A stretch of 64,000 nt of DNA from Cytophagales bacterium (GTDB lineage Bacteria > Bacteroidota > Bacteroidia > Cytophagales > Spirosomataceae), in the NCBI GenBank assembly GCA_013298125.1, contig JAAFJP010000014.1, positions 1 to 64,000 of the forward strand, read 5' to 3'. Shown here one piece after another: positions 1 to 64,000 of the stretch. The translations under genes were made by a program, and so were the position numbers. Each line of letters opens with the position of its first letter. The stretch's first letter is position 1. The notes beneath the pieces were generated by a model, which did not search any database, was not told where the DNA came from, and saw only the letters and a list, made by a program, of their open reading frames with translations.

Positions 1-31
1 TTTAATTTTGTTGGCACATCTAAAATACAAA

Positions 32-72
32 AATCCCCGAAATATGCCAAATTAGTGCATATTCGGGGATTA
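32..72. terminator. Inverted repeat, terminator-like hairpin
   Basis: Arms AATCCCCGAA (32-41) and TTCGGGGATT (62-71 region) pair perfectly. The stem extends through ATATGC/GCAT with one bulged A. No gene is visible to its left within the window, so it may end a gene lying outside or serve both strands. Confidence 0.5.
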
Positions 73-154
73 ATTTCAATATAAAATATTGATTATCAAT
101 TAGTTATATCATTCAAGGAAAGCCAAAATAGAAGAAAAATCCCCTCAATAACAC

Positions 155-193
155 AAAAAAAAGAGTCTCTTGAATTTCAGGAGACTCCTTTTT
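155..193 (-). terminator. Rho-independent terminator of the MoxR-type ATPase gene
   Basis: GAGTCTC (163-169) and GAGACTC (181-187) form a perfect 7-bp stem around an 11-nt loop. Runs of A on the left and T on the right give a U tract in either direction. It lies just after the stop codon of the minus-strand ATPase gene. Confidence 0.75.
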
Positions 194-196
194 GTA

Positions 197-1039
197 TCAA
201 TAAGGTCGTTTAGTTTTATTCCGCAAAGCCTCATACAAACCTGTATCTTGCTCATTTTTCAACAATGCTCCAATGAAAGGTGGAACTTCGGTATTGGTCT
301 TGAAATCTTCCAATAAATCTCCCGAAACTTTGCCGACTAACAATAATTTTATCCAATCAATCAATTCGGAAGTGGAGGGTTTTTTCTTTAAGGCTTTTAC
401 ATCTCTTATTCCATAAAATATTGATAATGAATTACTTATTAAACTTTCTTCCAAAGTTGGATAATGAACATCCACGATTTGTTTCATCGTTTCACGGTCT
501 GGGAAGGAAATGTAATGGAAGAAACAACGGCGTAAAAAAGCATCTGGCAATTCTTTTTCGTTATTAGAAGTTATGATGATAATGGGGCGATGTTTGGCTT
601 TAATGACACGTTTTAATTCGTAGCAATAAAACTCCATTTTATCTAATTCATTCAATAAATCGTTCGGAAATTCAATATCGGCTTTATCAATTTCATCAAT
701 CAAAAGTACCACTTGCTCATCCGCCTCAAAAGCCTCCCAAAGTTTCCCTTTTTTGATATAATGTTCTAAATTATTAATATCTCCATCGCCCAATTGTGAG
801 TCACGCAGACGTGCAACCGCATCATACTCATATAAGCCTTGTTGAGCAAAAGTAGTTGATTTGATATTCCAAGAATAAAGCGGTTTTCCAAGCGATTTGG
901 CAACTTCATACGCCAAAAGCGTTTTGCCTGTTCCTGGTTCTCCTTTAATTAAAAGTGGTTTTTGAAGCGATACGGCAGCATTTACCGCAACTTGTAATGC
1001 TCTGGTAGCAACGTAATTTTCTGTTCCTTGAAATGACAT
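197..1039 (-). CDS. MoxR-type AAA+ ATPase
   Basis: A 280-aa AAA+ ATPase of the MoxR type, a family that usually acts as a chaperone or remodelling factor with a von Willebrand A-domain partner. The Walker A motif GEPGTGKT is at residues 33-40, Walker B VVLLIDEID at about 110-118, sensor 1 TSNN at 157-160, and arginines R170/R171 are candidate arginine fingers. No VWA gene is visible here; the partner may lie outside the window, beyond position 1. The acidic gene at 1132-1695 lies just upstream on the same strand, separated only by a G-rich inverted repeat, so the two may be co-transcribed. ATPase assignment is firm; the cellular substrate is unknown. Confidence 0.85.
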   Translation of the reverse strand: MSFQGTENYVATRALQVAVNAAVSLQKPLLIKGEPGTGKTLLAYEVAKSLGKPLYSWNIKSTTFAQQGLYEYDAVARLRDSQLGDGDINNLEHYIKKGKLWEAFEADEQVVLLIDEIDKADIEFPNDLLNELDKMEFYCYELKRVIKAKHRPIIIITSNNEKELPDAFLRRCFFHYISFPDRETMKQIVDVHYPTLEESLISNSLSIFYGIRDVKALKKKPSTSELIDWIKLLLVGKVSGDLLEDFKTNTEVPPFIGALLKNEQDTGLYEALRNKTKRPY

Positions 1040-1040
1040 A

Positions 1041-1126
1041 TTAGGGGTTGGGGGTTAGGTTTTAGGGGTTAGGTGAACAAAGTTTTCGGAAACACTAATC
1101 CCTAAAACCCAAAACCTAACCCCTAA
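1041..1126. repeat. G-rich long inverted repeat
   Basis: The left arm (1041-1074) is built from TTAGGGG and GTTAGG words. The right arm (1093-1126) is its near-perfect reverse complement, separated by an 18-nt loop. The arms total about 34 nt each. The four or more G-runs on the plus strand could also fold into a quadruplex. It fills the whole gap between two minus-strand genes. Confidence 0.8.
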
Positions 1127-1131
1127 TAAAA

Positions 1132-1695
1132 CTAATCTTCATATTCCGATTTAAAAGAATACATTGTGGGGTCTAATTTGATAGTTCCCGCTAAGAATTC
1201 ATCGACGAATTTAGTAACAACAGCATCATCAACTTCATCTACATTCAAGCACACATCCAAACCGATTCCGTACTCGAATTTTTCGTCAATTTCTAAGTGT
1301 TCCGAAAGTTTGACTTCTTCGTTTTCTTCTATTTCTTCGATGAGTTCTGTGATGTATAATTCAACCTCATCATCCATTTCTTCGTTGGCTTCGTAAGTCT
1401 CATCACGGTTCTCCATTGGTACATACAACGGATAGGTTTTTAATGCCTTTCTCTCGGCTGTTTCGTAAACTATGCTATTAAAATGTAATCTCAATGAATA
1501 AATTACAGCATCAAAAATGGCTTCTTGACCTTTATAATTTCCGACAAATTGGACATGAACAAACTCCTCCACATTGTCGGGTTCATCACCGAGTTCATCT
1601 TCAAAATATACAAATTTCTTTCCTTCGGCTTTACACTCCGCTTTCAGTTGTTCTATCTCCTTTGGGTCAAGTCCAGGGTTATCTTTTAATGACAT
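1132..1695 (-). CDS. Acidic hypothetical protein
   Basis: A 187-aa protein that I do not recognise. It has no signal peptide or membrane segment. It is strongly acidic, with a Glu/Asp-rich stretch near residues 105-130 (EELIEEIEENEE-like) and few basic residues outside the N-terminus. It lies directly upstream of the MoxR-type ATPase on the same strand, which suggests a shared transcript and perhaps a partner or substrate role; this is inference from position only. The ATG is followed by a Lys-rich start and no alternative upstream start is apparent. Confidence 0.7.
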   Translation of the reverse strand: MSLKDNPGLDPKEIEQLKAECKAEGKKFVYFEDELGDEPDNVEEFVHVQFVGNYKGQEAIFDAVIYSLRLHFNSIVYETAERKALKTYPLYVPMENRDETYEANEEMDDEVELYITELIEEIEENEEVKLSEHLEIDEKFEYGIGLDVCLNVDEVDDAVVTKFVDEFLAGTIKLDPTMYSFKSEYED

Positions 1696-1729
1696 TTTTT
1701 ATTGTGTTTATGTTTTTAAAGTAGTGAAT

Positions 1730-2176
1730 TTACAAAACAATATTTCGTATGTTTTTAGGTTTTATCGTATTTACCAAATCAAAAAGATTGAAATCTTTGA
1801 CATTATCAGTAATGATATATAAACACCTCGCTTTTCTACACAACGTATATTGAATTGCATCCTCTATATCTTTGTAATCAATTGATAGAGCCTTCTCAAT
1901 ATCTTTTGAGGTCAAATCTATTAACTTGTAACGAGTCAAAATTCGTTGAACTTCTTTGGAAATTTCAGTTTGAGGAATTTTTGCTTTGTCCAAGGTTGAA
2001 ATTACTTGAATCACTGCAAAACTTGCGATAAATAATTTGACTTTGGGTTTCGATTTCAAATATTGAATCGCCAAATTCGCTGGTTTACCTAACTCTTTTC
2101 CTTTTACACGAAAGAAAAAGTCATTAATCAAAACGTTAGTATCAACAAAGACATTTTGTTGGATTGCTTCTCCCAT
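1730..2176 (-). CDS. PIN-domain ribonuclease, likely VapC-like toxin
   Basis: A PIN-domain protein of about 148 aa. The first strand VFVDTNVLIND carries the metal-binding Asp. Later acidic residues are in KDIEDAIQYT and ITDNVKDF, the expected D...E/D...D layout of a Mg-dependent RNase. An ATG 36 bases upstream would add 12 residues, but I prefer the ATG at 2176 because it begins one base after the TAA of the upstream small gene (TAACATG), a typical toxin-antitoxin coupling. The paired 63-aa protein is the probable antitoxin. The RNA target cannot be told from sequence. Confidence 0.75.
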   Translation of the reverse strand: MGEAIQQNVFVDTNVLINDFFFRVKGKELGKPANLAIQYLKSKPKVKLFIASFAVIQVISTLDKAKIPQTEISKEVQRILTRYKLIDLTSKDIEKALSIDYKDIEDAIQYTLCRKARCLYIITDNVKDFNLFDLVNTIKPKNIRNIVL

Positions 2177-2177
2177 G

Positions 2178-2369
2178 TTAAAGTAAATGAAATTGCTTTT
2201 TTTCTGATTCACTCAAAAGGTCAAGATTTTGATTAATCCAAACCCTTATGAATGAGTTACTTATCCCACTCAAATCTACACTTCCTTTTTTTAGCATAAA
2301 GTCAAGTAAAGGAGCAATATTTGCATCTACCTTTATTTTTTTTTCAATTTGTTGTCTTTTCGCTGTCAT
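2178..2369 (-). CDS. Putative antitoxin of the PIN toxin
   Basis: A 63-aa protein with a basic N-terminus (KRQQIEKKIK) and no recognisable classic fold. It lies immediately upstream of the PIN gene and ends one base before the toxin start codon. Size, charge and coupling match a type II antitoxin whose N-terminus binds DNA and whose C-terminus (about residues 40-63) would mask the toxin. It does not resemble the usual VapB AbrB-type or ribbon-helix-helix sequence clearly, so the call rests mainly on context. Confidence 0.55.
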   Translation of the reverse strand: MTAKRQQIEKKIKVDANIAPLLDFMLKKGSVDLSGISNSFIRVWINQNLDLLSESEKKQFHLL

Positions 2370-2444
2370 GTTCTTAGTTTTTTACAAAATTACGGTGCTT
2401 TTTTACATAGAAATGATTTCAGACTTTATTTGTTTTTAATTCTT

Positions 2445-4649
2445 CTACTTAATCAATAACAACTCACGATACTTCGGCAAAGGCCACTCATCATCATCAA
2501 CAATCAATTCTAATTTATCAACCGAATAACGAATTTCGTCAAAGTAATTTTTAACCTTTGTGCTATACAATCTTGCTCTTTCCACGATGTCTTCAACGTT
2601 ATTTGCCTCCTTGCGTGCCTCCGTCATTTCTTCAACCAAATTATTGATTTTAGAGGTATGAATCGAAATCTTTTTGATGATTTCTACCGTCGGAGCAAAA
2701 TATTGTGGGTCGATGCCAATCTCTTTTTGTCCACGAACATTATCTACCAAGGAAGTTTGGTATTTCAAAGAAGTCGAGACGATATGATTAATTGCCAAAT
2801 CGCCAATTACACGAGATTCAATCTGAATTTTCTTGATATAATTCTCAATTTCAATCTCATAACGAGCGTGCATTTCTACATCCGTGAAAACACCATATTT
2901 TGAAAATAACTCAGTTACCGATGGCTCTAAATACTTTGCAAGGGCTTCTGGGGTGGTTTTTAAGTTAGACAAACCACGAGATTCTGCCTCTTTAACCCAA
3001 TCCTCCGAATAACCATTTCCTTCAAAAAGAATCTTTTTTGATTGTTTTACATAACCTTTCAAAACCTCCACAATTGCCAATTCTTTCTTAACCCCTTTTT
3101 CAATATGAATATCAACTTCTTCTCTAAATTTGAATAATTGATTAGCTACAATCGTATTCAAAATCGTCATTGGCGTGGCTGAATTTGCCGATGAACCAAC
3201 CGCTCTAAATTCAAATTTATTTCCCGTAAACGCAAACGGAGACGTTCTATTTCTATCCGTATTATCCAACAAAAGTGCTGGGATTTTATTGATTCCTAAT
3301 CTCAAATAAACGTTATCTCCTTTCTCTAATTTAATATCATTCATTTCTGAAAGATTCTCTAAATCATTCAAAACCTTCGTCATTTCAGAACCGATGAAGA
3401 TAGAAACGATGGCAGGAGGAGCTTCATTCGCACCCAAACGATGTTCATTGCCCGCCGAAGCTATCGAAGCACGCAAAAGGTCTGCGTAGTCGTGAACGGC
3501 TTTGATAGTATTAACAAAAAAGGTCAAAAAGCGTAAATTTTCTTTGGGTTTTGATGAAGGTCCTAATAAATTTATTCCAGTGTCAGTTGCCAAAGCCCAG
3601 TTGTTGTGCTTACCAGAGCCGTTGATTCCTGCGAATGGTTTTTCGTGAAAAAGTACCCTCATTTTGTGTTTTGAGGCTACTTTGTTCATCAAATCCATCA
3701 AAAGAGCATTGTGGTCGCAAGCTAAATTGGCTTCCTCAAAAGTTGGGGCAACTTCAAATTGGGCGGGTGCTACCTCATTATGACGTGTACGCACGGGCAT
3801 TCCCAATTTCAAAGCCTCAATTTCAAAATCAACCATAAAGGCATTGACTCTTGAAGGAATCGACCCAAAATAATGGTCTTCCAATTGCTGACCTTTGGCG
3901 GGTGAATGCCCAAAAACGGTACGTCCCGACATCAATAAATCTGGGCGGGCATTATACAAGGCTTCGTCCACCAAAAAATATTCTTGTTCTGCACCCAAAG
4001 TGGCGGTTACTTTGCCGACCTCACGACTGAAATATTCATTCATTACTTTGGTGGCGGCTTTATCAATCAATTCACCCGATTTCAATAAAGGCGTTTTATA
4101 GTCCAAAGCCTCACCTGTATATGACACAAAAACCGAAGGAATACACAAAGTAGCCGTCCCTGCGGTATTTTCCATAATAAAAGCGGGCGAAGATGGGTCC
4201 CAAGCGGTATAACCACGAGCCTCAAAAGTCGAGCGAATGCCTCCATTTGGAAAAGAAGAAGCGTCGGGTTCTTGTTGCACGAGGGCAGAGCCTTTGAATT
4301 TCTCCATCGCTTTTCCTTTGTTGGTAATATCAAAAAAAGCATCGTGTTTTTCGGCTGTTGTACCCGTCAGAGGCTGAAACCAGTGCGTATAGTGTGTTGC
4401 ACCCTTCGACAATGCCCACGATTTCATGGCGGCCGCCACTTCATCCGCCGCCTCACGGTCAATTTTTTTGCCGTCCTCAATGGCATTTGTAATTTTTAAG
4501 TAGGCTTCTGGGCTTAGAAGTGAACGCATTACTTCGTCATTAAAAGTATTGCTTCCGTAATAATCGGTAACTTTTTCAGTAGGAATTTTCACATGAATCG
4601 CTTGTCGAGACTGTGCTAATTCGAGGGCTTTAAATCTTGCAATCGCCAT
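2445..4649 (-). CDS. glnN: Type III glutamine synthetase
   Basis: A 734-aa enzyme, the length typical of type III glutamine synthetase (GSIII) in Bacteroidota; types I and II are about 350-470 aa. It makes glutamine from glutamate, ammonia and ATP in the cytoplasm. Recognisable features include the N-terminal WFQPLTG motif, LGAEQEYFLVD (glutamate/metal site), GINGSGKHNNW, and the NRTSPFAFTGNKFEFRAVGSS segment of the catalytic barrel. It stands alone on the minus strand. Its upstream region (4650-5019) holds several palindromic repeats but no recognised regulator site. Confidence is very high. Confidence 0.96.
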   Translation of the reverse strand: MAIARFKALELAQSRQAIHVKIPTEKVTDYYGSNTFNDEVMRSLLSPEAYLKITNAIEDGKKIDREAADEVAAAMKSWALSKGATHYTHWFQPLTGTTAEKHDAFFDITNKGKAMEKFKGSALVQQEPDASSFPNGGIRSTFEARGYTAWDPSSPAFIMENTAGTATLCIPSVFVSYTGEALDYKTPLLKSGELIDKAATKVMNEYFSREVGKVTATLGAEQEYFLVDEALYNARPDLLMSGRTVFGHSPAKGQQLEDHYFGSIPSRVNAFMVDFEIEALKLGMPVRTRHNEVAPAQFEVAPTFEEANLACDHNALLMDLMNKVASKHKMRVLFHEKPFAGINGSGKHNNWALATDTGINLLGPSSKPKENLRFLTFFVNTIKAVHDYADLLRASIASAGNEHRLGANEAPPAIVSIFIGSEMTKVLNDLENLSEMNDIKLEKGDNVYLRLGINKIPALLLDNTDRNRTSPFAFTGNKFEFRAVGSSANSATPMTILNTIVANQLFKFREEVDIHIEKGVKKELAIVEVLKGYVKQSKKILFEGNGYSEDWVKEAESRGLSNLKTTPEALAKYLEPSVTELFSKYGVFTDVEMHARYEIEIENYIKKIQIESRVIGDLAINHIVSTSLKYQTSLVDNVRGQKEIGIDPQYFAPTVEIIKKISIHTSKINNLVEEMTEARKEANNVEDIVERARLYSTKVKNYFDEIRYSVDKLELIVDDDEWPLPKYRELLLIK

Positions 4650-4678
4650 ATATTTTTTCTAATTATTTTTATAAGTAT

Positions 4679-4730
4679 AACAGGTTTCTAACCTGTTCAC
4701 AAAATCCGACAAACAGGTTGGAAACCTGTT
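4679..4730. repeat. Pair of 19-bp palindromes (AACAGGTT family)
   Basis: Two near-identical 19-bp palindromes, AACAGGTTTCTAACCTGTT (4679-4697) and AACAGGTTGGAAACCTGTT (4712-4730). Each can form an 8-bp stem, and they are inverted copies of each other. They lie just upstream of the glutamine synthetase start, so they may overlap its promoter, but the form looks like a dispersed palindromic repeat. Confidence 0.7.
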
Positions 4731-4818
4731 GTACTCATAAAAGTAAGACAAATTTTATTTTTTATGAGATTTTGGGTTCAAAAAATCATTTCAAGTCTTG
4801 TAAGTTGTATTCCCGACA

Positions 4819-4983
4819 CTGGTTCAAGTTTGTAATTTGGACAGCATAGTATTGGTTTCGTACTGTTTTCTGGTTCAAGTCTGTGACTTGGACAACCTCT
4901 TATTGGTTCTTACTATTTTATATTACTTTTAGTCCAACTTTGCCAGACCAATGAGGGACTGTCCAAGTTACAAACTTGAACCA
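4819..4983. repeat. Tandem and inverted GGTTCAAG repeat cluster
   Basis: Two direct copies of a unit of about 50 bp (4819-4869 and 4870-4919) share CTGGTTCAAG, then CTTGGACA-like and TATTGGTT blocks. An inverted copy of the first half is at 4956-4983 (CTGTCCAAG ... CTTGAACCA). The half-unit is itself palindromic. The rest of 4731-5019 holds no gene that I can support. Confidence 0.7.
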
Positions 4984-5019
4984 TGGGTTATCGAACACTT
5001 GTACCAGACGGGGAAATAT

Positions 5020-5571
5020 TTATTCTCTAACACTCCAAAATTTATCCCCCCAGTTTCTATATAATTGGTCTAATGATTTACCATTTAGATATGTTTCATC
5101 AATTTCTATGTGATAATCTTTAAAAAATTCAAATATGTTGTCTGCGATGATTTTTAGCTTATCATCTAAATGTCTAACGTAATAATAAATTTTATCCACA
5201 TTATCTTCTCCAACACCCAGCATCAACAATGCTCCACCTGAATCATATGCTATCGGTATTACATTATCTTTATAAGTTTGTGAATCTGTTTCATCTTCTA
5301 AATCCAATGATTTTGTTACTTGATTTTTTAATTCATTTAATTCAAAAATTGTATCTAAAATGATATTCTTAACTAATGGATGTGTGTATTCTCCAAAACG
5401 TTCAATTCCAGACGACCCATTTACATGATACCAATGTAATTTGCGAATGGTGTTAATATCAAAAGTATCATGAAATGTTTTGAAAAGAATGGGTAGCTTA
5501 ATCCATCCATACTCGATATTATCCCAATCAATTTTGATTGACCTTGGTGACATTATTTGTAAAGCATTCAT
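5020..5571 (-). CDS. SMI1/KNR4 (SUKH)-like putative immunity protein
   Basis: A 183-aa soluble protein. The segment PIAYDSGGALLMLG, then a short strand KIYYYVRH and a C-terminal helix IADNIFEFFKD, resembles the core of SMI1/KNR4 (SUKH) proteins, which often protect against polymorphic toxins. No toxin gene is adjacent, so it would be an orphan immunity gene. It lies next to the RAYT repeat locus, a likely place for gene turnover. The family call is moderate: the pattern fits but the N-terminal motif is not typical. Confidence 0.5.
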   Translation of the reverse strand: MNALQIMSPRSIKIDWDNIEYGWIKLPILFKTFHDTFDINTIRKLHWYHVNGSSGIERFGEYTHPLVKNIILDTIFELNELKNQVTKSLDLEDETDSQTYKDNVIPIAYDSGGALLMLGVGEDNVDKIYYYVRHLDDKLKIIADNIFEFFKDYHIEIDETYLNGKSLDQLYRNWGDKFWSVRE

Positions 5572-5651
5572 CTTTTAAGAGTATGTTTAAAAATTTTCTA
5601 TGGTATTCTTCCTAATAATATGTCCAAAAAAGCTAATTCTATAAATGTCAC

Positions 5652-5761
5652 CGAAGATTTCGCCTTTGTTGGTGTTCCTTTTGAGAAAAGATGCCTCCCC
5701 GCCGTTGTTGCGTGTTTTCCACCAACAACTCGTGCGGAAGCAACGTCCCGAGTAGGTAGGC
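5652..5761 (+). repeat. RAYT-associated palindromic repeat, unit 1
   Basis: A unit of about 105 bp beginning GCCTTTGTTGGTGTTCC. It has a stem-loop of GTTGTTGCGTG and CACCAACAAC and ends near GCAACGTCCCGAGTAGG. It is nearly identical to units at 5790, 6172 and 6285. Confidence 0.85.
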
Positions 5762-5789
5762 ATCTGACTATCAATAATCTAACAATCTT

Positions 5790-5893
5790 CTTTGCCTTTG
5801 TTGGTGTTCCTTTTGAGAAAAGAAGCATCCCCGCCGTTGTTGCGTGTTTTCCACCAACAACTCGTGCGACAGCAACGTCCCGAGTGGTTGGGA
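5790..5893 (+). repeat. RAYT-associated palindromic repeat, unit 2
   Basis: Same unit and orientation as at 5652, about 30 bp downstream. It differs at a few positions (GAAGCATCC in place of GATGCCTCC). It lies beyond the 3' end of the truncated transposase copy at 5910. Confidence 0.85.
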
Positions 5894-5909
5894 ACTGATT
5901 ATCTATAAG

Positions 5910-6172
5910 CTAACAATCTTCTAAATAATGAGTTAAAAACCCAAAATCATCAATTCCTGTTTCATAAAAGCGATAAGATGAAAACCAGTAATCCAAAGGT
6001 GAATGAGCCAAATTCCATTTTCCACTAAGCGGATTAGCGTGAATATAATCGAGCTTTTGTAAAACCACTTTTCGAGAATACAAATCTACACTCAAAGGAT
6101 TACGTTCCCAAAATTGATATTTTCTATCTTTCAAATTTACTTCAAAAATCTTCAAAACTTGCGGATGATTTT
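5910..6172 (-). pseudogene. RAYT transposase, C-terminal fragment
   Basis: This encodes the C-terminal part of the 173-aa RAYT, from HPQVLKIF to the final LEDC, with a protein sequence identical to the intact copy at 6404. It retains the YIHANP tyrosine motif but lacks the HIH metal motif. The coding sequence breaks at 6154-6172 (AAAACTTGCGGATGATTTT) and runs into a repeat unit. The same 19 bases reappear at 7064-7082, where the missing N-terminal part begins. The two fragments therefore look like one gene split by insertion. Confidence 0.85.
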
Positions 6173-6272
6173 TTCGCCTTTGTTGGTGTTCCTTTTGAGA
6201 AAAGAAGCATCTCCGCCGTTGTTGCGTGTTTTCCACCAATAACTCGTGCGACAGCAACGTCCCAAGTAGGTA
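6173..6272 (+). repeat. RAYT-associated palindromic repeat, unit 3
   Basis: Same unit as at 5652. It abuts the broken end of the C-terminal transposase fragment and so marks the left edge of the inserted segment. It carries small differences (ACCAATAACTCG, CCCAAGTAGG). Confidence 0.85.
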
Positions 6273-6284
6273 GGTATCTGATTT

Positions 6285-6388
6285 TTGCCTTTGTTGGTGT
6301 TCCTTTTGAGAAAAGATTCCTCCCCGCCGTTGTTGCGTGTTTTCCACCAACAACTCGTGCGACAGCAACGTCCCGAGTAGGTAGATAT
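6285..6388 (+). repeat. RAYT-associated palindromic repeat, unit 4
   Basis: Same unit and orientation as the previous one. It lies directly downstream of the intact transposase's 3' end. Read on the minus strand, it points outward from the gene (GGGACGTTGCTGTCGCAC). Confidence 0.85.
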
Positions 6389-6403
6389 CTAATTATCAAT
6401 AGA

Positions 6404-6925
6404 TTAACAATCTTCTAAATAATGAGTTAAAAACCCAAAATCATCAATTCCAGTTTCATAAAAGCGATAAGATGAAAACCAATAATCCAAAGGTGAATGA
6501 GCCAAATTCCATTTTCCACTAAGCGGATTAGCGTGAATATAATCGAGCTTTTGTAAAACCACTTTTCGAGAATACAAATCTACACTTAAAGGATTGCGTT
6601 CCCAAAATTGATATTTTCTATCTTTCAAATTTACTTCAAAAATCTTCAAAACTTGTGGATGATTTTCAGCTAAATCCGCTTTGATAACTTGGGCAGTATA
6701 TTTCAAGAAATCTCGTTGTACATCTTCTCGTTTATAGTTTTCATGGATTTTCCAAACAATATGAATGTGATTTGGCATGATTACGAAACCATAAACTTTT
6801 ACTCTCTCATTTTCCACTAAAAATTTGAGACTGTCGATGATTACTTGTTTGTACTTGTCGGGTTCGAGGAGTTTCTTCCACCAAAGATTTGTGGCAGTGA
6901 AAAATTGGATATAGTGTTGATTCAT
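6404..6925 (-). CDS. REP-associated tyrosine transposase (RAYT), intact
   Basis: A 173-aa Y1 (HUH) transposase of the RAYT type, a single-strand nuclease thought to move REP-like palindromes. The HUH motif is HIH at residues 53-55 inside MPNHIHIVW. The catalytic tyrosine is Y129 in LDYIHANPLSGKW, the usual Y-I-H-x-N-P signature. The length is complete for a RAYT. It is flanked on both sides by palindromic units whose GACGTTGCTGTCGCAC ends point outward. It sits inside a second copy of itself, so it is the younger arrival. It is probably functional, since no residue is obviously missing. Confidence 0.9.
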   Translation of the reverse strand: MNQHYIQFFTATNLWWKKLLEPDKYKQVIIDSLKFLVENERVKVYGFVIMPNHIHIVWKIHENYKREDVQRDFLKYTAQVIKADLAENHPQVLKIFEVNLKDRKYQFWERNPLSVDLYSRKVVLQKLDYIHANPLSGKWNLAHSPLDYWFSSYRFYETGIDDFGFLTHYLEDC

Positions 6926-6949
6926 AGTGAGTTATATTGTTTTGATGTT

Positions 6950-7063
6950 CGAGACGTTGCTGTCGCACTGGTTTTTACGTTGAATTATTTTGTTTTTGCT
7001 GTTTTGTTATTCAGGACGTTGCTGTCGCACGAGTTGTTGGTGGAAAACACCAACAACGGCGGG
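6950..7063 (-). repeat. RAYT repeat, inverted copies upstream of the intact gene
   Basis: A partial unit (GACGTTGCTGTCGCAC, near 6952) is followed at about 7016-7063 by a better one. The latter contains a perfect 10-bp stem GTTGTTGGTG-GAAAA-CACCAACAAC. Both are inverted relative to units 1-4 and so form the opposite end of the inserted element. Confidence 0.8.
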
Positions 7064-7341
7064 AAAACTTGCGGATGATTTTCAGCTAAATCCGCTTTGA
7101 TAACTTGGGCAGTATATTTCAAGAAATCTCGTTGTACATCTTCTCGTTTATAGTTTTCATGGATTTTCCAAACAAGATGAATGTGATTTGGCATGATTAC
7201 GAAACCATAAACTTTTACTCTCTCATTTTCCACTAAAAATTTGAGACTGTCGATGATTACTTGTTTGTACTTGTCGGGTTCGAGGAGTTTCTTCCACCAA
7301 AGATTTGTGGCAGTGAAAAATTGGATATAGTGTTGATTCAT
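7064..7341 (-). pseudogene. RAYT transposase, N-terminal fragment
   Basis: The first 92 or so residues of the RAYT (start ATG at 7341, reading MNQHYIQFF to NHPQV) are nearly identical to the intact copy; one visible difference is HIHL in place of HIHI. It has the HUH motif but no catalytic tyrosine. It breaks at AAAACTTGCGGATGATTTT, the same 19 bases that end the fragment at 5910-6172. Both fragments carry GCGG where the intact copy has GTGG, which supports a common origin. Confidence 0.85.
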
Positions 7342-7370
7342 AGTGAGTTATATTGTTTTTATAACTTACT

Positions 7371-7470
7371 TGGTGCGTTGCTGTCGCACGGATTTTATAG
7401 AGTATTATTTTGTTTTTGGCTTTTACTCACGAGTTGTAGGTGAAAAAAACACCAACAACGGCGAGAAATC
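7371..7470 (-). repeat. Degenerate RAYT repeat remnants
   Basis: GCGTTGCTGTCGCACGGA (about 7375) and a hairpin made of CACGAGTTGTAGGTG and CACCAACAACGGCGAG (about 7427-7470) match the RAYT repeat with substitutions and an internal insertion. The rest of 7471-7630 holds no gene that I can support. Confidence 0.7.
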
Positions 7471-7630
7471 CATATGTGAGTTTCTTACTTGTGGGTGTTT
7501 CGTTGTTGTTTGGGTTAAATAATTATTAGGTGTGTTTGTACAATCACGAGGTTTGATTGGGAGACAAGCCACGGGAGCGGGACAAGCTAAGGAAGGGAGG
7601 CTGCCATTTCAGAATTTTTTAAACCTATCA

Positions 7631-8845
7631 TTACCTTATCCGATTATTCTCAAAATGTAAAGAAATTTTATCCATCGCAATTGATAATTGTTCAAGATGG
7701 GGAAGAAAAACTATTCTGAAATGGTCTGGTTCTTTGAAATTAAAGCCCTTCCCTCCTACTACCAAAATCCTTTGGTCTTCTAATAGACTCAAAACAAAAT
7801 CGCCATCATTTTTGAAATTAAATTTCTTCAAATCAATCTTTGGAAACAAGTACATTGCCCCCTTTGGACGGACACAAGTAATCCCGGGAACGTCCACTAA
7901 TTTTTGATATGACAACTCCATTTGCTTATACAATCGCCCCGTAGGAATGACTAAATCATTAATTGACTGATACCCCCCCAAAGCCGTTTGAATGCCATAT
8001 TGCGTAATCACATTTGAACACAAACGCATAGAAGCCATGAACGAAAGCCCTTCGATATACGATTTTGCCTTATGCTTTGCTCCTGTCAAAATCATCCATC
8101 CGCCTCTAAAACCTGCTGCACGATAATTTTTAGACATTCCTCCCATCGTAATAATCAAGGTCTCTTCAGACATCCCAGCCGTCGAATGGTGAACAGCATC
8201 ATCGTACAAGATCTTATCATAAATCTCATCAGCAAAAACAATCAATTTATGTTTTTCTGCTAAACGAACAATACCCTGGACAATCTCTTTATCATAAACC
8301 GCCCCCGTTGGATTATTAGGATTAATCAAGACGATTCCACGAGTTTTCTTAGTAATTTTTGATTCAATATCTTTCAAATCAGGATTCCAGTCAGCCGCTT
8401 CATCACATACATAATGCACGGGCGTACCACCTGCAAGCCCAACTGAGGTTGTCCAAAGTGGGTAATCGGGTGAAGGAATTAAAATTTCATCGTTCGGATT
8501 CAGTAAGGCAGTCATCACCAAAGCAATCAATTCACTGACACCATTTCCAATAAAAATATCTTCAATATCAATATTTTTCACTCCACGACTTTGATAATAT
8601 TGCATGACCGCTTTACGAGCCGCAAACAGACCACGAGAATCAGCATATCCTTGTGCATTACGAATGTTCATAATGATGTCATGGATGATCTCATCGGGAG
8701 TTTCAAAACCAAATGCCGCTGGATTTCCGATATTCAAAGAAGTAATTTTATAGCCCTCACGTTGTAATTGAAGGGCTTTTTCGTAAACGGGTCCACGAAT
8801 ATCATAACGAAGAGAATCTAATCGAGAGCTTTTTAGAAAGTCCAT
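7631..8845 (-). CDS. alaA: Pyridoxal-phosphate aminotransferase, AlaA-like
   Basis: A 404-aa fold-type I aminotransferase (class I/II) resembling AlaA, the glutamate-pyruvate aminotransferase that makes alanine. Visible landmarks are the aromatic/loop segment GYADSRGLFAARKAV, the PLP-binding NPNNPTGAVYD and DEIYDKILYD segments, the Schiff-base lysine in GGMSKNYRAAGFRGGW, and the C-terminal substrate arginine in DHFRIVFLP. The length is normal. It is monocistronic, with repeat remnants downstream. The exact amino acid specificity is inferred from overall similarity. Confidence 0.85.
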   Translation of the reverse strand: MDFLKSSRLDSLRYDIRGPVYEKALQLQREGYKITSLNIGNPAAFGFETPDEIIHDIIMNIRNAQGYADSRGLFAARKAVMQYYQSRGVKNIDIEDIFIGNGVSELIALVMTALLNPNDEILIPSPDYPLWTTSVGLAGGTPVHYVCDEAADWNPDLKDIESKITKKTRGIVLINPNNPTGAVYDKEIVQGIVRLAEKHKLIVFADEIYDKILYDDAVHHSTAGMSEETLIITMGGMSKNYRAAGFRGGWMILTGAKHKAKSYIEGLSFMASMRLCSNVITQYGIQTALGGYQSINDLVIPTGRLYKQMELSYQKLVDVPGITCVRPKGAMYLFPKIDLKKFNFKNDGDFVLSLLEDQRILVVGGKGFNFKEPDHFRIVFLPHLEQLSIAMDKISLHFENNRIR

Positions 8846-9232
8846 AATTGATAATAATTTTTTGTTGTTTCAGAAAATCGACAATAAAAAAGAACTTTTG
8901 GGAGAAAAATTTTCTGTAAATTACTGAAAAGAATTTTCATATAAAGAAAAAGGAAAAAGAATCGAATGGAAAGTTGTACCTTTTCAAATAATATAACAAT
9001 TTAATATACTAAAAATACAAATTCATAACCATTCATCAAACATCTTATGGTTAGTTGATTGATAACCTGTTTAAATTAATTCCTATCGATACAAAACGCA
9101 AAGTTTAAACGGATTCTCAATAAAAAATGCTTATAAACTCTTTGTTACCAAAGAAGATTCAGAAATTGTAACTTATTCCAGTCTTTTATACCAAAGTGAA
9201 TATCTTTCATACAGGTAAAACTTACTTAAATG
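8846..9232. other. Intergenic region with no supported gene
   Basis: An AT-rich gap between the aminotransferase start and the terminator of the AraC gene. It presumably holds the aminotransferase promoter. I see no convincing repeat, RNA gene or coding frame in it. Confidence 0.6.
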
Positions 9233-9279
9233 AAAAACCCAACTTTTAGCGAATTATCTGCAGTAGATTGGGTGTTTTT
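9233..9279 (-). terminator. Terminator of the AraC-family gene
   Basis: AAAAACCCAA (about 9233-9242) pairs with TTGGGTGTTTTT (about 9269-9279), giving a GC-containing stem with an A/T tract on each side. It lies 20 bases beyond the stop of the minus-strand regulator. Confidence 0.7.
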
Positions 9280-9299
9280 AAATTCTGATTCAAGTTTTT

Positions 9300-10181
9300 T
9301 TATATATTCTGATAGTCATTAATATACGACTTCTGATAATTCTGTGGACTAAAACTCGTAATGGCTTTGAAATGCTTATGAAAACTGCTAAAATTATTAA
9401 AACCACTGTCGTAACATATCTGTTTGACATTCAACTTGTTTTCGTGTAATAACTTACAGGCATGACCCACTCGAAGTTCTAAGATAAAATCGGTAAAACT
9501 TTTGCCTGTCTTTGATTTAAAATAACGACAAAAAGAACTTGGAGCAAAACCAGTTTCTGATGCAATAGTTTCGAGGGGGATTCTTTCTTTAAAGTTTTTA
9601 AAACAATAATCATAAATAAAATTAATGCGTTCTTGTTCTGAAATAGACGATTGATGTTCAAAACCCAATGAAGACAGCGGTATAACTTCCTCTTGATTTC
9701 CCAATGAAATGATTACTAAACTTTCCAATAGATAAATTAATCGATAAGTACCTTCTGATGTTTTTATTTTCTCCATCAATTTAGCCACTTTATTTCGAGT
9801 ATTGCCTTTCAATAATAACCCTCTTCTTGATTTTTCGATAAGATTTTTTATCAAAATATTTTCTGGTAAATCTAAAAATCGCTCTCCCCAAAGTAGTTCT
9901 GAAAAATGAATTACGGTTGAATACAATACTTCTTCATTCAAACTTTGCTCATTGTCATAACGCCAAAAATGGGGTAAATTACTTCCTACCAAAACAATAT
10001 CCTCAGCCTCGAAACGCTTGATGTTATCGCCCATAAATTGTGTTCCCATACCATGATGAATTCTGATTAATTCAATCTCTGGATGATAATGCCATTTGCT
10101 GTTGATATTCGACTGTTTGAACTGTCGGAGCGTAAATGACCCATCTACAATTTGGGGGATTTTTAATAATTGAGCTTTCAT
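9300..10181 (-). CDS. AraC-family transcriptional regulator
   Basis: A 293-aa regulator. An N-terminal cupin-like sensing domain starts with WHYHPEIELIRIHHGMG (about residues 30-47). The C-terminal AraC DNA-binding domain carries two helix-turn-helix motifs, IPLETIASETGFAPSSFCRYFK and VKQICYDSGFNNFSSFHKHFK. It is divergent from the giant secreted-protein gene. An 18-base motif in that gap reappears upstream of the catabolic gene at 20163, so it may control both. Sugar-type ligand sensing is usual for this architecture but the ligand is unknown. Confidence 0.9.
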   Translation of the reverse strand: MKAQLLKIPQIVDGSFTLRQFKQSNINSKWHYHPEIELIRIHHGMGTQFMGDNIKRFEAEDIVLVGSNLPHFWRYDNEQSLNEEVLYSTVIHFSELLWGERFLDLPENILIKNLIEKSRRGLLLKGNTRNKVAKLMEKIKTSEGTYRLIYLLESLVIISLGNQEEVIPLSSLGFEHQSSISEQERINFIYDYCFKNFKERIPLETIASETGFAPSSFCRYFKSKTGKSFTDFILELRVGHACKLLHENKLNVKQICYDSGFNNFSSFHKHFKAITSFSPQNYQKSYINDYQNI

Positions 10182-10242
10182 AAACGCAAATACTTTATTA
10201 ATGATAAACTATTTATATAAAATACAAATATAATGTAATTGT

Positions 10243-10260
10243 ATGTTAAAAACGCTGAAT
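10243..10260 (+). promoter_or_regulatory. Candidate AraC operator, copy 1
   Basis: ATGTTAAAAACGCTGAAT lies in the divergent gap between the AraC gene and the giant secreted-protein gene. It matches the site at 20060-20077 at 17 of 18 positions. Assignment to this regulator is inference. Confidence 0.45.
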
Positions 10261-10403
10261 AATTTGACAAAATTCAACATTTTGTTAGAATAATCTAATA
10301 TTATTTTGCACTATTCAATTAATGAACTAAAACCGTCCATTTCGTAATGAAAAATATGCTAAATATTTCCCGTACTCCTAACATTCAAATAGGTATTTTT
10401 ATT

Positions 10404-13400
10404 ATGAAAAAAATACTTACCTTTTTACTTTTTCTGGGTGCTTCTTTCAACATTCATGCTCAGTTTACTGCTAATAATTTGGCGGTTGCTAAAATTACCA
10501 ATGGCGGAAATGCTATTGCTGATGATGGAGCCGCTACTGCTGCAAATGCCATTCTTCGGCAGATGAGTATTATGCAGTTTAATACAACGACAGCAACCCA
10601 AACAGGTACAACGGTGGTAACACTCAATTCGTCAGGGGCGAGTCCAAAATTGACCATTGACCAACGTCGTATTGCTCACGAAGGGCAAATGAATTTGTCT
10701 GCCAATGGACAATATTTGGTGTTGGCAGGCTATAATTCAGATGCTGGCGGTTTTGCCACAACGTCACCTAATGGGCGTTTTGCTGAAAAACGCATTGCCA
10801 GAATTGATGCTTCGGGAAGTATAGATTTGACCACATCAATCCCGACATCAAGTGCATTCAACAATTTTGCGGTGAGAGGGGCAGTGATGAATGGAAATGC
10901 TATTACGGTGAATGGTTCGGGAGCTACATCTGCATCGGGAGTTCAGAGTATTACTTTTGGAGGAAATACTGCAAGTTCTTTTTTAGCCAAAGACTGTCGA
11001 GCAATTGGTTTATTTGGGGGTAACGTTTATAGTTATTCCGCTGCAAGCCCTTTCACGATTGAAGGAGGCGGACAAACGACAATTAGCGGTTTAACGACTG
11101 ATAACACTCAATTCATTTTCTTTGACGTTGATAATGCCGTGAGTTGGGGAACTACGGGATATGATTTGCTGTACGTAGCTCATAGAAATAGTGGAATCAA
11201 TAAGTATTATTTTGATGCTGGTACTTCGGCTTGGGTAGCAGCAGGTTTGGCAAATTCTTCTGTGCAAAGTTCAACGGGTTTTCAGTCTTTGACGGGTAGA
11301 ATAGAAGGTGGGAAACCAACGCTTTACGGAACGAAGGTTGTGATTACGAGTAGCGTGTATGTATCGAGTCATTTGGTAAAAGTAGTGGATAATGCGGCAA
11401 GAACTGCGGCATTGAGCCTTGGTTCTCCTGCGGTGGAGTTGGCGGCTACGGGCAATACAGAAATGTTGAAAGGAGTTGCTTTTACGCCCTCTAATCCAAC
11501 GCCAACAATTGCCATTACAGGTTCAACCACACCATTTAGCACTAATCAAGGGGTAGCTTCGGCAACTCAGAATTATTCGGTAAGTGGTTCTAATTTAACG
11601 GCAAATATTACACTCACCGCCCCAACAGGTTTTGAAATAAGCACAACTGCCAATAGTGGTTTTGGGAGTAGTTTGACACTAACACAATCAGGCGGAAGTG
11701 TCTCATCTACAATTATTTATGTAAGGCTTACGGGGGGGGGCGTTGGCACGCCAAGAGGAAATATTGCTCACACCAGTACAGGAGCAACGGCTCAAAATGT
11801 TGCAGTGAGTGGAACGGTAACGGCTAATCCATCAGTAACCATCACAGGTACACCACTTTCTGCCTTTACAACCAATCAAGGAAACCCATCAGCCGTACAG
11901 ACTTACACGGTAAGTGGTTCAAATCTGACGGCTGACGTTGCTTTAACTGCTCCAACGGGCTTTGAAATTAGTACGAATGGGATAAATTTCGCAGGAACAC
12001 AAACCCTTACGCAATCAAGCGGTACGGTTGCTTCAACCACGATTTCAGTAAGATTGACTGGAACCACCGTTGGCTCGCCGAGTGGCAATATTACCCATGC
12101 CACTACGGGCGTAACAACCCAAAATGTAGCGGTAAGTGGAACGGTAAACACGGTTTTAACGCCAATTATAAGCATTACAGGCACGCCACTTTCAGCATTT
12201 AGTACCAATCAAAATACGCCATCAGCTACGCAAAATTATTCAGTAAGTGGAGCAAATCTGACGGCTGATATTGCCTTGACTGCCCCAAGTGGTTTTGAAA
12301 TAAGTACATCAGCAAGTAGTGGTTTTGGGGGAACTCTAACTTTGACTCAATCAAGTGGAAGTGTCTCATCTACAATTATTTACGTAAGATTGACAGGGGC
12401 AAATGTAGGCACTCCAAGTGGAAACATTACACATACGAGCACAGGGGCAACGGCTCAAAATGTGGCAGTTTCTGGAACGGTCATTGCCAATCCAAGTATT
12501 ACGATTACTGGCACGCCACTTTCAGCTTTTACGACCAATCAAAACATACCATCAGCTACGCAAAATTATTCAGTGAGTGGAGCGAATCTGACAGCTGATA
12601 TTGCCTTGACTGCCCCAAGTGGTTTTGAAATAAGTACATCAGCAAGTAGTGGTTTTGGGGGAACTCTAACTTTGACTCAATCAAGTGGAAGTGTCTCATC
12701 CACAATTATTTACGTAAGATTGGCAGGGGCAAATGTAGGCACTCCAAGTGGAAACATTACACATACAAGCACAGGAGCAACGGCTCAAAATGTAGCAGTT
12801 TCTGGAACGGTTACAGGCACTCCAACGATTACAATAACAGGTAATTTGAGTGCTTTTTCAACCGTTCAAGGTACACCTTCAAGCCCAAGAACTTACACCC
12901 TTGAAGGAAGCAATTTAACGGCAGATATTTTGCTTACTGCCCCAACAGGTTTTGAAATAAGTTTGGCATCAGGCAGTGGATATAGTGGTAGTTTGACCCT
13001 TACACAAACGGCTGGTAATGTGGCAACTACTACGATTTTTGCTCGATTAATAGGAACAAGTGCAGGCTCGCCAAGCGGAAATATTACCCATACAAGCACA
13101 GGAGCAACTACGCAAAACGTAGTAGTGTCTGGAACGGTCAATGCCCCTGCTACTGGTTTTTCTAAAAATAATATTACCGTTTTGAGGGTTGGCGATGGTT
13201 CAACAGCATTGGGAGCAACGGCAACGAGAGTTGATTTATTAGAAATCTCTTCAACAGGCACGCCAACAGGTTTCAATATCGCTTTACCAAGTACAGGAAC
13301 GACCCGCTTGGTTTTAGGGGGTGTGAATAATACCTACGAAGGTCAATTAACCCTTTCTTCTGATAATAGATACCTCATGTTGGCAGGATATAACGCTGCT

Positions 13401-16400
13401 TTGAGTTCTCCTCAAACGGGTACGGGTTCGATGACAACTTCTGAGAAAGTAGTTGCTCGCATTGGTTTTGATAATGTGGTAGATTTGACCACCAGAATAC
13501 CTGTTTCGGGAACAGGTAGCGGTTTTGCAACCAATAATGTACGAAACGTAGCAAGTGACGATGGCTCTGTGTTATTTGTATCGGGTAGTACAAATCCCCG
13601 ACAAATAAATTTTGGTACAACCGTTTCAAGTTCCATTGTGGGTTCGGGTTCATGGCGTTCAGTTAATCGTTTTGGAGGAAAAACTTATGGAATCAATTTC
13701 CAAGTGCCACAGTTTATCAACACTGCTGTTACGCCCAATGCATCAACTGATTTGCCAAGTGCGGCTGGGGTGAATGTATTGCCCAATTTCACGGGTGGCG
13801 GTTCGGCTACGGGCATGGTTTTGTTAGATGCAGACCCCAATGTAAGTTATAATTCGACAGGTTATGATTTGTTATACATCACCGAAATAGGCAATGGTAT
13901 CAGAAAATGGTATTTCGATACTGCCTCTGGTTTTTGGACTCCTGCGGGTATTGTGAACCCAACTTCGGCAACGGGAGTAACGGGTGGTTTCTATGATTTG
14001 ACCGTAAAAATTGTCAATGGAAAACCTGAAATTTATGGGATAAAAGGGGCAGCTTCCAACAATAATATCATGAGAATGATAGATAATAGCGGTAGAACTG
14101 GCAACTGGGAAACCAGCACTGGACTTGCTGCCACAACGGTTACAACCTTAGCTTCGGCAGGTGCAAATTATATGTTTAGAGGGGTTGCTTTCTCACCCGT
14201 TCCTTTGCCTTTGGTAACGGTTACGCCCGCTTCACTTAACTCGTTTTCAACTTTTAGAAATACCCCATCGGCAAACCAAACTTATACGGTTAATGGCATA
14301 AATCTTATATCAGATATTACACTCACTGCCCCCACAGGCTACGAGATTAGTTTGAGTGCGAGCAGTGGTTTTGCTAATACTTTGACCTTGCCACAGACCG
14401 ATGGAAGTGTAGCAACTACCACAATTTTTGTGAGATTGACAGGGGCAACCGTTGGTACATTTAACGGAAATATTACGAATACTACCACCAATGGCGTTAC
14501 CAGAAACGTTGCACTAACGGGTATAGTGAACGAGATTCCAAGTATTACGATTACGGGAACGCCTTTAAATAATTTCAGTACGGTTGATGGTACGCCATCA
14601 GCCACGCAAAGTTATACCGTAAGCGGAGCAGATTTAGTGGCGGATATTACGCTAACCGCACCGATTGGTTTTGAAATTAGCCTAAATGCTGCGTCTGGAT
14701 TTAGCAATTCGCTTACGCTCACTCGCACGGGTGGCACAGTAACAACTACGACTATTTTTGTTCGTTTGACGGGTGTGGGTGTCGGAACGCCATCGGGTAA
14801 TCTGACACATACGAGTTCGGTTGCTCCTACACAAAATGTGGCGTTAAATGGAAATGTGATTACCAACGATGGAATTTTGGTTATCGAAACACCTCTTGCA
14901 ACATTTACCACAACACAAGCAACGCCTTCATTATCAAAGACATACAAAGTAGGTGGCACGAATCTAACGGCAGATATTGTCATAACCACCCCTGCCGAAT
15001 TTGAAATCAGCCTTTCGGCTTCAAGTGGTTTTAGTAATTCAATTACGCTTCCTCAAAGTGGCGGAAGCGTGGCTTTAACTCCTATTTATGTTAGATTAAC
15101 AGGGGCAAGCGTTGGCACACCAAGCGGTAACATCATACATACAAGTACAGGTACAAGCACCCAAAACGTAGCCGTGAGCGGTACGGTTTTAATCAGACCT
15201 GTTATTACAACTTCAATTACTTCATTAACTGGTTTCGTTACCTCAGAAGGTACTCCGTCGGCAACACAAACTTTCACGGTAAGCGGAACAGATTTAATTG
15301 CGAATTTATCATTAACTGCTCCAACTGGTTTTGAAATAAGTATATCGGCAAGCACAGGATTTGCTAATACCTTAACTTTGACTCCAACAGGCGGTGCAGT
15401 AGCTTCAACCCTTATTTATGTGAGATTGACAGGGGCAACCATCAGTATGCCCATTGGAAATATTGATTTGACTACCACAGGAGCAATATCTAAACAAGTG
15501 GCGGTTGATGGAATAGTTAATCCGAAACCATTGATTACGGTTACGGGGACTTTGACGGCTTTCAGCACTCGTGAACAAACACCTTCGGCAACGCAAACTT
15601 ATACGGTAAATGGCATCAACTTGGAAGCGGATATTGTATTAACCGCTCCAACGGGTTTTGAGATAAGCACTTCAGCATCAACTGGTTTTGCGAATACTTT
15701 AACGCTCACGCAGTCGGGCGGAAATGTTGCTACTACTACGATTTACGTCAGAATCGCCAGCACCGCCATCGCAGGAACACCCAACGGAAACATTACGCAT
15801 ACGAGTTTAGATGCTATTACGAAAAATATTGCTGTGAGTGGTTCAGTGAGTCCTTTCCAAGAAATTATCTTGGCAGGAACGCCTTTAATAGCCTTTACTA
15901 CTTTTGTAAGCACACCATCGGCTACGCAAAGTTTTACCGTAAGTGGTATTAATTTAACCAACGATATTACCTTAAATGCCCCCACAGGTTTTGAGATTAG
16001 CCTTAATCTAAATGGAACATTTAGTAATACTTTAACCTTAACCCAAACGGGCGGTAGTGTAGCTTCTACAAGCATATTTGTAAGATTAACAGGAGCAAGT
16101 ATTGGCATACCAAGCGGCAATATTGCCCTCACCAGCACAGGAACCGACCTTAAAAACGTGGCAGTTTCGGGAACGGTAAATGCCATTCCAGTCATTACCA
16201 CTTCAGGAACTTTGACGGCATTTAGTACGACTTTGGGGGTTCTGGGTACTACGCAATCTTATACGGTGAGTGCCACTAATTTATTGGAAAATGTTATCGT
16301 AACTGCCCCAGCGGGTTTTGTGATTAGCACTTCGGCTGATGGTGGTTTTGCTAATAGCCTCTCGCTAATGCCTATTAATGGTGCGATAACATCAAGAATC

Positions 16401-19400
16401 ATTTATGTCAGAATCAATGAGGCAGTTATTGGTACGCCTTCGGGAAATATTACTCATACTACCAACGGAGCAACAACGCAAAATGTGGCGGTAAGTGGTT
16501 CTGTAACAGGCAATTCAGCGGCAACGGCAACGGTATATTATGTTTCACCAACGGGAGATGATAATAATGATGGAACTTCACCAAGTACGCCATTCAGAAA
16601 TTTGAGTAAATTTAGCTTCAATTCTTCGCCCCTCACGCCTGGAACGGTGGTGTATTTGATGAATGGTACGCACGGAGCAACAGATTTGGCAGTTGGTAAT
16701 ACGGGCAATGCTTTGGTAGAAATAACAAAATCTGGAACATTTGCCAATCCCATTAAATTTACCAATTACCCAGGGCATACGCCATTGATTCAATTTAATG
16801 GTTGGAACGCCATACTCATCAAAGCCTCGCATATTATCATTGATGGATTGAAAGTTAGAGGTGCAAACAGCGTTCTGACACTCGCAGGAGCATTGAATCA
16901 AGGAAGAAGTTGTAATAACCCAAATTCACCTTTTGAATCAAAATACAACGGAAACGGTATCAATGTGGACGGAAGATTGAGCGTTTCTGCCGTGAATCCC
17001 GTGAACGTAACTATCAAAAACTGTGAAGTTTATGAGTGTGGTGGCGGTGGTATTGCTACACTCGAAGCCGATTATTTGACCATCGAAAACAACATTACCT
17101 ATAACAATGCGTGGTATTCGGTTTTCGCCAATAGTGGTATTTCTGTTTTCCACGCCTTCAATAGTGACAACAATACTACTGATTACAAAACTATTATCAG
17201 AAATAATATTAGTTATGGTAACGAACAGAGAGTGCCTTGGCCCGCAGCCAGTTGTCAGTTTACGGACGGCAACGGTATCATCATTGACGATTTCAGAAAC
17301 ACACAGAGTTCATCAACCATTCGTGGACAGGTTTATTTGGGTAAAACATTGGTAGAAAATAACGTAGTTTTCAACAATGGGGGTCGTGGCGTTCATGCCT
17401 ACATTGCTGATAATTGTACGTTTATCAATAATACATCTTACAATAACAATGCAACTGCCGCTATTAACGAAGGTGAAATTACGATTGTACAATCAAATAA
17501 TGCAAGGGTTTTCAATAACGTAATGGTAGCTCGTACTGGCAAGAAACTCAATTCATATTCGGGTTCGGTGGGATTGCAAGAAGGTAATAACTTGATGTAC
17601 AATAGCGGTACTTTTGGATTTTTCAACAATACCGACATCATGGCTGACCCGCAATTTATTGATGTCGCTAATAATAATTTTAGACTTTCGCCCACGAGTG
17701 TAGGAATTGATGCAGGAAATGGTACGCAGGATTTATTTGCTCCCAAAGATATTCTTGGAAACACCAGACCATTCAACGGAAAAGTTGATATAGGAGCGTA
17801 TGAATTTACGGGAACGATTCCCACCCAAAATAAATTTACTGATGGAAATTTGGTTGCCCTAAGAGTTGGCGATGGTTCAACAACACTTGGCGTTAATTCA
17901 ACCAATGTAAATGTGATTGAATACAACACATCAGGAACGGCATCGGGATTGAATATTGCTTTGCCGAGTACAGGCACTAATAGCTTTGTACTGAGTGGTT
18001 TAACCAATATTCCAGAAGGACAATTAACGCTTTCGGGCGATGGACGATACGTTTCGGCGGTGGGTTATAACACCACCACAGGTGCTTCTAGTACCTCCAA
18101 TACTGATAAAATCATTGCTCGGATTGATGATAAACTAAATCTGGATTTGAGTACAAAAATGCCAACCTCCAATGCCTTGGGAGGTAGTTTTGTGAGAAAT
18201 GCAGTAACCGAAAATGGTAGTTCGTTTTTTGTAACTGCCAATGCCACCGCTCGTCAAGTAAATTTGGGAGCAAATACCTCAGCTACTTTTGCGGGCGGGG
18301 CAGGTTATTTCTCGATGTTGCGTTTGGGTGGTAGAAGTTATTTCTTAAATTTTCAAGTACCAGGTTTTATCAATGATGCAGGTGTAGCCACGAGTTTTCC
18401 GAGTGGTGCAGGTGTAAATGCTTTACCGAATTTTACGGGTGCAAGCGAAGGAACGGTAATGACCCTACTTGATTCAGACCCTGCCGTCAGCTATAATTCA
18501 ACAGGTTTTGACCTTTTGTATATTGCCGAAAAATCAAGTGGTATCAGAAAATGGTATTTTGATGCTACGAATAATATTTGGGTTCCAGCGGGCATCGTAA
18601 ACCCAACAGGAACGCCAGCCATTGCAGGAGGTTTTTATTCAGTAGTTGCGAAAATGGTAGCTGGAAAACCAGAATTGTATGCTATCAAAGGCGTAGGAAG
18701 TAACAATGCAGTGTTCAAATTGGTGGATAATGTTGCCAGAACCGCAGATTGGCAAACGGGTACTGCCCCAACGGTAACAACCCTTATTCCATCGGGCAGT
18801 AATTACACTTTCAGAGGACTCACTTTTGCCCCTGTCAATAAACCTGAAAATCAGCTTACGGCAGCCGTGCAAGGCAATTCGCTCTTGATTTGTTCGGGTT
18901 CTGATGCAGTCTTTACGCTCACGGGAACAAGCGGTGCAACCGTAACGTACAACATCAATGGAGGAGCAAATACTACCGCAGTTTTAACAGGCGGAACAGC
19001 TACGGTAACTGTTTCGGGAGCAACGACTAATCAAACATTAAATTTAGTTTCAATAACAAATGGAACAATAACTCAATCAATATCAGGCAGTTATCTAATT
19101 TCGGTAACGAATTCTTCGGTGGGTGGAACTGTTTCAATAGCTTCGCCTGTGTGTACAGGAACAAATAGTTCAACCTTAACATTGAGTGGTCACACGGGAA
19201 CAATCATTGGTTGGGAACGCTCGTTGGATAATTTTGCAACGGCAGGAACATATATCAACTTTTTAAGTACGGCTTACACGGTTACTAATTTAACGGCAAC
19301 TACTTCTTACCGTGCTATTATTCAAAGTGGTAGTTGTGCAACAGTAAGGTCGTCTATTTCAACCGTTATGGTCAATCCATTGCCTACTATTACAGGAACA

Positions 19401-19820
19401 TTAAATCTTGTAGTAGGTGGAACGACTACACTCACGGGTTCAGGCACACCCGCAAGTTCAAATGCTTGGGTTTCAGCAACACCGAGTGTAGCAACGGTTG
19501 ATAATGCAGGAGTTGTAACTGGTGTAGCGGTAGGAACAAGTGTGATAACTTATACTAATAGTAATGGATGTAGTCAAACGGCGACGGTTACGGTTGGTGT
19601 AAATACCGAAACGTCAATTATCAGCATAACATCAGGAGATTGGGAAACACCTTCTACTTGGAATTTAGGTCGTGTTCCTGTAAGTACGGATGTGGTTGTG
19701 ATTGATAACGCACATACGGTAACCATTGAAGGAACGGGAGTGGGTAAAAGATTAGAATATAGAGGTAACGGTACTCTGAAATTCAATACCACGAGTAGCA
19801 AATTAAATATTGGATTTTAG
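10404..19820 (+). CDS. Giant secreted multi-repeat protein with parallel beta-helix
   Basis: About 3,138 aa. I start at 10404 because MKKILTFLLFLGASFNIHAQ is a clean signal peptide; an in-frame ATG lies at 10347. By nucleotide position: domain A (10450-11490), five Ig-like repeats of about 105-110 aa (11500-13150), second domain A (13155-14205), seven more repeats (14210-16515), a right-handed beta-helix (16530-17815), third domain A (17830-18840), Ig-like and Big2-like segments (18850-19600) and a short G8-like end. The repeats share FSTNQGTPSATQTYTVSG and APTGFEIS words. The beta-helix is a paralogue of the gene at 30129 and may be a lyase or glycan-binding module. No type IX secretion C-terminal domain is evident. 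Confidence 0.85.
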   Translation: MKKILTFLLFLGASFNIHAQFTANNLAVAKITNGGNAIADDGAATAANAILRQMSIMQFNTTTATQTGTTVVTLNSSGASPKLTIDQRRIAHEGQMNLSANGQYLVLAGYNSDAGGFATTSPNGRFAEKRIARIDASGSIDLTTSIPTSSAFNNFAVRGAVMNGNAITVNGSGATSASGVQSITFGGNTASSFLAKDCRAIGLFGGNVYSYSAASPFTIEGGGQTTISGLTTDNTQFIFFDVDNAVSWGTTGYDLLYVAHRNSGINKYYFDAGTSAWVAAGLANSSVQSSTGFQSLTGRIEGGKPTLYGTKVVITSSVYVSSHLVKVVDNAARTAALSLGSPAVELAATGNTEMLKGVAFTPSNPTPTIAITGSTTPFSTNQGVASATQNYSVSGSNLTANITLTAPTGFEISTTANSGFGSSLTLTQSGGSVSSTIIYVRLTGGGVGTPRGNIAHTSTGATAQNVAVSGTVTANPSVTITGTPLSAFTTNQGNPSAVQTYTVSGSNLTADVALTAPTGFEISTNGINFAGTQTLTQSSGTVASTTISVRLTGTTVGSPSGNITHATTGVTTQNVAVSGTVNTVLTPIISITGTPLSAFSTNQNTPSATQNYSVSGANLTADIALTAPSGFEISTSASSGFGGTLTLTQSSGSVSSTIIYVRLTGANVGTPSGNITHTSTGATAQNVAVSGTVIANPSITITGTPLSAFTTNQNIPSATQNYSVSGANLTADIALTAPSGFEISTSASSGFGGTLTLTQSSGSVSSTIIYVRLAGANVGTPSGNITHTSTGATAQNVAVSGTVTGTPTITITGNLSAFSTVQGTPSSPRTYTLEGSNLTADILLTAPTGFEISLASGSGYSGSLTLTQTAGNVATTTIFARLIGTSAGSPSGNITHTSTGATTQNVVVSGTVNAPATGFSKNNITVLRVGDGSTALGATATRVDLLEISSTGTPTGFNIALPSTGTTRLVLGGVNNTYEGQLTLSSDNRYLMLAGYNAALSSPQTGTGSMTTSEKVVARIGFDNVVDLTTRIPVSGTGSGFATNNVRNVASDDGSVLFVSGSTNPRQINFGTTVSSSIVGSGSWRSVNRFGGKTYGINFQVPQFINTAVTPNASTDLPSAAGVNVLPNFTGGGSATGMVLLDADPNVSYNSTGYDLLYITEIGNGIRKWYFDTASGFWTPAGIVNPTSATGVTGGFYDLTVKIVNGKPEIYGIKGAASNNNIMRMIDNSGRTGNWETSTGLAATTVTTLASAGANYMFRGVAFSPVPLPLVTVTPASLNSFSTFRNTPSANQTYTVNGINLISDITLTAPTGYEISLSASSGFANTLTLPQTDGSVATTTIFVRLTGATVGTFNGNITNTTTNGVTRNVALTGIVNEIPSITITGTPLNNFSTVDGTPSATQSYTVSGADLVADITLTAPIGFEISLNAASGFSNSLTLTRTGGTVTTTTIFVRLTGVGVGTPSGNLTHTSSVAPTQNVALNGNVITNDGILVIETPLATFTTTQATPSLSKTYKVGGTNLTADIVITTPAEFEISLSASSGFSNSITLPQSGGSVALTPIYVRLTGASVGTPSGNIIHTSTGTSTQNVAVSGTVLIRPVITTSITSLTGFVTSEGTPSATQTFTVSGTDLIANLSLTAPTGFEISISASTGFANTLTLTPTGGAVASTLIYVRLTGATISMPIGNIDLTTTGAISKQVAVDGIVNPKPLITVTGTLTAFSTREQTPSATQTYTVNGINLEADIVLTAPTGFEISTSASTGFANTLTLTQSGGNVATTTIYVRIASTAIAGTPNGNITHTSLDAITKNIAVSGSVSPFQEIILAGTPLIAFTTFVSTPSATQSFTVSGINLTNDITLNAPTGFEISLNLNGTFSNTLTLTQTGGSVASTSIFVRLTGASIGIPSGNIALTSTGTDLKNVAVSGTVNAIPVITTSGTLTAFSTTLGVLGTTQSYTVSATNLLENVIVTAPAGFVISTSADGGFANSLSLMPINGAITSRIIYVRINEAVIGTPSGNITHTTNGATTQNVAVSGSVTGNSAATATVYYVSPTGDDNNDGTSPSTPFRNLSKFSFNSSPLTPGTVVYLMNGTHGATDLAVGNTGNALVEITKSGTFANPIKFTNYPGHTPLIQFNGWNAILIKASHIIIDGLKVRGANSVLTLAGALNQGRSCNNPNSPFESKYNGNGINVDGRLSVSAVNPVNVTIKNCEVYECGGGGIATLEADYLTIENNITYNNAWYSVFANSGISVFHAFNSDNNTTDYKTIIRNNISYGNEQRVPWPAASCQFTDGNGIIIDDFRNTQSSSTIRGQVYLGKTLVENNVVFNNGGRGVHAYIADNCTFINNTSYNNNATAAINEGEITIVQSNNARVFNNVMVARTGKKLNSYSGSVGLQEGNNLMYNSGTFGFFNNTDIMADPQFIDVANNNFRLSPTSVGIDAGNGTQDLFAPKDILGNTRPFNGKVDIGAYEFTGTIPTQNKFTDGNLVALRVGDGSTTLGVNSTNVNVIEYNTSGTASGLNIALPSTGTNSFVLSGLTNIPEGQLTLSGDGRYVSAVGYNTTTGASSTSNTDKIIARIDDKLNLDLSTKMPTSNALGGSFVRNAVTENGSSFFVTANATARQVNLGANTSATFAGGAGYFSMLRLGGRSYFLNFQVPGFINDAGVATSFPSGAGVNALPNFTGASEGTVMTLLDSDPAVSYNSTGFDLLYIAEKSSGIRKWYFDATNNIWVPAGIVNPTGTPAIAGGFYSVVAKMVAGKPELYAIKGVGSNNAVFKLVDNVARTADWQTGTAPTVTTLIPSGSNYTFRGLTFAPVNKPENQLTAAVQGNSLLICSGSDAVFTLTGTSGATVTYNINGGANTTAVLTGGTATVTVSGATTNQTLNLVSITNGTITQSISGSYLISVTNSSVGGTVSIASPVCTGTNSSTLTLSGHTGTIIGWERSLDNFATAGTYINFLSTAYTVTNLTATTSYRAIIQSGSCATVRSSISTVMVNPLPTITGTLNLVVGGTTTLTGSGTPASSNAWVSATPSVATVDNAGVVTGVAVGTSVITYTNSNGCSQTATVTVGVNTETSIISITSGDWETPSTWNLGRVPVSTDVVVIDNAHTVTIEGTGVGKRLEYRGNGTLKFNTTSSKLNIGF
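12221..12810 (+). repeat. Near-identical internal tandem duplication (330 bp)
   Basis: Ig-like repeats 3 and 4 of the giant gene are almost identical at DNA level with a 330-base period (ATCAGCTACGCAAAATTATT at both 12221 and 12551). The other repeats are much more diverged. This points to a recent unit duplication. Confidence 0.85.
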
Positions 19821-20162
19821 TTCTACTGTTTAAAAAACATTAATTTGTCGGAACACGATTTTAGGATTTGTAAGATTTTCACGATTAATCCTATCAATCT
19901 TATCAATCTTTAAATCGTGTTCTGATTGATAACATAATTTAAAGTTTTTCAAACACTACTCACCCAAACCCCTCCTAAGAGTCCAAAACCCTTGGGAGGG
20001 GTAGTTAGAGAAAACGGCTATTGAGTCTAACCAAATAAACCAGTTCATTTATGCGAGAAATGTTAAAAACGCTTAATACTTGGTAATAATTTATCTATAA
20101 GTATCATTTATAAGATAGAAATTTGTATTATTCATATTTAATCTATTGTTTATTTACATTAA
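19821..20162. other. Intergenic region with two hairpins
   Basis: It holds an inverted repeat GAACACGATTT (19852-19862)/AAATCGTGTTC (19913-19923), a GC-rich hairpin ACCCCTCC (19969-19976)/GGAGGGGT (19996-20003), and the candidate AraC site at 20060. The hairpins probably end the giant gene; the right half should carry the promoter of the next operon. Confidence 0.6.
20060..20077 (+). promoter_or_regulatory. Candidate AraC operator, copy 2
   Basis: ATGTTAAAAACGCTTAAT starts 103 bases before the amidohydrolase start codon and matches 10243-10260 with one mismatch. It suggests shared control of the giant protein gene and the catabolic operon. Confidence 0.45.
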
Positions 20163-20999
20163 ATGAAAACTCCACGTATTGATTCCCATCAACATTTCTG
20201 GTATTATGACCCCAATAAGCACGTTTGGATGAACGAGCAGATGGAAATATTGAAAACGGATTATCTGCCAACGGATTTAGAACCACTCCTAAAAAGTTGT
20301 GATTTAGACGGTTGCGTAGCCGTGCAAGCCAATCAAGCCGAAGTTGAGAATGACTTTTTATTACAACTTGCCGATAAAAATGATTTCATCAAAGGCATTG
20401 TGGGTTGGGTTGATTTGAGGGCTAAAAATCTTTCAGAAAGACTTGAATATTATCAGAAATTTTCTAAAATAAAAGGCTTTCGACACGTCATTCACGATGA
20501 GCCTGAATTGAATTTTATGCTTCAACCAGCTTTTATGAAAGGGGTTTCAATGTTGAAAAAATATGGTTATACTTATGACATTTTGATTTTTGCGGCACAT
20601 TTGCCCAATACCTTAAAATTTGTCAAAAATCTGCCTGACCAGCCTTTTGTCATTGACCATATCGCCAAGCCCAACATCAAAGCGGGTGAAATTGATACTT
20701 GGGAAAAGCAGTTGAAAAAAGTAGCTTCTTTTGAAAATGTCTATTGCAAAATATCGGGCATGGTAACGGAAGCTGATTGGTCTTCTTGGAAAAAGGAAGA
20801 TTTTACCAAATACTTGGATGCAGTCGTGGAAGCCTTCGGAACAAACCGATTGATGTATGGCTCAGATTGGCCCGTGTGTACGTTGGCTGCCAATTATGAA
20901 ACACAATTTAAACTCGTAAAAGACTATTTTTCAAGTTTTAGTAAAACTGAACAGGAACAGATTTTGGGTGGAAATGCTATCCAATTTTATAAAATCTAA
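20163..20999 (+). CDS. Amidohydrolase-family sugar lactonase (L-fuconolactonase-like)
   Basis: A 278-aa metal-dependent hydrolase of the COG3618 type, which includes L-fuconolactonase and L-rhamnonolactonase; these open sugar lactones to aldonic acids in the cytoplasm. The metal motif DSHQHFW has H9 and H11. A later His lies in FVIDHIAKP, and the catalytic Asp is in YGSDWPVC near the C-terminus. No signal peptide. It is first in a run with a Zn dehydrogenase, symporter and aldo/keto reductase, consistent with oxidative breakdown of a deoxysugar or related aldose. Family is firm; the substrate is inferred. Confidence 0.8.
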   Translation: MKTPRIDSHQHFWYYDPNKHVWMNEQMEILKTDYLPTDLEPLLKSCDLDGCVAVQANQAEVENDFLLQLADKNDFIKGIVGWVDLRAKNLSERLEYYQKFSKIKGFRHVIHDEPELNFMLQPAFMKGVSMLKKYGYTYDILIFAAHLPNTLKFVKNLPDQPFVIDHIAKPNIKAGEIDTWEKQLKKVASFENVYCKISGMVTEADWSSWKKEDFTKYLDAVVEAFGTNRLMYGSDWPVCTLAANYETQFKLVKDYFSSFSKTEQEQILGGNAIQFYKI

Positions 21000-21002
21000 C
21001 TA

Positions 21003-21211
21003 AGCCCATAGGGCTGAAACTTTGGTAGAATAAAAGAAAATAGTCAAATCCAAGCCCCATCGGGGCGATATTCTGGTAGAGAATAAGAATAAAACAGTCG
21101 GAAGTAAGCCCCATCGGGGCGACATCCTGGTAACAGAAAATGCCGCCCCGATGGGGCTTATGAAACGGAGAAAATGTGTCTCTATCACCAAAATATCGCC
21201 TCTATGAGGCT
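21003..21211. repeat. Palindromic array A (forward x3, reverse x2)
   Basis: Three forward units (GCCC...GGGC core then a tail ending in TTTTGGTAG or a variant) and two reverse units (tail CCAAAAT... then core). The centre is short (GGTAACAGAAAATGC). The array fills the gap between the lactonase stop and the start of the dehydrogenase. The last core is the variant GCCTCTATGAGGC. Confidence 0.9.
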
Positions 21212-21225
21212 AAAAAAATGAATTA

Positions 21226-22242
21226 ATGAAAGCAATTATTTTAGAAGAGCCAGGTAAATTTCAACAAATAAAAATAGATAAACCACAAAGTCCATTAGCC
21301 CACGAGGTAATGTTGAAAATCAGGCAGTTAGGCGTTTGTGGAACAGACTTACACGCCTACAATGGCAAGCAACCATTTTTTTCTTATCCAAGAATTTTAG
21401 GGCATGAAATTGCTGCCGAAGTCGTAGAAATTGGGGTTGATGTAAAGCACTTGAAAATTGGTGATTTATGTTCGGTAAATCCTGGTATAAATAGAATTGA
21501 AGACCAAGCGGTGCGTCGTGGAAAAACAAATTGTGGCACTTCGCTAAGTTTAATCGGAGTTCATGAAGACGGAGCGATGCAAGAATATATCAACCATCCC
21601 GCTGATTTAGTTTTTCCTGCAAATGACCTTTCGCTCGACCAAATTGCCTTAATCGAACCTTTGGCGATTGGTAGCCATGCCGTTGAACGTGCTGATATTA
21701 AGCCAGAAGATATTGTTTTAATTATCGGGGCTGGTCCAATTGGTATCGGTACAGTGGCAATGGCATTGCTCAAAGCTGCCAAAGTGATGGTCTTGGATAT
21801 GAACCAAAATCGTTTGGATTTTATCAGTCAAAAATTCCCATCGGTTGAAACGATACAGTTAAACGATAACGTGGAAGAAACCCTAAAAGAGCGATTGAAT
21901 GGAGATTTGCCCACGGTGATTTTGGATGCAACGGGTAATAAAGCCTCGATGGAAAAATGTATCGACTACATCGCCCCAAGTGGAACGATTGTCTATATCG
22001 GACTTTTTATTGGCGATGTTACTTTCCATGACCCACTTTTTCATCGAAAAGAAGTAACCTTAAAATCTTCACGAAATGCCGTAGCCACTGATTTTGAGAA
22101 ATTGATTCGTCTTTTAAAAGCGGGATTAGTAAGCATTGACGGCTTGGTTACGCATAGATTGCCTTTTGAAACATTGCACGAAAATTTTACAAAATTATAT
22201 TTACCCGAAGAAAGAGTGATTAAAGCGGTAATCGAATTCTAA
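21226..22242 (+). CDS. Zinc-type alcohol/polyol dehydrogenase (MDR)
   Basis: A 338-aa medium-chain dehydrogenase, NAD(P)-dependent, probably oxidising a sugar or sugar acid hydroxyl. The catalytic zinc ligands are C38 in GVCGTDLH, H60/E61 in LGHE, and a downstream Glu in LIEPLAIG. The Rossmann motif is IIGAGPIGIG. The usual four-cysteine structural zinc loop is nearly gone: the segment GINRIEDQAVRRGKTNC keeps a single Cys. It is followed after 5 bases by the symporter gene. Function within the deoxysugar pathway is inferred from neighbours. Confidence 0.85.
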   Translation: MKAIILEEPGKFQQIKIDKPQSPLAHEVMLKIRQLGVCGTDLHAYNGKQPFFSYPRILGHEIAAEVVEIGVDVKHLKIGDLCSVNPGINRIEDQAVRRGKTNCGTSLSLIGVHEDGAMQEYINHPADLVFPANDLSLDQIALIEPLAIGSHAVERADIKPEDIVLIIGAGPIGIGTVAMALLKAAKVMVLDMNQNRLDFISQKFPSVETIQLNDNVEETLKERLNGDLPTVILDATGNKASMEKCIDYIAPSGTIVYIGLFIGDVTFHDPLFHRKEVTLKSSRNAVATDFEKLIRLLKAGLVSIDGLVTHRLPFETLHENFTKLYLPEERVIKAVIEF

Positions 22243-22247
22243 AAATT

Positions 22248-23954
22248 ATGCAACAAATAGCCACCATTGATATTATTATTATTGCCGTTTATCTAATCGG
22301 CATTACACTTTTTGGCATCTGGGTTGGGTACAAAAAAAGTACCTCATCAGAACAATACTTTCTTGCCAATAAATCGTTAGGTTGGTTCACAGTTGGAGCT
22401 GCCGTTTTTACCTCCAATATTTCCACGATTCACTTGGTAGGTTTGGCGGCTGGTGGAGCGAAAGACGGTATGGTCATTGGTAATTTTGAATGGATGGCGT
22501 GTTTTACGTTGATCCTTTTGGCATTACTTTTTGCTCCTTTTTATGTCAATTCAAAAGTGGCAACGCTTCCCGAATTTATGGAACGCCGATACAGTCCCGA
22601 TGCCCGAACTTTCTTAGCAATTATCGGATTGTTCGGAGCTTTGTTTGTGCATATCGGTATCAGTTTGTTTGCGGCTGCCAAAGTTTTTGAAAGTTTCATG
22701 GGTATTCCCATGATTTATACGATTGTCGTATTGTCCTTATTTACAGTGATTTACACTGCATTGGGTGGTTTGAAAGCCGTAGTTATGACCGAAAATGTGC
22801 AGGTCGTTTTATTGCTTGGTGGAGCTATTTTATTGACCGTTCTGGGGTTGAAAGCCTTGCCAAGTGTTGGTATAAATACCTTTGCAGATTTCAAAGCCGC
22901 TGCCGCCCCAGGACAATTAGAAATGTTACAACCTGTCATTAACAAAGAAGGAAATATCAATCCGTTTTCGTGGCTAACTATTATTTTGGGCTATCCTATT
23001 TTGGGAATTTGGTATTGGTGTGCCGACCAAACGCACGTACAAAGAGTATTAGGGGCAAAAACCTTGAAAGATGCTCAAAATGGAGCATTATTCGCAGGAT
23101 TTTTGAAAATAACGCCCGTATTTTTGATGGTTTTGCCTGGGGTAATTGGTTATATTTTATGGCAAAAAGGAGCAATTCAACTGCCAAATGTAGCAGGAAC
23201 AAGCAATCCAGATTATAATGCAATGTTGCCCACGATGATAAATCACCTGATTCCAGTTGGCTTGAAAGGATTATTAGCGGCAGGAATGGCAGCGGCTTTG
23301 ATGAGTTGTATGGCGGCAGCATTGAATAGCTGTGCTACCTTGATTTCTTTGGATATTGTGAAAAGAATAAATCCTCAAACTTCTGATAAAAAAATGGTCA
23401 GTATTGGTCGAATTTCTACGGGAGTGATTATGGTTTTAGCGATTTTGTGGAGTACACAAGGCGACCAATTTGGGACAATTTTTGAAGCCATCAACAAAAT
23501 CCCGATGACCTTTGCCCCAGCCGTTACTACCGTTTTTGTGATGGGAGTTTTGTGGAAAAGAGGTACAAAAGAAGCGGCTATGACCACCTTGTATTTAGGT
23601 TCATTGATTGGCGTAGCGTATTTTTTAATTGATATGCCCATGATTGGAAAAATGCTCATAGACGCTCCTGCCGATGATTTTGCGGGAATTGTGAGTGATA
23701 CCAAACAAGGTCTGGGCATTCCCTTTATGATGGTAGGACCCATTTTGACGGTGGTTTGTGTCTTGATTTACGTAGTAAGAAGTCACCAAACGCCAGCCAT
23801 GCCTGCCGAAGAAGTAGCCAAAGTGTGTTGGGATCACCCTCTTTCATTTTTACAAGGCAAAATCACAGGGGCATCAGACCCACGTATGGTTACGCTGTAT
23901 TTGATTGGAACAGTTACGGTTTTATATATCATGATTCAAGTTTTAGCGAAATAA
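22248..23954 (+). CDS. Sodium:solute symporter (SSS family)
   Basis: A 568-aa inner-membrane transporter with about 14 hydrophobic segments, the typical length for SSS proteins related to sodium/sugar symporters. It begins IATIDIIIIAVYLIGITLFG and carries EQYFLANKSLGW, characteristic of the family, and the conserved ALGGLKAVVMTE segment after helix 4. It starts 5 bases after the dehydrogenase and its TAA overlaps the ATG of the next gene (TAATG), so it is translationally coupled in one operon. Probably imports the monomer oxidised by the neighbours. Confidence 0.9.
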   Translation: MQQIATIDIIIIAVYLIGITLFGIWVGYKKSTSSEQYFLANKSLGWFTVGAAVFTSNISTIHLVGLAAGGAKDGMVIGNFEWMACFTLILLALLFAPFYVNSKVATLPEFMERRYSPDARTFLAIIGLFGALFVHIGISLFAAAKVFESFMGIPMIYTIVVLSLFTVIYTALGGLKAVVMTENVQVVLLLGGAILLTVLGLKALPSVGINTFADFKAAAAPGQLEMLQPVINKEGNINPFSWLTIILGYPILGIWYWCADQTHVQRVLGAKTLKDAQNGALFAGFLKITPVFLMVLPGVIGYILWQKGAIQLPNVAGTSNPDYNAMLPTMINHLIPVGLKGLLAAGMAAALMSCMAAALNSCATLISLDIVKRINPQTSDKKMVSIGRISTGVIMVLAILWSTQGDQFGTIFEAINKIPMTFAPAVTTVFVMGVLWKRGTKEAAMTTLYLGSLIGVAYFLIDMPMIGKMLIDAPADDFAGIVSDTKQGLGIPFMMVGPILTVVCVLIYVVRSHQTPAMPAEEVAKVCWDHPLSFLQGKITGASDPRMVTLYLIGTVTVLYIMIQVLAK

Positions 23955-24892
23955 TGCAATACAATAAATTAGGAAATACAAATTTAAACGTCTCTCGCAT
24001 CAGTTTTGGAGCATCTTCTTTGAGTAGCGTTTTTCATGCGGTCGAGGAACACGATGCCATTGCGGCAGTTCATGCGGCATTGGAGGCGGGTATCAATTAT
24101 ATAGATGTTGCCCCTGCGTATGGGGGTACAAAATCAGAAATAGTGTTGGGAAAAGCCCTCAAAGGCATTGACCGAAGTCGTTATGTGCTTTCCACAAAAA
24201 TTGGAAAATATACCGACCCCAACCAATACGGCAAGGATGAATTGGATTATTCGGAAAAACGAACACGCCAATCATTGAAAGAAAGTGCTGAACGAATTGG
24301 CACTGATTATTTCGACATTATCCACATTCATGACATCGAATATCAAAGCCGAATTCATGCCGAATGGGCTTTGACAGAGGGTTTAGAAAGTTTGCATAAA
24401 CTCAAACAAGAAGGACAAATTGGAGCAGTAAGTTTTGGGATTTACCCGATGGATTTGTGGCATCGCATCTTTAATGATTACGAAATTGATGCTGCTTTGA
24501 TTCATAATCATTATTGTTTGAATGATACTCGGTTGCTCGAATTATTGCCAAAAGCCCAAGAAAAAGGCATCGGAATTATCAATGCTTCACCTTTTGCCAG
24601 TGGATTATTGACCGACCGAGGACCCGCAGATTGGCATCCAGCTAACTCAGAAGAAAGAACCATTTTTGCCAACGCAGCAAAGATTTGTCAAGATTTTGGT
24701 ATTTCGATTTCACAATTAGCGATGCAGTTTTCAAGCCAAAATCCTGAGATTCCAACCACAATGTTTAGTTCTTCCAATGCAAAATCGGTTTTAAGAAATA
24801 TCGAATGGAGTGAAGAATCTATCAATTTAGAATTGCTTGAAATGGTGCAAAAGGCTTTGAAATCTCTGATGAATAAACAGTGGGATTATTGA
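23954..24892 (+). CDS. Aldo/keto reductase, L-fucose/L-galactose dehydrogenase-like
   Basis: A 312-aa aldo/keto reductase. The ATG at 23954 overlaps the symporter stop (TAATG); longer upstream reading into the symporter is not credible. The TIM-barrel signature is DVAPAYGGTKSEIVLGKAL with the catalytic Asp/Tyr pair, followed by the barrel Lys in VLSTKIG and the His in DIIHIHDIEY. The pattern LGNTNLNVSRISFGASSL is like L-galactose or L-fucose dehydrogenases that make lactones from aldoses. With the lactonase at 20163 this would supply the first two steps of an oxidative route. The substrate is inferred. Confidence 0.82.
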   Translation: MQYNKLGNTNLNVSRISFGASSLSSVFHAVEEHDAIAAVHAALEAGINYIDVAPAYGGTKSEIVLGKALKGIDRSRYVLSTKIGKYTDPNQYGKDELDYSEKRTRQSLKESAERIGTDYFDIIHIHDIEYQSRIHAEWALTEGLESLHKLKQEGQIGAVSFGIYPMDLWHRIFNDYEIDAALIHNHYCLNDTRLLELLPKAQEKGIGIINASPFASGLLTDRGPADWHPANSEERTIFANAAKICQDFGISISQLAMQFSSQNPEIPTTMFSSSNAKSVLRNIEWSEESINLELLEMVQKALKSLMNKQWDY

Positions 24893-24910
24893 CAGATTAA
24901 CTTATTGTGG

Positions 24911-25060
24911 AAGCCCCATCGGGGCGATATTTTGGTAAAAAACGAGTATATCCAAATTCAAAAAGCCCTGTAAGGGCGACAGTTTGGATTTAATGCCGCC
25001 CCAATGGGGCTTAAAATTGTTCAATCTATTTTACTACCAGAATGCCGCCTCTCTGAGGCT
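24911..25060. repeat. Palindromic array B (forward x2, reverse x2)
   Basis: Forward cores GCCCCATCGGGGC and GCCCTGTAAGGGC, then reverse cores GCCCCAATGGGGC and GCCTCTCTGAGGC. The centre is GACAGTTTGGATTTAATGCC. It occupies most of the gap between the aldo/keto reductase and the LamG protein. Confidence 0.9.
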
Positions 25061-25078
25061 AAAAACGATGAAACAAAA

Positions 25079-27199
25079 ATGAAAAAATTACTAACCCTTA
25101 TCTGCCTTTTGCCCATTGCTCACATTTTCGGGCAATCAAAACCTATGGCTCAATGGAATTTTGATTCTGTCGAGAAAAATGAGGTCATAAAACCGCTGGA
25201 ACGTCGCCTAATCCCTTCGCCTGAAATAGACCGTTCCTTTTTTGTTACGGAAGAAAATTCTGCTGCCAAAAGTAAGATACTTGGCTCTTTCCATAAATCA
25301 GTGGCGGGCGTTGTGGGCAATTCTTTGCAATTAGACGGTAACACCAGCTATATCGAAACGGAATTTAAAACCCCACTTTCAGGAGATTTTAGCGTTGGGG
25401 CTTGGTTGGCTTTGGGAGCATATCCAACACACTGGTGTCCTGTTGCCGACCAAAATATCAACGCTAAAAAAGGCTTTTTCTTGGGCGTTGATGCCTACGG
25501 ACACGCTGGCGTGAAGGCGTACATAGGAGGACAATTGGTGGAAGTACAATCCGTAAAGAAAATCCCATTACGCCAATGGACGCTGATTCAGGGGGTATTT
25601 TCTCCTACCGAAGGATTGACGCTTTTTGTCAATGGCAAATCAGCGGGCAATGCTAAAACATCGGGCGATTTTGAATCAGCTCCCTCAGAGAAATTATTAA
25701 TTGGCAAAAGCACCATCAAACAAAAACCCGAAGGCACCGTTCGCCAAAACGGAACACAACCCGTTTATATGTTCTTGGATGGCTTGATTGATGAGTTAAA
25801 AATCTATGATAATTCCCTGACAACCAACGAAATAACTGATTATTACAACAAAACAAAACCTCAAACTGCTCCGCTTTTGGCAACTCGTTTTTTGCCATTA
25901 TCAGGAGCAAAATCGGGTAAGTTTGGAGCGATTTATACCACTTTGAAATTCTATGAGGCTTGGGACAAACCTTGGCCCGTGTCTAACCAAGCTGACGTTG
26001 TCATCAACTTTGATGACAACGCTCACAAATTCATTTTTTGGCGTGGTACAAGTTACATCCCACATTGGATAACGGAGAATGGCATTTGGTACAACAATGA
26101 ATTTTTAGAAACATGGGACGTAAACGGTTGCCACGAACCCATGTCCGACAAACGTTGTCAGTATTCCAATGTCAGAATTTTGGAGAGTAACGATGCCCGT
26201 GCGGTAGTTCATTGGCGTTATGCTTTAATTGACAACCTAAATATTTTCGCTCGTGTGGACTCACTTTCAGGTTTTGGTGAATGGGCAGATGAAGTTTTTA
26301 CGATTTATCCCGACGGCGTGGGTGTTCGCAAAGCTACTTTGCACAGTTCGCAACCACAATCTCAACACGAATGGCAAGAAGGCATGGTAGTAATGGGTCC
26401 AGGACAACGTCCAGAACAGGTGTTAGAAGCGGGCGGATTGACCTTAGCTAACATGAAAGGCGAAACGCATACGTATGACTGGGGCAAAGGTTTACCCAAA
26501 GAAAAAGATAAATATGGTTACGTACAATTGCCCGAAAAAGCCAATATTCACTTGATTAATACCAAATCTCAACTCAAACCATTCGTGGCTATTTCGCCCA
26601 AAGCCAATGCGATTTTCAATGTCTATAATGGCGAATTGCGAAGTGATGTGAGTATGTATCCGTGGTGGAACCATTGGCCCGCCGCCCAAAAACCTTCTGA
26701 TGGTCGTTATGCCATGACTGACGATAACGCTTCTCATTCATCATTGACCAATATCAATTGGGACGCTTATGAAATCACAGAAGACACTCATACGAAAATT
26801 ATGCTTCACGGTCTGACGAATAAAAAAGCGGAAGATTTACGGAATTTGACCAACTCATGGGCAAGCCCTGCCAAATTGAATTTAGGAAATAATCCAGCTT
26901 TCTCAGGCGGAGAGTATGACCCAACCGAAAGAGCCTACCAAATCAAGGCAAATAATCAAGCTAAGTCGTTGAATTTCAGTCTTGAAGCCAATGCTAATTC
27001 TCCAATTGAGAATGTTGCCTTTGTCGTGAAAAATTGGGGAAATCGTGAAATTTCGCTGAAAATGGATGGTGTAAATGTAGTGCGTGGTAAAGCATTTCGA
27101 TACGGATTTAGAGATACCGAAAACGGAACGGATTTAGTGGTTTATGTAGAGAAAAAGAGTGAGAAATTAGTTAAGATTTCAATTTTGAGTAGCCAATAA
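25079..27199 (+). CDS. Secreted LamG-domain protein, possible polysaccharide lyase/hydrolase
   Basis: About 706 aa. The start at 25079 gives the signal peptide MKKLLTLICLLPIAHIFGQS; an in-frame ATG at 25004 lies in the upstream repeat. A concanavalin-like LamG domain spans about residues 85-260 (VVGNSLQLDGNTSYIE ... FLDGLIDELKIYDNSL). The C-terminal 430 residues form a large beta-rich region I cannot assign with certainty (HKFIFWRGTSYIPHW, WWNHWPAAQ). LamG-linked proteins of this size in glycan loci include lyases, so enzymatic action on a polysaccharide is plausible. It lies between repeat arrays. Confidence 0.7.
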   Translation: MKKLLTLICLLPIAHIFGQSKPMAQWNFDSVEKNEVIKPLERRLIPSPEIDRSFFVTEENSAAKSKILGSFHKSVAGVVGNSLQLDGNTSYIETEFKTPLSGDFSVGAWLALGAYPTHWCPVADQNINAKKGFFLGVDAYGHAGVKAYIGGQLVEVQSVKKIPLRQWTLIQGVFSPTEGLTLFVNGKSAGNAKTSGDFESAPSEKLLIGKSTIKQKPEGTVRQNGTQPVYMFLDGLIDELKIYDNSLTTNEITDYYNKTKPQTAPLLATRFLPLSGAKSGKFGAIYTTLKFYEAWDKPWPVSNQADVVINFDDNAHKFIFWRGTSYIPHWITENGIWYNNEFLETWDVNGCHEPMSDKRCQYSNVRILESNDARAVVHWRYALIDNLNIFARVDSLSGFGEWADEVFTIYPDGVGVRKATLHSSQPQSQHEWQEGMVVMGPGQRPEQVLEAGGLTLANMKGETHTYDWGKGLPKEKDKYGYVQLPEKANIHLINTKSQLKPFVAISPKANAIFNVYNGELRSDVSMYPWWNHWPAAQKPSDGRYAMTDDNASHSSLTNINWDAYEITEDTHTKIMLHGLTNKKAEDLRNLTNSWASPAKLNLGNNPAFSGGEYDPTERAYQIKANNQAKSLNFSLEANANSPIENVAFVVKNWGNREISLKMDGVNVVRGKAFRYGFRDTENGTDLVVYVEKKSEKLVKISILSSQ

Positions 27200-27200
27200 A

Positions 27201-27655
27201 ACTGTCGCCCCGATGGGGCTTTTCGGTGTGAGATTTTCTCATAATATTTCTACCAAACTGTTGCCCCGATGGGGCTTTTCGGTGTGAGATTTTCTCATAA
27301 TATTTCTACCGAGCGTTGGTCGCCAAAATATCGCTTCGATGGGGCTTTTAAATTGCATCTTCGTAAAATCATAACAGCCCCATCGGGGCGACACTTTGGT
27401 AGAAAAAACAAAGAAATCAAAGTTCCCAAAGCCCCATCGGGGCGACATTTTGGTTGAATAAAACGAATAAAGTCCATTCCAAAAAGCCCCATCGGGGCGA
27501 CATTTTGGTAGAATAAAACGAATAAAGTCCATTCCAAAAAGCCCCATCGGGGCGACATTTTGGTAGAATAAAACGAATAAAGTCCATTCCAAAAAGCCCC
27601 ATCGGTCGGGTCGCCGAAACGGGCAACATTTTGGCAATAAACGTTCGGTAGAAAA
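27201..27655. repeat. Palindromic array C, left flank of the Y1 transposase
   Basis: Three reverse units (27201-27345) are followed by four forward units with a period of about 63 bp and near-identical spacers (AATAAAACGAATAAAGTCCA). A last unit near 27595-27652 is interrupted by extra bases. The forward units lead directly to the transposase start. The reverse units at the left edge are an exception to the usual layout. Confidence 0.9.
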
Positions 27656-27676
27656 AACATCATAACAATAATCATT

Positions 27677-28141
27677 ATGGCAAATACATATTCCCAAATT
27701 ACAATCCATGCAGTTTTTGCGGTGAAAGGCAGAGAAAATATCATTACCAAAGATTGGAGAGATAATCTGCATGAATATATTTCAGGTATCATAACCAACA
27801 AAGGGTCTAAATCACTTGCCGTGGGTGGATGGAAAGACCACGTTCATATTTTATTTGGTTTACCCGTAACTATCTCGATATCAGACTTTATGAGTGCTGT
27901 GAAAGCCAGTAGTAGTGGCTGGATTAATGAACAAAAATTTGTTAAGGGTAAATTTGAATGGCAAGCGGGCTATGGAGCATTTTCATTCGCCAGAAGCCAA
28001 AGGGATATTGTGATAAAATACATCATGAATCAAGAAGAACATCATAAAACAAGGACATTTAAAGAAGAGTATTTGAAAATGCTCAATGATTTTGAAATTG
28101 AATATGATGAAAAATATGTGTTTGAATTTTATGAAGAATGA
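27677..28141 (+). CDS. IS200-like Y1 (HUH) transposase at array centre
   Basis: A 154-aa single-domain Y1 transposase of the IS200/TnpA type. The HUH motif is HVH at residues 55-57 (WKDHVHILFGL). The catalytic tyrosine is Y115 in KYIMNQEEHH, with Q119 giving the Y-x-x-x-Q pattern. The C-terminus FEIEYDEKYVFE is typical. It would cut and join single-stranded DNA at hairpins. It is bounded by forward palindromic units on the left and reverse units on the right, so these are likely its substrates. No accessory tnpB is present. It looks intact and is not a recent relative of the RAYT at 6404. Confidence 0.92.
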   Translation: MANTYSQITIHAVFAVKGRENIITKDWRDNLHEYISGIITNKGSKSLAVGGWKDHVHILFGLPVTISISDFMSAVKASSSGWINEQKFVKGKFEWQAGYGAFSFARSQRDIVIKYIMNQEEHHKTRTFKEEYLKMLNDFEIEYDEKYVFEFYEE

Positions 28142-28149
28142 TGGCATTT

Positions 28150-28384
28150 TAACCGAAATTTCGCCCCTATGGGGCTTTTCGGGCTACAATATTTCATTTT
28201 TGCTACCAAAATTTCGCCCCTATGGGGCTTTTGAGCTGTAATGTTTCATTTTTACTACCAAAATGTCGCCCCGATGGGGCTTTTGAGCTGTAATGTTTCA
28301 TTTTTACTACCAAAATTTCGCCCCGATGGGGCTTGGTCTATGTAAATTTCTACTTTACTACTGGAATACAGCCTCGATGGGGCT
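28150..28384. repeat. Palindromic array D, right flank of the Y1 transposase
   Basis: Five reverse units (tail CTACCAAAAT..., core GCCCCTATGGGGC or GCCCCGATGGGGC) begin 9 bases after the transposase stop and run to the start of the GH31 gene. Spacers TTTTGAGCTGTAATGTTTCA are near-identical between units. Confidence 0.9.
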
Positions 28385-28398
28385 TTAAAAAATATCAA

Positions 28399-30030
28399 AT
28401 GAAAAAGATAACTATTTTCCTACTTTCTTTATGCCTTTCCATCAACGGATTTGCACAAAAATTTACCTCTAAAATCGCCCCGTTAGCTGGCGAAAAATGG
28501 TACGGAGCTTACACCGCCAAGGCATATTGTAATACGCCTTTGAAGGATATTACCTTTCTGCCCTACGCAGCCAACGAGAAAAAGAAAGACTTACGCATTG
28601 ATAACCGAGGCAACCAAGCCGCACCTTTATTGACCTCAAACAAAGGCAGATACGTATGGAGTAATGAGCCTTTTGTGTTTGAGTTTGTGAATGGAAATCT
28701 CATTATTTCTTCTGATTTTGAGCAAGTTCAAGTGGTGGCTACTTCTGGCAAAACCCTTCGTGATGCTTATGTGGGAGCGAAAGACAAATATTTTCCTGCT
28801 TCGGGCAAAACGCTCAATCCTTTAATGTACAAAATGCCTCAGTACAATACTTGGATAGAATTAGGCACCAATCAAAACCAAAAAGATTTATTGAAATATA
28901 CTAACGATGTACTGAAAAACGGTTTTCCATCGGGTGTTTTTATGATTGATGATGGCTGGGCAAAGCATTACGGTAACTTTGAATTTGACCCCAGCACTTT
29001 CCCAGACCCAAAAGGAATGATGGACACGATTCATGCCAAAGGTTTTAAAGTCATGTTGTGGTTGACTCCGTTTATCAGTCCCGATAGTCGTGAATTTAAG
29101 CAAGTGAGCAAATTGAAAGGCTTAGTTTTGGAGAAAAATACCAACAAACCAGCCATCATAAAATGGTGGAATGGGTATAGTGCCTGTATTGATTTTACAA
29201 AACCCGAAGCGGTAAATTGGTTGAGAACTAATCTAAAAAACCTACAAACTCGATACGGTATTGATGGCTATAAATTTGATGCAGCCGATTTTGATTTTTA
29301 CCAAGAATGGACAGAAGGCAAAGCCCCTTATCCAAATAAATCTACCAATACCACTGGACCAATCCAGACCGAATTATTCAACAAATTTGGAGCTGAGTTT
29401 GATTTTAATGAGTTCAGAGCGGGTTGGAAAAATGGTAATCAGCCCATTGCACAGCGTTTGCAAGACAAACAATATTCTTGGGAAGACCTCAAATTGCTCG
29501 TTCCCGATATGCTTTCGGCGGGTTTGATTGGACAGCCTTATACCTGCCCCGACATGATTGGGGGAGGTTTACTTTCTAATTTTGAAAACATTGATTATGC
29601 CAAATTTGACCAAGAACTCATGGTTCGCTCGGCACAAACCCAAGCCATGATGCCTATGATGCAGTTTTCAGTTGCTCCGTGGAGAGTTTTGGACAAAAAG
29701 CATTTGGACATTGTGAGAAATGCGGCATTACTTCATGCCAAAATGGGCGAATATATTTATGAATTAGCTCAAAAAACCGCCAAAGAAGGCGAACCCATCG
29801 TAAGACATTTGGAATATGCCTTCCCGAATCAAGGTTTTGAATCATGCGACGACCAATTTATGTTGGGTGAAAAGTATTTAGTAACACCCATGATTGAAAA
29901 AGGAACAGAACGACAAGTCAGACTCCCAAAAGGTACTTGGATTGATGAATTGGGTAATAAATTTGAAGGCGGAAAAACCATCAAAATTTCAGTTCCGTTG
30001 GAAAGATTGCCGTATTTTAAAGCTCCCTAA
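28399..30030 (+). CDS. Secreted GH31-family glycoside hydrolase
   Basis: About 543 aa. The start at 28399 gives signal peptide MKKITIFLLSLCLSINGFAQ; the in-frame ATG at 28333 lies in a repeat unit. The (beta/alpha)8 domain shows the GH31 pattern: VFMIDDGWAKHYG, GFKVMLWLTPFISPDS and the nucleophile D294 in GYKFDAADFDF. The C-terminal part (EKYLVTPMIEKG) matches the GH31 beta-domain. GH31 enzymes cleave alpha-linked glucose, xylose, galactose or sulfoquinovose; which is used here is not determinable. It lies between two repeat arrays in the glycan locus. Confidence 0.85.
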   Translation: MKKITIFLLSLCLSINGFAQKFTSKIAPLAGEKWYGAYTAKAYCNTPLKDITFLPYAANEKKKDLRIDNRGNQAAPLLTSNKGRYVWSNEPFVFEFVNGNLIISSDFEQVQVVATSGKTLRDAYVGAKDKYFPASGKTLNPLMYKMPQYNTWIELGTNQNQKDLLKYTNDVLKNGFPSGVFMIDDGWAKHYGNFEFDPSTFPDPKGMMDTIHAKGFKVMLWLTPFISPDSREFKQVSKLKGLVLEKNTNKPAIIKWWNGYSACIDFTKPEAVNWLRTNLKNLQTRYGIDGYKFDAADFDFYQEWTEGKAPYPNKSTNTTGPIQTELFNKFGAEFDFNEFRAGWKNGNQPIAQRLQDKQYSWEDLKLLVPDMLSAGLIGQPYTCPDMIGGGLLSNFENIDYAKFDQELMVRSAQTQAMMPMMQFSVAPWRVLDKKHLDIVRNAALLHAKMGEYIYELAQKTAKEGEPIVRHLEYAFPNQGFESCDDQFMLGEKYLVTPMIEKGTERQVRLPKGTWIDELGNKFEGGKTIKISVPLERLPYFKAP

Positions 30031-30047
30031 CCCCCATAGAGAAAAAA

Positions 30048-30127
30048 GAGCCCCATCGGGGCGATACTTTGGTAGAAAGAAGTGAAAATAATTAAGTCAA
30101 AAAGCCCCATCGGGGCGACATTATGGT
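30048..30127. repeat. Palindromic array E (forward x2 only)
   Basis: Two forward units with core GCCCCATCGGGGC. The tail of the second is altered from TTTTGGTAG to TTATGGTAATG and so supplies start codons for the next gene. No reverse units follow. Confidence 0.88.
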
Positions 30128-30128
30128 A

Positions 30129-31498
30129 ATGAAAAACATTTTTTATTTATTAATCGGGGGATTTTTTTCACTGGCGTGTAGCAAAGAATCTACGCCTACG
30201 GTTACACCTACCCCACCCGTTGTCGTTACGCCCCCAATCGTTGGTAAAACCTACTATGTAGATGCTTCAATTTCAGCATCTGGAAACGGTTTAACCGAAG
30301 CTACCGCCTTCAAAACCCTCACCGAAGCCGCTAATGCAACGGCAGCTGGCGATGTGGTTTTAGTAAAAGATGGTACATATGCAGCTTTTCAGGAAACTAC
30401 TTCTGGCAAAGATAATGGATGGATAACGTGGCGGGCGTTCCCAAATCACAAACCCTTGATTTCGTTTGATGGTTGGCAAGGCATTTATATCAAAGGTTCT
30501 TATGTGGAAATTGACGGACTTACTGTTCGTGGAAATAACGCAAAAGTAACTTTGGCAGCTGCTTTGAAACAAGGGAAAGGTTGCGAAAACACAGGAGGAA
30601 ATTATGAACCAATTTACAACGGAAACGGAATCTATGTTGATAGTAGAAAGACGGATGCCAATAATCCAACGGGTGAGAAGTATCACCACGTAACCATCAG
30701 AAACTGCACGGTTTATGAATGTGGCGGACCAGGTATTGGCACTATTCAAGCGGATTACATTGTGGTTGAAAATTGCACTATCTATAACAATTCGTGGTAT
30801 AGCCTTTTCGGAACGAGTGGCATTTCTTTATATCAGCATATCAATTCAGATGCCAGTCAGGATGTTAAAAATATCATTCATAACAACGTGATTTATGGCA
30901 ACAGAATGTTTGTGCCGTGGGTGTTTGGTAACTGTAAATTTACCGATGGCAACGGTATTATTATTGATGATTTCAAAACACGCAAAACGGCTCAACTTTC
31001 GGAAAATATGCTGGTAAGACCCTGATAGAGAATAACTTAGTGTATGACAACGGCGGTAGAGGAATCCATTGCTTTTTGTCAGATAATATCACGATTGTGA
31101 ATAATACTTGCTATCAAAATTCAGCTTCTCCTGAGATTGATGAAGGTGAAATAACGGTTTATGGCACAGGCTCAAATCGTAGTGAAAACTGTTCGGTTTA
31201 CAACAATATTTTGTTTGCCAGAACGGGCGAGAAGGTAAACACAGTTTCAAACGTAACCAATTATATTCATCGTAACAACATTTATTTCAACAGTGAAATT
31301 GGTTCTCAACTTTCAACCATTGGCAAGTCAGCCGACCCAATGTTTGTCAATCCAACTACGGGAGATTTTAAGTTAAAAACGGGCAGTCCAGCCATTGATT
31401 ATGGGGTAAGTTCCTTGTATTTTCCTAAAAAAGATTTATTCGGAAATGCCCGACCCAAAGGAAAAGAAGTTGATTGTGGGGCTTATGAGATTGAATGA
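30129..31498 (+). pseudogene. Beta-helix lipoprotein with single-base frameshift
   Basis: Two adjacent frames (to 31025 and from about 30971 to 31498) join into one protein of about 457 aa, homologous to the beta-helix of the giant protein. It starts as a lipoprotein (LACSKES) with a DUF1565-like YYVDASISASGNG entry, then parallel beta-helix repeats ending in DCGAYEIE. The break is at 30971-30973: the reading frame matches the paralogue up to IIIDDF and, after one extra T, continues as QNTQNGSTFGKYAGKTLIENN. A missing T in a short T run explains it. It could be a true mutation or a sequencing error. Probable polysaccharide lyase or glycan binding. Confidence 0.8.
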
Positions 31499-32079
31499 TT
31501 CATTGATTTTGCTGCCATTCCGAAGCAAACCAATACACAAGCCAGAAAAAAACAATAAGCACTTATCGGATTGATGGAAAGTTCAAGAAGATTAAAAGTA
31601 TTGGCTAAAATCGAAAATAAGGTAGCCAGAAGTAAATAAATTCCTGCTTGCTTATACCCTTTTTTCAGGGCAATAATTCCAAAAATCAAGACACACAGAA
31701 TACCGATAAGTGGCATTAAAACGAATACTTGGTTGAGATTCAAGAACATACATATTAGAGCAAATCCTAAACTCAAAGCAACAATCCAAAAGGTGGGTTT
31801 GGATGAAAAAGTTTCCTTGAAAATCAGAGAATAAATGCCTGCCACGAGCAAAATTATTCCCGTTGAAGAACCAATATTTTTGAAGAAATCGTGCCAATTA
31901 TCCATGCCCGAAACTCCTGCAAAATAAAGAGCTGAGAAAAAGGCAGTCATGGCTACCGACAAAATAAAAGTACCCCAAAGTAAAACCTGCTTCTGGGGTA
32001 TTTTTCTTATTAAAAAATAGTAGGTTAGGAAACCCGTTAGGGACAAAAAAGACTCTGAAATTAGATTAGTGATTTGCAT
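31483..32079 (-). CDS. Multi-pass membrane protein, unknown
   Basis: An integral membrane protein of about 198 aa with six or seven hydrophobic segments and no motif that I recognise. I prefer the ATG at 32079 (MQITNLISESF) because a start at 32103 would overlap the upstream gene by 11 bases, although such overlap is possible. It is the third gene of a minus-strand run after the hydroxylase and another membrane protein. Its 3' end overlaps the end of the convergent beta-helix gene by 16 bases. Confidence 0.7.
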   Translation of the reverse strand: MQITNLISESFLSLTGFLTYYFLIRKIPQKQVLLWGTFILSVAMTAFFSALYFAGVSGMDNWHDFFKNIGSSTGIILLVAGIYSLIFKETFSSKPTFWIVALSLGFALICMFLNLNQVFVLMPLIGILCVLIFGIIALKKGYKQAGIYLLLATLFSILANTFNLLELSINPISAYCFFLACVLVCFGMAAKSMNHSIS

Positions 32080-32092
32080 GATTATCAAGTAG

Positions 32093-32737
32093 CTATTTGC
32101 CATAAACTAACCCTAATCTTTTCAACGTATTCCGCTTTTTGATGAAATAAATCATAAAGGGCAGGGCAAAAAGAATGGGTAACACAAACAATAAAAGTAA
32201 TGAAAACTGCCCTTTCAAAAAGAGTTGATACGTCAAGTAAATACCTATAATATTCCAGATGCCCACCACCGTAAAAAACCAATATCCATACGAAATAGCG
32301 TGTTTTAAGGGGTTTGAACCCAATGGATGAGCTTTTGATTTCAAATAAAACAACCCCGAGCCTAATAGAAAAATATCAATAAAAATGGCGAAAATAGCGG
32401 TTCCAATACCCACTAAACCAATAAATATCAAAGGGTATTCCTGCAAAAATGGCAGAACCAAATAGGCAGAAAGGTTGATGGTTGCTGAGTAAATAAAGCC
32501 GATACTTGGCGTTACGCCTTGGATAGAATAAGATGTGGTAAAATACCAAAACTTGCAATATCCTGCCCCCGTACCCACCACCAAATACATCGTGAGGGCA
32601 GGGAAAAGAAGCATGAAAATACTCATACTGGGAGAAAACAATTTGGCAAATTCACCATATAAGCTAACAAGGGTAACGATTGGGAAAATCCACAAAAAGA
32701 TGATTTCAATAAGGGTTTTAAATTTCTTGAACGGCAT
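32093..32737 (-). CDS. Multi-pass membrane protein, unknown
   Basis: A 214-aa membrane protein with about six hydrophobic helices; I do not recognise the family. It overlaps the end of the hydroxylase gene by 20 bases and is followed closely by another membrane gene, so the three are probably one operon. A basic C-terminus (KKRNTLKRLG) suggests an inside tail. A role next to the hydroxylase in lipid metabolism or membrane composition is possible but unproven. Confidence 0.7.
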   Translation of the reverse strand: MPFKKFKTLIEIIFLWIFPIVTLVSLYGEFAKLFSPSMSIFMLLFPALTMYLVVGTGAGYCKFWYFTTSYSIQGVTPSIGFIYSATINLSAYLVLPFLQEYPLIFIGLVGIGTAIFAIFIDIFLLGSGLFYLKSKAHPLGSNPLKHAISYGYWFFTVVGIWNIIGIYLTYQLFLKGQFSLLLLFVLPILFALPFMIYFIKKRNTLKRLGLVYGK

Positions 32738-33659
32738 AATTTTGTTGTTTTAAATAATTGGCAACTGCTTCTTCGGTACGCTGATGATTTCCTGTATGAC
32801 TCCACCCAGGAGGATAAATTAAATACCCCAATTTGTCTTTCCAATTAGTGGCAGATTTCATTTGATTTCTAAGCCACTTAAAGCCCGAAAACTCTACCTC
32901 AATAGGGTTGAAGGTTTCGATATTGGTGGTTAGTCCATATACGGGTGGTTCGTTTTTTTCTTCCCGTTTGAATGTTCCGAAAATAATATCCCAAATAATT
33001 AAAACTTGACCGTAATTTTTATCCAAATATTTTACGTTTGTGGCATGATGCACGCTGTGATTACTGGGCGTAGCGAGGATATACTCTAAAAATCCCATGT
33101 TCTTGATGAGTTTGGTATGGTTGAAAATTCCCCAAATATTAGTTGCACCAATAATCACCGCAAATTGAAGAATATCAACGCCTAAAATTGGCATAAAATA
33201 GAAAAAATTAGAAGCAAATAAATCTAAGAAAGTACCTCTATTAGCAGTTGAAAAATTGAGTTCCTCCGAGCTATGATGCACCTGATGGAACGCCCACAAA
33301 AGTCCCATGCGATGCGAAAGGGCGTGTTCGGCAAAATAGAAAAAGTCGTGTAGTAAAAACACGAAAATCCAACCCAAAGCGGTGTATGGCACCTCCCAAA
33401 TTCGACAATGCGTATATAAATATGTATAAACAGCATAGTGAAAAACGCCACCCACAAAAATCCCAAAAAGCGTATTGAAAGCCGACATACTCAAACTTGT
33501 AGCGGCATCTTTGGCGTTGTACTTCATGTTTGAGAAAAAATAATAAATCCTCTCCGCAAAAATTGAAGTTAAGTAAAACGGTAAAATGAAGTGAGTAACT
33601 TCTGTGCCATTTCGTACCATCTCAACAAAATGATTCCAAGTGTTTCCGATAAATTCCAT
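32718..33659 (-). CDS. Fatty acid hydroxylase / sterol desaturase superfamily
   Basis: A 313-aa membrane-bound di-iron enzyme of the fatty acid hydroxylase superfamily. The histidine boxes are HDFFYFAEHALSHR, FHQVHHSSEELN and NHSVHHATN, the expected metal ligands. Several hydrophobic helices precede them. Members hydroxylate or desaturate lipids, carotenoids or alkylglycerols; the substrate here is unknown. It is the first gene of a minus-strand operon with two membrane proteins. Repeat array F separates it from the aldolase gene upstream in coordinate order. Confidence 0.88.
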   Translation of the reverse strand: MEFIGNTWNHFVEMVRNGTEVTHFILPFYLTSIFAERIYYFFSNMKYNAKDAATSLSMSAFNTLFGIFVGGVFHYAVYTYLYTHCRIWEVPYTALGWIFVFLLHDFFYFAEHALSHRMGLLWAFHQVHHSSEELNFSTANRGTFLDLFASNFFYFMPILGVDILQFAVIIGATNIWGIFNHTKLIKNMGFLEYILATPSNHSVHHATNVKYLDKNYGQVLIIWDIIFGTFKREEKNEPPVYGLTTNIETFNPIEVEFSGFKWLRNQMKSATNWKDKLGYLIYPPGWSHTGNHQRTEEAVANYLKQQNYAVQEI

Positions 33660-33709
33660 ATTCGTAATTGTTTTAATTTATGCTCATTCCGAGTTCAATT
33701 TTTCATTTT

Positions 33710-33876
33710 AGCCTTGTAGAGGCGATATTTTGGTAGTCGTAGTGAACAATTACATAACGAGTCTCCAAAGCCCCAGCGGGGCGATATTTTAAAGAGAATG
33801 TCGCCCCGCTAGGGCTTTGGAGATAATATTTTTACTATTTTTATTCTACTACCAAAATATCGCCTCTCTGAGGCTT
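33710..33876. repeat. Palindromic array F (forward x2, reverse x2)
   Basis: Forward cores GCCTTGTAGAGGC and GCCCCAGCGGGGC, then reverse GCCCCGCTAGGGC and GCCTCTCTGAGGC. The centre is very short (GATATTTTAAAGAGAATGTC). Lies between the hydroxylase and the class II aldolase gene. Confidence 0.9.
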
Positions 33877-33902
33877 TTGAACCAGCAAGTCAATTATTTG
33901 AA

Positions 33903-34685
33903 TTATTCCATAAAACTTAATCCAACACTCATTACATCTTGCAAAAGTGGCTGAAAGCTAAACCAACCAGCCACTGGGAAACCCACTTCAAGGTCTCTGG
34001 TTTTTATGGCTACTTCATGGCTAATGGGGTCGGTATCAATAATCATGGATTCTGCCAAAATCTGTGACTGACAACACCTTTCCATCGAAATAAACCACCA
34101 AACAGCTTCTTCAACCGAATTTCCAACGGTCAGCAAACCATGATTTTTTAAAATGGCTGCTTTATTATTTCCCAAAGCGGCAGCAATTCTATCACCTTCG
34201 GCGGTTTCCATGACTACGCCCGTGTAATCGTCATAAATGGCGTGGTCGTCATAAAAAGCACAGGCATCTTGGGTAAGAGGGTCTAATAATTTATCCATTG
34301 CAGACCAAGTTTTGCCATAAATAGAATGAGCGTGAGCAGCAGCAATCACTTCTGGATGTGCATGGTGCAATCTTGAATGAATGGCAAAAGCGGCTTGATT
34401 GAGCAGCTTGTGTTTACCCTCAACGATTTTTCCATGGTGGTCCACTCGAATCAAATCCGATACTTTGATTTGGTTAAAAGAAACCCCAAAAGGATTTACC
34501 CAAAAGGTATCTAAAAACTCAGGGTCACGGACGGTAATATGTCCTGCCACACCTTCGGAAAAACCAAATTTTCCGAATATTCTAAAAGACGCTGCTAACA
34601 TCATTTTACGATGTGCCTTTTCCTCTTCAATGCTTGTCCGAACGGGCATTAGCCCTTGTGCGTGGGCTGGATTTTTTACTTTCAT
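33903..34685 (-). CDS. Class II aldolase/adducin-family protein
   Basis: A 260-aa class II aldolase/adducin-fold protein. It has a zinc-site segment AAHAHSIYGKTW, a second His in LKNHGLLTVGN, and an acidic residue region GVAGHITVRDPE. Family members cleave sugar phosphates or act as epimerases or non-enzymatic scaffolds. It follows an aldehyde dehydrogenase gene on the same strand, separated by array G, so the pair may oxidise or condense an aldehyde. The substrate is not known. Length is normal. Confidence 0.8.
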   Translation of the reverse strand: MKVKNPAHAQGLMPVRTSIEEEKAHRKMMLAASFRIFGKFGFSEGVAGHITVRDPEFLDTFWVNPFGVSFNQIKVSDLIRVDHHGKIVEGKHKLLNQAAFAIHSRLHHAHPEVIAAAHAHSIYGKTWSAMDKLLDPLTQDACAFYDDHAIYDDYTGVVMETAEGDRIAAALGNNKAAILKNHGLLTVGNSVEEAVWWFISMERCCQSQILAESMIIDTDPISHEVAIKTRDLEVGFPVAGWFSFQPLLQDVMSVGLSFME

Positions 34686-34707
34686 ATTTTTTATAAAATT
34701 GTTGAAA

Positions 34708-34870
34708 AAGCCTCAGAGAGGCGTAATTTTGGTAGAGATTAATCATGATTCGTATATGAAAGCCCTATCGGGGCGACACTTCTTAGGTTTCCAAAATGTC
34801 GCCCCGATGGGGCTTTTTGAGATTATCCTTTCCTTATATTTTCTACCAAAATGTCGCCCCGATGGGGCTT
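34708..34870. repeat. Palindromic array G (forward x2, reverse x2)
   Basis: Forward cores GCCTCAGAGAGGC and GCCCTATCGGGGC, then two reverse GCCCCGATGGGGC cores. The centre (ACACTTCTTAGGTTTCCAAA) is short. It fills the gap between the dehydrogenase stop and the aldolase start. Confidence 0.9.
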
Positions 34871-34872
34871 GA

Positions 34873-36405
34873 CTAATTGAACAGCTTCGCCCACAAATTT
34901 TTAGGTATTGTTTTTAGGGCAAAAAGAGCTTGCTTACCTAACGAAGCATAGCCCACATTTTCAATAAAATCATCGGTTTTTGGGGAATAAGGGGGCATAA
35001 TGGTAGAGAAAATCCCCCCATTGCCTTTCACGAAATGCCCCCTCGGATTAGAAAATTCTCTGAAACCTTCTTCACCGTGATGCACGCCCATGCCGCTACC
35101 ACCCGTACCGCCAAACGCCATCGAAGGCAAAGCCGCTTGCATGGCTAAGGCATTGACCGAAACCCCACCCGACTGTGTATTTTGAGCGATTTTATCAATA
35201 AATCGTTGCTCTCGGGCATAAATATACAAGCCCAAAGGCTTTTCGTTTTGATTGATATATTGAATAACATCCTCAATATTTTTATAGGAAATGACAGGAA
35301 GAATCGGTCCGAAAATCTCTTCCTGCATCATTTTGAGGTGCATTGGGGGATTAATTACTATATAAAAAGGCATATTTCTATCGCCTTCTTTCAAATCATT
35401 TCCTGCTTGAATCACCGTTACGCCTGCCTCAATGGCTTCATCAATCAGCGATTGTAAACGATAAATATGTCGGTCGTTGATGATGCCGCAACAGTGCGCA
35501 GCTCCATTGTTTTCTGCAAAGTTGTTTTGATAATGTTTGACCAATTTTTCAACGAAAGTATCAAGTTGTTTTTCGGGAACGAAACAATAGTCGGGTGTAA
35601 CGCACATTTGCCCACGCTTCACAGCTTTTACGCCCGCAATTTCGGCAACGGCTGAATCAGTAATGGAATCTTCGTGGACGATGACGGGATTTTTACCCCC
35701 TAATTCTAAGGTGAGTGGCACTAAATTTTCGGCTGCCAATTTCATAACTTGCTTGGCAACTGTGCCGTTGCCCGTATAAACCAAATGGTCCCATTTCAAC
35801 GTTGGGAAATACTTTGCCAATTCGATACCGCCTGTAATGACCGCTACTTGATTTTCCTCGAAAGTATCGGCAATCATTTCCTTCAATAATTCACCGCAAG
35901 CTGGTACCAAATCGGAGGGTTTGATAATGACCCGATTGCCAGCCCCCAATTGGTCGAGCATAGGACCGATGGCAATATCAAAAGGAAAGTTCCAAGCCAC
36001 CATATTACCAATGACTCCTTTGGGTTGGTATTGGATATAGGCTTTTGAACTTCCATAAGTGATAGGATTAACCTCTTTGGCAATAGGTTGCATCCATTTT
36101 TTTACGTTAGCAATATTGAATTTTGCCCGTTCAAACATTCCCAAAATCTCAATCAAATCGGCTTGTTGCGTAGAGTGACCCCCAAAATCAGCGTTGAGTG
36201 CTTCCAACATTTTACTACGGTATTTACGCAACATTGGTTGCACACGCTCCATCAAAGCAATTCTTTCTTGAGCAGAAGGGATTGGATTTTGCAAAAAGGC
36301 TTGTTTTTGAACTTCAAAAACTCGGTCGAGTTCTTGAATGGCTGCTTCATCTTCCATTATATCAGAAGCAAAAGCAATTTCAGGCAGCAAATCAGTATCT
36401 TTCAT
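34873..36405 (-). CDS. Aldehyde dehydrogenase (coniferyl-aldehyde dehydrogenase-like)
   Basis: A 510-aa NAD(P)-dependent aldehyde dehydrogenase, slightly long for the family because of an N-terminal extension (DLLPEIAFASDIM...). Motifs: VAWNFPFDIAIGP, LELGGKNPVIV with the catalytic Glu, KRGQMCVTPDY with the catalytic Cys, and QEEIFGPILPVISY. The style without a long C-terminal loop resembles fatty or coniferyl aldehyde dehydrogenases. It is on the same strand as the aldolase gene; they may share a transcript through array G. Confidence 0.88.
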   Translation of the reverse strand: MKDTDLLPEIAFASDIMEDEAAIQELDRVFEVQKQAFLQNPIPSAQERIALMERVQPMLRKYRSKMLEALNADFGGHSTQQADLIEILGMFERAKFNIANVKKWMQPIAKEVNPITYGSSKAYIQYQPKGVIGNMVAWNFPFDIAIGPMLDQLGAGNRVIIKPSDLVPACGELLKEMIADTFEENQVAVITGGIELAKYFPTLKWDHLVYTGNGTVAKQVMKLAAENLVPLTLELGGKNPVIVHEDSITDSAVAEIAGVKAVKRGQMCVTPDYCFVPEKQLDTFVEKLVKHYQNNFAENNGAAHCCGIINDRHIYRLQSLIDEAIEAGVTVIQAGNDLKEGDRNMPFYIVINPPMHLKMMQEEIFGPILPVISYKNIEDVIQYINQNEKPLGLYIYAREQRFIDKIAQNTQSGGVSVNALAMQAALPSMAFGGTGGSGMGVHHGEEGFREFSNPRGHFVKGNGGIFSTIMPPYSPKTDDFIENVGYASLGKQALFALKTIPKNLWAKLFN

Positions 36406-36498
36406 TTTATTCTTGATTTAGTGCAAAATTCAAGAATGTTTTATGAAAAATTTGTGATAAATGTCAATAAATGAAATACGTTTCTGAGTAAAAATCAT

Positions 36499-38268
36499 CT
36501 ATTTCTCCTCCCAATAAGGCGTAGTTCTATCCGCCAGCGTATTTCCAATCTTTTCAAACGTGCTTTTTTTCATATAGTGAATCATTGGTTGGTATTGTTT
36601 CAGCAGACCGTTTTGATTGTTGTTGCCCACCAAATTTTTATTCCATTTTTCTGATAACCACGAAGCCTGTCCGTAGGAAATATTTGAGGCATCAGGCACG
36701 ATGGTGGCATCTCGCCATTCAGGGTGAACCGTCATCCACCTCACCACCAAACTACCGTTGCCCGTGGGTCCTGTGTTTTGCCACGAGACCCCCGTACTGT
36801 TCCAGTTATTGGGTCGATTGGCTTCGTTGGCATATACTAAGGTATAAAAACCCTTGCTGTTGAGGTTCATTTCTTCATCCATGATAGAAGTATGGGCAAT
36901 GCCCGCATCATCAGGTTTGAAAAGGTCGAGCGGAGCATAAAACGTAAAAGAAAGATACCTGATTTGTCCACCGCTCATAATGGAATTACCATTGAAAGTT
37001 TTGGGAAACTGGGGCAATTTGCCCGTAATCACAAACACAAAATCATTCTGCAAAGCAAGCCCTCTGGATAGATACGAGATATACGGGACTCTACTGTTTG
37101 AACTCATATCGCTGGCAGGGCTACCGCCGTCTTCCCCTTTGGAAGTAACAGATTTCACCAAGGCTCTTCCCTCAGCTTTTTCTTCAGCGGAAGTCTTTCC
37201 CACGATTTGATAAATGGAGCCAACCAAGCCATGATAGATGTCCAAATCACGCATCCAGCCAAAATCACTGGTCGTTGAGAATACTTTCGGAGCATTAAAA
37301 TCCCCTTTTTTAGCAGGAAACCGATTGTTAAATTGTGCTTCTTCCAAGGCTTTATTTTTGGAAAGAATATAGTATTTTTTCCCTGCGGGGGTTTCGTAAT
37401 AAATTTTGGGTAAGGCAACTCCCCCCAAAGAACCCTTGTCTTTGTCGGGGGCATAATAACGAATCCAAAGCGTGCCATCATCCCATTTGCCTCGTTTGTG
37501 TCCTCCTGGAATATCGGCATAGCCCATCGGTCCTTGATATTGAATGGCACTGGCGTATCTGAGATTAGAATTATTCCGATGAAAAGGTTCTTTGTAAGCA
37601 GGTTCAAGCTGGATGCCATCGCCCATTTTCATTTCAAAAGTAACTTTATAACTCCGATTAGAGGCTTTTCGGTTGGCATTCAAACGGTACGGATTAGTGT
37701 GTCCAGCCAAAGGAGCAATATCAACATCCACGATGGGGACTTCGGCAACCCCAAATTTTTTATCGAAATAATAATATTCAGGATTGAGTGGGGGAGACAT
37801 TTGAATATCAAAAAAGCGGGCATAAGGAAATTGTCCTTCCAAAATCAATTTATGACCAAAAGGCATAATCACCGATGAAGGCACGATATACGTACAGTGC
37901 GGGTCGGCAAAAAGCCCCCGCAAGGCATTGAAATCCAGTTTATATTCTGCCTCCCGTATGAGCCAAATATCGTTGGGTTTGAGGTCTTCGGGTTTTACCA
38001 ACACAAAAGGGGCATCAATCAGATTCATGCCTTTGGGCAACAAATTGGCAGGGATTTCGGCAGGAGCTTTGCCCTCAAACCAAGCGTTGATGTGTTTTTC
38101 TAAACCATCAGAAATGGCTTGTGCTTCGTCGAGAACCACATTTTTATCCGCAAAGTCGGGATAATTATCATATTTGGGCAAAGCCGCATCCGCAATGATT
38201 TTGGGAATACAGGCAACTACAGTCACCGTCAAGGCGAGCAGTAACAATAGAGCAATTTTGATTTTCAT
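36499..38268 (-). CDS. Exported hypothetical protein, putative lipoprotein
   Basis: A 589-aa exported protein of unknown function. An N-terminal hydrophobic stretch ends with TVVACIPK, a possible lipobox. The mature part has no domain that I can name; segments such as SDFGWMRDLDIYHGL, PGGHKRGKWDDGTLWIRYYAP and WLSEKWNKNL look conserved and rich in aromatics. No transmembrane helix beyond the signal. It stands between unrelated genes, so context gives no help. Confidence 0.65.
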   Translation of the reverse strand: MKIKIALLLLLALTVTVVACIPKIIADAALPKYDNYPDFADKNVVLDEAQAISDGLEKHINAWFEGKAPAEIPANLLPKGMNLIDAPFVLVKPEDLKPNDIWLIREAEYKLDFNALRGLFADPHCTYIVPSSVIMPFGHKLILEGQFPYARFFDIQMSPPLNPEYYYFDKKFGVAEVPIVDVDIAPLAGHTNPYRLNANRKASNRSYKVTFEMKMGDGIQLEPAYKEPFHRNNSNLRYASAIQYQGPMGYADIPGGHKRGKWDDGTLWIRYYAPDKDKGSLGGVALPKIYYETPAGKKYYILSKNKALEEAQFNNRFPAKKGDFNAPKVFSTTSDFGWMRDLDIYHGLVGSIYQIVGKTSAEEKAEGRALVKSVTSKGEDGGSPASDMSSNSRVPYISYLSRGLALQNDFVFVITGKLPQFPKTFNGNSIMSGGQIRYLSFTFYAPLDLFKPDDAGIAHTSIMDEEMNLNSKGFYTLVYANEANRPNNWNSTGVSWQNTGPTGNGSLVVRWMTVHPEWRDATIVPDASNISYGQASWLSEKWNKNLVGNNNQNGLLKQYQPMIHYMKKSTFEKIGNTLADRTTPYWEEK

Positions 38269-38385
38269 AGTATGTGTTATTTACCATGAAAACGGAAAAG
38301 AGGGTACTGAAATTTGTGATAAATGTCAATAAATTACATATCTACATTTCATAAATTCTTATTTAACCCGTTTTCCTTTTTGTCG

Positions 38386-39078
38386 TTAATCCATTTTTGT
38401 TTTCAACAGTTTTACGCCAATTATCAAGAGCCAAATTAGCCAAAGGGTGCTTCCTAAAAAACCTGCCAAATCCCAAACAGGAAAAGTCGGCATAACGGTG
38501 GCAAAAAGTTCGGCTTGGGCAAGCAAATAAATCATGGATGAAATGTAGCCCAACCAAGTTGTCCATTTAGGAAATAATTTGAGTTGAGCAAACGCCGAGG
38601 TCATCATAATTGTCCAAGCAATTGTAAAAAGCTGTCCGATGTGTTCGCCTAAAACTACACCTCCGTATTGGTGAACAATTTGAAAAGCAACTTTGCTGGC
38701 TTCCTTGGTCATTTCGTTCCCCAAAACGTAATTTTTAGCTAACACGGGTACTACAAACGTCCAACGCATCAAGCCAATCATTTGAGTTAGTAAACCAATT
38801 ACGCCCAGAGTAGTTGCCCAACGGACAAAGTATAATTTGTTTTCTAACTTTTGCCCAATAAAAATATAGGCTTCCAACAATGGCAAACCCAATATAGCAA
38901 ACGCCCACCAAGTCCAAATTAAAGAGTTTCCTCCTTCATAAAATTTAGTGAGAATAATACCAGTATCTTTTCTCAAAATATCGGGGTATTCAAATGTTAT
39001 CGTCAAAATAGTATAGGGAATAAAAACTCCGATTGCTCCCAAAATCAGCAAGTAGCCAATCATTTTATAGTTTTTCAT
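38386..39078 (-). CDS. DUF4386-type membrane protein
   Basis: A 230-aa membrane protein with six or seven helices. The organisation (IGYLLILGA start, TKFYEGGNSL after helix 1, GEHIGQLFTIAWTIMMT, C-terminal LWLIWLLIIGVKLL) resembles the DUF4386 family. No enzymatic motif is visible. The gene for a small outer-membrane-like protein lies just upstream on the same strand, with an 18-base gap. Function unknown. Confidence 0.65.
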   Translation of the reverse strand: MKNYKMIGYLLILGAIGVFIPYTILTITFEYPDILRKDTGIILTKFYEGGNSLIWTWWAFAILGLPLLEAYIFIGQKLENKLYFVRWATTLGVIGLLTQMIGLMRWTFVVPVLAKNYVLGNEMTKEASKVAFQIVHQYGGVVLGEHIGQLFTIAWTIMMTSAFAQLKLFPKWTTWLGYISSMIYLLAQAELFATVMPTFPVWDLAGFLGSTLWLIWLLIIGVKLLKTKMD

Positions 39079-39096
39079 ATTATGTTATTTTAAAAA

Positions 39097-39552
39097 TTAG
39101 AAGAAAAATGAATAGCTAACGCCTGGTGTTGGGTTGATTTTGAGCGCCTTACCCTCAGAAGCAAGAGCGGCTACACCCAACCGAAAGTTGAATCCTTTGT
39201 AAATCATCCAACGAAAACCCAACTCGGCAATGGCAGCATTTTGGTCTTTGTAGTCTCTGGTTAGCCCTCTGGCGTAAGAAAGTGAACCATAAAAAGAAGA
39301 AGGATTTTCTTTATTACCGATGGGCAAAAACCAATAGGTTAGCCCAGCTTTAAGGAACTCGGTAGTTACACCCGACTCGAAATTGGTGGGATAATAACCC
39401 GCATGAACGGCAATGTGATTGATGCGATACTCAGCACCGATGGAAGGGTTACGAAAAGCATTGATGCTTAATTCGTGCTTTGAAAATCTGCTTTGTGTGA
39501 AAGCGTTGCCAGCCGATATTACTAAAAAGGCAACAGTGATGAATTTTTTCAT
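39097..39552 (-). CDS. Small outer-membrane beta-barrel-like protein
   Basis: A 151-aa protein with a signal peptide (MKKFITVAFLVISAGNAFTQ) and alternating amphipathic strands ending in SYSFFF, a terminal aromatic as in beta-barrels. I recognise no family. It precedes the DUF4386-like gene on the same strand. A small barrel or periplasmic protein is likely, but the size is at the low end for a full barrel. Confidence 0.65.
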   Translation of the reverse strand: MKKFITVAFLVISAGNAFTQSRFSKHELSINAFRNPSIGAEYRINHIAVHAGYYPTNFESGVTTEFLKAGLTYWFLPIGNKENPSSFYGSLSYARGLTRDYKDQNAAIAELGFRWMIYKGFNFRLGVAALASEGKALKINPTPGVSYSFFF

Positions 39553-39631
39553 ATCGTTTTTTTATTTGTTTAACGATACAAAATTCATCACGCTGAGTAG
39601 CAAAATACTGGACAAATGTCCATTAATGAAA

Positions 39632-40195
39632 TTAACGAATATTATTTCTGATTCGGCTCAAATGACGGGGTGTTACTCCCAAAATAGAAGCGAGGTATTG
39701 AAGGGGTATCTGTTGAATGAGGGCAGGTTCTTTGAGCATCATTTTTTCGTAGCGTTGTTGCGCCGTTAGCATTATGGCATCTAAACGACTATCATCAATA
39801 CAGCATATTTGCCACTCCAAAATGCCAATGTAAAAAAGACTAAAAGAAGGAATTGTTCGCTGTAATTCATTTAAAGCCGTTTTTTCGATGAGCCAAACGT
39901 TGGTATCCATCACGGCACGAATATTTTCTCGGGAAGGAATTTGCTTGAAAAAACTAACCAATGAAGCCACAAAACTATTTTCACCAACCGAATAAGTTGT
40001 TTTTTCGTCGCCCTCCAAATTGATGAAATATTGCAAAAAACCTTTTTCGACAAACCCTAAATGTTTACTGGTTTTTCCTTCTTCTACAAAAAAATCGCCT
40101 TTTTTTAAGGTTTTTAAGATGAATTTTTCGGCAATTTGCTGGGCTTCATCTTCAGAAAAGCCTTGCGATAAGAAGTAACTTTTAAGCAAATTCAT
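39632..40195 (-). CDS. Crp/Fnr-family regulator
   Basis: A 187-aa protein with an N-terminal cyclic nucleotide-binding (cNMP) fold (about residues 25-120) and a short C-terminal helix-turn-helix QYLASILGVTPRHLSRIRNNIR. This compact form is common in Bacteroidota. It probably controls nearby minus-strand genes for the small barrel and DUF4386 protein, which start 80 bases from its stop on the same strand. The effector is unknown. Confidence 0.82.
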   Translation of the reverse strand: MNLLKSYFLSQGFSEDEAQQIAEKFILKTLKKGDFFVEEGKTSKHLGFVEKGFLQYFINLEGDEKTTYSVGENSFVASLVSFFKQIPSRENIRAVMDTNVWLIEKTALNELQRTIPSFSLFYIGILEWQICCIDDSRLDAIMLTAQQRYEKMMLKEPALIQQIPLQYLASILGVTPRHLSRIRNNIR

Positions 40196-40247
40196 GGCAT
40201 TTGATTTTAGGGTAACCTATATTTTCAGATAGTCAGAAATTTAACAT

Positions 40248-42074
40248 CTATTTTTTAAACAATCGCCATTTGACAAACAAATGAGTATTGATGGGTTGAT
40301 TTCTATAATCATATAATGTTGATATATTTTCAATCGGAACATTTACCATCACCCCTAAGTCAAACTTTTTAACGCTGTAATTTATCTCAAATCTCCCCGT
40401 CCAAAGGTTACTTTTTATGTATTTCCATTCTTCCGATGAACTACTGATAGTCACTAATGAATCTGTTGGAACAAATACGCTACTTCCAGAAGCCGAGTAA
40501 ACATTTCTTTGGAGCGAAGCATGATTGTTTTTTGTGAAACTCAAACCCACATCATAACTCCATCTTGAATTGAGATTATGGTGAAATTTTAAAGTCGTAC
40601 TGAGTCCTTCAACTTTCAATAATTTTAGATCATCGTTCACCAAAGTAGTATCTATCCGTTTTTGTGACCTATTGATAAGATTACTTCCTGTATAAAACTG
40701 TTGGTTTAAGTTGAGTGCCAATATGATAGAATATTTATTTTGGTTTCCAATTTTTCTACTTATCCATAGTTCAGGAATTAGGAATTTTAACTTTTCGTTT
40801 GCGTCGTTATTCTTACTCAAATAATTGGAAACTCCTTGAAAGAATGTAGGAGAATTGAATTGTAAGCCCACATTATAATGCTCCCAATTTATCTTTTGTT
40901 GAAATATACTTTTCTTTTTCTCTGTGGGATTGAACGGAATTGGTTGTAAAACAGACAACTTTGAAGCCAACGAAGTTCGGAAAATTATGGGTGTATTATT
41001 GCGATTAATGGCATAAAGCTGAGGCTTTTTTACATCCACTTTTGTATTATATAAATCAGTTGTTTGCACATTTTGCTTTTGTTCAGAGGGAATAATAATC
41101 TCATTGTTTTCAACCTTAAATTTATCCTCTTTCTTTTGCTTTTCCTTTTTAGAAACTGTCTCCTTCTGGGTTTGTGGGCGATAAATATTTTTAGAATATT
41201 CCTCTTTTGAAGTCAAAGAGACTATGTTTTGTTTTTCTGTTACAGACTTTTCTTTATCAAATACTTTTCCAATACTTTCATTTTTAGGTAAGTTTTTGGT
41301 AAATGCAAGAGGTGATTTTCTTTCCGAAATTACTTTGTTTTCTTTTTCAAATAAGGTGGATTCTGAGGAAGAATACGATTTAGTTTTTGATAAATTATTG
41401 TTTACAGAAACTTTTTGTTCAGTATTATTATGCTCGACATTGACATTATCGGTTTTAGCAAATACTTTCTTATGGTCAGTATTGAGTTCTTTTTCTTTAA
41501 AAATTAAATCTTTTTCTTCAATAGATTTGCCTCTTTTTTCCTCCGAAATAGTGGGATTACTCGCTGCATTTTCAGTATTTTTTGAATCAATCAGTGATTT
41601 TTTCTCTTTCAAAATATCGTTACTTAGCTGTTCCTTCAAACCTATTGCATCTTTTTCAAGAATTGATTGATGATTACTATTATTCTGAACCGATGAATCT
41701 GTGAATATAGAAATCTGATTACTATTTTTCCTCTCAGATTCAATCTTAGGCATATTTTTTAATTCAAATTTATCTTTTTGAATGGAGGTAATTTCATTTT
41801 TTGATGAAAGCGTTGAAAGTTCATCTGGTTTCAAAAACCACCATAATATTCCAACTGTTAGAAAAATAATACTGGTGGATAAAATTATGACAGTTTTAAG
41901 ATTGGCAAGCAATACCGATTTTATCCCTATGCTTACATTGGGAGAAGTTGTTGGAGGAGTTACTACTGGACCTAATAAATTATCCATACTCTTCCAAGCA
42001 TCATCTACTGAGACACTTGGTTTTGGGTAATTATTTTGTAATTCCTTAGTATTATTTAATCTCTTATCGGTCAA
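40248..42074 (-). CDS. Putative anti-sigma/trans-envelope protein with C-terminal barrel
   Basis: A 608-aa protein with three parts. The N-terminal cytoplasmic piece (residues 1-55, with VDDAWKSMDNLL like anti-sigma factors) is followed by one hydrophobic helix at about 60-80. Residues about 85-390 are a charged, low-complexity Lys/Glu/Ser-rich linker. The last 210 residues (from INWEHYNVGLQF to VKWRLFKK) look like outer-membrane beta-barrel strands. It overlaps the sigma-factor gene by 11 bases, so they are coupled. It could carry a signal from outer membrane to sigma factor directly. Function is inferred. Confidence 0.6.
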   Translation of the reverse strand: MTDKRLNNTKELQNNYPKPSVSVDDAWKSMDNLLGPVVTPPTTSPNVSIGIKSVLLANLKTVIILSTSIIFLTVGILWWFLKPDELSTLSSKNEITSIQKDKFELKNMPKIESERKNSNQISIFTDSSVQNNSNHQSILEKDAIGLKEQLSNDILKEKKSLIDSKNTENAASNPTISEEKRGKSIEEKDLIFKEKELNTDHKKVFAKTDNVNVEHNNTEQKVSVNNNLSKTKSYSSSESTLFEKENKVISERKSPLAFTKNLPKNESIGKVFDKEKSVTEKQNIVSLTSKEEYSKNIYRPQTQKETVSKKEKQKKEDKFKVENNEIIIPSEQKQNVQTTDLYNTKVDVKKPQLYAINRNNTPIIFRTSLASKLSVLQPIPFNPTEKKKSIFQQKINWEHYNVGLQFNSPTFFQGVSNYLSKNNDANEKLKFLIPELWISRKIGNQNKYSIILALNLNQQFYTGSNLINRSQKRIDTTLVNDDLKLLKVEGLSTTLKFHHNLNSRWSYDVGLSFTKNNHASLQRNVYSASGSSVFVPTDSLVTISSSSEEWKYIKSNLWTGRFEINYSVKKFDLGVMVNVPIENISTLYDYRNQPINTHLFVKWRLFKK

Positions 42075-42609
42075 TTGCTTTAATTTGTGCTTTAAAAATA
42101 TGTCTTAACCTATTTCTACTTTCATTCAAGTGCCATTTAACAGTTCCTTCTTTCATGTCGAGCAAATCGACTATTTCTTTAATAGAAAATTCTTCAATGT
42201 AAAACAGCGTACACACCGCCCGAGTGGTTGCAGGAAGTCTTTCGAGTAACTCAAAAATATCATCCCATTCCTTTTCCTTAAATGGATTATAAGAAATCAA
42301 ATCGGGTAAAGTGTCGGTATAAACCATTTTCTCCGATTCATCCTTAATCTTCCGTAATTCCGTCAGGGCAGCATTTCTTATGATGGTATAAATCCAATTA
42401 AAGAGCGTTCCTTTTTCGGGGTCGAACTGTTCTATATTCTTAAAAACTCTTAACATTCCATTGTTCAATACGCTGATTATGTCTTGTTCATCCTTAAAAA
42501 AAGTCTTGCACAACGCAAATAAGGCAGGATAAAATTGGCGATACAATTTCTCCTGACTCAATCGGTTGTGTTTTTTACATCCTTCTATTATATCCTTTGT
42601 ATCTGTCAA
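42064..42609 (-). CDS. ECF-type sigma-70 family factor
   Basis: A 181-aa RNA polymerase sigma factor of the extracytoplasmic-function class. Region 2 (FYPALFALCKTFFKDEQD ... FNWIYTIIRNAALTEL) and region 4 (VCTLFYIEEFSIKEIVDLLDMKEGTVKWHLNESRNRLR) are complete. Its stop overlaps the start of the trans-envelope protein gene. Such pairs respond to envelope state or external ligands. Its target promoters are unknown. Confidence 0.88.
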   Translation of the reverse strand: MTDTKDIIEGCKKHNRLSQEKLYRQFYPALFALCKTFFKDEQDIISVLNNGMLRVFKNIEQFDPEKGTLFNWIYTIIRNAALTELRKIKDESEKMVYTDTLPDLISYNPFKEKEWDDIFELLERLPATTRAVCTLFYIEEFSIKEIVDLLDMKEGTVKWHLNESRNRLRHIFKAQIKAIDR

Positions 42610-42700
42610 ATGTATTAAAAAAATGAGTTTATGTGCTTGTTAAGTGTTAGAAAAATAGGAATTATGCCTTTTGAAAAAGAAAATAAGTTTAGAGGTTTAT

Positions 42701-42747
42701 TGAAGGAGAGAAGTCATATTGAACATTCTATAACTTCTCTCCTTTTC
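42701..42747 (-). terminator. Hairpin downstream of the lipoprotein gene
   Basis: GGAGAGAAGT (42705-42714) and ACTTCTCTCC (42733-42742) form a perfect 10-bp stem with an 18-nt loop. It sits 20 bases beyond the minus-strand lipoprotein stop and upstream of the sigma-factor gene. Confidence 0.75.
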
Positions 42748-42761
42748 CTAAAAGCAACGTT

Positions 42762-43517
42762 TTATAAACTCGTTGGCGAAATTACAACTCCGCTCGTATA
42801 GGGCCATTTGATGGTAAATTTACCACCGTCTTGAACAATAGTTCCAGTATAGGTTTTATTATTAAACACGATAGTGAAATCTTTGACTCCGCTAAAAAAG
42901 TTGAAATATCCCGTTGCCTTTCCACTTCCTGAACTGCACCCAGTTGGAATAGAAATGTTCTTAAAATTGAGGATTATACCATTCAAACCCACCGATGGAT
43001 AAGTTCTCTCTGGCTCTAAGAAGCTTCCCAGACAATTGTAATTATTTGTGGTTTTTACGAAAAATTCAAGATAAGGAATCGTTGAACTTGTGGTAACAGT
43101 ATCCCTTCTTACAGCGGTAATATTTAATTGGTCGCCTGCACTAAACGAAATAATTGAAGAGCCTTTCACATCTGGAACGTAAACAGAATCACTTACACTC
43201 ACAACCGAACTGACTTTCGCACTTCCACTTACTCCACTAACCGTATAACTTCCAGAAGACATAAATCTAACCATAGCCTTATTAGCATCCGATGTAACTA
43301 TTGCTTTTGAATCTGGGCTTATTGTCCACTCAGTTGTACTATTGTTTGAAGTAAGTGCTGTAAATAAAACGGGCTCACCAATTTTAATGGATTTACTTTT
43401 GGATGTAACCAATAATGTTGGCGATTGGGGAGAGGTATTTTTGACTAAATCCTCATTGCAAGCCACCATTGCGACTAAAATAGTTAAAAATAATGCGGAC
43501 TTTTTTAAAGTTTCCAT
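42762..43517 (-). CDS. Putative lipoprotein with PKD-like domain
   Basis: A 251-aa exported protein. The signal ends with VAMVACNED, a lipobox. Residues about 35-115 look like a PKD/Ig-like beta-sandwich (IKIGEPVLFTALTSNNSTTEWTI... SGSYTVSGVSG). The C-terminal region (ISFSAGDQLNITAV to GVVISPTSL) is another beta-rich domain of unknown type. It is just upstream of the sigma gene on the same strand but separated by a hairpin, so it is probably a separate unit. Function unknown. Confidence 0.7.
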   Translation of the reverse strand: METLKKSALFLTILVAMVACNEDLVKNTSPQSPTLLVTSKSKSIKIGEPVLFTALTSNNSTTEWTISPDSKAIVTSDANKAMVRFMSSGSYTVSGVSGSAKVSSVVSVSDSVYVPDVKGSSIISFSAGDQLNITAVRRDTVTTSSTIPYLEFFVKTTNNYNCLGSFLEPERTYPSVGLNGIILNFKNISIPTGCSSGSGKATGYFNFFSGVKDFTIVFNNKTYTGTIVQDGGKFTIKWPYTSGVVISPTSL

Positions 43518-43706
43518 GACAATCTGTGTTTAAAAGTTAAAAAATAAAATTCGTTTCAACTCTATATACTTGCGGATGTTCACAAAAGGTTGGGTTTTAT
43601 TAAAAAAATTAATAAATAAAGGAGCGATTTTGATTCTTAAAGTAGGGGTTTTTCTATGAAAGCACAGAAGAGGTAGTTGAAATTTCTAATAACTGTAAAT
43701 AAATGA

Positions 43707-44438
43707 TTAAGATTTTGAGCCATTAATCTTTATTGCTACAATTCTATACGAAATGTACCTGTTAGTTTCCGCTAAAAAGATTCGACCAAGATGAAATTTA
43801 CTTACAGACATCTCATTGGAAAGTAAATCTAATGAGATGTCCGTAAAAATATTTTCCGTCATATATTCTTTCAGATTCTTAACCAATGCTTTGCTCTCAT
43901 TTTTGAAATCTCTTCGTTTTGAATCCGATTTTACACCCGAAAACGCTGTAATAAAATCTATTAAACTCTGTTCTTTTTCTAACTGTGTTGTTAAATTTCC
44001 GTGGGAACAAAAAACGTTTTTCAGTTTTTGAATGAGATGTAAATTTAGAGCATCGTTAGTAACCATAAAATCATGCGATTTTTGTCTTTTAGCATCAAAT
44101 AATTCCCTATTTGCTTCCTCCAACAAGTCGGTTGGCACAAAAATAAAGTCAAACGCTACTTCCTTTTCTTGCAAAATGTACTCCGAATGAATTTCATGAG
44201 GTTCTATGATGTAAAGTTGGTTGGGCGGTACAATGATTTTTTCATGGCGGTAATTATTCTCAATGACACCCTTTTTCAAATATCCAATTTGAAATTCATC
44301 ATGAAAATGTGGAGATTTAATTTTGAATTTCTTATATTCTTTGGCATTTTCGATGTTCCAACTATGTAGTTCCAGACCTTTATTGAATGAAGGTTTAAAA
44401 ATCTTGCCAACGGCAAATTCTGATGAAATGTTTATCAT
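43707..44438 (-). CDS. Truncated AraC-family regulator
   Basis: A 243-aa protein with a cupin-like sensing domain (SPHFHDEFQIGYLKKG) and only the first helix-turn-helix of the AraC DNA-binding domain (DISLDLLSNEMSVSKFHLGRIFLAETNRYISY). Full AraC proteins have a second HTH; here the sequence ends in IVAIKINGSKS. I looked just past the stop on the minus strand and saw no frame that restores it. Either a decayed gene or an altered regulator. A membrane-protein gene starts nearby but not in operon orientation that explains it. Confidence 0.7.
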   Translation of the reverse strand: MINISSEFAVGKIFKPSFNKGLELHSWNIENAKEYKKFKIKSPHFHDEFQIGYLKKGVIENNYRHEKIIVPPNQLYIIEPHEIHSEYILQEKEVAFDFIFVPTDLLEEANRELFDAKRQKSHDFMVTNDALNLHLIQKLKNVFCSHGNLTTQLEKEQSLIDFITAFSGVKSDSKRRDFKNESKALVKNLKEYMTENIFTDISLDLLSNEMSVSKFHLGRIFLAETNRYISYRIVAIKINGSKS

Positions 44439-44477
44439 AATTTTAAGGTTTAAAGGGGTGTTAAAAGGCTTTTGTTC

Positions 44478-44969
44478 CTATTTTACCATTTGCTGCAAAT
44501 ATTCTAAATAAACTTTTCCTCTGCTTTCAGCAAAAAAATCAAGCAATAACATGAATCCCGCTTGAATAGACAAACCAAGTCCAACGCCCTTGAAAGTGGT
44601 CATTGGTTGAAAGTAAAAAAACATAACCATCCCCGCTACAATCAATACAATTTCTACCCAACGATAAATATCAAAGTTTTTCATTACTACTTCCATCCTC
44701 GGAATTTCTTCGGTTTGAATTTTGGTATTATCGGTTTGTACAATTTCATTTACTCTTGTAATATCCTTTGGACTTCTCACATAAACCGTGCTTCCCACCA
44801 CTATTTGAATCAGTGCAACGGCTATTAATGGGTACGCCATTCCACTATAAAAAGGTTGCTTCACTTTCAAAAAAAAGTACGTAGCAACAGCAATGGCTAC
44901 AATGCCCACTAACACAAATAAAACACTCTCGTATTTCTCGGCATTAAAATATTTCTCTATTGGATTCAT
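44478..44969 (-). CDS. Membrane protein, unknown
   Basis: About 163 aa from the ATG at 44969, one base after the stop (TAG) of the upstream membrane gene, so tightly coupled. Four hydrophobic segments: two near the N-terminus (VLFVLVGIVAIAVATYFFL and IAVALIQIVVGSTV), then two after a polar loop. An upstream in-frame ATG at 45023 would overlap that gene and is less likely. No known motif. Confidence 0.7.
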   Translation of the reverse strand: MNPIEKYFNAEKYESVLFVLVGIVAIAVATYFFLKVKQPFYSGMAYPLIAVALIQIVVGSTVYVRSPKDITRVNEIVQTDNTKIQTEEIPRMEVVMKNFDIYRWVEIVLIVAGMVMFFYFQPMTTFKGVGLGLSIQAGFMLLLDFFAESRGKVYLEYLQQMVK

Positions 44970-44970
44970 T

Positions 44971-45324
44971 CTATTGATTTTTAAAAGATAAATAAGTCCA
45001 TATTGCCCCCAGCAAATCAACACTTCCGATAAGTGCTAACATGGGGCTTTGTTTGAAAATAAATACAAACATAACGGTCATTACAAAGAAAAATAATCTT
45101 CCAATGACGGTGGCTTTAAAGAAAGCTGTTTGTTCGTTTGAAGAGGATTGAAAATAGTAAATACCCGTTGTGAAAGTGAATAATCCCAACATCTTAATCC
45201 ATATTTCAGTTGTTTCGGCAAAGCCAAAAATGCCTAAAAGTATGTTTGGGATAAGTATCATTCCTGCCCCCATTAAAAACAAATAGAAGCTATAAATTCG
45301 GATTGTAAATGATGTTTTGCTCAT
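44971..45324 (-). CDS. Small membrane protein, unknown
   Basis: A 117-aa protein with four hydrophobic helices (LFLMGAGMILIPNILLGIFG first). Its ATG overlaps the stop of the upstream VOC protein gene (ATGA), and the next membrane gene starts one base after its stop. So it is the middle gene of a three-gene coupled operon. No family recognised with confidence. Confidence 0.75.
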   Translation of the reverse strand: MSKTSFTIRIYSFYLFLMGAGMILIPNILLGIFGFAETTEIWIKMLGLFTFTTGIYYFQSSSNEQTAFFKATVIGRLFFFVMTVMFVFIFKQSPMLALIGSVDLLGAIWTYLSFKNQ

Positions 45325-46274
45325 AAGTTTATCAAGATTTGGAATGGCATTTTAGCGTGAGTAAATAACGTTATACTTTCATCAATATTCACCGTTTGAA
45401 ATCCCTTTTGTTTAAAGACTTCATCATTTTTTTGTTTGGTTTTTTGTCTTGGTGTGGCTACTAATATTTGTACACCTTCGCCTCTTTCATGCAATATTTT
45501 TTCATAAGCAGAACCTTCTTTTGGTTGAATAACATGAACAAAATTTGTCTCTAATTGATACAATAATTCATCATTATTTTTTGATTTTGAATTTCCAAAC
45601 AGTTTTTCATAGTGCGGTTTTACTTCATTTATATTTTTGACTAATATCATAAATCCCTCAATATCAACAATTAAGCTATTTTCTGGTAGCTTCTCAAACT
45701 CATTTTGGTTTCCTGCACTCCAATACGTGGGAACGCCCATTCTAATGCCTGCCCTCGGGCTTACACCTGGTGGATATTTTGATGTTTCTACAACTGTTTT
45801 TAAAGTATGGAGAGTATCGGTATAACCAAAGACGGTTGCCATTGATTTTGCTAAAAACATAGGCAATGGCGGTAGAGTGATAGGTCCTAATTTCACCGCA
45901 ACATTAGTCTTAGCTTCATCAACTATGGGATAGCCTGCCTGTGCCAATTTTTCTTTCATTTCAGTATATGAAACATCAGCTCTGTCAATGAGCAAATGTT
46001 GAATTCCTGCCTGTTTCCACTGGTCTAAATATTCTTGATATAAAGATTGTCCACCCGTTGGTTCAATGATTTCAAACTGCATATTGCCCAACCAACCAAA
46101 GCCTAATTTCATAGACCAAGCCTGTTCTTGATTGTCAATTTTAGTGTCAAAAATTGCAGGGTGCTTAAAATCCCAAACTTTCAAAGGACCTAAGTTTAGG
46201 CTTTCAACGATGGTTCTGATAGTGTTGTCGGTATTCGACGTTACAACGGCAAACTGGATTATTTTTTGTATCAT
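45321..46274 (-). CDS. VOC/glyoxalase-superfamily protein
   Basis: About 317 aa. I choose the ATG at 46274 (MIQKIIQFAVVTSNTD), the typical start of a VOC fold; an ATG at 46334 would add 20 non-conserved residues and run through the divergent promoter region. The first half (QFAVVTSNTDNTIRTIV ... GNMQFEIIEPTGG ... GIQHLLIDR) is a glyoxalase-like betaalphabeta pair; a second, weaker module follows. It heads the coupled operon with two membrane proteins and is divergent from the MerR regulator. Reaction unknown. Confidence 0.75.
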   Translation of the reverse strand: MIQKIIQFAVVTSNTDNTIRTIVESLNLGPLKVWDFKHPAIFDTKIDNQEQAWSMKLGFGWLGNMQFEIIEPTGGQSLYQEYLDQWKQAGIQHLLIDRADVSYTEMKEKLAQAGYPIVDEAKTNVAVKLGPITLPPLPMFLAKSMATVFGYTDTLHTLKTVVETSKYPPGVSPRAGIRMGVPTYWSAGNQNEFEKLPENSLIVDIEGFMILVKNINEVKPHYEKLFGNSKSKNNDELLYQLETNFVHVIQPKEGSAYEKILHERGEGVQILVATPRQKTKQKNDEVFKQKGFQTVNIDESITLFTHAKMPFQILINL

Positions 46275-46326
46275 TTTTTTTACAAATATTTTTATATCTG
46301 TAAAAGTATAGTAGTTTTGTAAAACC

Positions 46327-46356
46327 CACAACATTAGACTATGGTCTATGGTTGTG
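46327..46356. promoter_or_regulatory. Long dyad, candidate MerR operator
   Basis: CACAACATTAGAC (46327-46339) and GTCTATGGTTGTG (46344-46356) are arms of a dyad matching at 11 of 13 positions. It lies in the divergent gap between the VOC operon and the MerR gene. A palindrome between promoter elements is typical for MerR proteins; binding is inferred. Confidence 0.5.
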
Positions 46357-46389
46357 ATTTATTTTTCAATCCTTAAATTTTACCACAAA

Positions 46390-46752
46390 ATGTTAATAAA
46401 TGAGCTATCAAAGGAGACGGGAGTTACGCCACATACCATACGCTATTACGAAAAATTTGGGTTGATAAAAGGCAAGCGAAAGGCAGATGTAAAGTCAAAT
46501 AATTATTTTCACTACGATGATGAAGTGGTTTATAAACTCGAATTAATCAGAGATGCAAAAGCGGTGGGTTTTACGTTATCAGAAATCAAGAACTTAATTG
46601 ATGCTTGGTACAATAAAAAGTTTACAATCGCTAAGAAATTAGCAATTCTTGATGAAAAATTGGTAACGATTGACGAAAGAATAAATCAACTCACAGAAAT
46701 GAAAAAATTACTGAGTGATTTTAAGAAAGAAGTTGTGGAGAGTGATTGTTGA
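46390..46752 (+). CDS. MerR-family transcriptional regulator
   Basis: About 120 aa from the ATG at 46390 (MLINELSKETGVTPHTIRYYEKFGLI), the canonical MerR N-terminus with winged HTH and RYYEKFGLI. A longer form from 46348 would run through the operator-like dyad. The C-terminus (residues 80-118) forms a coiled-coil dimer helix and ends with one Cys (VESDC), compatible with, but not proof of, metal or redox sensing. It is divergent from the VOC operon, probably its target. Confidence 0.88.
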   Translation: MLINELSKETGVTPHTIRYYEKFGLIKGKRKADVKSNNYFHYDDEVVYKLELIRDAKAVGFTLSEIKNLIDAWYNKKFTIAKKLAILDEKLVTIDERINQLTEMKKLLSDFKKEVVESDC

Positions 46753-46777
46753 GTTTTTAAAAGTAAAAAAGAAAAAC

Positions 46778-47347
46778 TTAACTCTTCTTAGCCCGAATCC
46801 TACTCAGCGTTTCACGAGTGATGCCTAAATAACTGGCAACGTATTTATTCGGAATATTTTGAACGACTTCTGGGAAATTTTCTATCAAATGATTGTATTT
46901 TTCTTCGGCAGTCATGGTTTGAAGTACCAACAGTCGGTCTCCCATTTGGAAGGCAAACTTCATGATAAAAATCCTACTGATTCTTTCCCATTGGTGTGAG
47001 GCGTTGTTGAGTTTTTCTAATTCCTCAAAAGAAATATAAAACAATTCGCAGTCGGTGAGGGCTTCGGAGGTTTCAATGCCAGGGATTTGTAATTGAAAAC
47101 TCTCGAAAGTAGTAATAAAATTTTCGGGAAAGAAAAACCAAGTGGTTACGTCAGTACCATCTTTCATCACATAATTCCTAAGCATACCTTTATTAACGAA
47201 ATACACATTGTGATTTACTTGCCCTTCCTTGATTAAAGACTCACCTTTCCGTAACGTTTTTTTCTTGAAATGTGCTTCTATATCTTGCTCAACGGAAGCA
47301 TCAAGATTAGGGATGTTTTTTTGTATGTAATGATAGAGGTCTTTCAT
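46778..47347 (-). CDS. Crp/Fnr-family regulator
   Basis: A 189-aa protein with a cNMP-binding fold (about residues 20-120) and a short C-terminal HTH NKYVASYLGITRETLSRIRAKKS. It resembles the other Crp/Fnr protein at 39632 in length and layout. It is convergent with the MerR gene; a 25-base gap separates them. The target genes are unknown. Confidence 0.85.
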   Translation of the reverse strand: MKDLYHYIQKNIPNLDASVEQDIEAHFKKKTLRKGESLIKEGQVNHNVYFVNKGMLRNYVMKDGTDVTTWFFFPENFITTFESFQLQIPGIETSEALTDCELFYISFEELEKLNNASHQWERISRIFIMKFAFQMGDRLLVLQTMTAEEKYNHLIENFPEVVQNIPNKYVASYLGITRETLSRIRAKKS

Positions 47348-47378
47348 AAAAATTTAGATTCAAAAACAAAAAAATATT

Positions 47379-48125
47379 CTATGAATTATAAGAAAGAATC
47401 CGAGAGATAGATTTTGAAGTTTCAATCATGGAGGATATAATTTCCTCTTCTTTCCCGTCTGTACATCTGTATTCAGGTACGAAAACGCTCAATCCTGCAA
47501 TTACTTTATCATTGTTGAAAATCGGAACAGCGAATCCTTTCAGATGAGATAATGATTTATGAGTTTTTGCCAAACCAACTTCTCGAATATTGCTGAGTGC
47601 CTCTTTCAAACCACTCAACGTGGTTGCTTCAATCCATAAGTCATCATTGGGCAGACCATTGGTATGCAAAAATCTTTCTAATTCTTTTTCTGTAAGATAA
47701 GCCAATAACAAACGACCACTCGCAGTTTCATACACATTTCTTTCTGAACGAATCTGTACTTGAATATCCTGATTGGAATTAACCACGTGGAGAATAAACC
47801 GTTTCTGATTTTGTAGAATACCCAAAATACTGGTTTCATTCAATTTTTCGGTCAATCGTTCCATAGGTTCTCGGGCAGCATTGATTAAATCCTGCTCATA
47901 CGCCACGGCATTGGTCAAACGATAAGCCGACAAGCCCAATCTATACCCCTTCTTCTTCCCGATGTGTTCTAAATAATCCTTAGAGACAATGGTATTGATA
48001 ATATTTGCGGCAGTTGCTTGGTTGAGCTGTAATTCATCTGAAATTTCAGTCAGGGAAATGGGTTGTCCTTTTCGTTGGGCAACTAATTCCAATATGTCGA
48101 AGGCTTTTAATAAAACTTGTACCAT
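47379..48125 (-). CDS. IclR-family transcriptional regulator
   Basis: A 248-aa IclR regulator. The N-terminal winged HTH (ISLTEISDELQLNQATAANIINTIVSKDYLEHIGKK, about residues 23-60) is followed by the effector domain with the usual AYLTEKELE, TLSGLKEALSNIREVGLAKTH and FAVPIFNNDKVIAGLSVFVP segments. It is divergent from the SusC/SusD genes, with array H in the gap, so it likely controls the glycan locus in response to a sugar acid or pathway intermediate. Confidence 0.9.
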   Translation of the reverse strand: MVQVLLKAFDILELVAQRKGQPISLTEISDELQLNQATAANIINTIVSKDYLEHIGKKKGYRLGLSAYRLTNAVAYEQDLINAAREPMERLTEKLNETSILGILQNQKRFILHVVNSNQDIQVQIRSERNVYETASGRLLLAYLTEKELERFLHTNGLPNDDLWIEATTLSGLKEALSNIREVGLAKTHKSLSHLKGFAVPIFNNDKVIAGLSVFVPEYRCTDGKEEEIISSMIETSKSISRILSYNS

Positions 48126-48242
48126 TATTATACTTGATTATTATGAGAGTAAAAGTAATAAAAATTGATTTAAAAATGGATTTGTTTGAGAAAATGTTTT
48201 GGTTAATATTAGAATATCAAATAATATACGCATCACAGATTA

Positions 48243-48447
48243 AAAGCCCCATCGGGGCGACAGTACGGTAATAGAAAATAATGCTATTATCCAAAAGCCC
48301 CAGCGGGGCGAAACTTTGGTAAATAAGAAAAAACCTTTATTCTGAGCTTTTAATAGTGATAATTGCTCTACAAACTGTCGCCCCGATGGGGCTTTATTCA
48401 TTAATTACGAAACGTATTTACTACCAAAATGACAGCCCTCTGGGCTT
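48243..48447. repeat. Palindromic array H (forward x2, reverse x2)
   Basis: Forward cores GCCCCATCGGGGC and GCCCCAGCGGGGC, then reverse GCCCCGATGGGGC and a degenerate GCCCTCTGGGC. The centre is longer than in other arrays (about 70 bases). It lies in the divergent gap between the IclR gene and susC-like gene, upstream of the likely susC promoter. Confidence 0.88.
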
Positions 48448-48647
48448 AAAAACTAAATTTTACATTGATACCGAGCCAGTTTAAAATCTTCAAAAAGGCT
48501 ATTTTATTTGAAAAATCAAACCAATTTTTCTTGAAAATATTTAATTTTTTAAAAAAAACATACAATCATTTGGCAATAGTAATTTTGTTTTATAATATTG
48601 TATTGTAATAGTATTATTCAACAATGATAATGTATAATTTTTAATCA

Positions 48648-51600
48648 ATGAAAAAAACTTTGACATATTTACCAAAAGGTTGCTTACTCATTGCAGCATA
48701 TCTTTGGTCTTTTTCGGTTTTGGCTCAAAATGTTACGGGTAAAGTAACCGATGAAAATGGACAGGGCATTCCAGGCACAAGTATTCTTGAAAAGGGTACG
48801 AGAACGGGTGTTACAGCATCTGCTGATGGGACTTTCAGTCTGAAAGTTAGCTCAAGCAAGGCAGTACTAATACTTACTTCGGTGGGTTATAAATCCAAAG
48901 AAGTAGAAGTAAACAACAGGACAGTTGTTAATGTGGTATTAGATTCTGATGCCTCACAACTTTCGGAGGTTGTAGTTGTGGGTTACGGTACTCAGAAAAA
49001 GAAAGATTTAACGGGGGCAGTTGCATCAGTAAATCTAAAACAGTTTGAAGACTCGCCTAACACCAATATTTTTCAATCCTTACAAGGTTCTGTGGCTGGT
49101 GTAACTGTTGGTCAAACAGCCACTGCGGGAACAGACCCAACCTTAACGGTGCGTGGAAGAAGTACTCTTGGAGGGAATCAAAGTGTTTTAATTATTCTTG
49201 ACGGATCTATTTATCGAGGTAATTTCACTGACTTGAACCCTGCGGATATTCAATCTGTGGATGTTCTTAAAGATCCAAGTAGTAAGGCTATCTATGGAGC
49301 TCAGGCAGCTAATGGTATCATAATGGTAACTTCTAAAAAAGGAAAGAGTAATCAAAAAACGGAAGTGAGTTACTCTACTTTTTATTCTATGCAATCGCCC
49401 ATACAAAACAGAAGAACGCTAAATAGAGCAGAGTTTATTGAGAATGCAAGAAATGAAGCCTACACAAAAGGTTTTTTGCCCCCAGGATTTACTACTCCAA
49501 ATCCAGATTTTAACTATTTACGTGATTCAGGGATTGCGGCTAATGCGGATCTTACGAACTCAATCAACAATGGAACAGATTTTAATTGGTTTGCAGCAGG
49601 ACAAAATGCCAACCCTTATATAGTAGATCATCAATTAAGTGTTAAAGGAGGAAGCGAAAAAACAACGTACTTCTTATCGGCAGGATACACTGATCAATTA
49701 GGTTGGATTTTAAATGATAATTATACCCGTAATTCTGTTCGTCTTAATATTGATACTCAAGTTAATGATTGGTTAAAGGTTGGTGTGAATACTTTTGGTG
49801 CTTTCTCCGACCGTTCAGGAGTAAGTCCTAACTTAGAGACTTTTGTATTAATGAATCCACTTTTTACTCCAACAAAAGCGGATGGTAGTTTTATAATAAA
49901 TCCTACGGGAGGGTCATTGGTGAATCCGTTTTTACAAGTCCAAGCAGATGATTTAAACAAGCAAAATAATATTGGAGCTCAGGCCTACATATCTATTGAT
50001 ATACCTTGGGTAAAAGGATTAAACTACAGGCTTAATTACAATAATAATCTTCGTTGGAATAACTTTTTTAATTCCAATAAATTCGGAGCTAACGGAGCTG
50101 GATCAGCAACTAAAACAAATAACAGTACCTATGATACTGCTTATGACCATATCTTGAGTTACGATACATTCTTGGATAAAAGTCATTTTCATAATTTGAA
50201 GGCTACATTAGTCTATGGAAGAAATAGAATTGAGAACGAAACGACTACGGCGAGTGCTACTCAATTTACAAATTTAACATTAGGATATAATAATATTGGA
50301 GCAGGAACTATTCCTTTGGTTTCATCGGGTGGATACAATGAAGCTTTCGTTTCTACTACTGCAAGGGTCATTTATGATTTTAAGGGTAAATATTTGTTCA
50401 ATGCCAGTATTCGTAGAGACGGACATTCTGCTTTTTCTCCAAACAATAAAATCGGTTATTTCCCTGCCGTTTCTGCTGGTTGGGTAATTTCAGAAGAAAG
50501 TTTTTTAGCAAATAATCCTAAAATTAACTTACTAAAAATTAGAGGAAGTTACGGTTTAAATGGAAATACTTCTACACGATATTCAGCTCAGCAAATATAT
50601 GTTTCAAATGTTGCCAATCAATACGTCTTTGGGGATGGCGGAACTCCAGTAAATAGTTTTGCCCTTAGTACACTAATCAGTCCTGATTTGACGTGGGAAA
50701 AGACTGCTGGGGCTAACATAGGTTTGGATTTTGGATTTTTGAATAATCGTATTGAGGGATCTATTGATTATTACAATTCCACCACAAAAGATTTGATATA
50801 CGATAGAGCTTTGAGTGCTACAACGGGAGTTAATTCAATTCGATTGAACATTGGTGAGATATTGAATACAGGTTTAGAGTTCAATGTAAATTTTATTCCT
50901 GTACGCACACAAAATTTAACTTGGAACTTTGGTGTCAACTTTTCTACCAACAATAACAAAATTGTTAGATTAACAGGAGAAGACAATAACGGTGATGGTA
51001 GAGAAGACGATTTGATTCAAAATAATTTCTTTATAGGAAAATCAATCGGAGCTATTTACACTTATGAGCAAATTGGGCTTCATCAGTTAGGAGATGCCCT
51101 ACCAGCAGGATATACGCCAGGTAGTTACAAGTTTAAGGATCAGAATGGAGATAATATTATTGATGAAAAGGATAGGGTTTTTATTGGAAGAAGAGAAGCT
51201 AACTATCAGTTTGGTATAACTAATAATATTACCTACAAAAACTTTTCTCTTAGAATGTTCATTAATTCTGTACAAGGCGGATTGGGTGAAAATGATCCAT
51301 GGGGAGGAACCGCTTTTTATGGTAACACTAACTATGTTGCAAGTAACCGTTTTAATGATATTGATTACTGGACTCCAAGCAACCCAAATGCAGAGTATGC
51401 TAAAGCAGGTATAGTAACGAATGGAAATGTTAATTTTACACCATTCAGAGACAGAAGCTTTGTGAGATTGCAAGACGTTTCATTAGCCTATACTTTTAAT
51501 AAAGGTTTAATTAAAAAAGTGGGTTTGAGTAATGTCAAATTATATGTTAGTGGTAAAAACCTTGCTACTTGGACTGCTTGGAAAGGTTGGGACCCAGAAA

Positions 51601-51680
51601 CTGGAGCAGGTTTAGGCATTTCTCAAATTGGCTTGCCAGTTATGAAGAGTTTTAATGTAGGTTTAGATCTTGTTTTTTAA
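48648..51680 (+). CDS. SusC-like TonB-dependent outer-membrane transporter
   Basis: A 1010-aa SusC-family TonB-dependent receptor. Signal peptide, then a carboxypeptidase-like CarboxypepD domain (VTGKVTDENGQGIPGTSILEKGT), a TonB box region near VVVVGYGTQKKKDLTGAV, a plug domain (SLQGSVAGVTVGQT ... SVDVLKDPSSKAIYGAQAANGIIMVTSKKG) and the barrel, ending in VGLDLVF. It imports glycan oligomers with the SusD protein that follows by 18 bases. Start ATG is adjacent to the array H gap. Confidence is very high. Confidence 0.96.
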   Translation: MKKTLTYLPKGCLLIAAYLWSFSVLAQNVTGKVTDENGQGIPGTSILEKGTRTGVTASADGTFSLKVSSSKAVLILTSVGYKSKEVEVNNRTVVNVVLDSDASQLSEVVVVGYGTQKKKDLTGAVASVNLKQFEDSPNTNIFQSLQGSVAGVTVGQTATAGTDPTLTVRGRSTLGGNQSVLIILDGSIYRGNFTDLNPADIQSVDVLKDPSSKAIYGAQAANGIIMVTSKKGKSNQKTEVSYSTFYSMQSPIQNRRTLNRAEFIENARNEAYTKGFLPPGFTTPNPDFNYLRDSGIAANADLTNSINNGTDFNWFAAGQNANPYIVDHQLSVKGGSEKTTYFLSAGYTDQLGWILNDNYTRNSVRLNIDTQVNDWLKVGVNTFGAFSDRSGVSPNLETFVLMNPLFTPTKADGSFIINPTGGSLVNPFLQVQADDLNKQNNIGAQAYISIDIPWVKGLNYRLNYNNNLRWNNFFNSNKFGANGAGSATKTNNSTYDTAYDHILSYDTFLDKSHFHNLKATLVYGRNRIENETTTASATQFTNLTLGYNNIGAGTIPLVSSGGYNEAFVSTTARVIYDFKGKYLFNASIRRDGHSAFSPNNKIGYFPAVSAGWVISEESFLANNPKINLLKIRGSYGLNGNTSTRYSAQQIYVSNVANQYVFGDGGTPVNSFALSTLISPDLTWEKTAGANIGLDFGFLNNRIEGSIDYYNSTTKDLIYDRALSATTGVNSIRLNIGEILNTGLEFNVNFIPVRTQNLTWNFGVNFSTNNNKIVRLTGEDNNGDGREDDLIQNNFFIGKSIGAIYTYEQIGLHQLGDALPAGYTPGSYKFKDQNGDNIIDEKDRVFIGRREANYQFGITNNITYKNFSLRMFINSVQGGLGENDPWGGTAFYGNTNYVASNRFNDIDYWTPSNPNAEYAKAGIVTNGNVNFTPFRDRSFVRLQDVSLAYTFNKGLIKKVGLSNVKLYVSGKNLATWTAWKGWDPETGAGLGISQIGLPVMKSFNVGLDLVF

Positions 51681-51698
51681 TTTTTAAATTGATATTTC

Positions 51699-53405
51699 AT
51701 GAAATCATTATATAACAAATTTTTTGTTGCATTATGTTTATCTATTGCAACAACATCTTGTGATGAGCAAGAATTTTTAAAGGAAGTACCTGTCGATCGT
51801 TATACTGCCGAAAATGTATTTAGTTCACCCGCAGGTATTGAAGGGGTAATGACGGATCTTTATATAAAAGAAAGAGCCTTGTATTATGGAGGTGGTGATA
51901 TAAGTTATACCCTACTTTTTGGAACAGATGCTTTTTTTAACGCAAGGGCAGATGGTAGTAGAGAAAAAGTGGGAGTATTAGCAAATTCTTTTTCTCCTTC
52001 TACTTATCCCTCAGAGTTTTTTTATCAGGAAAACTTTAAAATTGTAGCAACAGCCAATTTAATTATTGATAATGCTGAAAAATCAACTTTAAGTGAAGCA
52101 GCCAAGAAAGTAGTTTTTGCAGAGGCTAAATTTTTTAGAGCAAAGGCGTATCGTGATATGGTCTATCTTTATGGTGGCGTTCCTTTGATAACTAAATTCT
52201 CTTCAACACCCCGTTTCGATTTAGTTCGTGCTAAAAAAGAAGACGTTTTGAAACAAATGGAACTTGATTTTAAAGAAGCGGCAGAAGGACTTCCTTCTAT
52301 AGCAAGTGTTAGGGATGGAAGGGTTTCTAATATTGTAGCCAGTTTTTATCTGGGAGAAACACTTATTGCTCTCAATCGTCCTACGGAAGCTGTAACCGAG
52401 ATATTAAAAGTAACAACAGATCCGAACGTAAGATTAATGACCGCTCGCTTTGGGACACGTTCTACAGTTGCTGGTAAAGATGTGTTTTGGGATTTATGGC
52501 AAAGAGGTAACCAGAATAGAGCTTCTGGAAATAGAGAAGCACTATGGGTATGCCAATTTGAAACTGATGTTCCAGGCGGAATACTTAAATCAACTACCAG
52601 AGATGGAAATGTATTAGAGCGTTTTCATGTTCCTGCTGTTTGGTCTCTTACTGACCCTACGGGTAGAGCTGGATTCCTTGGAAGGAGAACTGGTGATAAT
52701 GTAGGTGGTGCTGGAGTTTCCTTTTTACAGCCCAATGCTTATACTGTTAACTCTGCTGATATGCCAGGCGGTGGTATTTGGCCAACCGGATATGTTGGGG
52801 ATATCCGTTGTAATAATAATAATTTAATCAAAGATGCTGTTTATGATAATCCTGCATCAACATTTTTCGGTAGAAGTGTAGTTGCCAATAGACCTGGTAA
52901 TTTAGGAGCAACGGCTGCTGCTGGTTTTTGGAGGTTTTATCCTTGGTTTGTTAAAGTAACAACCCCAAATGATCATCCTTCTCAATTGGTTGATGCTGCA
53001 AACCCTTTGTTGTTAAGTGGGAATGCAGGTGCCACCTATCATGACAATTATTACTTGCGTTTGCCAGAGGCTTATTTATTGTTGGCTGAAGCCTATTTGG
53101 CTGCTGGGAATCAAAGTGCTGCGGCTACTGCAATTAATGTAGTTCGTGCGAGAGCAGGGGCAACCCCAGTTGTTGCTGGCAATGTAACAATTGATTATAT
53201 TCTTGATGAAAGAACCAGAGAAATCAATATAGAAGAACAACGTGCCATTACTTTGCGTCGTGTCGGAAGATTCGGACCTCGTGTCGTTTTGTATAATAGA
53301 CTGTCGGGACCTGGATACGACCCTAAATTTGATTTGTTTCCTATTCCTCTAAAAGAGATTGAGGCTAATACAGGTGCAAAATTGGAGCAAAACCCTGGGT
53401 ATTGA
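51699..53405 (+). CDS. SusD-like glycan-binding lipoprotein (RagB/SusD)
   Basis: A 568-aa outer-membrane lipoprotein; signal peptide to TTSCDEQE with lipobox. The SusD features include FLKEVPVDRYTAENVF near the start, the helical TPR-like body (AKFFRAKAYRDMVYLYGGVPLI), and the C-terminal YLRLPEAYLLLAEAYLAAG and LDERTREINIEEQRAITLRRVGRFG segments. It binds oligosaccharide at the cell surface and caps the SusC barrel. A strong terminator follows, so the next genes may need their own promoter. Confidence 0.95.
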   Translation: MKSLYNKFFVALCLSIATTSCDEQEFLKEVPVDRYTAENVFSSPAGIEGVMTDLYIKERALYYGGGDISYTLLFGTDAFFNARADGSREKVGVLANSFSPSTYPSEFFYQENFKIVATANLIIDNAEKSTLSEAAKKVVFAEAKFFRAKAYRDMVYLYGGVPLITKFSSTPRFDLVRAKKEDVLKQMELDFKEAAEGLPSIASVRDGRVSNIVASFYLGETLIALNRPTEAVTEILKVTTDPNVRLMTARFGTRSTVAGKDVFWDLWQRGNQNRASGNREALWVCQFETDVPGGILKSTTRDGNVLERFHVPAVWSLTDPTGRAGFLGRRTGDNVGGAGVSFLQPNAYTVNSADMPGGGIWPTGYVGDIRCNNNNLIKDAVYDNPASTFFGRSVVANRPGNLGATAAAGFWRFYPWFVKVTTPNDHPSQLVDAANPLLLSGNAGATYHDNYYLRLPEAYLLLAEAYLAAGNQSAAATAINVVRARAGATPVVAGNVTIDYILDERTREINIEEQRAITLRRVGRFGPRVVLYNRLSGPGYDPKFDLFPIPLKEIEANTGAKLEQNPGY

Positions 53406-53430
53406 TTGTTGATTGGATAATTTTTATTTC

Positions 53431-53465
53431 AAAGGGTCAGTAAGACTTTGCTGACCCTTTTTTAT
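53431..53465 (+). terminator. Terminator after the SusD-like gene
   Basis: AAAGGGTCAG (53431-53440) and CTGACCCTTT (53451-53460) form a perfect 10-bp stem with a 10-nt loop followed by TTTTATT. It lies 26 bases beyond the SusD stop and before the next gene. Confidence 0.9.
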
Positions 53466-53482
53466 TCCTTAAAACCTTCATT

Positions 53483-54940
53483 ATGAATAAGTTATTAAAA
53501 AATACAATTAGTTTTTTAGCAATATTTCTACTATTTATCTGTACCTTAAAAGCACAATTCATTGATAAATCTGATGACCGAGTAAAAACTCCATTTTCTA
53601 TTTCCTACAAAAAAATTGGGACAATCGTCCCCCGTACTACCAAAGAAATTGAATCTTCCAGAATAACCGTTGGTTGCGAAACCTTAGACCGTGATTTTAC
53701 GGATTTTGATGCTTATAAAAACTATTTACCAGCATTAGGCGTAAAGAAAATAAGGCTACAAGCGGGCTGGGCAAAATGTGAAAAAGTGAAGGGAGTTTAT
53801 GATTGGAAATGGTTGGATGAAATAATTGATTTTGCCGTAGCCAACAAAATAGAACCGTGGGTGGAAGCCTCTTACGGAAATCCAATTTATGAAGGCGGTG
53901 GTGCAAAAGGATTATTAAACAGTATGCCTACTTCTGAAATTGGTTTTGCCGCTTGGGACAGATGGGTAGAAGCCTTAACGAACCGTTATAAAAACCGAGT
54001 GAAGGAATGGGAAATTTGGAACGAACCCGACCATCCTTTACAGAAGAATGAACCCGAAACTACGGCATTACTGAACATCAGAACCGCTGAAATCATCAAG
54101 AAGGTTCAACCAGAGGCAAAAATTGCAGGGTTGGCGTTTGCTTCGCATTCTGACACAAAATATTTAGAACGTTTTTTAAAAGTATTGTCAGAAAAGGGAA
54201 AATTAGACCTTTTTCATTGGATTTCGTATCACAGTTATGACTACCGTCCAGAGGATTCATACAAAGGAGTAGAAGCCTTGAAAACGACTCTTGAAAAGTA
54301 TTCAAAAACTATATTATTGAGACAAGGAGAAAACGGTGCTCCTTCGCATTACATACCAAATTATGCCTTAGACAAATACTATTGGACGGAATATTCACAA
54401 GCAAAATACGATTTGAGAAGGCTTTTGGGTGATTTAGGCAGAGATATTGAAACCTCAGTATTCACAATAATTGACATTGCGTATGCGGGTAATCCGCCCG
54501 TTTTGAACGCCAAAGGTTTAATACAGTCAGATTTCACAAAGGCTGTCATTCGTCCGAAAGTGGCGTATTATGCCATCCAGAATTTGGCTTCCATTTTTGA
54601 TAATTCACTTAAACTAATACCTAACTTCCCTTATAAATTGGGCAAGTCTGACTCATTATCAGTCTTCGCCTATCAAAATCTAAGCACTAAAAAATCTTTA
54701 ATTACCATTTGGAAAGACAGCAAAACGCCCAATAATAGTTTTGAAACATCACCGATAGACATAACGATTGAAAACGTAAATTTTGACTATCCAGTTTATG
54801 TAGATTTATTGACGGGTAATGTTTACGAAATTCCGAAAAATGACTGGAAAAAAGAGAATAATCAGTACGTTTTCAAGCAAATTCCAGTGTATGATTCACC
54901 CATTTTGATTGTGGATAAATCTATTTTAAAACTCAAATAA
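53483..54940 (+). CDS. Secreted clan GH-A glycoside hydrolase (paralogue 1)
   Basis: A 485-aa secreted enzyme with a signal peptide (to LKAQ) and a (beta/alpha)8 barrel of clan GH-A. The acid/base is probably E181 in WEIWNEPDH and the nucleophile is E283 in LLRQGENGAPS. I cannot place it safely in a family; GH39-like is one possibility. It is about half identical to the enzyme at 57516. Its TAA overlaps the start of the GH105 gene (TAATG), so the two are coupled. Catalysis is inferred from motifs. Confidence 0.75.
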   Translation: MNKLLKNTISFLAIFLLFICTLKAQFIDKSDDRVKTPFSISYKKIGTIVPRTTKEIESSRITVGCETLDRDFTDFDAYKNYLPALGVKKIRLQAGWAKCEKVKGVYDWKWLDEIIDFAVANKIEPWVEASYGNPIYEGGGAKGLLNSMPTSEIGFAAWDRWVEALTNRYKNRVKEWEIWNEPDHPLQKNEPETTALLNIRTAEIIKKVQPEAKIAGLAFASHSDTKYLERFLKVLSEKGKLDLFHWISYHSYDYRPEDSYKGVEALKTTLEKYSKTILLRQGENGAPSHYIPNYALDKYYWTEYSQAKYDLRRLLGDLGRDIETSVFTIIDIAYAGNPPVLNAKGLIQSDFTKAVIRPKVAYYAIQNLASIFDNSLKLIPNFPYKLGKSDSLSVFAYQNLSTKKSLITIWKDSKTPNNSFETSPIDITIENVNFDYPVYVDLLTGNVYEIPKNDWKKENNQYVFKQIPVYDSPILIVDKSILKLK

Positions 54941-56868
54941 TGAAAAAAATCTTTTGTATAATTCTCATTTTAAGTAATTTATCGGCTTTTGCCCAACAAA
55001 AATCCATCGCCACCGAAGCCGTTGCGGAATTGGCAATGGAAAGAGGTTTGAAAGAAGTGGATTTGGCAATTTATGGCGGAACGCTTTTTATGCAAGGCAT
55101 GAGTGAATTATCGGTGCTACAAAAAGACCCTAAAACCCTCAACCGCACCATCGAAATCTTCGAGAAATTCAAAACCAAAGAAATTAAAGGACGTGGTAGT
55201 TTCATCAGCTACGAAGCGGGTGGAACGGGTGTGGCGTATCTCAATTACTTAAATAAAACCCCACAATTAAGCTCTCACGTTTTTGAATATGCCGATAAAA
55301 TGTTCAAAAACCAAAAACGTACTTCCGAAGGACTCATGACTGCCCCTTGGCTAAAAGTAGATAGTCTCGACCAGTTTATGATTGATTGTGCTTTTGCCGT
55401 TACGCCTTATATGCTGTACTCAGGATTGAGTATGAAAAAGCCCGAATATGTTGATTTTGCGGTTTTTCAGACCTTAGAAATGTTCAAAATCTTGAAAGAC
55501 CCCAACGGTTTGATTCATCAAGGCAGGGGGTTTGTGAAATTGGGGAGTATTTCGGAAGATAATTGGAGTCGTGGAAATGGTTGGGAGGCGTTTGCTTTGG
55601 CATTTTTAGTAAGAGATTTACCTGATAATCATCCGAGAAAAAAAGAGGTAAACGAATTAGCAAAAAGTTTCTTTACAGCTATCCTAAAATACCAAAACCA
55701 AGAAGGAATGTGGAATCAAGAAATGACCGAACATACTTCTTTTGTAGAAACCTCGGGCAGTGGATTGATGCTTTTTGGCTTGGGAATTTGCCTTGAAAAA
55801 GGAATTTTAGACAAAACTTATTTACCCCAATTTGTCAAAGGATTAAGCGGTTACACTTCATACATTACGCCCGATGGTTCAATTAGTAATGTTACCGTAG
55901 GGTGCCTTTGTCCAGGAAAAGGGACGAAAAAAGACTACATCAAACACTCTTGGAAACTCAACGATATTCATGCTTTTGGTCCTGCACTCTTAGCATTTAC
56001 GCAAGCCGCTAAATTGGGTATTAAAGAAGTACCAATTGCCAAAAGTATGGGCTGTTATGTTACCGATTTTCAGAAACCGATGAAACCCCAAGCCTTCGTG
56101 CGGTATATGCCCGAAGCCAACGAAAATATCTGTTGGGAAAACGACCGTGTGGCTTTCAGAGTCTATGGTCCACCCGTAAAAAATCGGGTAAGTAGTGGTA
56201 TTGATATTTGGACGAAATCAGTTGATTATCCCATTATTTCGAAATGGTACGACCAAAATAATCAAGGCAAATCTTACCACGAAAATCACGGCGAAGGATT
56301 GGATTTTTATCATGTAGCGTATGGAAGAGGTTTGGGCGGAACGGCTATTTGGCGAAATGGAAAACCTTATATATCAGCACCTTATTCAACCCAAAAAATC
56401 ATAAAAAATACCGAAGAAGAAGTAGCATTTGAACTCAATTTTGATGCTTGGGATGCCGATGGCGTGAAAGTAAGCGAGAAAAAAATAATCAGCTTAAAAA
56501 TGGGAACGAATTTTTGTAAAGTAATCAGCACTTTCACCACAGATTCAAAAGAACCTTTAACCGTAGCTTTGGGAATTTCATACACTGATAAACCAGAAGT
56601 TGTAAAAGATGCAAATAAAGGAATACTAACCCTTTGGGAATCATTTGAGCCTAAAAATGATGAATTAGGTACAACAGTAGTGGTAAACCCAAAGCGGATT
56701 AAAGAATTTTCTGAATTTGAAAAAGAAAAATATGTATTGTTAATTGCCAAATCGGGAAAGCCAATTACGTATTACGTGGGTACAGGTTGGAGCAAAGCAC
56801 CTCAGTTTAAGACCAAACAAGATTGGTTGGAGTATGTGAATTCGGAGATTTTAAAAATGAAATTTTAA
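54940..56868 (+). CDS. Secreted GH105-like unsaturated uronyl hydrolase with DUF4861 domain
   Basis: A 642-aa secreted two-domain protein. The N-terminal (alpha/alpha)6 barrel (about residues 25-370) matches GH88/GH105: candidate catalytic D149 in FMIDCAFAVTPY and the NWSRGNGW motif at 208-215. Such enzymes remove unsaturated uronic acids left by lyases. The C-terminal half (about 385-642, with GEGLDFYHVAYGRGLGG) looks like a DUF4861 module. Its start overlaps the previous hydrolase stop. The stop TAA lies inside the first unit of array I. The domain fusion is notable but the specificity is unknown. Confidence 0.82.
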   Translation: MKKIFCIILILSNLSAFAQQKSIATEAVAELAMERGLKEVDLAIYGGTLFMQGMSELSVLQKDPKTLNRTIEIFEKFKTKEIKGRGSFISYEAGGTGVAYLNYLNKTPQLSSHVFEYADKMFKNQKRTSEGLMTAPWLKVDSLDQFMIDCAFAVTPYMLYSGLSMKKPEYVDFAVFQTLEMFKILKDPNGLIHQGRGFVKLGSISEDNWSRGNGWEAFALAFLVRDLPDNHPRKKEVNELAKSFFTAILKYQNQEGMWNQEMTEHTSFVETSGSGLMLFGLGICLEKGILDKTYLPQFVKGLSGYTSYITPDGSISNVTVGCLCPGKGTKKDYIKHSWKLNDIHAFGPALLAFTQAAKLGIKEVPIAKSMGCYVTDFQKPMKPQAFVRYMPEANENICWENDRVAFRVYGPPVKNRVSSGIDIWTKSVDYPIISKWYDQNNQGKSYHENHGEGLDFYHVAYGRGLGGTAIWRNGKPYISAPYSTQKIIKNTEEEVAFELNFDAWDADGVKVSEKKIISLKMGTNFCKVISTFTTDSKEPLTVALGISYTDKPEVVKDANKGILTLWESFEPKNDELGTTVVVNPKRIKEFSEFEKEKYVLLIAKSGKPITYYVGTGWSKAPQFKTKQDWLEYVNSEILKMKF

Positions 56869-57510
56869 GCCACATAAGGGTGACATTTTGGTAGCAGAAA
56901 TAAAACATCGTTGTAGTTCAAAAAGCCCCATTGGGGCGACATTTTGGTAGAGACAAATCATAGTCGCAGTCCAAAAAGCCCCATCGGGGGCGACATTTTG
57001 GTAACAATAAACTGTCGCCCCGATGGGGCTTGGGAACGGGGAAAATCCCAATACTACTACTACCAAATTGTCGCCCCGATGGGGCTTGAGAACGGGGAAA
57101 ATCCTAATATTACTACCAAATTGTCGCCCCGATGGGGCTTGAGAACGGGGAAAATCCTAATATTACTACCAAACTGTTGCCCTGACGGGGCTTGAGAACG
57201 GGGAAAATCCTAATATTACTACCAAACTGTCGCCCCGATGGGGCTTGAGAACGGGGAAAATCTCAATACTACTACCAAACTGTCGCCCCGATGGGGCTTG
57301 AGAACGGGGAAAATCCTAATATTACTACCAAACTGTTGCCCCGACGGGGCTTGAGAACGGGGAAAATCCTAATATTACTACCAAACTGTTGCCCCGACGG
57401 GGCTTGGGAATGGGAAAATCCCAATACTACTACCAAATTGTTGCCCCGATGGGGCTTGGGAATGGGGAAAATCCTAATACTACTACCAAACTGTTGCCCC
57501 GCTGGGGCTT
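56867..57510. repeat. Palindromic array I (forward x3, reverse x9)
   Basis: Three forward units, a short centre (GGTAACAATAAACTGTC), then about nine reverse units with a period of 57-59 bp and near-identical spacers containing AACGGGGAAAATCC. Core variants include GCCCCGACGGGGC and GCCCCGCTGGGGC. The regular period mimics a tandem array but spacers are also conserved. It fills the gap between the GH105 and second GH-A genes. Confidence 0.92.
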
Positions 57511-57515
57511 ATGAA

Positions 57516-59015
57516 ATGAAATATTTTTTAATTCATATAATCATTTTTTTATTTGGGCTAAATCTCTGTTTCGCCCAAAAAATCGACACATCCGCCAATC
57601 GAGTAAAGACAGATTTTAAGATTGATTTCAAAAGAATAGGCACGCTGAAACCCAAAAGTACCAACGAAATTGAAACCTCAAATTGGATTATTGGTTGCGA
57701 AACCCTCGACCGTGATTTGACAGATTATGAGCAATACAAAACCTACCTCGTACCCCTCGGCATCAAGCGTTTGCGTATGCAAGCGGGTTGGGCAAAAACT
57801 GAGAAAGTAAAGGGAGTCTATGATTGGAATTGGTTAGATAAAATCATTAACGATGCCCATTCGAGAGGTTTAGAGCCGTGGTTGGAAGCTGGCTATGGAA
57901 ATCCAATTTATGAAGGCGGCGGTGGCATTAATCTCAGTGCGGGTGTTCCAAGTTCTGCCGAAGCCTTGAAGGCATGGGATAAATGGGTGGCGGCTTTGGC
58001 AACTCGTTACAAAGACAAAGTGAAGGATTGGGAAGTGTGGAACGAACCTAATTTTGGTGATAACGAAATCAATACGCCCGAAAAAGTAGCGGAATTAAAT
58101 ATCAGAACGGCTGAAATTATTAAGAAAATTCAGCCAAACGCCAAAATTTCGGGATTGGCGATGGGGCATATTGATTTGAAATATGCCGATAAATTCTTTA
58201 AAGTAATTCATCAAAAAGGTAAAATGAATCTTTTTGATAACATGACTTACCACGATTACGTATATAATCCCGATGCCAATTATGACCGTGTGGCAGATTT
58301 GAGACGGATTTTAGATAAATATTCAACAACTGTAAAATTAAGACAAGGAGAAAATGGTAGTCCGTCTTTTGGTGGGGCAAATCGTGGAGCAATTGGAGAT
58401 TATGATTGGTCGGAACTCTCACAAGCCAAATGGAATATCCGCAGAATGTTGGGTGATTTGGGGCATGATATGGAGAGCAGTATTTTGGGAATTATCGAAA
58501 TGAATTATGGAAAAACCAGTGGACCTATTACCCGCATGAACGTAAAAGGAATCATTGAATCTGATTCTTCAAAACGTGCCATTCGACCCAAGATGGCGTA
58601 CTATGCGATGCAAAATGTAGCTTCGGTTTTTGATGATAACTTACAAAGAATCAAGCATTTAGAAGACACTCACAATACGAACATAAAGATTAGTAACAAT
58701 GAAATAAGGTACAATAAAGGCACGGATAGAAGTTTGGCAGTGTATGGTTATGAACATAAAAATACCAAGAAACAGCTCTTCACGATTTGGAACGATGAGT
58801 ACATTCCGACCAATACCAACATAGCTAAAAACTTAAACTTTACCATTCTGAATGCCAATTTTGACCAGCCCGTTTATGTGGATATGCTCACGGGGGCAAT
58901 TTATGAAATCCCTGAAAATCAGATAGATAAAAAAGAAAATAAGATTACTTTTAAAAATTTTCCAGTGTATGATTCGCCCATTTTGATTTCTGACAAAACC
59001 ATCTTAAAATACTGA
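57516..59015 (+). CDS. Secreted clan GH-A glycoside hydrolase (paralogue 2)
   Basis: About 499 aa from the ATG at 57516 (signal peptide MKYFLIHIIIFLFGLNLCFAQ). The frame stays open into array I upstream, but that part is repeat-encoded and not credible. It is paralogous to 53483: acid/base E177 in WEVWNEPN and nucleophile E279 in LRQGENGSPS. Sequence identity of about half between the two suggests related but different specificity. The symporter gene begins 2 bases after its stop. Confidence 0.75.
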   Translation: MKYFLIHIIIFLFGLNLCFAQKIDTSANRVKTDFKIDFKRIGTLKPKSTNEIETSNWIIGCETLDRDLTDYEQYKTYLVPLGIKRLRMQAGWAKTEKVKGVYDWNWLDKIINDAHSRGLEPWLEAGYGNPIYEGGGGINLSAGVPSSAEALKAWDKWVAALATRYKDKVKDWEVWNEPNFGDNEINTPEKVAELNIRTAEIIKKIQPNAKISGLAMGHIDLKYADKFFKVIHQKGKMNLFDNMTYHDYVYNPDANYDRVADLRRILDKYSTTVKLRQGENGSPSFGGANRGAIGDYDWSELSQAKWNIRRMLGDLGHDMESSILGIIEMNYGKTSGPITRMNVKGIIESDSSKRAIRPKMAYYAMQNVASVFDDNLQRIKHLEDTHNTNIKISNNEIRYNKGTDRSLAVYGYEHKNTKKQLFTIWNDEYIPTNTNIAKNLNFTILNANFDQPVYVDMLTGAIYEIPENQIDKKENKITFKNFPVYDSPILISDKTILKY

Positions 59016-59017
59016 AA

Positions 59018-60748
59018 ATGAATAAATTACAAACATTAGATTACATTGCCATCGCCATTTACATGGTTATGATGTCGGGTATTGGTATTTTCTTGGGAAA
59101 ATTCGTGCAAAATATCAACGACTATTTCAAAGGTGGCAATGGCGTTTCGTGGGTGATGGGTGGCATCAGTAATTTTATGACGAAGTTCAGCACCGTAATT
59201 TTTGTGGCTTATGCAGGTATTGCCTATTCTGATGGATTGATAGCCATTACCGTTATTTGGAGTACCGTTTTCCCTTCATTAATTGCCATTGGATTATTCG
59301 CCAAACGTTGGAAAAGAGCAGGAATTATTAGCCCCGTTGAATTTTTAGAAACCCGCTACAATGCTCCCATCCGACAAATATTTTCATGGTCAGGGGTAGT
59401 TTTCAAGTTGCTTGACGATATGATTAAACTCTACGCCATCGGGCTTTTTATTACCGCCGCTTCGGGTATTTCGTTTGAGACTGCTGTCATTGGTTGTGGC
59501 ATTGTCGTAACGCTTTATACGGTTATTGGAGGTTTTTGGGCGGTGGTCGTTACCGATGTCGTTCAGTTTGTGATACTCTTTTTTGCCACCTTAATTTTAG
59601 TTCCCTTAGCGTATAATGCCGCTGGTGGTATCGAAAATATGAAGGCGGTCATTCCAGCAAATATGACTTGGTTTAATGGTAAAAAAGGAATGCCTTTGTG
59701 GTTAATTACCTATTATATTTTATTGATTATCAGATACTTAGGTAACTGGACTTTTATACAACGCTTCTATTCCGCCAAAACCGAAACAGACGGACAAAAA
59801 TTAGCGGGCTTATCGGCAGTTTTCTTTTTCTTGTTTCCCATAATTTTCTTATTTCCACCTGTTGCGGCACGAGTTATTTTACCCGATTTAGCCAATCCCG
59901 AAATGGCGTATGTGGCTCTGTGCGTAAAATTATTGCCCGCAGGTATCATGGGCTTGATGATGGCAGCCATGTTTGCCGCCACCATGTCGGTATTGAGTGC
60001 CGAATACAACGTAACCGCCAGCGTACTAACCCGTGATATTTACCAACGAGTTTTCAGACCCAACGCATCAGGCAAAGAATCGCTTTTGGTGGGTAGATTG
60101 ATGACCCTTTTAGTAGGTACAATCGTAACCATCGGAGCATTGTTTGTAGCAGGTTTTGGTGGAGCTTTTGAGGCAAATAAACTCTTAGCGGGCATTTTTG
60201 CCGTGCCGATGATTGTACCCGTTGTCGTGGGTATCTTGATGGCAAAACCTCAGCCTTGGGGAGCGTTAGTAACCCTTTTTGGAGGCGTTTTATTGGGATT
60301 TTTGTTAAACTTCTATTTCGTGGAAAACGATTATTTTAATCTGGTTGGAGATGGTTTAATTAAAGAGCTACGTTGGGCAGTTGCCACATTGATAGAGATT
60401 GTTTTTTGCTTTGCCATATTTATTATTTCGGGCTATTTTCCTTCAAAGGATATGGCTTATAATCAACGAGTTAGTGCCTTTTTTCATAAATTGACCATTC
60501 CTTTTGTAGCCGCCAAAGATAGCTCAAATGATAATGCTTTTGCCGATGCTATTAAACTCATGTACGGCATTGCTTTTGCTCTCACGGGTTCAATGTTTGT
60601 GATAATGGGCTTTCCTTCACGTAGCCTTTTAAGCGGACAATTAGCCGTGGGAGCAGGTTTCTTGTGCCTTGGTGTAGCAGCATTTTTATATTTTAGAAAA
60701 GCCAAAAAACCTTATAGAAGCGATATTTTGGTAGAAAAAGAAAAGTAA
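59018..60748 (+). CDS. Sodium:solute symporter (SSS), C-terminus from a repeat
   Basis: A 576-aa SSS transporter with about 14 helices, different from the one at 22248. It shows DYFKGGNGVSWVMGGISNFMTKFST, GGFWAVVVTDVVQF and the GIMGLMMAAMFAATMSVLSAEYN core of the family. It follows the hydrolase by 2 bases. Its last residues SDILVEKEK and the stop codon are encoded by a repeat unit (GCGATATTTTGGTAGAAAAA), the first of array J. It probably takes up a product of the neighbouring enzymes. Confidence 0.88.
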   Translation: MNKLQTLDYIAIAIYMVMMSGIGIFLGKFVQNINDYFKGGNGVSWVMGGISNFMTKFSTVIFVAYAGIAYSDGLIAITVIWSTVFPSLIAIGLFAKRWKRAGIISPVEFLETRYNAPIRQIFSWSGVVFKLLDDMIKLYAIGLFITAASGISFETAVIGCGIVVTLYTVIGGFWAVVVTDVVQFVILFFATLILVPLAYNAAGGIENMKAVIPANMTWFNGKKGMPLWLITYYILLIIRYLGNWTFIQRFYSAKTETDGQKLAGLSAVFFFLFPIIFLFPPVAARVILPDLANPEMAYVALCVKLLPAGIMGLMMAAMFAATMSVLSAEYNVTASVLTRDIYQRVFRPNASGKESLLVGRLMTLLVGTIVTIGALFVAGFGGAFEANKLLAGIFAVPMIVPVVVGILMAKPQPWGALVTLFGGVLLGFLLNFYFVENDYFNLVGDGLIKELRWAVATLIEIVFCFAIFIISGYFPSKDMAYNQRVSAFFHKLTIPFVAAKDSSNDNAFADAIKLMYGIAFALTGSMFVIMGFPSRSLLSGQLAVGAGFLCLGVAAFLYFRKAKKPYRSDILVEKEK

Positions 60749-61199
60749 ACGTCTGCCCAAAAGCCCCATCCATCGGGGCTACATTTTGGTAGAAACAAAA
60801 GAATAAATGCTCTCAAAAGCCCCATCGGGGCAACATTTTGGTAGAAATAAAAGAATAAACGCTCTCAAAAAGCCCCATCGGGGCAACATTTTGGTAGAAA
60901 TAAAAGAATAAACGCTCTCAAAAAGCCCCATCGGGGCAACATTTTGGTAGAAAAAGAAAAGTACACATCTGCCCAAAAGCTCCATCGGAGCGATATTTTG
61001 GTAGAAAAAGAAAAGTACACATCTGCCCAAAAGCCCCATCGGAGCGACATTTTGGTAGAAAAAGAAAAGTACACATCTGCCCAAAAGCTCCATCGGAGCG
61101 ACATTTTGGTAGAAAAAGAAAATAGAAATGCCGCCCCGATGGGGCTTTGAAACCCTAACTTCGGTTTCTGTTACCAAAATGCCGCCCCCAACGGGGCTA
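60712..61199. repeat. Palindromic array J (forward x8, reverse x2)
   Basis: It begins inside the symporter gene. Forward units include compensatory stems GCTCCATCGGAGC beside GCCCCATCGGGGC, with near-identical spacers (AAAAGAAAAGTACACATCTG or AAATAAAAGAATAAACGCTC). Two reverse units close the array (core GCCCCGATGGGGC and the degenerate GCCCCCAACGGGGC). It lies between the symporter and the SDR gene. Confidence 0.92.
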
Positions 61200-61238
61200 A
61201 AAATATAATCTTATCAATAAAAATTACATTAAAAGTTT

Positions 61239-61937
61239 ATGACTCATTTAGAAAACAAAGTAATATTCATCACGGGAGCATCAAGCGGTATCGGGAAAGC
61301 CACGGCTTTGATGTTATTGGAAAGAGGGGTAAAAGTATTTGATTTTAGCCGTACCAATCAGTTGAGTGATGAGGTCGAGCATCAAAACTTGGTATCTTTT
61401 AAAGGCGATGTAAGCATTGAAGCCGACGTAATTGCAGGGTTTACGGCTTGTTTGGAAGCCTTCGGAACGGTGGATATACTCTTAAATAATGCAGGTCTCG
61501 GACTTGTTTCTCCCGACCTTTCCAACACCGATTTGGAGACTTTTGAACGAATGATGGACATCAACGTCAAGGGTGTTTTTCTCTGCAATCGAGAGGCTTT
61601 GAAAGTGATGAAACCCAAGCAAACGGGACATATTCTAACGGTAATTTCAATGGCAGGGCAACGTACCAACCCCAATGCACCGCTTTATTGTGCTTCAAAA
61701 TTTGGAGCAAGAGGACTGAATAGCGGACTTGCTGATCAAGCCCTAAAATTAGGCATAAAAGTAACTGATATTAATCCAGGACCAACTGACAGCAATTATT
61801 GGGGCGATAGACAAGTGCCACGAGAGAAATTTTTAAAAGTGGAAGACGTGGCGAGAGTAATCGTATTCGTAATTGACCAACCAGATTATATGGTGGTAAG
61901 GGAAATCAATTTTGACAACATGAAATTTTTAGCATAA
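61239..61937 (+). CDS. Short-chain dehydrogenase/reductase
   Basis: A 232-aa SDR. The cofactor motif TGASSGIGKA is at residues 13-22, NNAG follows in ILLNNAGLG, and the active site is YCASKFG with an upstream Ser in VISMAG. Such enzymes oxidise 2-keto-3-deoxy sugar acids in L-fuconate/L-rhamnonate routes, among many others. It lies between array J and the RraA-like gene. The substrate is inferred from the locus only. Confidence 0.85.
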   Translation: MTHLENKVIFITGASSGIGKATALMLLERGVKVFDFSRTNQLSDEVEHQNLVSFKGDVSIEADVIAGFTACLEAFGTVDILLNNAGLGLVSPDLSNTDLETFERMMDINVKGVFLCNREALKVMKPKQTGHILTVISMAGQRTNPNAPLYCASKFGARGLNSGLADQALKLGIKVTDINPGPTDSNYWGDRQVPREKFLKVEDVARVIVFVIDQPDYMVVREINFDNMKFLA

Positions 61938-61949
61938 AGCCCCACCCTG

Positions 61950-61968
61950 CCCTCCCCAGTAGGGAGGG
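61950..61968. terminator. CCCTCCC/GGGAGGG hairpin
   Basis: A perfect 7-bp stem, CCCTCCC (61950-61956) and GGGAGGG (61962-61968), with a 5-nt loop and no clear T tract. It lies 13 bases after the SDR stop and may attenuate transcription or be a repeat. The sequence recalls the GC-rich hairpin at 19969-20003. Confidence 0.5.
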
Positions 61969-61986
61969 TTCTTAGACTTAACAATT

Positions 61987-62721
61987 ATGAATAATAACGG
62001 ACGACATACTTCTAACGGCACAGTCGCAACCGCTCCCCTTCTGGGGGCTGGGGGGCTTTCCCCTTTTCCAATCTCGATTGCCGAGATGCGGGAGCGTTAT
62101 TTACGCCTGTATACAGGTGCGGTCAATGATGTGCTACGCTTCAATTACCAAATGCACGCATCAAGTTTGCCCGCTTGTTATGCTCCTTTGAGAGAAAATA
62201 TGAAGTTGGCAGGACTGGCTTTCACCGTAAAAGGTGGACCCGACATCACCACCGAAGGCGAGTTTGAAATGCGTGCCGAAATGTTAGAAACACTCTACGA
62301 AGATTCTATTGTAGTGTGGGACTGCACAGGCGACACCGTAACCTCACAATGGGGAGAAGTAATGACGATGGCGGCTCAAAAAATTGGTTGCCGTGGAGCA
62401 GTTATCAACGGTATCAGAGACACCCAAGCCATTTTGGATTTAGGCTTTCCTGTTTTCCATCAATTCAAATCCAATACAGGAATGCTGGGGCGGTTCAGAA
62501 TGTACCATTACCTCAAACCGATTTTGATGGGCGAAGTAATCGTTAATCCTGGCGATTGGGTTTTTGGTGATATTGATGGCGTAATTTCTATTCCTCAAAA
62601 CATTGCTTACGATGTGCTTTTAGCGACTGAAAAATTGATGTTCAAAGAAGACGAAATTAGAGAAATGGTAGAGTCTGGCATGAAACCTACGGATGTAGTG
62701 AAAAATGGGGGTTATTTTTAA
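61987..62721 (+). CDS. RraA/HMG-aldolase-like protein with unusual N-terminus
   Basis: A 244-aa protein of the RraA-like fold that includes 4-hydroxy-4-methyl-2-oxoglutarate aldolases. The metal/substrate motif GAVINGIRDTQ is intact. The family-like part begins near ISIAEMRERYLRLYTGAVND (residues about 29-50). The first 28 residues (MNNNGRHTSNGTVATAPLLG...) are encoded by a G-rich palindromic stretch (CCCCTTCTGGGGGCTGGGGG) and look foreign. A shorter start at 62086 (MRERY) is possible. In context, it may cleave a keto-deoxy acid. Confidence 0.78.
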   Translation: MNNNGRHTSNGTVATAPLLGAGGLSPFPISIAEMRERYLRLYTGAVNDVLRFNYQMHASSLPACYAPLRENMKLAGLAFTVKGGPDITTEGEFEMRAEMLETLYEDSIVVWDCTGDTVTSQWGEVMTMAAQKIGCRGAVINGIRDTQAILDLGFPVFHQFKSNTGMLGRFRMYHYLKPILMGEVIVNPGDWVFGDIDGVISIPQNIAYDVLLATEKLMFKEDEIREMVESGMKPTDVVKNGGYF

Positions 62722-62928
62722 GCCTGATAAAGGCAACATTTTGGTAGAGAACACGAAAAAAACAAAGCCAACAAGCCCCATCGGGGTGACATTTTGGTAG
62801 AAAAATTTGAAAGTATATCCGTCTTCAAAGCCCCATTGGGGCAACATTCTGGACTGCCGCCCCGATGGGGCTTTTATATATACTTGTTCTATCACAATTG
62901 CTACCAAATTTCCGCCCCGATGGGGCTA
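62719..62928. repeat. Palindromic array K (forward x3, reverse x2)
   Basis: Forward cores GCCTGATAAAGGC (overlapping the RraA-like stop codon), GCCCCATCGGGGT and GCCCCATTGGGGC; centre GACTGCC; then two reverse GCCCCGATGGGGC cores. It spans the gap to the lyase-like gene. Confidence 0.9.
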
Positions 62929-62942
62929 ATTCAAATGAATTC

Positions 62943-64000
62943 ATGCCCATATTTTTAAACGATACAGAAAAAAGAACCATTTTAACCGAAATCAAAAACG
63001 AAAATTCATTGGTTTCGATATTTTTTCATGCCCTCCAAAAAAGAGTTTATGAACGAGTTTCTTGGGGAAATCTATTAGGACCAAATGCCACGACGATTTG
63101 GTGGCATTCAACCGCTGAATATTTGTCGGATGCTGCCATGAGTTATGCCCTCAAACCAACGCCTGAATTGGCGGATTGGCTCAAAAGAGAAACGCTCGAA
63201 ATTGTCAGAAAATCAACCTACGATTGGGTAGGTCCAGCATTCAGAGACCATTCAGAGCCTTTCACTGGACATCTCGAAACAGCCTATCTTTGTTGGGGTG
63301 TTTCGGCGGTGTATGATTTGGCAAAAGGAGCATTTTCTGAAAATGAACAACAAGAAATCAAGACCGCTTTACACGAAAAAGGTATTATCCTTTGCAGAAG
63401 ATGGTTGGACAAAAACGTCCATTTAGCCAATTGGAGAAGCATTTTGTTTAGTGGAGCAATGGTTTCGGCGGTTGTTTTGGAAGATGAGAAAACGGTAAAT
63501 GAATTGTTGCCAGAGTTTGAATTATGTCAAAATGCCCTACAATATGATGGTTCTTACGGGGAATCTTTACAATATGGAAATTATCTTCTTTTGGCAATCA
63601 CATTTGCGAATGAAGCTATCAAAGGAGGTTTTCTAAACATCGAACAACAAACATCGAACATCGGAAATTCAATCAACTGGTTCGCTACCTCCATGTTCTA
63701 CGCCAAACCCTTAAACGGTTGGGGTGATGAACCACGAGCCAGAGCAGCCAATTTCAACGACAGTGCTTCTATTTTCAGACCATCGGGAGACATATTATTA
63801 CACGTTGCCGCAAGAAGTGAAAACGAAACAGAAAGAGGTTTAGCCAAATGGTTATTTGAAAAATATTATGCTACTGTTCCCAATCAAGAACCTCACGATT
63901 TGGCAACCTTGGGCATGAGAAATGATTGGGGATTTTTGACGCTTCCATTATTGACCTACGAGTCAAAAAGTATGTCGCCCGAAGAAGCCAATTTGCCTCT
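62943..64000 (+). CDS. Heparinase II/III-like lyase, partial (runs off window)
   Basis: The first 352 residues of a protein that continues past the window. Start ATG at 62943, just after array K; no signal peptide is visible, so it may be cytoplasmic or periplasmic by another route. The alpha-toroid pattern (WWHSTAEYLSDAAMSYAL, VHLANWRSILFSGAMVSAV, YDGSYGESLQYGNYLLLA, GWGDEPRARAANFND) suggests the N-terminal barrel of heparinase II/III-type uronate lyases. Product unsaturated uronides would suit the GH105 enzyme. Family call is moderate. Confidence 0.65.
   Translation, partial: MPIFLNDTEKRTILTEIKNENSLVSIFFHALQKRVYERVSWGNLLGPNATTIWWHSTAEYLSDAAMSYALKPTPELADWLKRETLEIVRKSTYDWVGPAFRDHSEPFTGHLETAYLCWGVSAVYDLAKGAFSENEQQEIKTALHEKGIILCRRWLDKNVHLANWRSILFSGAMVSAVVLEDEKTVNELLPEFELCQNALQYDGSYGESLQYGNYLLLAITFANEAIKGGFLNIEQQTSNIGNSINWFATSMFYAKPLNGWGDEPRARAANFNDSASIFRPSGDILLHVAARSENETERGLAKWLFEKYYATVPNQEPHDLATLGMRNDWGFLTLPLLTYESKSMSPEEANLP

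Follow-up and report, generated by a model that had tools for sequence, protein, structure and literature searches.

The DNA analysed here (hereafter the window) is a stretch of 64,000 nucleotides that opens a contig of 136 kb (G000:C6) in a draft genome of 5.85 Mb. It carries a Y1 transposase gene set within a palindromic array of short hairpin units, along with further arrays that lack the gene. This raises the question of whether the gene-bearing array is the parent of the others and, if so, how the transposase, the hairpins and the gene-less copies are related.

The gene-bearing array and its gene-less counterparts

The gene spans positions 27677–28141 of the forward strand, stop codon included, and encodes a 154-residue Y1 (HUH) transposase, as identified from Pfam, NCBIfam, sequence motifs and a predicted fold. 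The protein matched PF01797 of Pfam with an E-value of 3.2e-26 and the IS200 model of NCBIfam with 68.3 bits, for a cut-off of 55; the REP-transposase model of NCBIfam gave no match. The motifs DHVH (residues 54–57), WQ (95–96) and YIMNQEEHH (with Tyr115) were present, and the predicted fold (mean pLDDT 91.4) best matched the TnpA proteins of ISDra2 and IS608 (E 5.8e-9), followed by a weaker match to the REP-transposase structure 4er8 (E 2.8e-5). From 251 confirmed loci, the best 80, with 54–82% identity in the best segment, were taken as relatives. Among these and the window protein, DHxH was found in 81/81 sequences, DH[VI]H in 71/81, WQ in 81/81 and the strict form Y[IVL].NQ..HH in 64/81, with the remaining 17 varying. 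Residues D54, H55, H57, W95, Q96, Y115, Q119, H122 and H123 were invariant in an alignment of 32 sequences (the window protein and 31 of the 80 relatives), an invariance that holds for this chosen set, since the last motif varies among the remaining relatives. By its motifs, the window protein is assigned to TnpA-Y1 subclass 1.2, for which Quentin et al. (2018, PMC6006769) give the signature DH[IV]H, WQ and Y---Q--HH, a low copy number and presence in Bacteroidetes. The protein resembles that description in motifs, length, low copy number and Bacteroidetes presence. The gene is the single copy of its kind in the genome, the next match being 40% identical. A second Y1 gene, L149 (G000:C4:109794–110189, 40% identical), has long palindromes around ACGAGGGGTTTAAACCCCTCGT on both sides, and a similar palindrome pair was seen at L151 in a same-genus genome.

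Repeat units in the window were located with the pattern AGCCCCATCGGGGCGACATTTTGGTAGAA on both strands, allowing up to 10 substitutions. This returned 63 units of ~53 nt, grouped into 10 arrays that extend from 21.0 to 62.9 kb, with a block of three reverse units (see below) counted as part of the gene-bearing array. Each unit comprises a GC-rich 5-bp hairpin with a loop usually of 3 nt and a tail, GACATTTTGGTAG, on one side. Orientation was named from the forward strand: units reading hairpin then GGTAG tail are termed F, and those reading tail then hairpin R. The gene-bearing array (27376–28384) consists of a left arm on the forward strand (27376–27650), with four intact F units (at 27376, 27430, 27485 and 27540) followed by a degenerate inner F unit at about 27592–27650, which was recognised by eye and is absent from the pattern-search list, and a right arm on the reverse strand (28148–28384), with five R units (at 28148, 28201, 28253, 28305 and 28356). 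The midpoint of the array lies at 27880 and that of the gene at 27909, so the central position that the initial annotation had given to the gene is true to about 30 nt. Three extra R units (27192–27346, reverse strand) lie to the left of the array. The first of them overlaps the upstream gene at its stop codon, and the block may perhaps be the right half of a gene-less copy next to the array.

The same search yielded gene-less arrays of the form FFF RR at 21002–21211 and 62721–62927, and of the form FF RR at 24912–25060, 33710–33875, 34709–34869 and 48245–48447, none of them assigned to a strand. When folded as single-stranded DNA, the array at 33710–33875 reached −53 kcal/mol (z −13.4). Repeat analysis revealed tandem amplification of the right arm in the unstranded array at 56868–57509 (three F and ten R units) and of the left arm in that at 60708–61197 (eight F and two R units), the first unit of which overlaps the upstream reading frame at its end. 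Array E (30049–30131, forward strand) is composed of two F units only. With the three-R block counted apart, F units precede R units in 9/9 arrays with both orientations, and one array has F units alone, which bears out the gene-less copies of the palindromic layout described across the window beforehand, including the two exceptions then named, array E and the three R units. The arrays sit between reading frames, several of them starting directly after a stop codon. G+C content was 0.383 at 20–63 kb and 0.388 at 1–20 kb, values compared for import of the whole array-rich region and compatible with either case. A search of 20900–63000 returned no Rfam family at the gathering score. Elsewhere in the window, positions 10347–19820 hold a reading frame of 3157 aa that contains about ten repeats, most of them spaced at some 330 nt.

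Stem covariation was computed from an alignment of 56 of the 63 units, picked by likeness to the consensus; the seven left out comprise five that repeat given rows and two (56978 and 60766) that are out of register. Among the 54 distinct units, 14 pair cells were changed on both sides, compared with 2.0 in shuffles (none of 500 as high), and such two-sided changes were present in all five stem pairs. Sliding the stem partner lowered pairing from 95.6% to at most 55.9%. Further pair types were not exceptional (7, compared with 5.5 in shuffles, 59/500 as high). These counts are to be read with the proviso that units of one tandem array are not independent. A stem was part of the selection criterion for units in relatives, and covariation was therefore taken from the window alignment only. 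The hairpin structure of the window units is under selection.

Hairpins around the gene in relatives

In the relatives, the nearest hairpins within 160 nt of the exact gene ends were arranged as F–gene–R in 42/80 loci; the other 38 had R only (14), F only (8), neither (10) or other orders (6). For control, the same frame was found around 1/293 other likely genes of these loci, defined as the longest non-overlapping frames of at least 150 aa, and at 4/7900 random placements. Unit density was 3.34 per kb within 600 nt of the gene, as against 0.112 per kb beyond 1.5 kb. Random placements and densities were computed with rounded gene ends for 22 loci, a rounding that left the count of 42/80 unchanged. 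In the hairpin pairs of 59 loci, a TTTGGTAG-like tail accompanied 69/79 outer and 10/79 inner hairpins, and consecutive units of the same orientation were spaced 47–57 nt apart in 104/128 cases. Titles of the loci concerned include Bacteroidota and Ignavibacteria.

The gene-less window arrays largely share this positional grammar, since tails were present in 17/18 outermost, 22/22 middle and 7/18 innermost units. The tally covers 58 of the 63 units in nine arrays, with the three-R block, array E and the degenerate inner F unit set aside, and it was made with an anchored score, as GGGGCTTGGT beside R units resembles a tail.

The hairpins also go with the transposase itself. Left and right stems were equal in 25/44 loci (shuffle mean 11.4, maximum 19 in 2000). 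On the transposase tree, with 67 labelled rows, the stem type changes 23 times, compared with a mean of 38.0 and a minimum of 31 in 5000 shuffles, so that, on this tree, the hairpin stem type follows the transposase clade. Both neighbouring genes are common to 16 Flavobacteriales loci (14 titled Flavobacterium, one Flavobacteriaceae and one Kaistella), and the gene therefore seems to move rarely. The Flavobacterium site was inspected in 30 genomes, those scoring best among 60 that gave a match. The gene was found in 3/30 loci, with units on both sides in all three, two of which (L107 and L131) come from genomes already among the 80 relatives. The initial annotation had held that arrays at orthologous sites lacking the transposase would speak against its reading; in Flavobacterium, the genus covered here, units were present in 0/27 loci without the gene, one of which (L121) extends for only 216 nt after the stop.

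Seventeen other genomes were searched with patterns derived from the flanks, and 13 of them gave matches, 46/56 of which were within about 1 kb of the gene according to distances taken by hand, with contigs paired by coordinates. Because the flanks of these very loci supplied the patterns, matches near the gene are expected; what informs is their scarcity elsewhere. Wide spread is thus not general.

Spread in the host genome and traces of the gene

Throughout the host genome, 48/62 unit matches lie at C6:21.0–65.5 kb, around the gene, as counted by pattern searches with 2 to 3 mismatches, which miss strongly diverged units. Eleven of the 13 copies without terminal repeats, the gene-bearing array included, fall within these 45 kb near the gene (illustrative value 4e-22), and the other two are at C3:124.9 kb and C4:1.6 kb. 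Seven copies on six contigs (C1:265.5k, C2:57.4k, C3:123.2k, C3:130.7k, C4:7.6k, C5:85.4k and C20:57.7k) are quads with AGGACTTACGCAAAA-like, DDE-like terminal inverted repeats, the one at C4:7.6k having three hairpins. These seven may perhaps have spread by a DDE-type route; terminal inverted repeats of a DDE-type miniature element were absent at all window arrays. In place of the random orientation across the genome that had been named beforehand as contrary evidence, the F-then-R order was found in all 10 copies examined outside the window.

The window protein shares 82% identity with one from a Sphingobacteriales metagenome-assembled genome and no more than 58% with same-genus proteins, a contrast suggestive of horizontal gain and subsequent local spread. 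Against so simple a course, Y1 proteins 49–53% identical to it occur in five same-genus genomes without an F–gene–R frame, in some cases with other hairpins nearby, and another, G005, had no Y1 match. In the same-genus genome G003, an FF–RR quad adjoins the gene on its upstream side rather than surrounding it. At L147, also from the genus, five hairpins in the same direction precede the gene with a period of 74 nt instead of 53. Empty sites were sought by aligning 30.2–38.3 kb to seven same-genus genomes, which matched over at most ~175 nt near one gene, besides an alignment with the units of G003. No empty site emerged for any window array, and the insertion ends of these arrays are putative.

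Some gene-less copies in relatives retain the end of the gene. Besides the full second copy at L047, where two whole copies lie 3.3 kb apart and their likeness ends at the outer hairpins, seven self-matches with E < 1e-3 were obtained in the 80 loci, all within the last 44 nt of the gene. At L055, which is the same locus position as L131, ~40 nt of the 3′ end are retained in two gene-less copies, adjoining an inner R unit; at L061, 34/34 nt are retained beside R units, and at L041, 24 nt. At L054, with two matches, a ~50-nt tandem unit downstream of the gene repeats 23 nt of the gene end, last codons included. Each of the 3′-end matches at these four loci has E < 1e-3. The remaining 3′-end match, at L076 (E 6e-4), falls within an unrelated reading frame and is probably due to chance. 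No gene remnants were found in the gene-less arrays of the window; matches in the window and in L086, L087 and L089–L093 were weak, away from arrays and judged to be chance (best E 0.002, at L091).

The initial annotation had proposed that the transposase-bearing array is the parent and that the other arrays derive from it by internal deletion. As a pattern, and by the relatives, the parent-and-derivative reading appears well supported, since layout and grammar are common to both kinds of array and recur in relatives. Internal deletion agrees with the gene 3′ ends in the gene-less copies of some relatives; for lack of a gene remnant in the window arrays, their origin by internal deletion of the window copy is presumptive.

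Candidate explanations and relation to known systems

The explanation that we favour, with a probability of about 0.72, is a single-strand DNA mobile element or a domesticated descendant of one, with the gene-less arrays as its non-autonomous versions. The element would consist of a subclass-1.2 Y1 gene between two inverted arms. In each arm, the outer hairpin would carry a TTTGGTAG-like tail, and an inner hairpin, ~51 nt inward, would usually lack one. The gene-less arrays would be both arms minus the gene, some with one arm tandemly amplified. The transposase would bind the hairpins on single-stranded DNA, and Tyr115 would cut near the conserved tail and then rejoin, thereby copying or moving the arms, mostly to nearby places. 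Weighing against this explanation are the 38/80 relatives with an incomplete frame, the five unframed same-genus Y1 genes, the window arrays free of gene remnants and of empty sites, the apparently rare movement of the gene and the confinement of units to its vicinity in other genomes. We infer the cut site and strand, dimer action, action in trans and the making of the copies by the Y1 enzyme.

This element shares features with several known systems. With IS200/IS605 elements (IS608, ISDra2), it has in common the transposase sequence, fold and catalytic residues and hairpins near both ends; the hairpin arms here, however, are inverted, doubled and symmetrical, and the genome holds one such gene copy. 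PMC6006769 lists subclass 1.2 as without REPs and generally without IS200-type terminal structures, whereas hairpin arms flank the gene on both sides in 42/80 relatives. According to Nunvar et al. (PMC2817692), proteobacterial rayt genes are flanked by inverted REPs that accumulate locally around them, in one case near a transferred gene, and rayt 3′ ends lie inside BIMEs. Such behaviour is therefore known for RAYTs, and is met here in another subclass. A Y1 gene between inverted palindromes is shared with the RAYT/REP system (REPtron; PMC2817692 and PMC3733652), as are the build-up of repeats close to the gene and the presence of its 3′ ends in arrays (PMC2817692). With REPINs (PMC3116915), the arrays share gene-less inverted palindromes foldable into one long hairpin and tandem clusters, some beside RAYT genes. 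REPINs, however, comprise two REPs and occur genome-wide, whereas there are usually four hairpins here, mostly local.

Other differences set the window element apart. The Y---NP motif of class 2 TnpA-REP (RAYT) proteins is absent from the window protein, which has YIMNQ instead. The GT[AG]G of REPs at the 5′ foot is likewise absent; in F units, GTAG occurs instead ~10 nt beyond the 3′ foot. In place of the high genome-wide copy number of REPs, there are 62 pattern matches, 48 of them in about 45 kb. Each element has four hairpins of two types and is present in tens of mostly local copies, and its arms are amplified in one direction, whereas BIMEs alternate. By the Y---NP and foot-GTAG tests on the sequence, this is not a RAYT with canonical REPs; by analogy, the system would work like RAYT/REP in another transposase subclass. 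The architecture had been put forward as unfamiliar, which the proteobacterial RAYT parallels (PMC2817692) qualify; in the open-licence PMC literature, we found no description of the four-hairpin, two-type, tandem-armed form and no REP partner for subclass 1.2. A locus of another kind lies at 5620–7341, where partial, duplicated frames of a REP-associated transposase (NF047646, below cut-off) with tandem and inverted repeats resemble a class-2 RAYT locus in decay, complete with palindromes of its own.

A doubtful extension of this comparison would place the four-hairpin element alongside IS200/IS605 and RAYT/REP as a third kind of Y1 system, with nested arrays that grow from the centre outwards. 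New copies would insert at the tail of existing units, yielding mirror-image arrays with the oldest units outermost. Core mismatches in the window average 2.94 in outermost, 0.64 in middle and 1.11 in innermost units (permutation P 0.0003), with outermost cores keeping 4.56 of 5 pairs; against outward growth, 5/18 outermost cores match the consensus exactly. Since outer and inner hairpins differ consistently in relatives, "outer" may denote a type rather than an age.

It is unlikely that the transposase moves nothing now and merely regulates itself after domestication, with the flanking hairpins as control sites and the extra window arrays as leftovers. The shared site in the 16 Flavobacteriales loci and the confinement of units mostly to the gene in other genomes agree with such a role, but the gene-less copies with 3′ ends, the two full copies at L047 and the window arrays indicate multiplication in some lineages.

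It is quite unlikely that the hairpins originated as transcription terminators or mRNA stabilisers whose number grew by slippage, and among which the transposase lies by accident or through insertion beside hairpins. Positions 20900–35000 hold 31 terminator-like sites, compared with 14.2 (sd 3.8) in shuffles, and ~20 of the 31 are units, in keeping with the location of the arrays between reading frames and, in several cases, directly after a stop codon. This origin leaves unexplained the F-then-R order and the tailed outer and tailless inner hairpins around relatives, together with the match between stem type and clade and the joint absence of gene and hairpins. Transcription termination is possible as a by-product of the units.

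It is highly improbable that the arrays are ordinary miniature elements spread by a DDE transposase rather than by the Y1 enzyme, as the outer AGGACTTACGCAAAA-like inverted repeats that speak for it at seven copies (on C1, C2, C3 twice, C4, C5 and C20) are found on no window array, 11/13 copies lacking them cluster in 45 kb near the gene, and no target-site duplication was established.

The proposed mobile element, or its domesticated descendant, bears on the family of its transposase in several respects. Subclass 1.2 appears in the 2018 classification (PMC6006769) without a DNA partner, and the hairpin arms are the likely partner. Given cognate hairpins with a clear grammar, the chemistry of the subclass becomes testable on short oligonucleotides. 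The loci titled Bacteroidota, Ignavibacteria and others suggest REP-like systems outside the class-2 RAYTs, and the clustering of units about a gene that was probably transferred provides an example of how repeats of this kind begin to spread.
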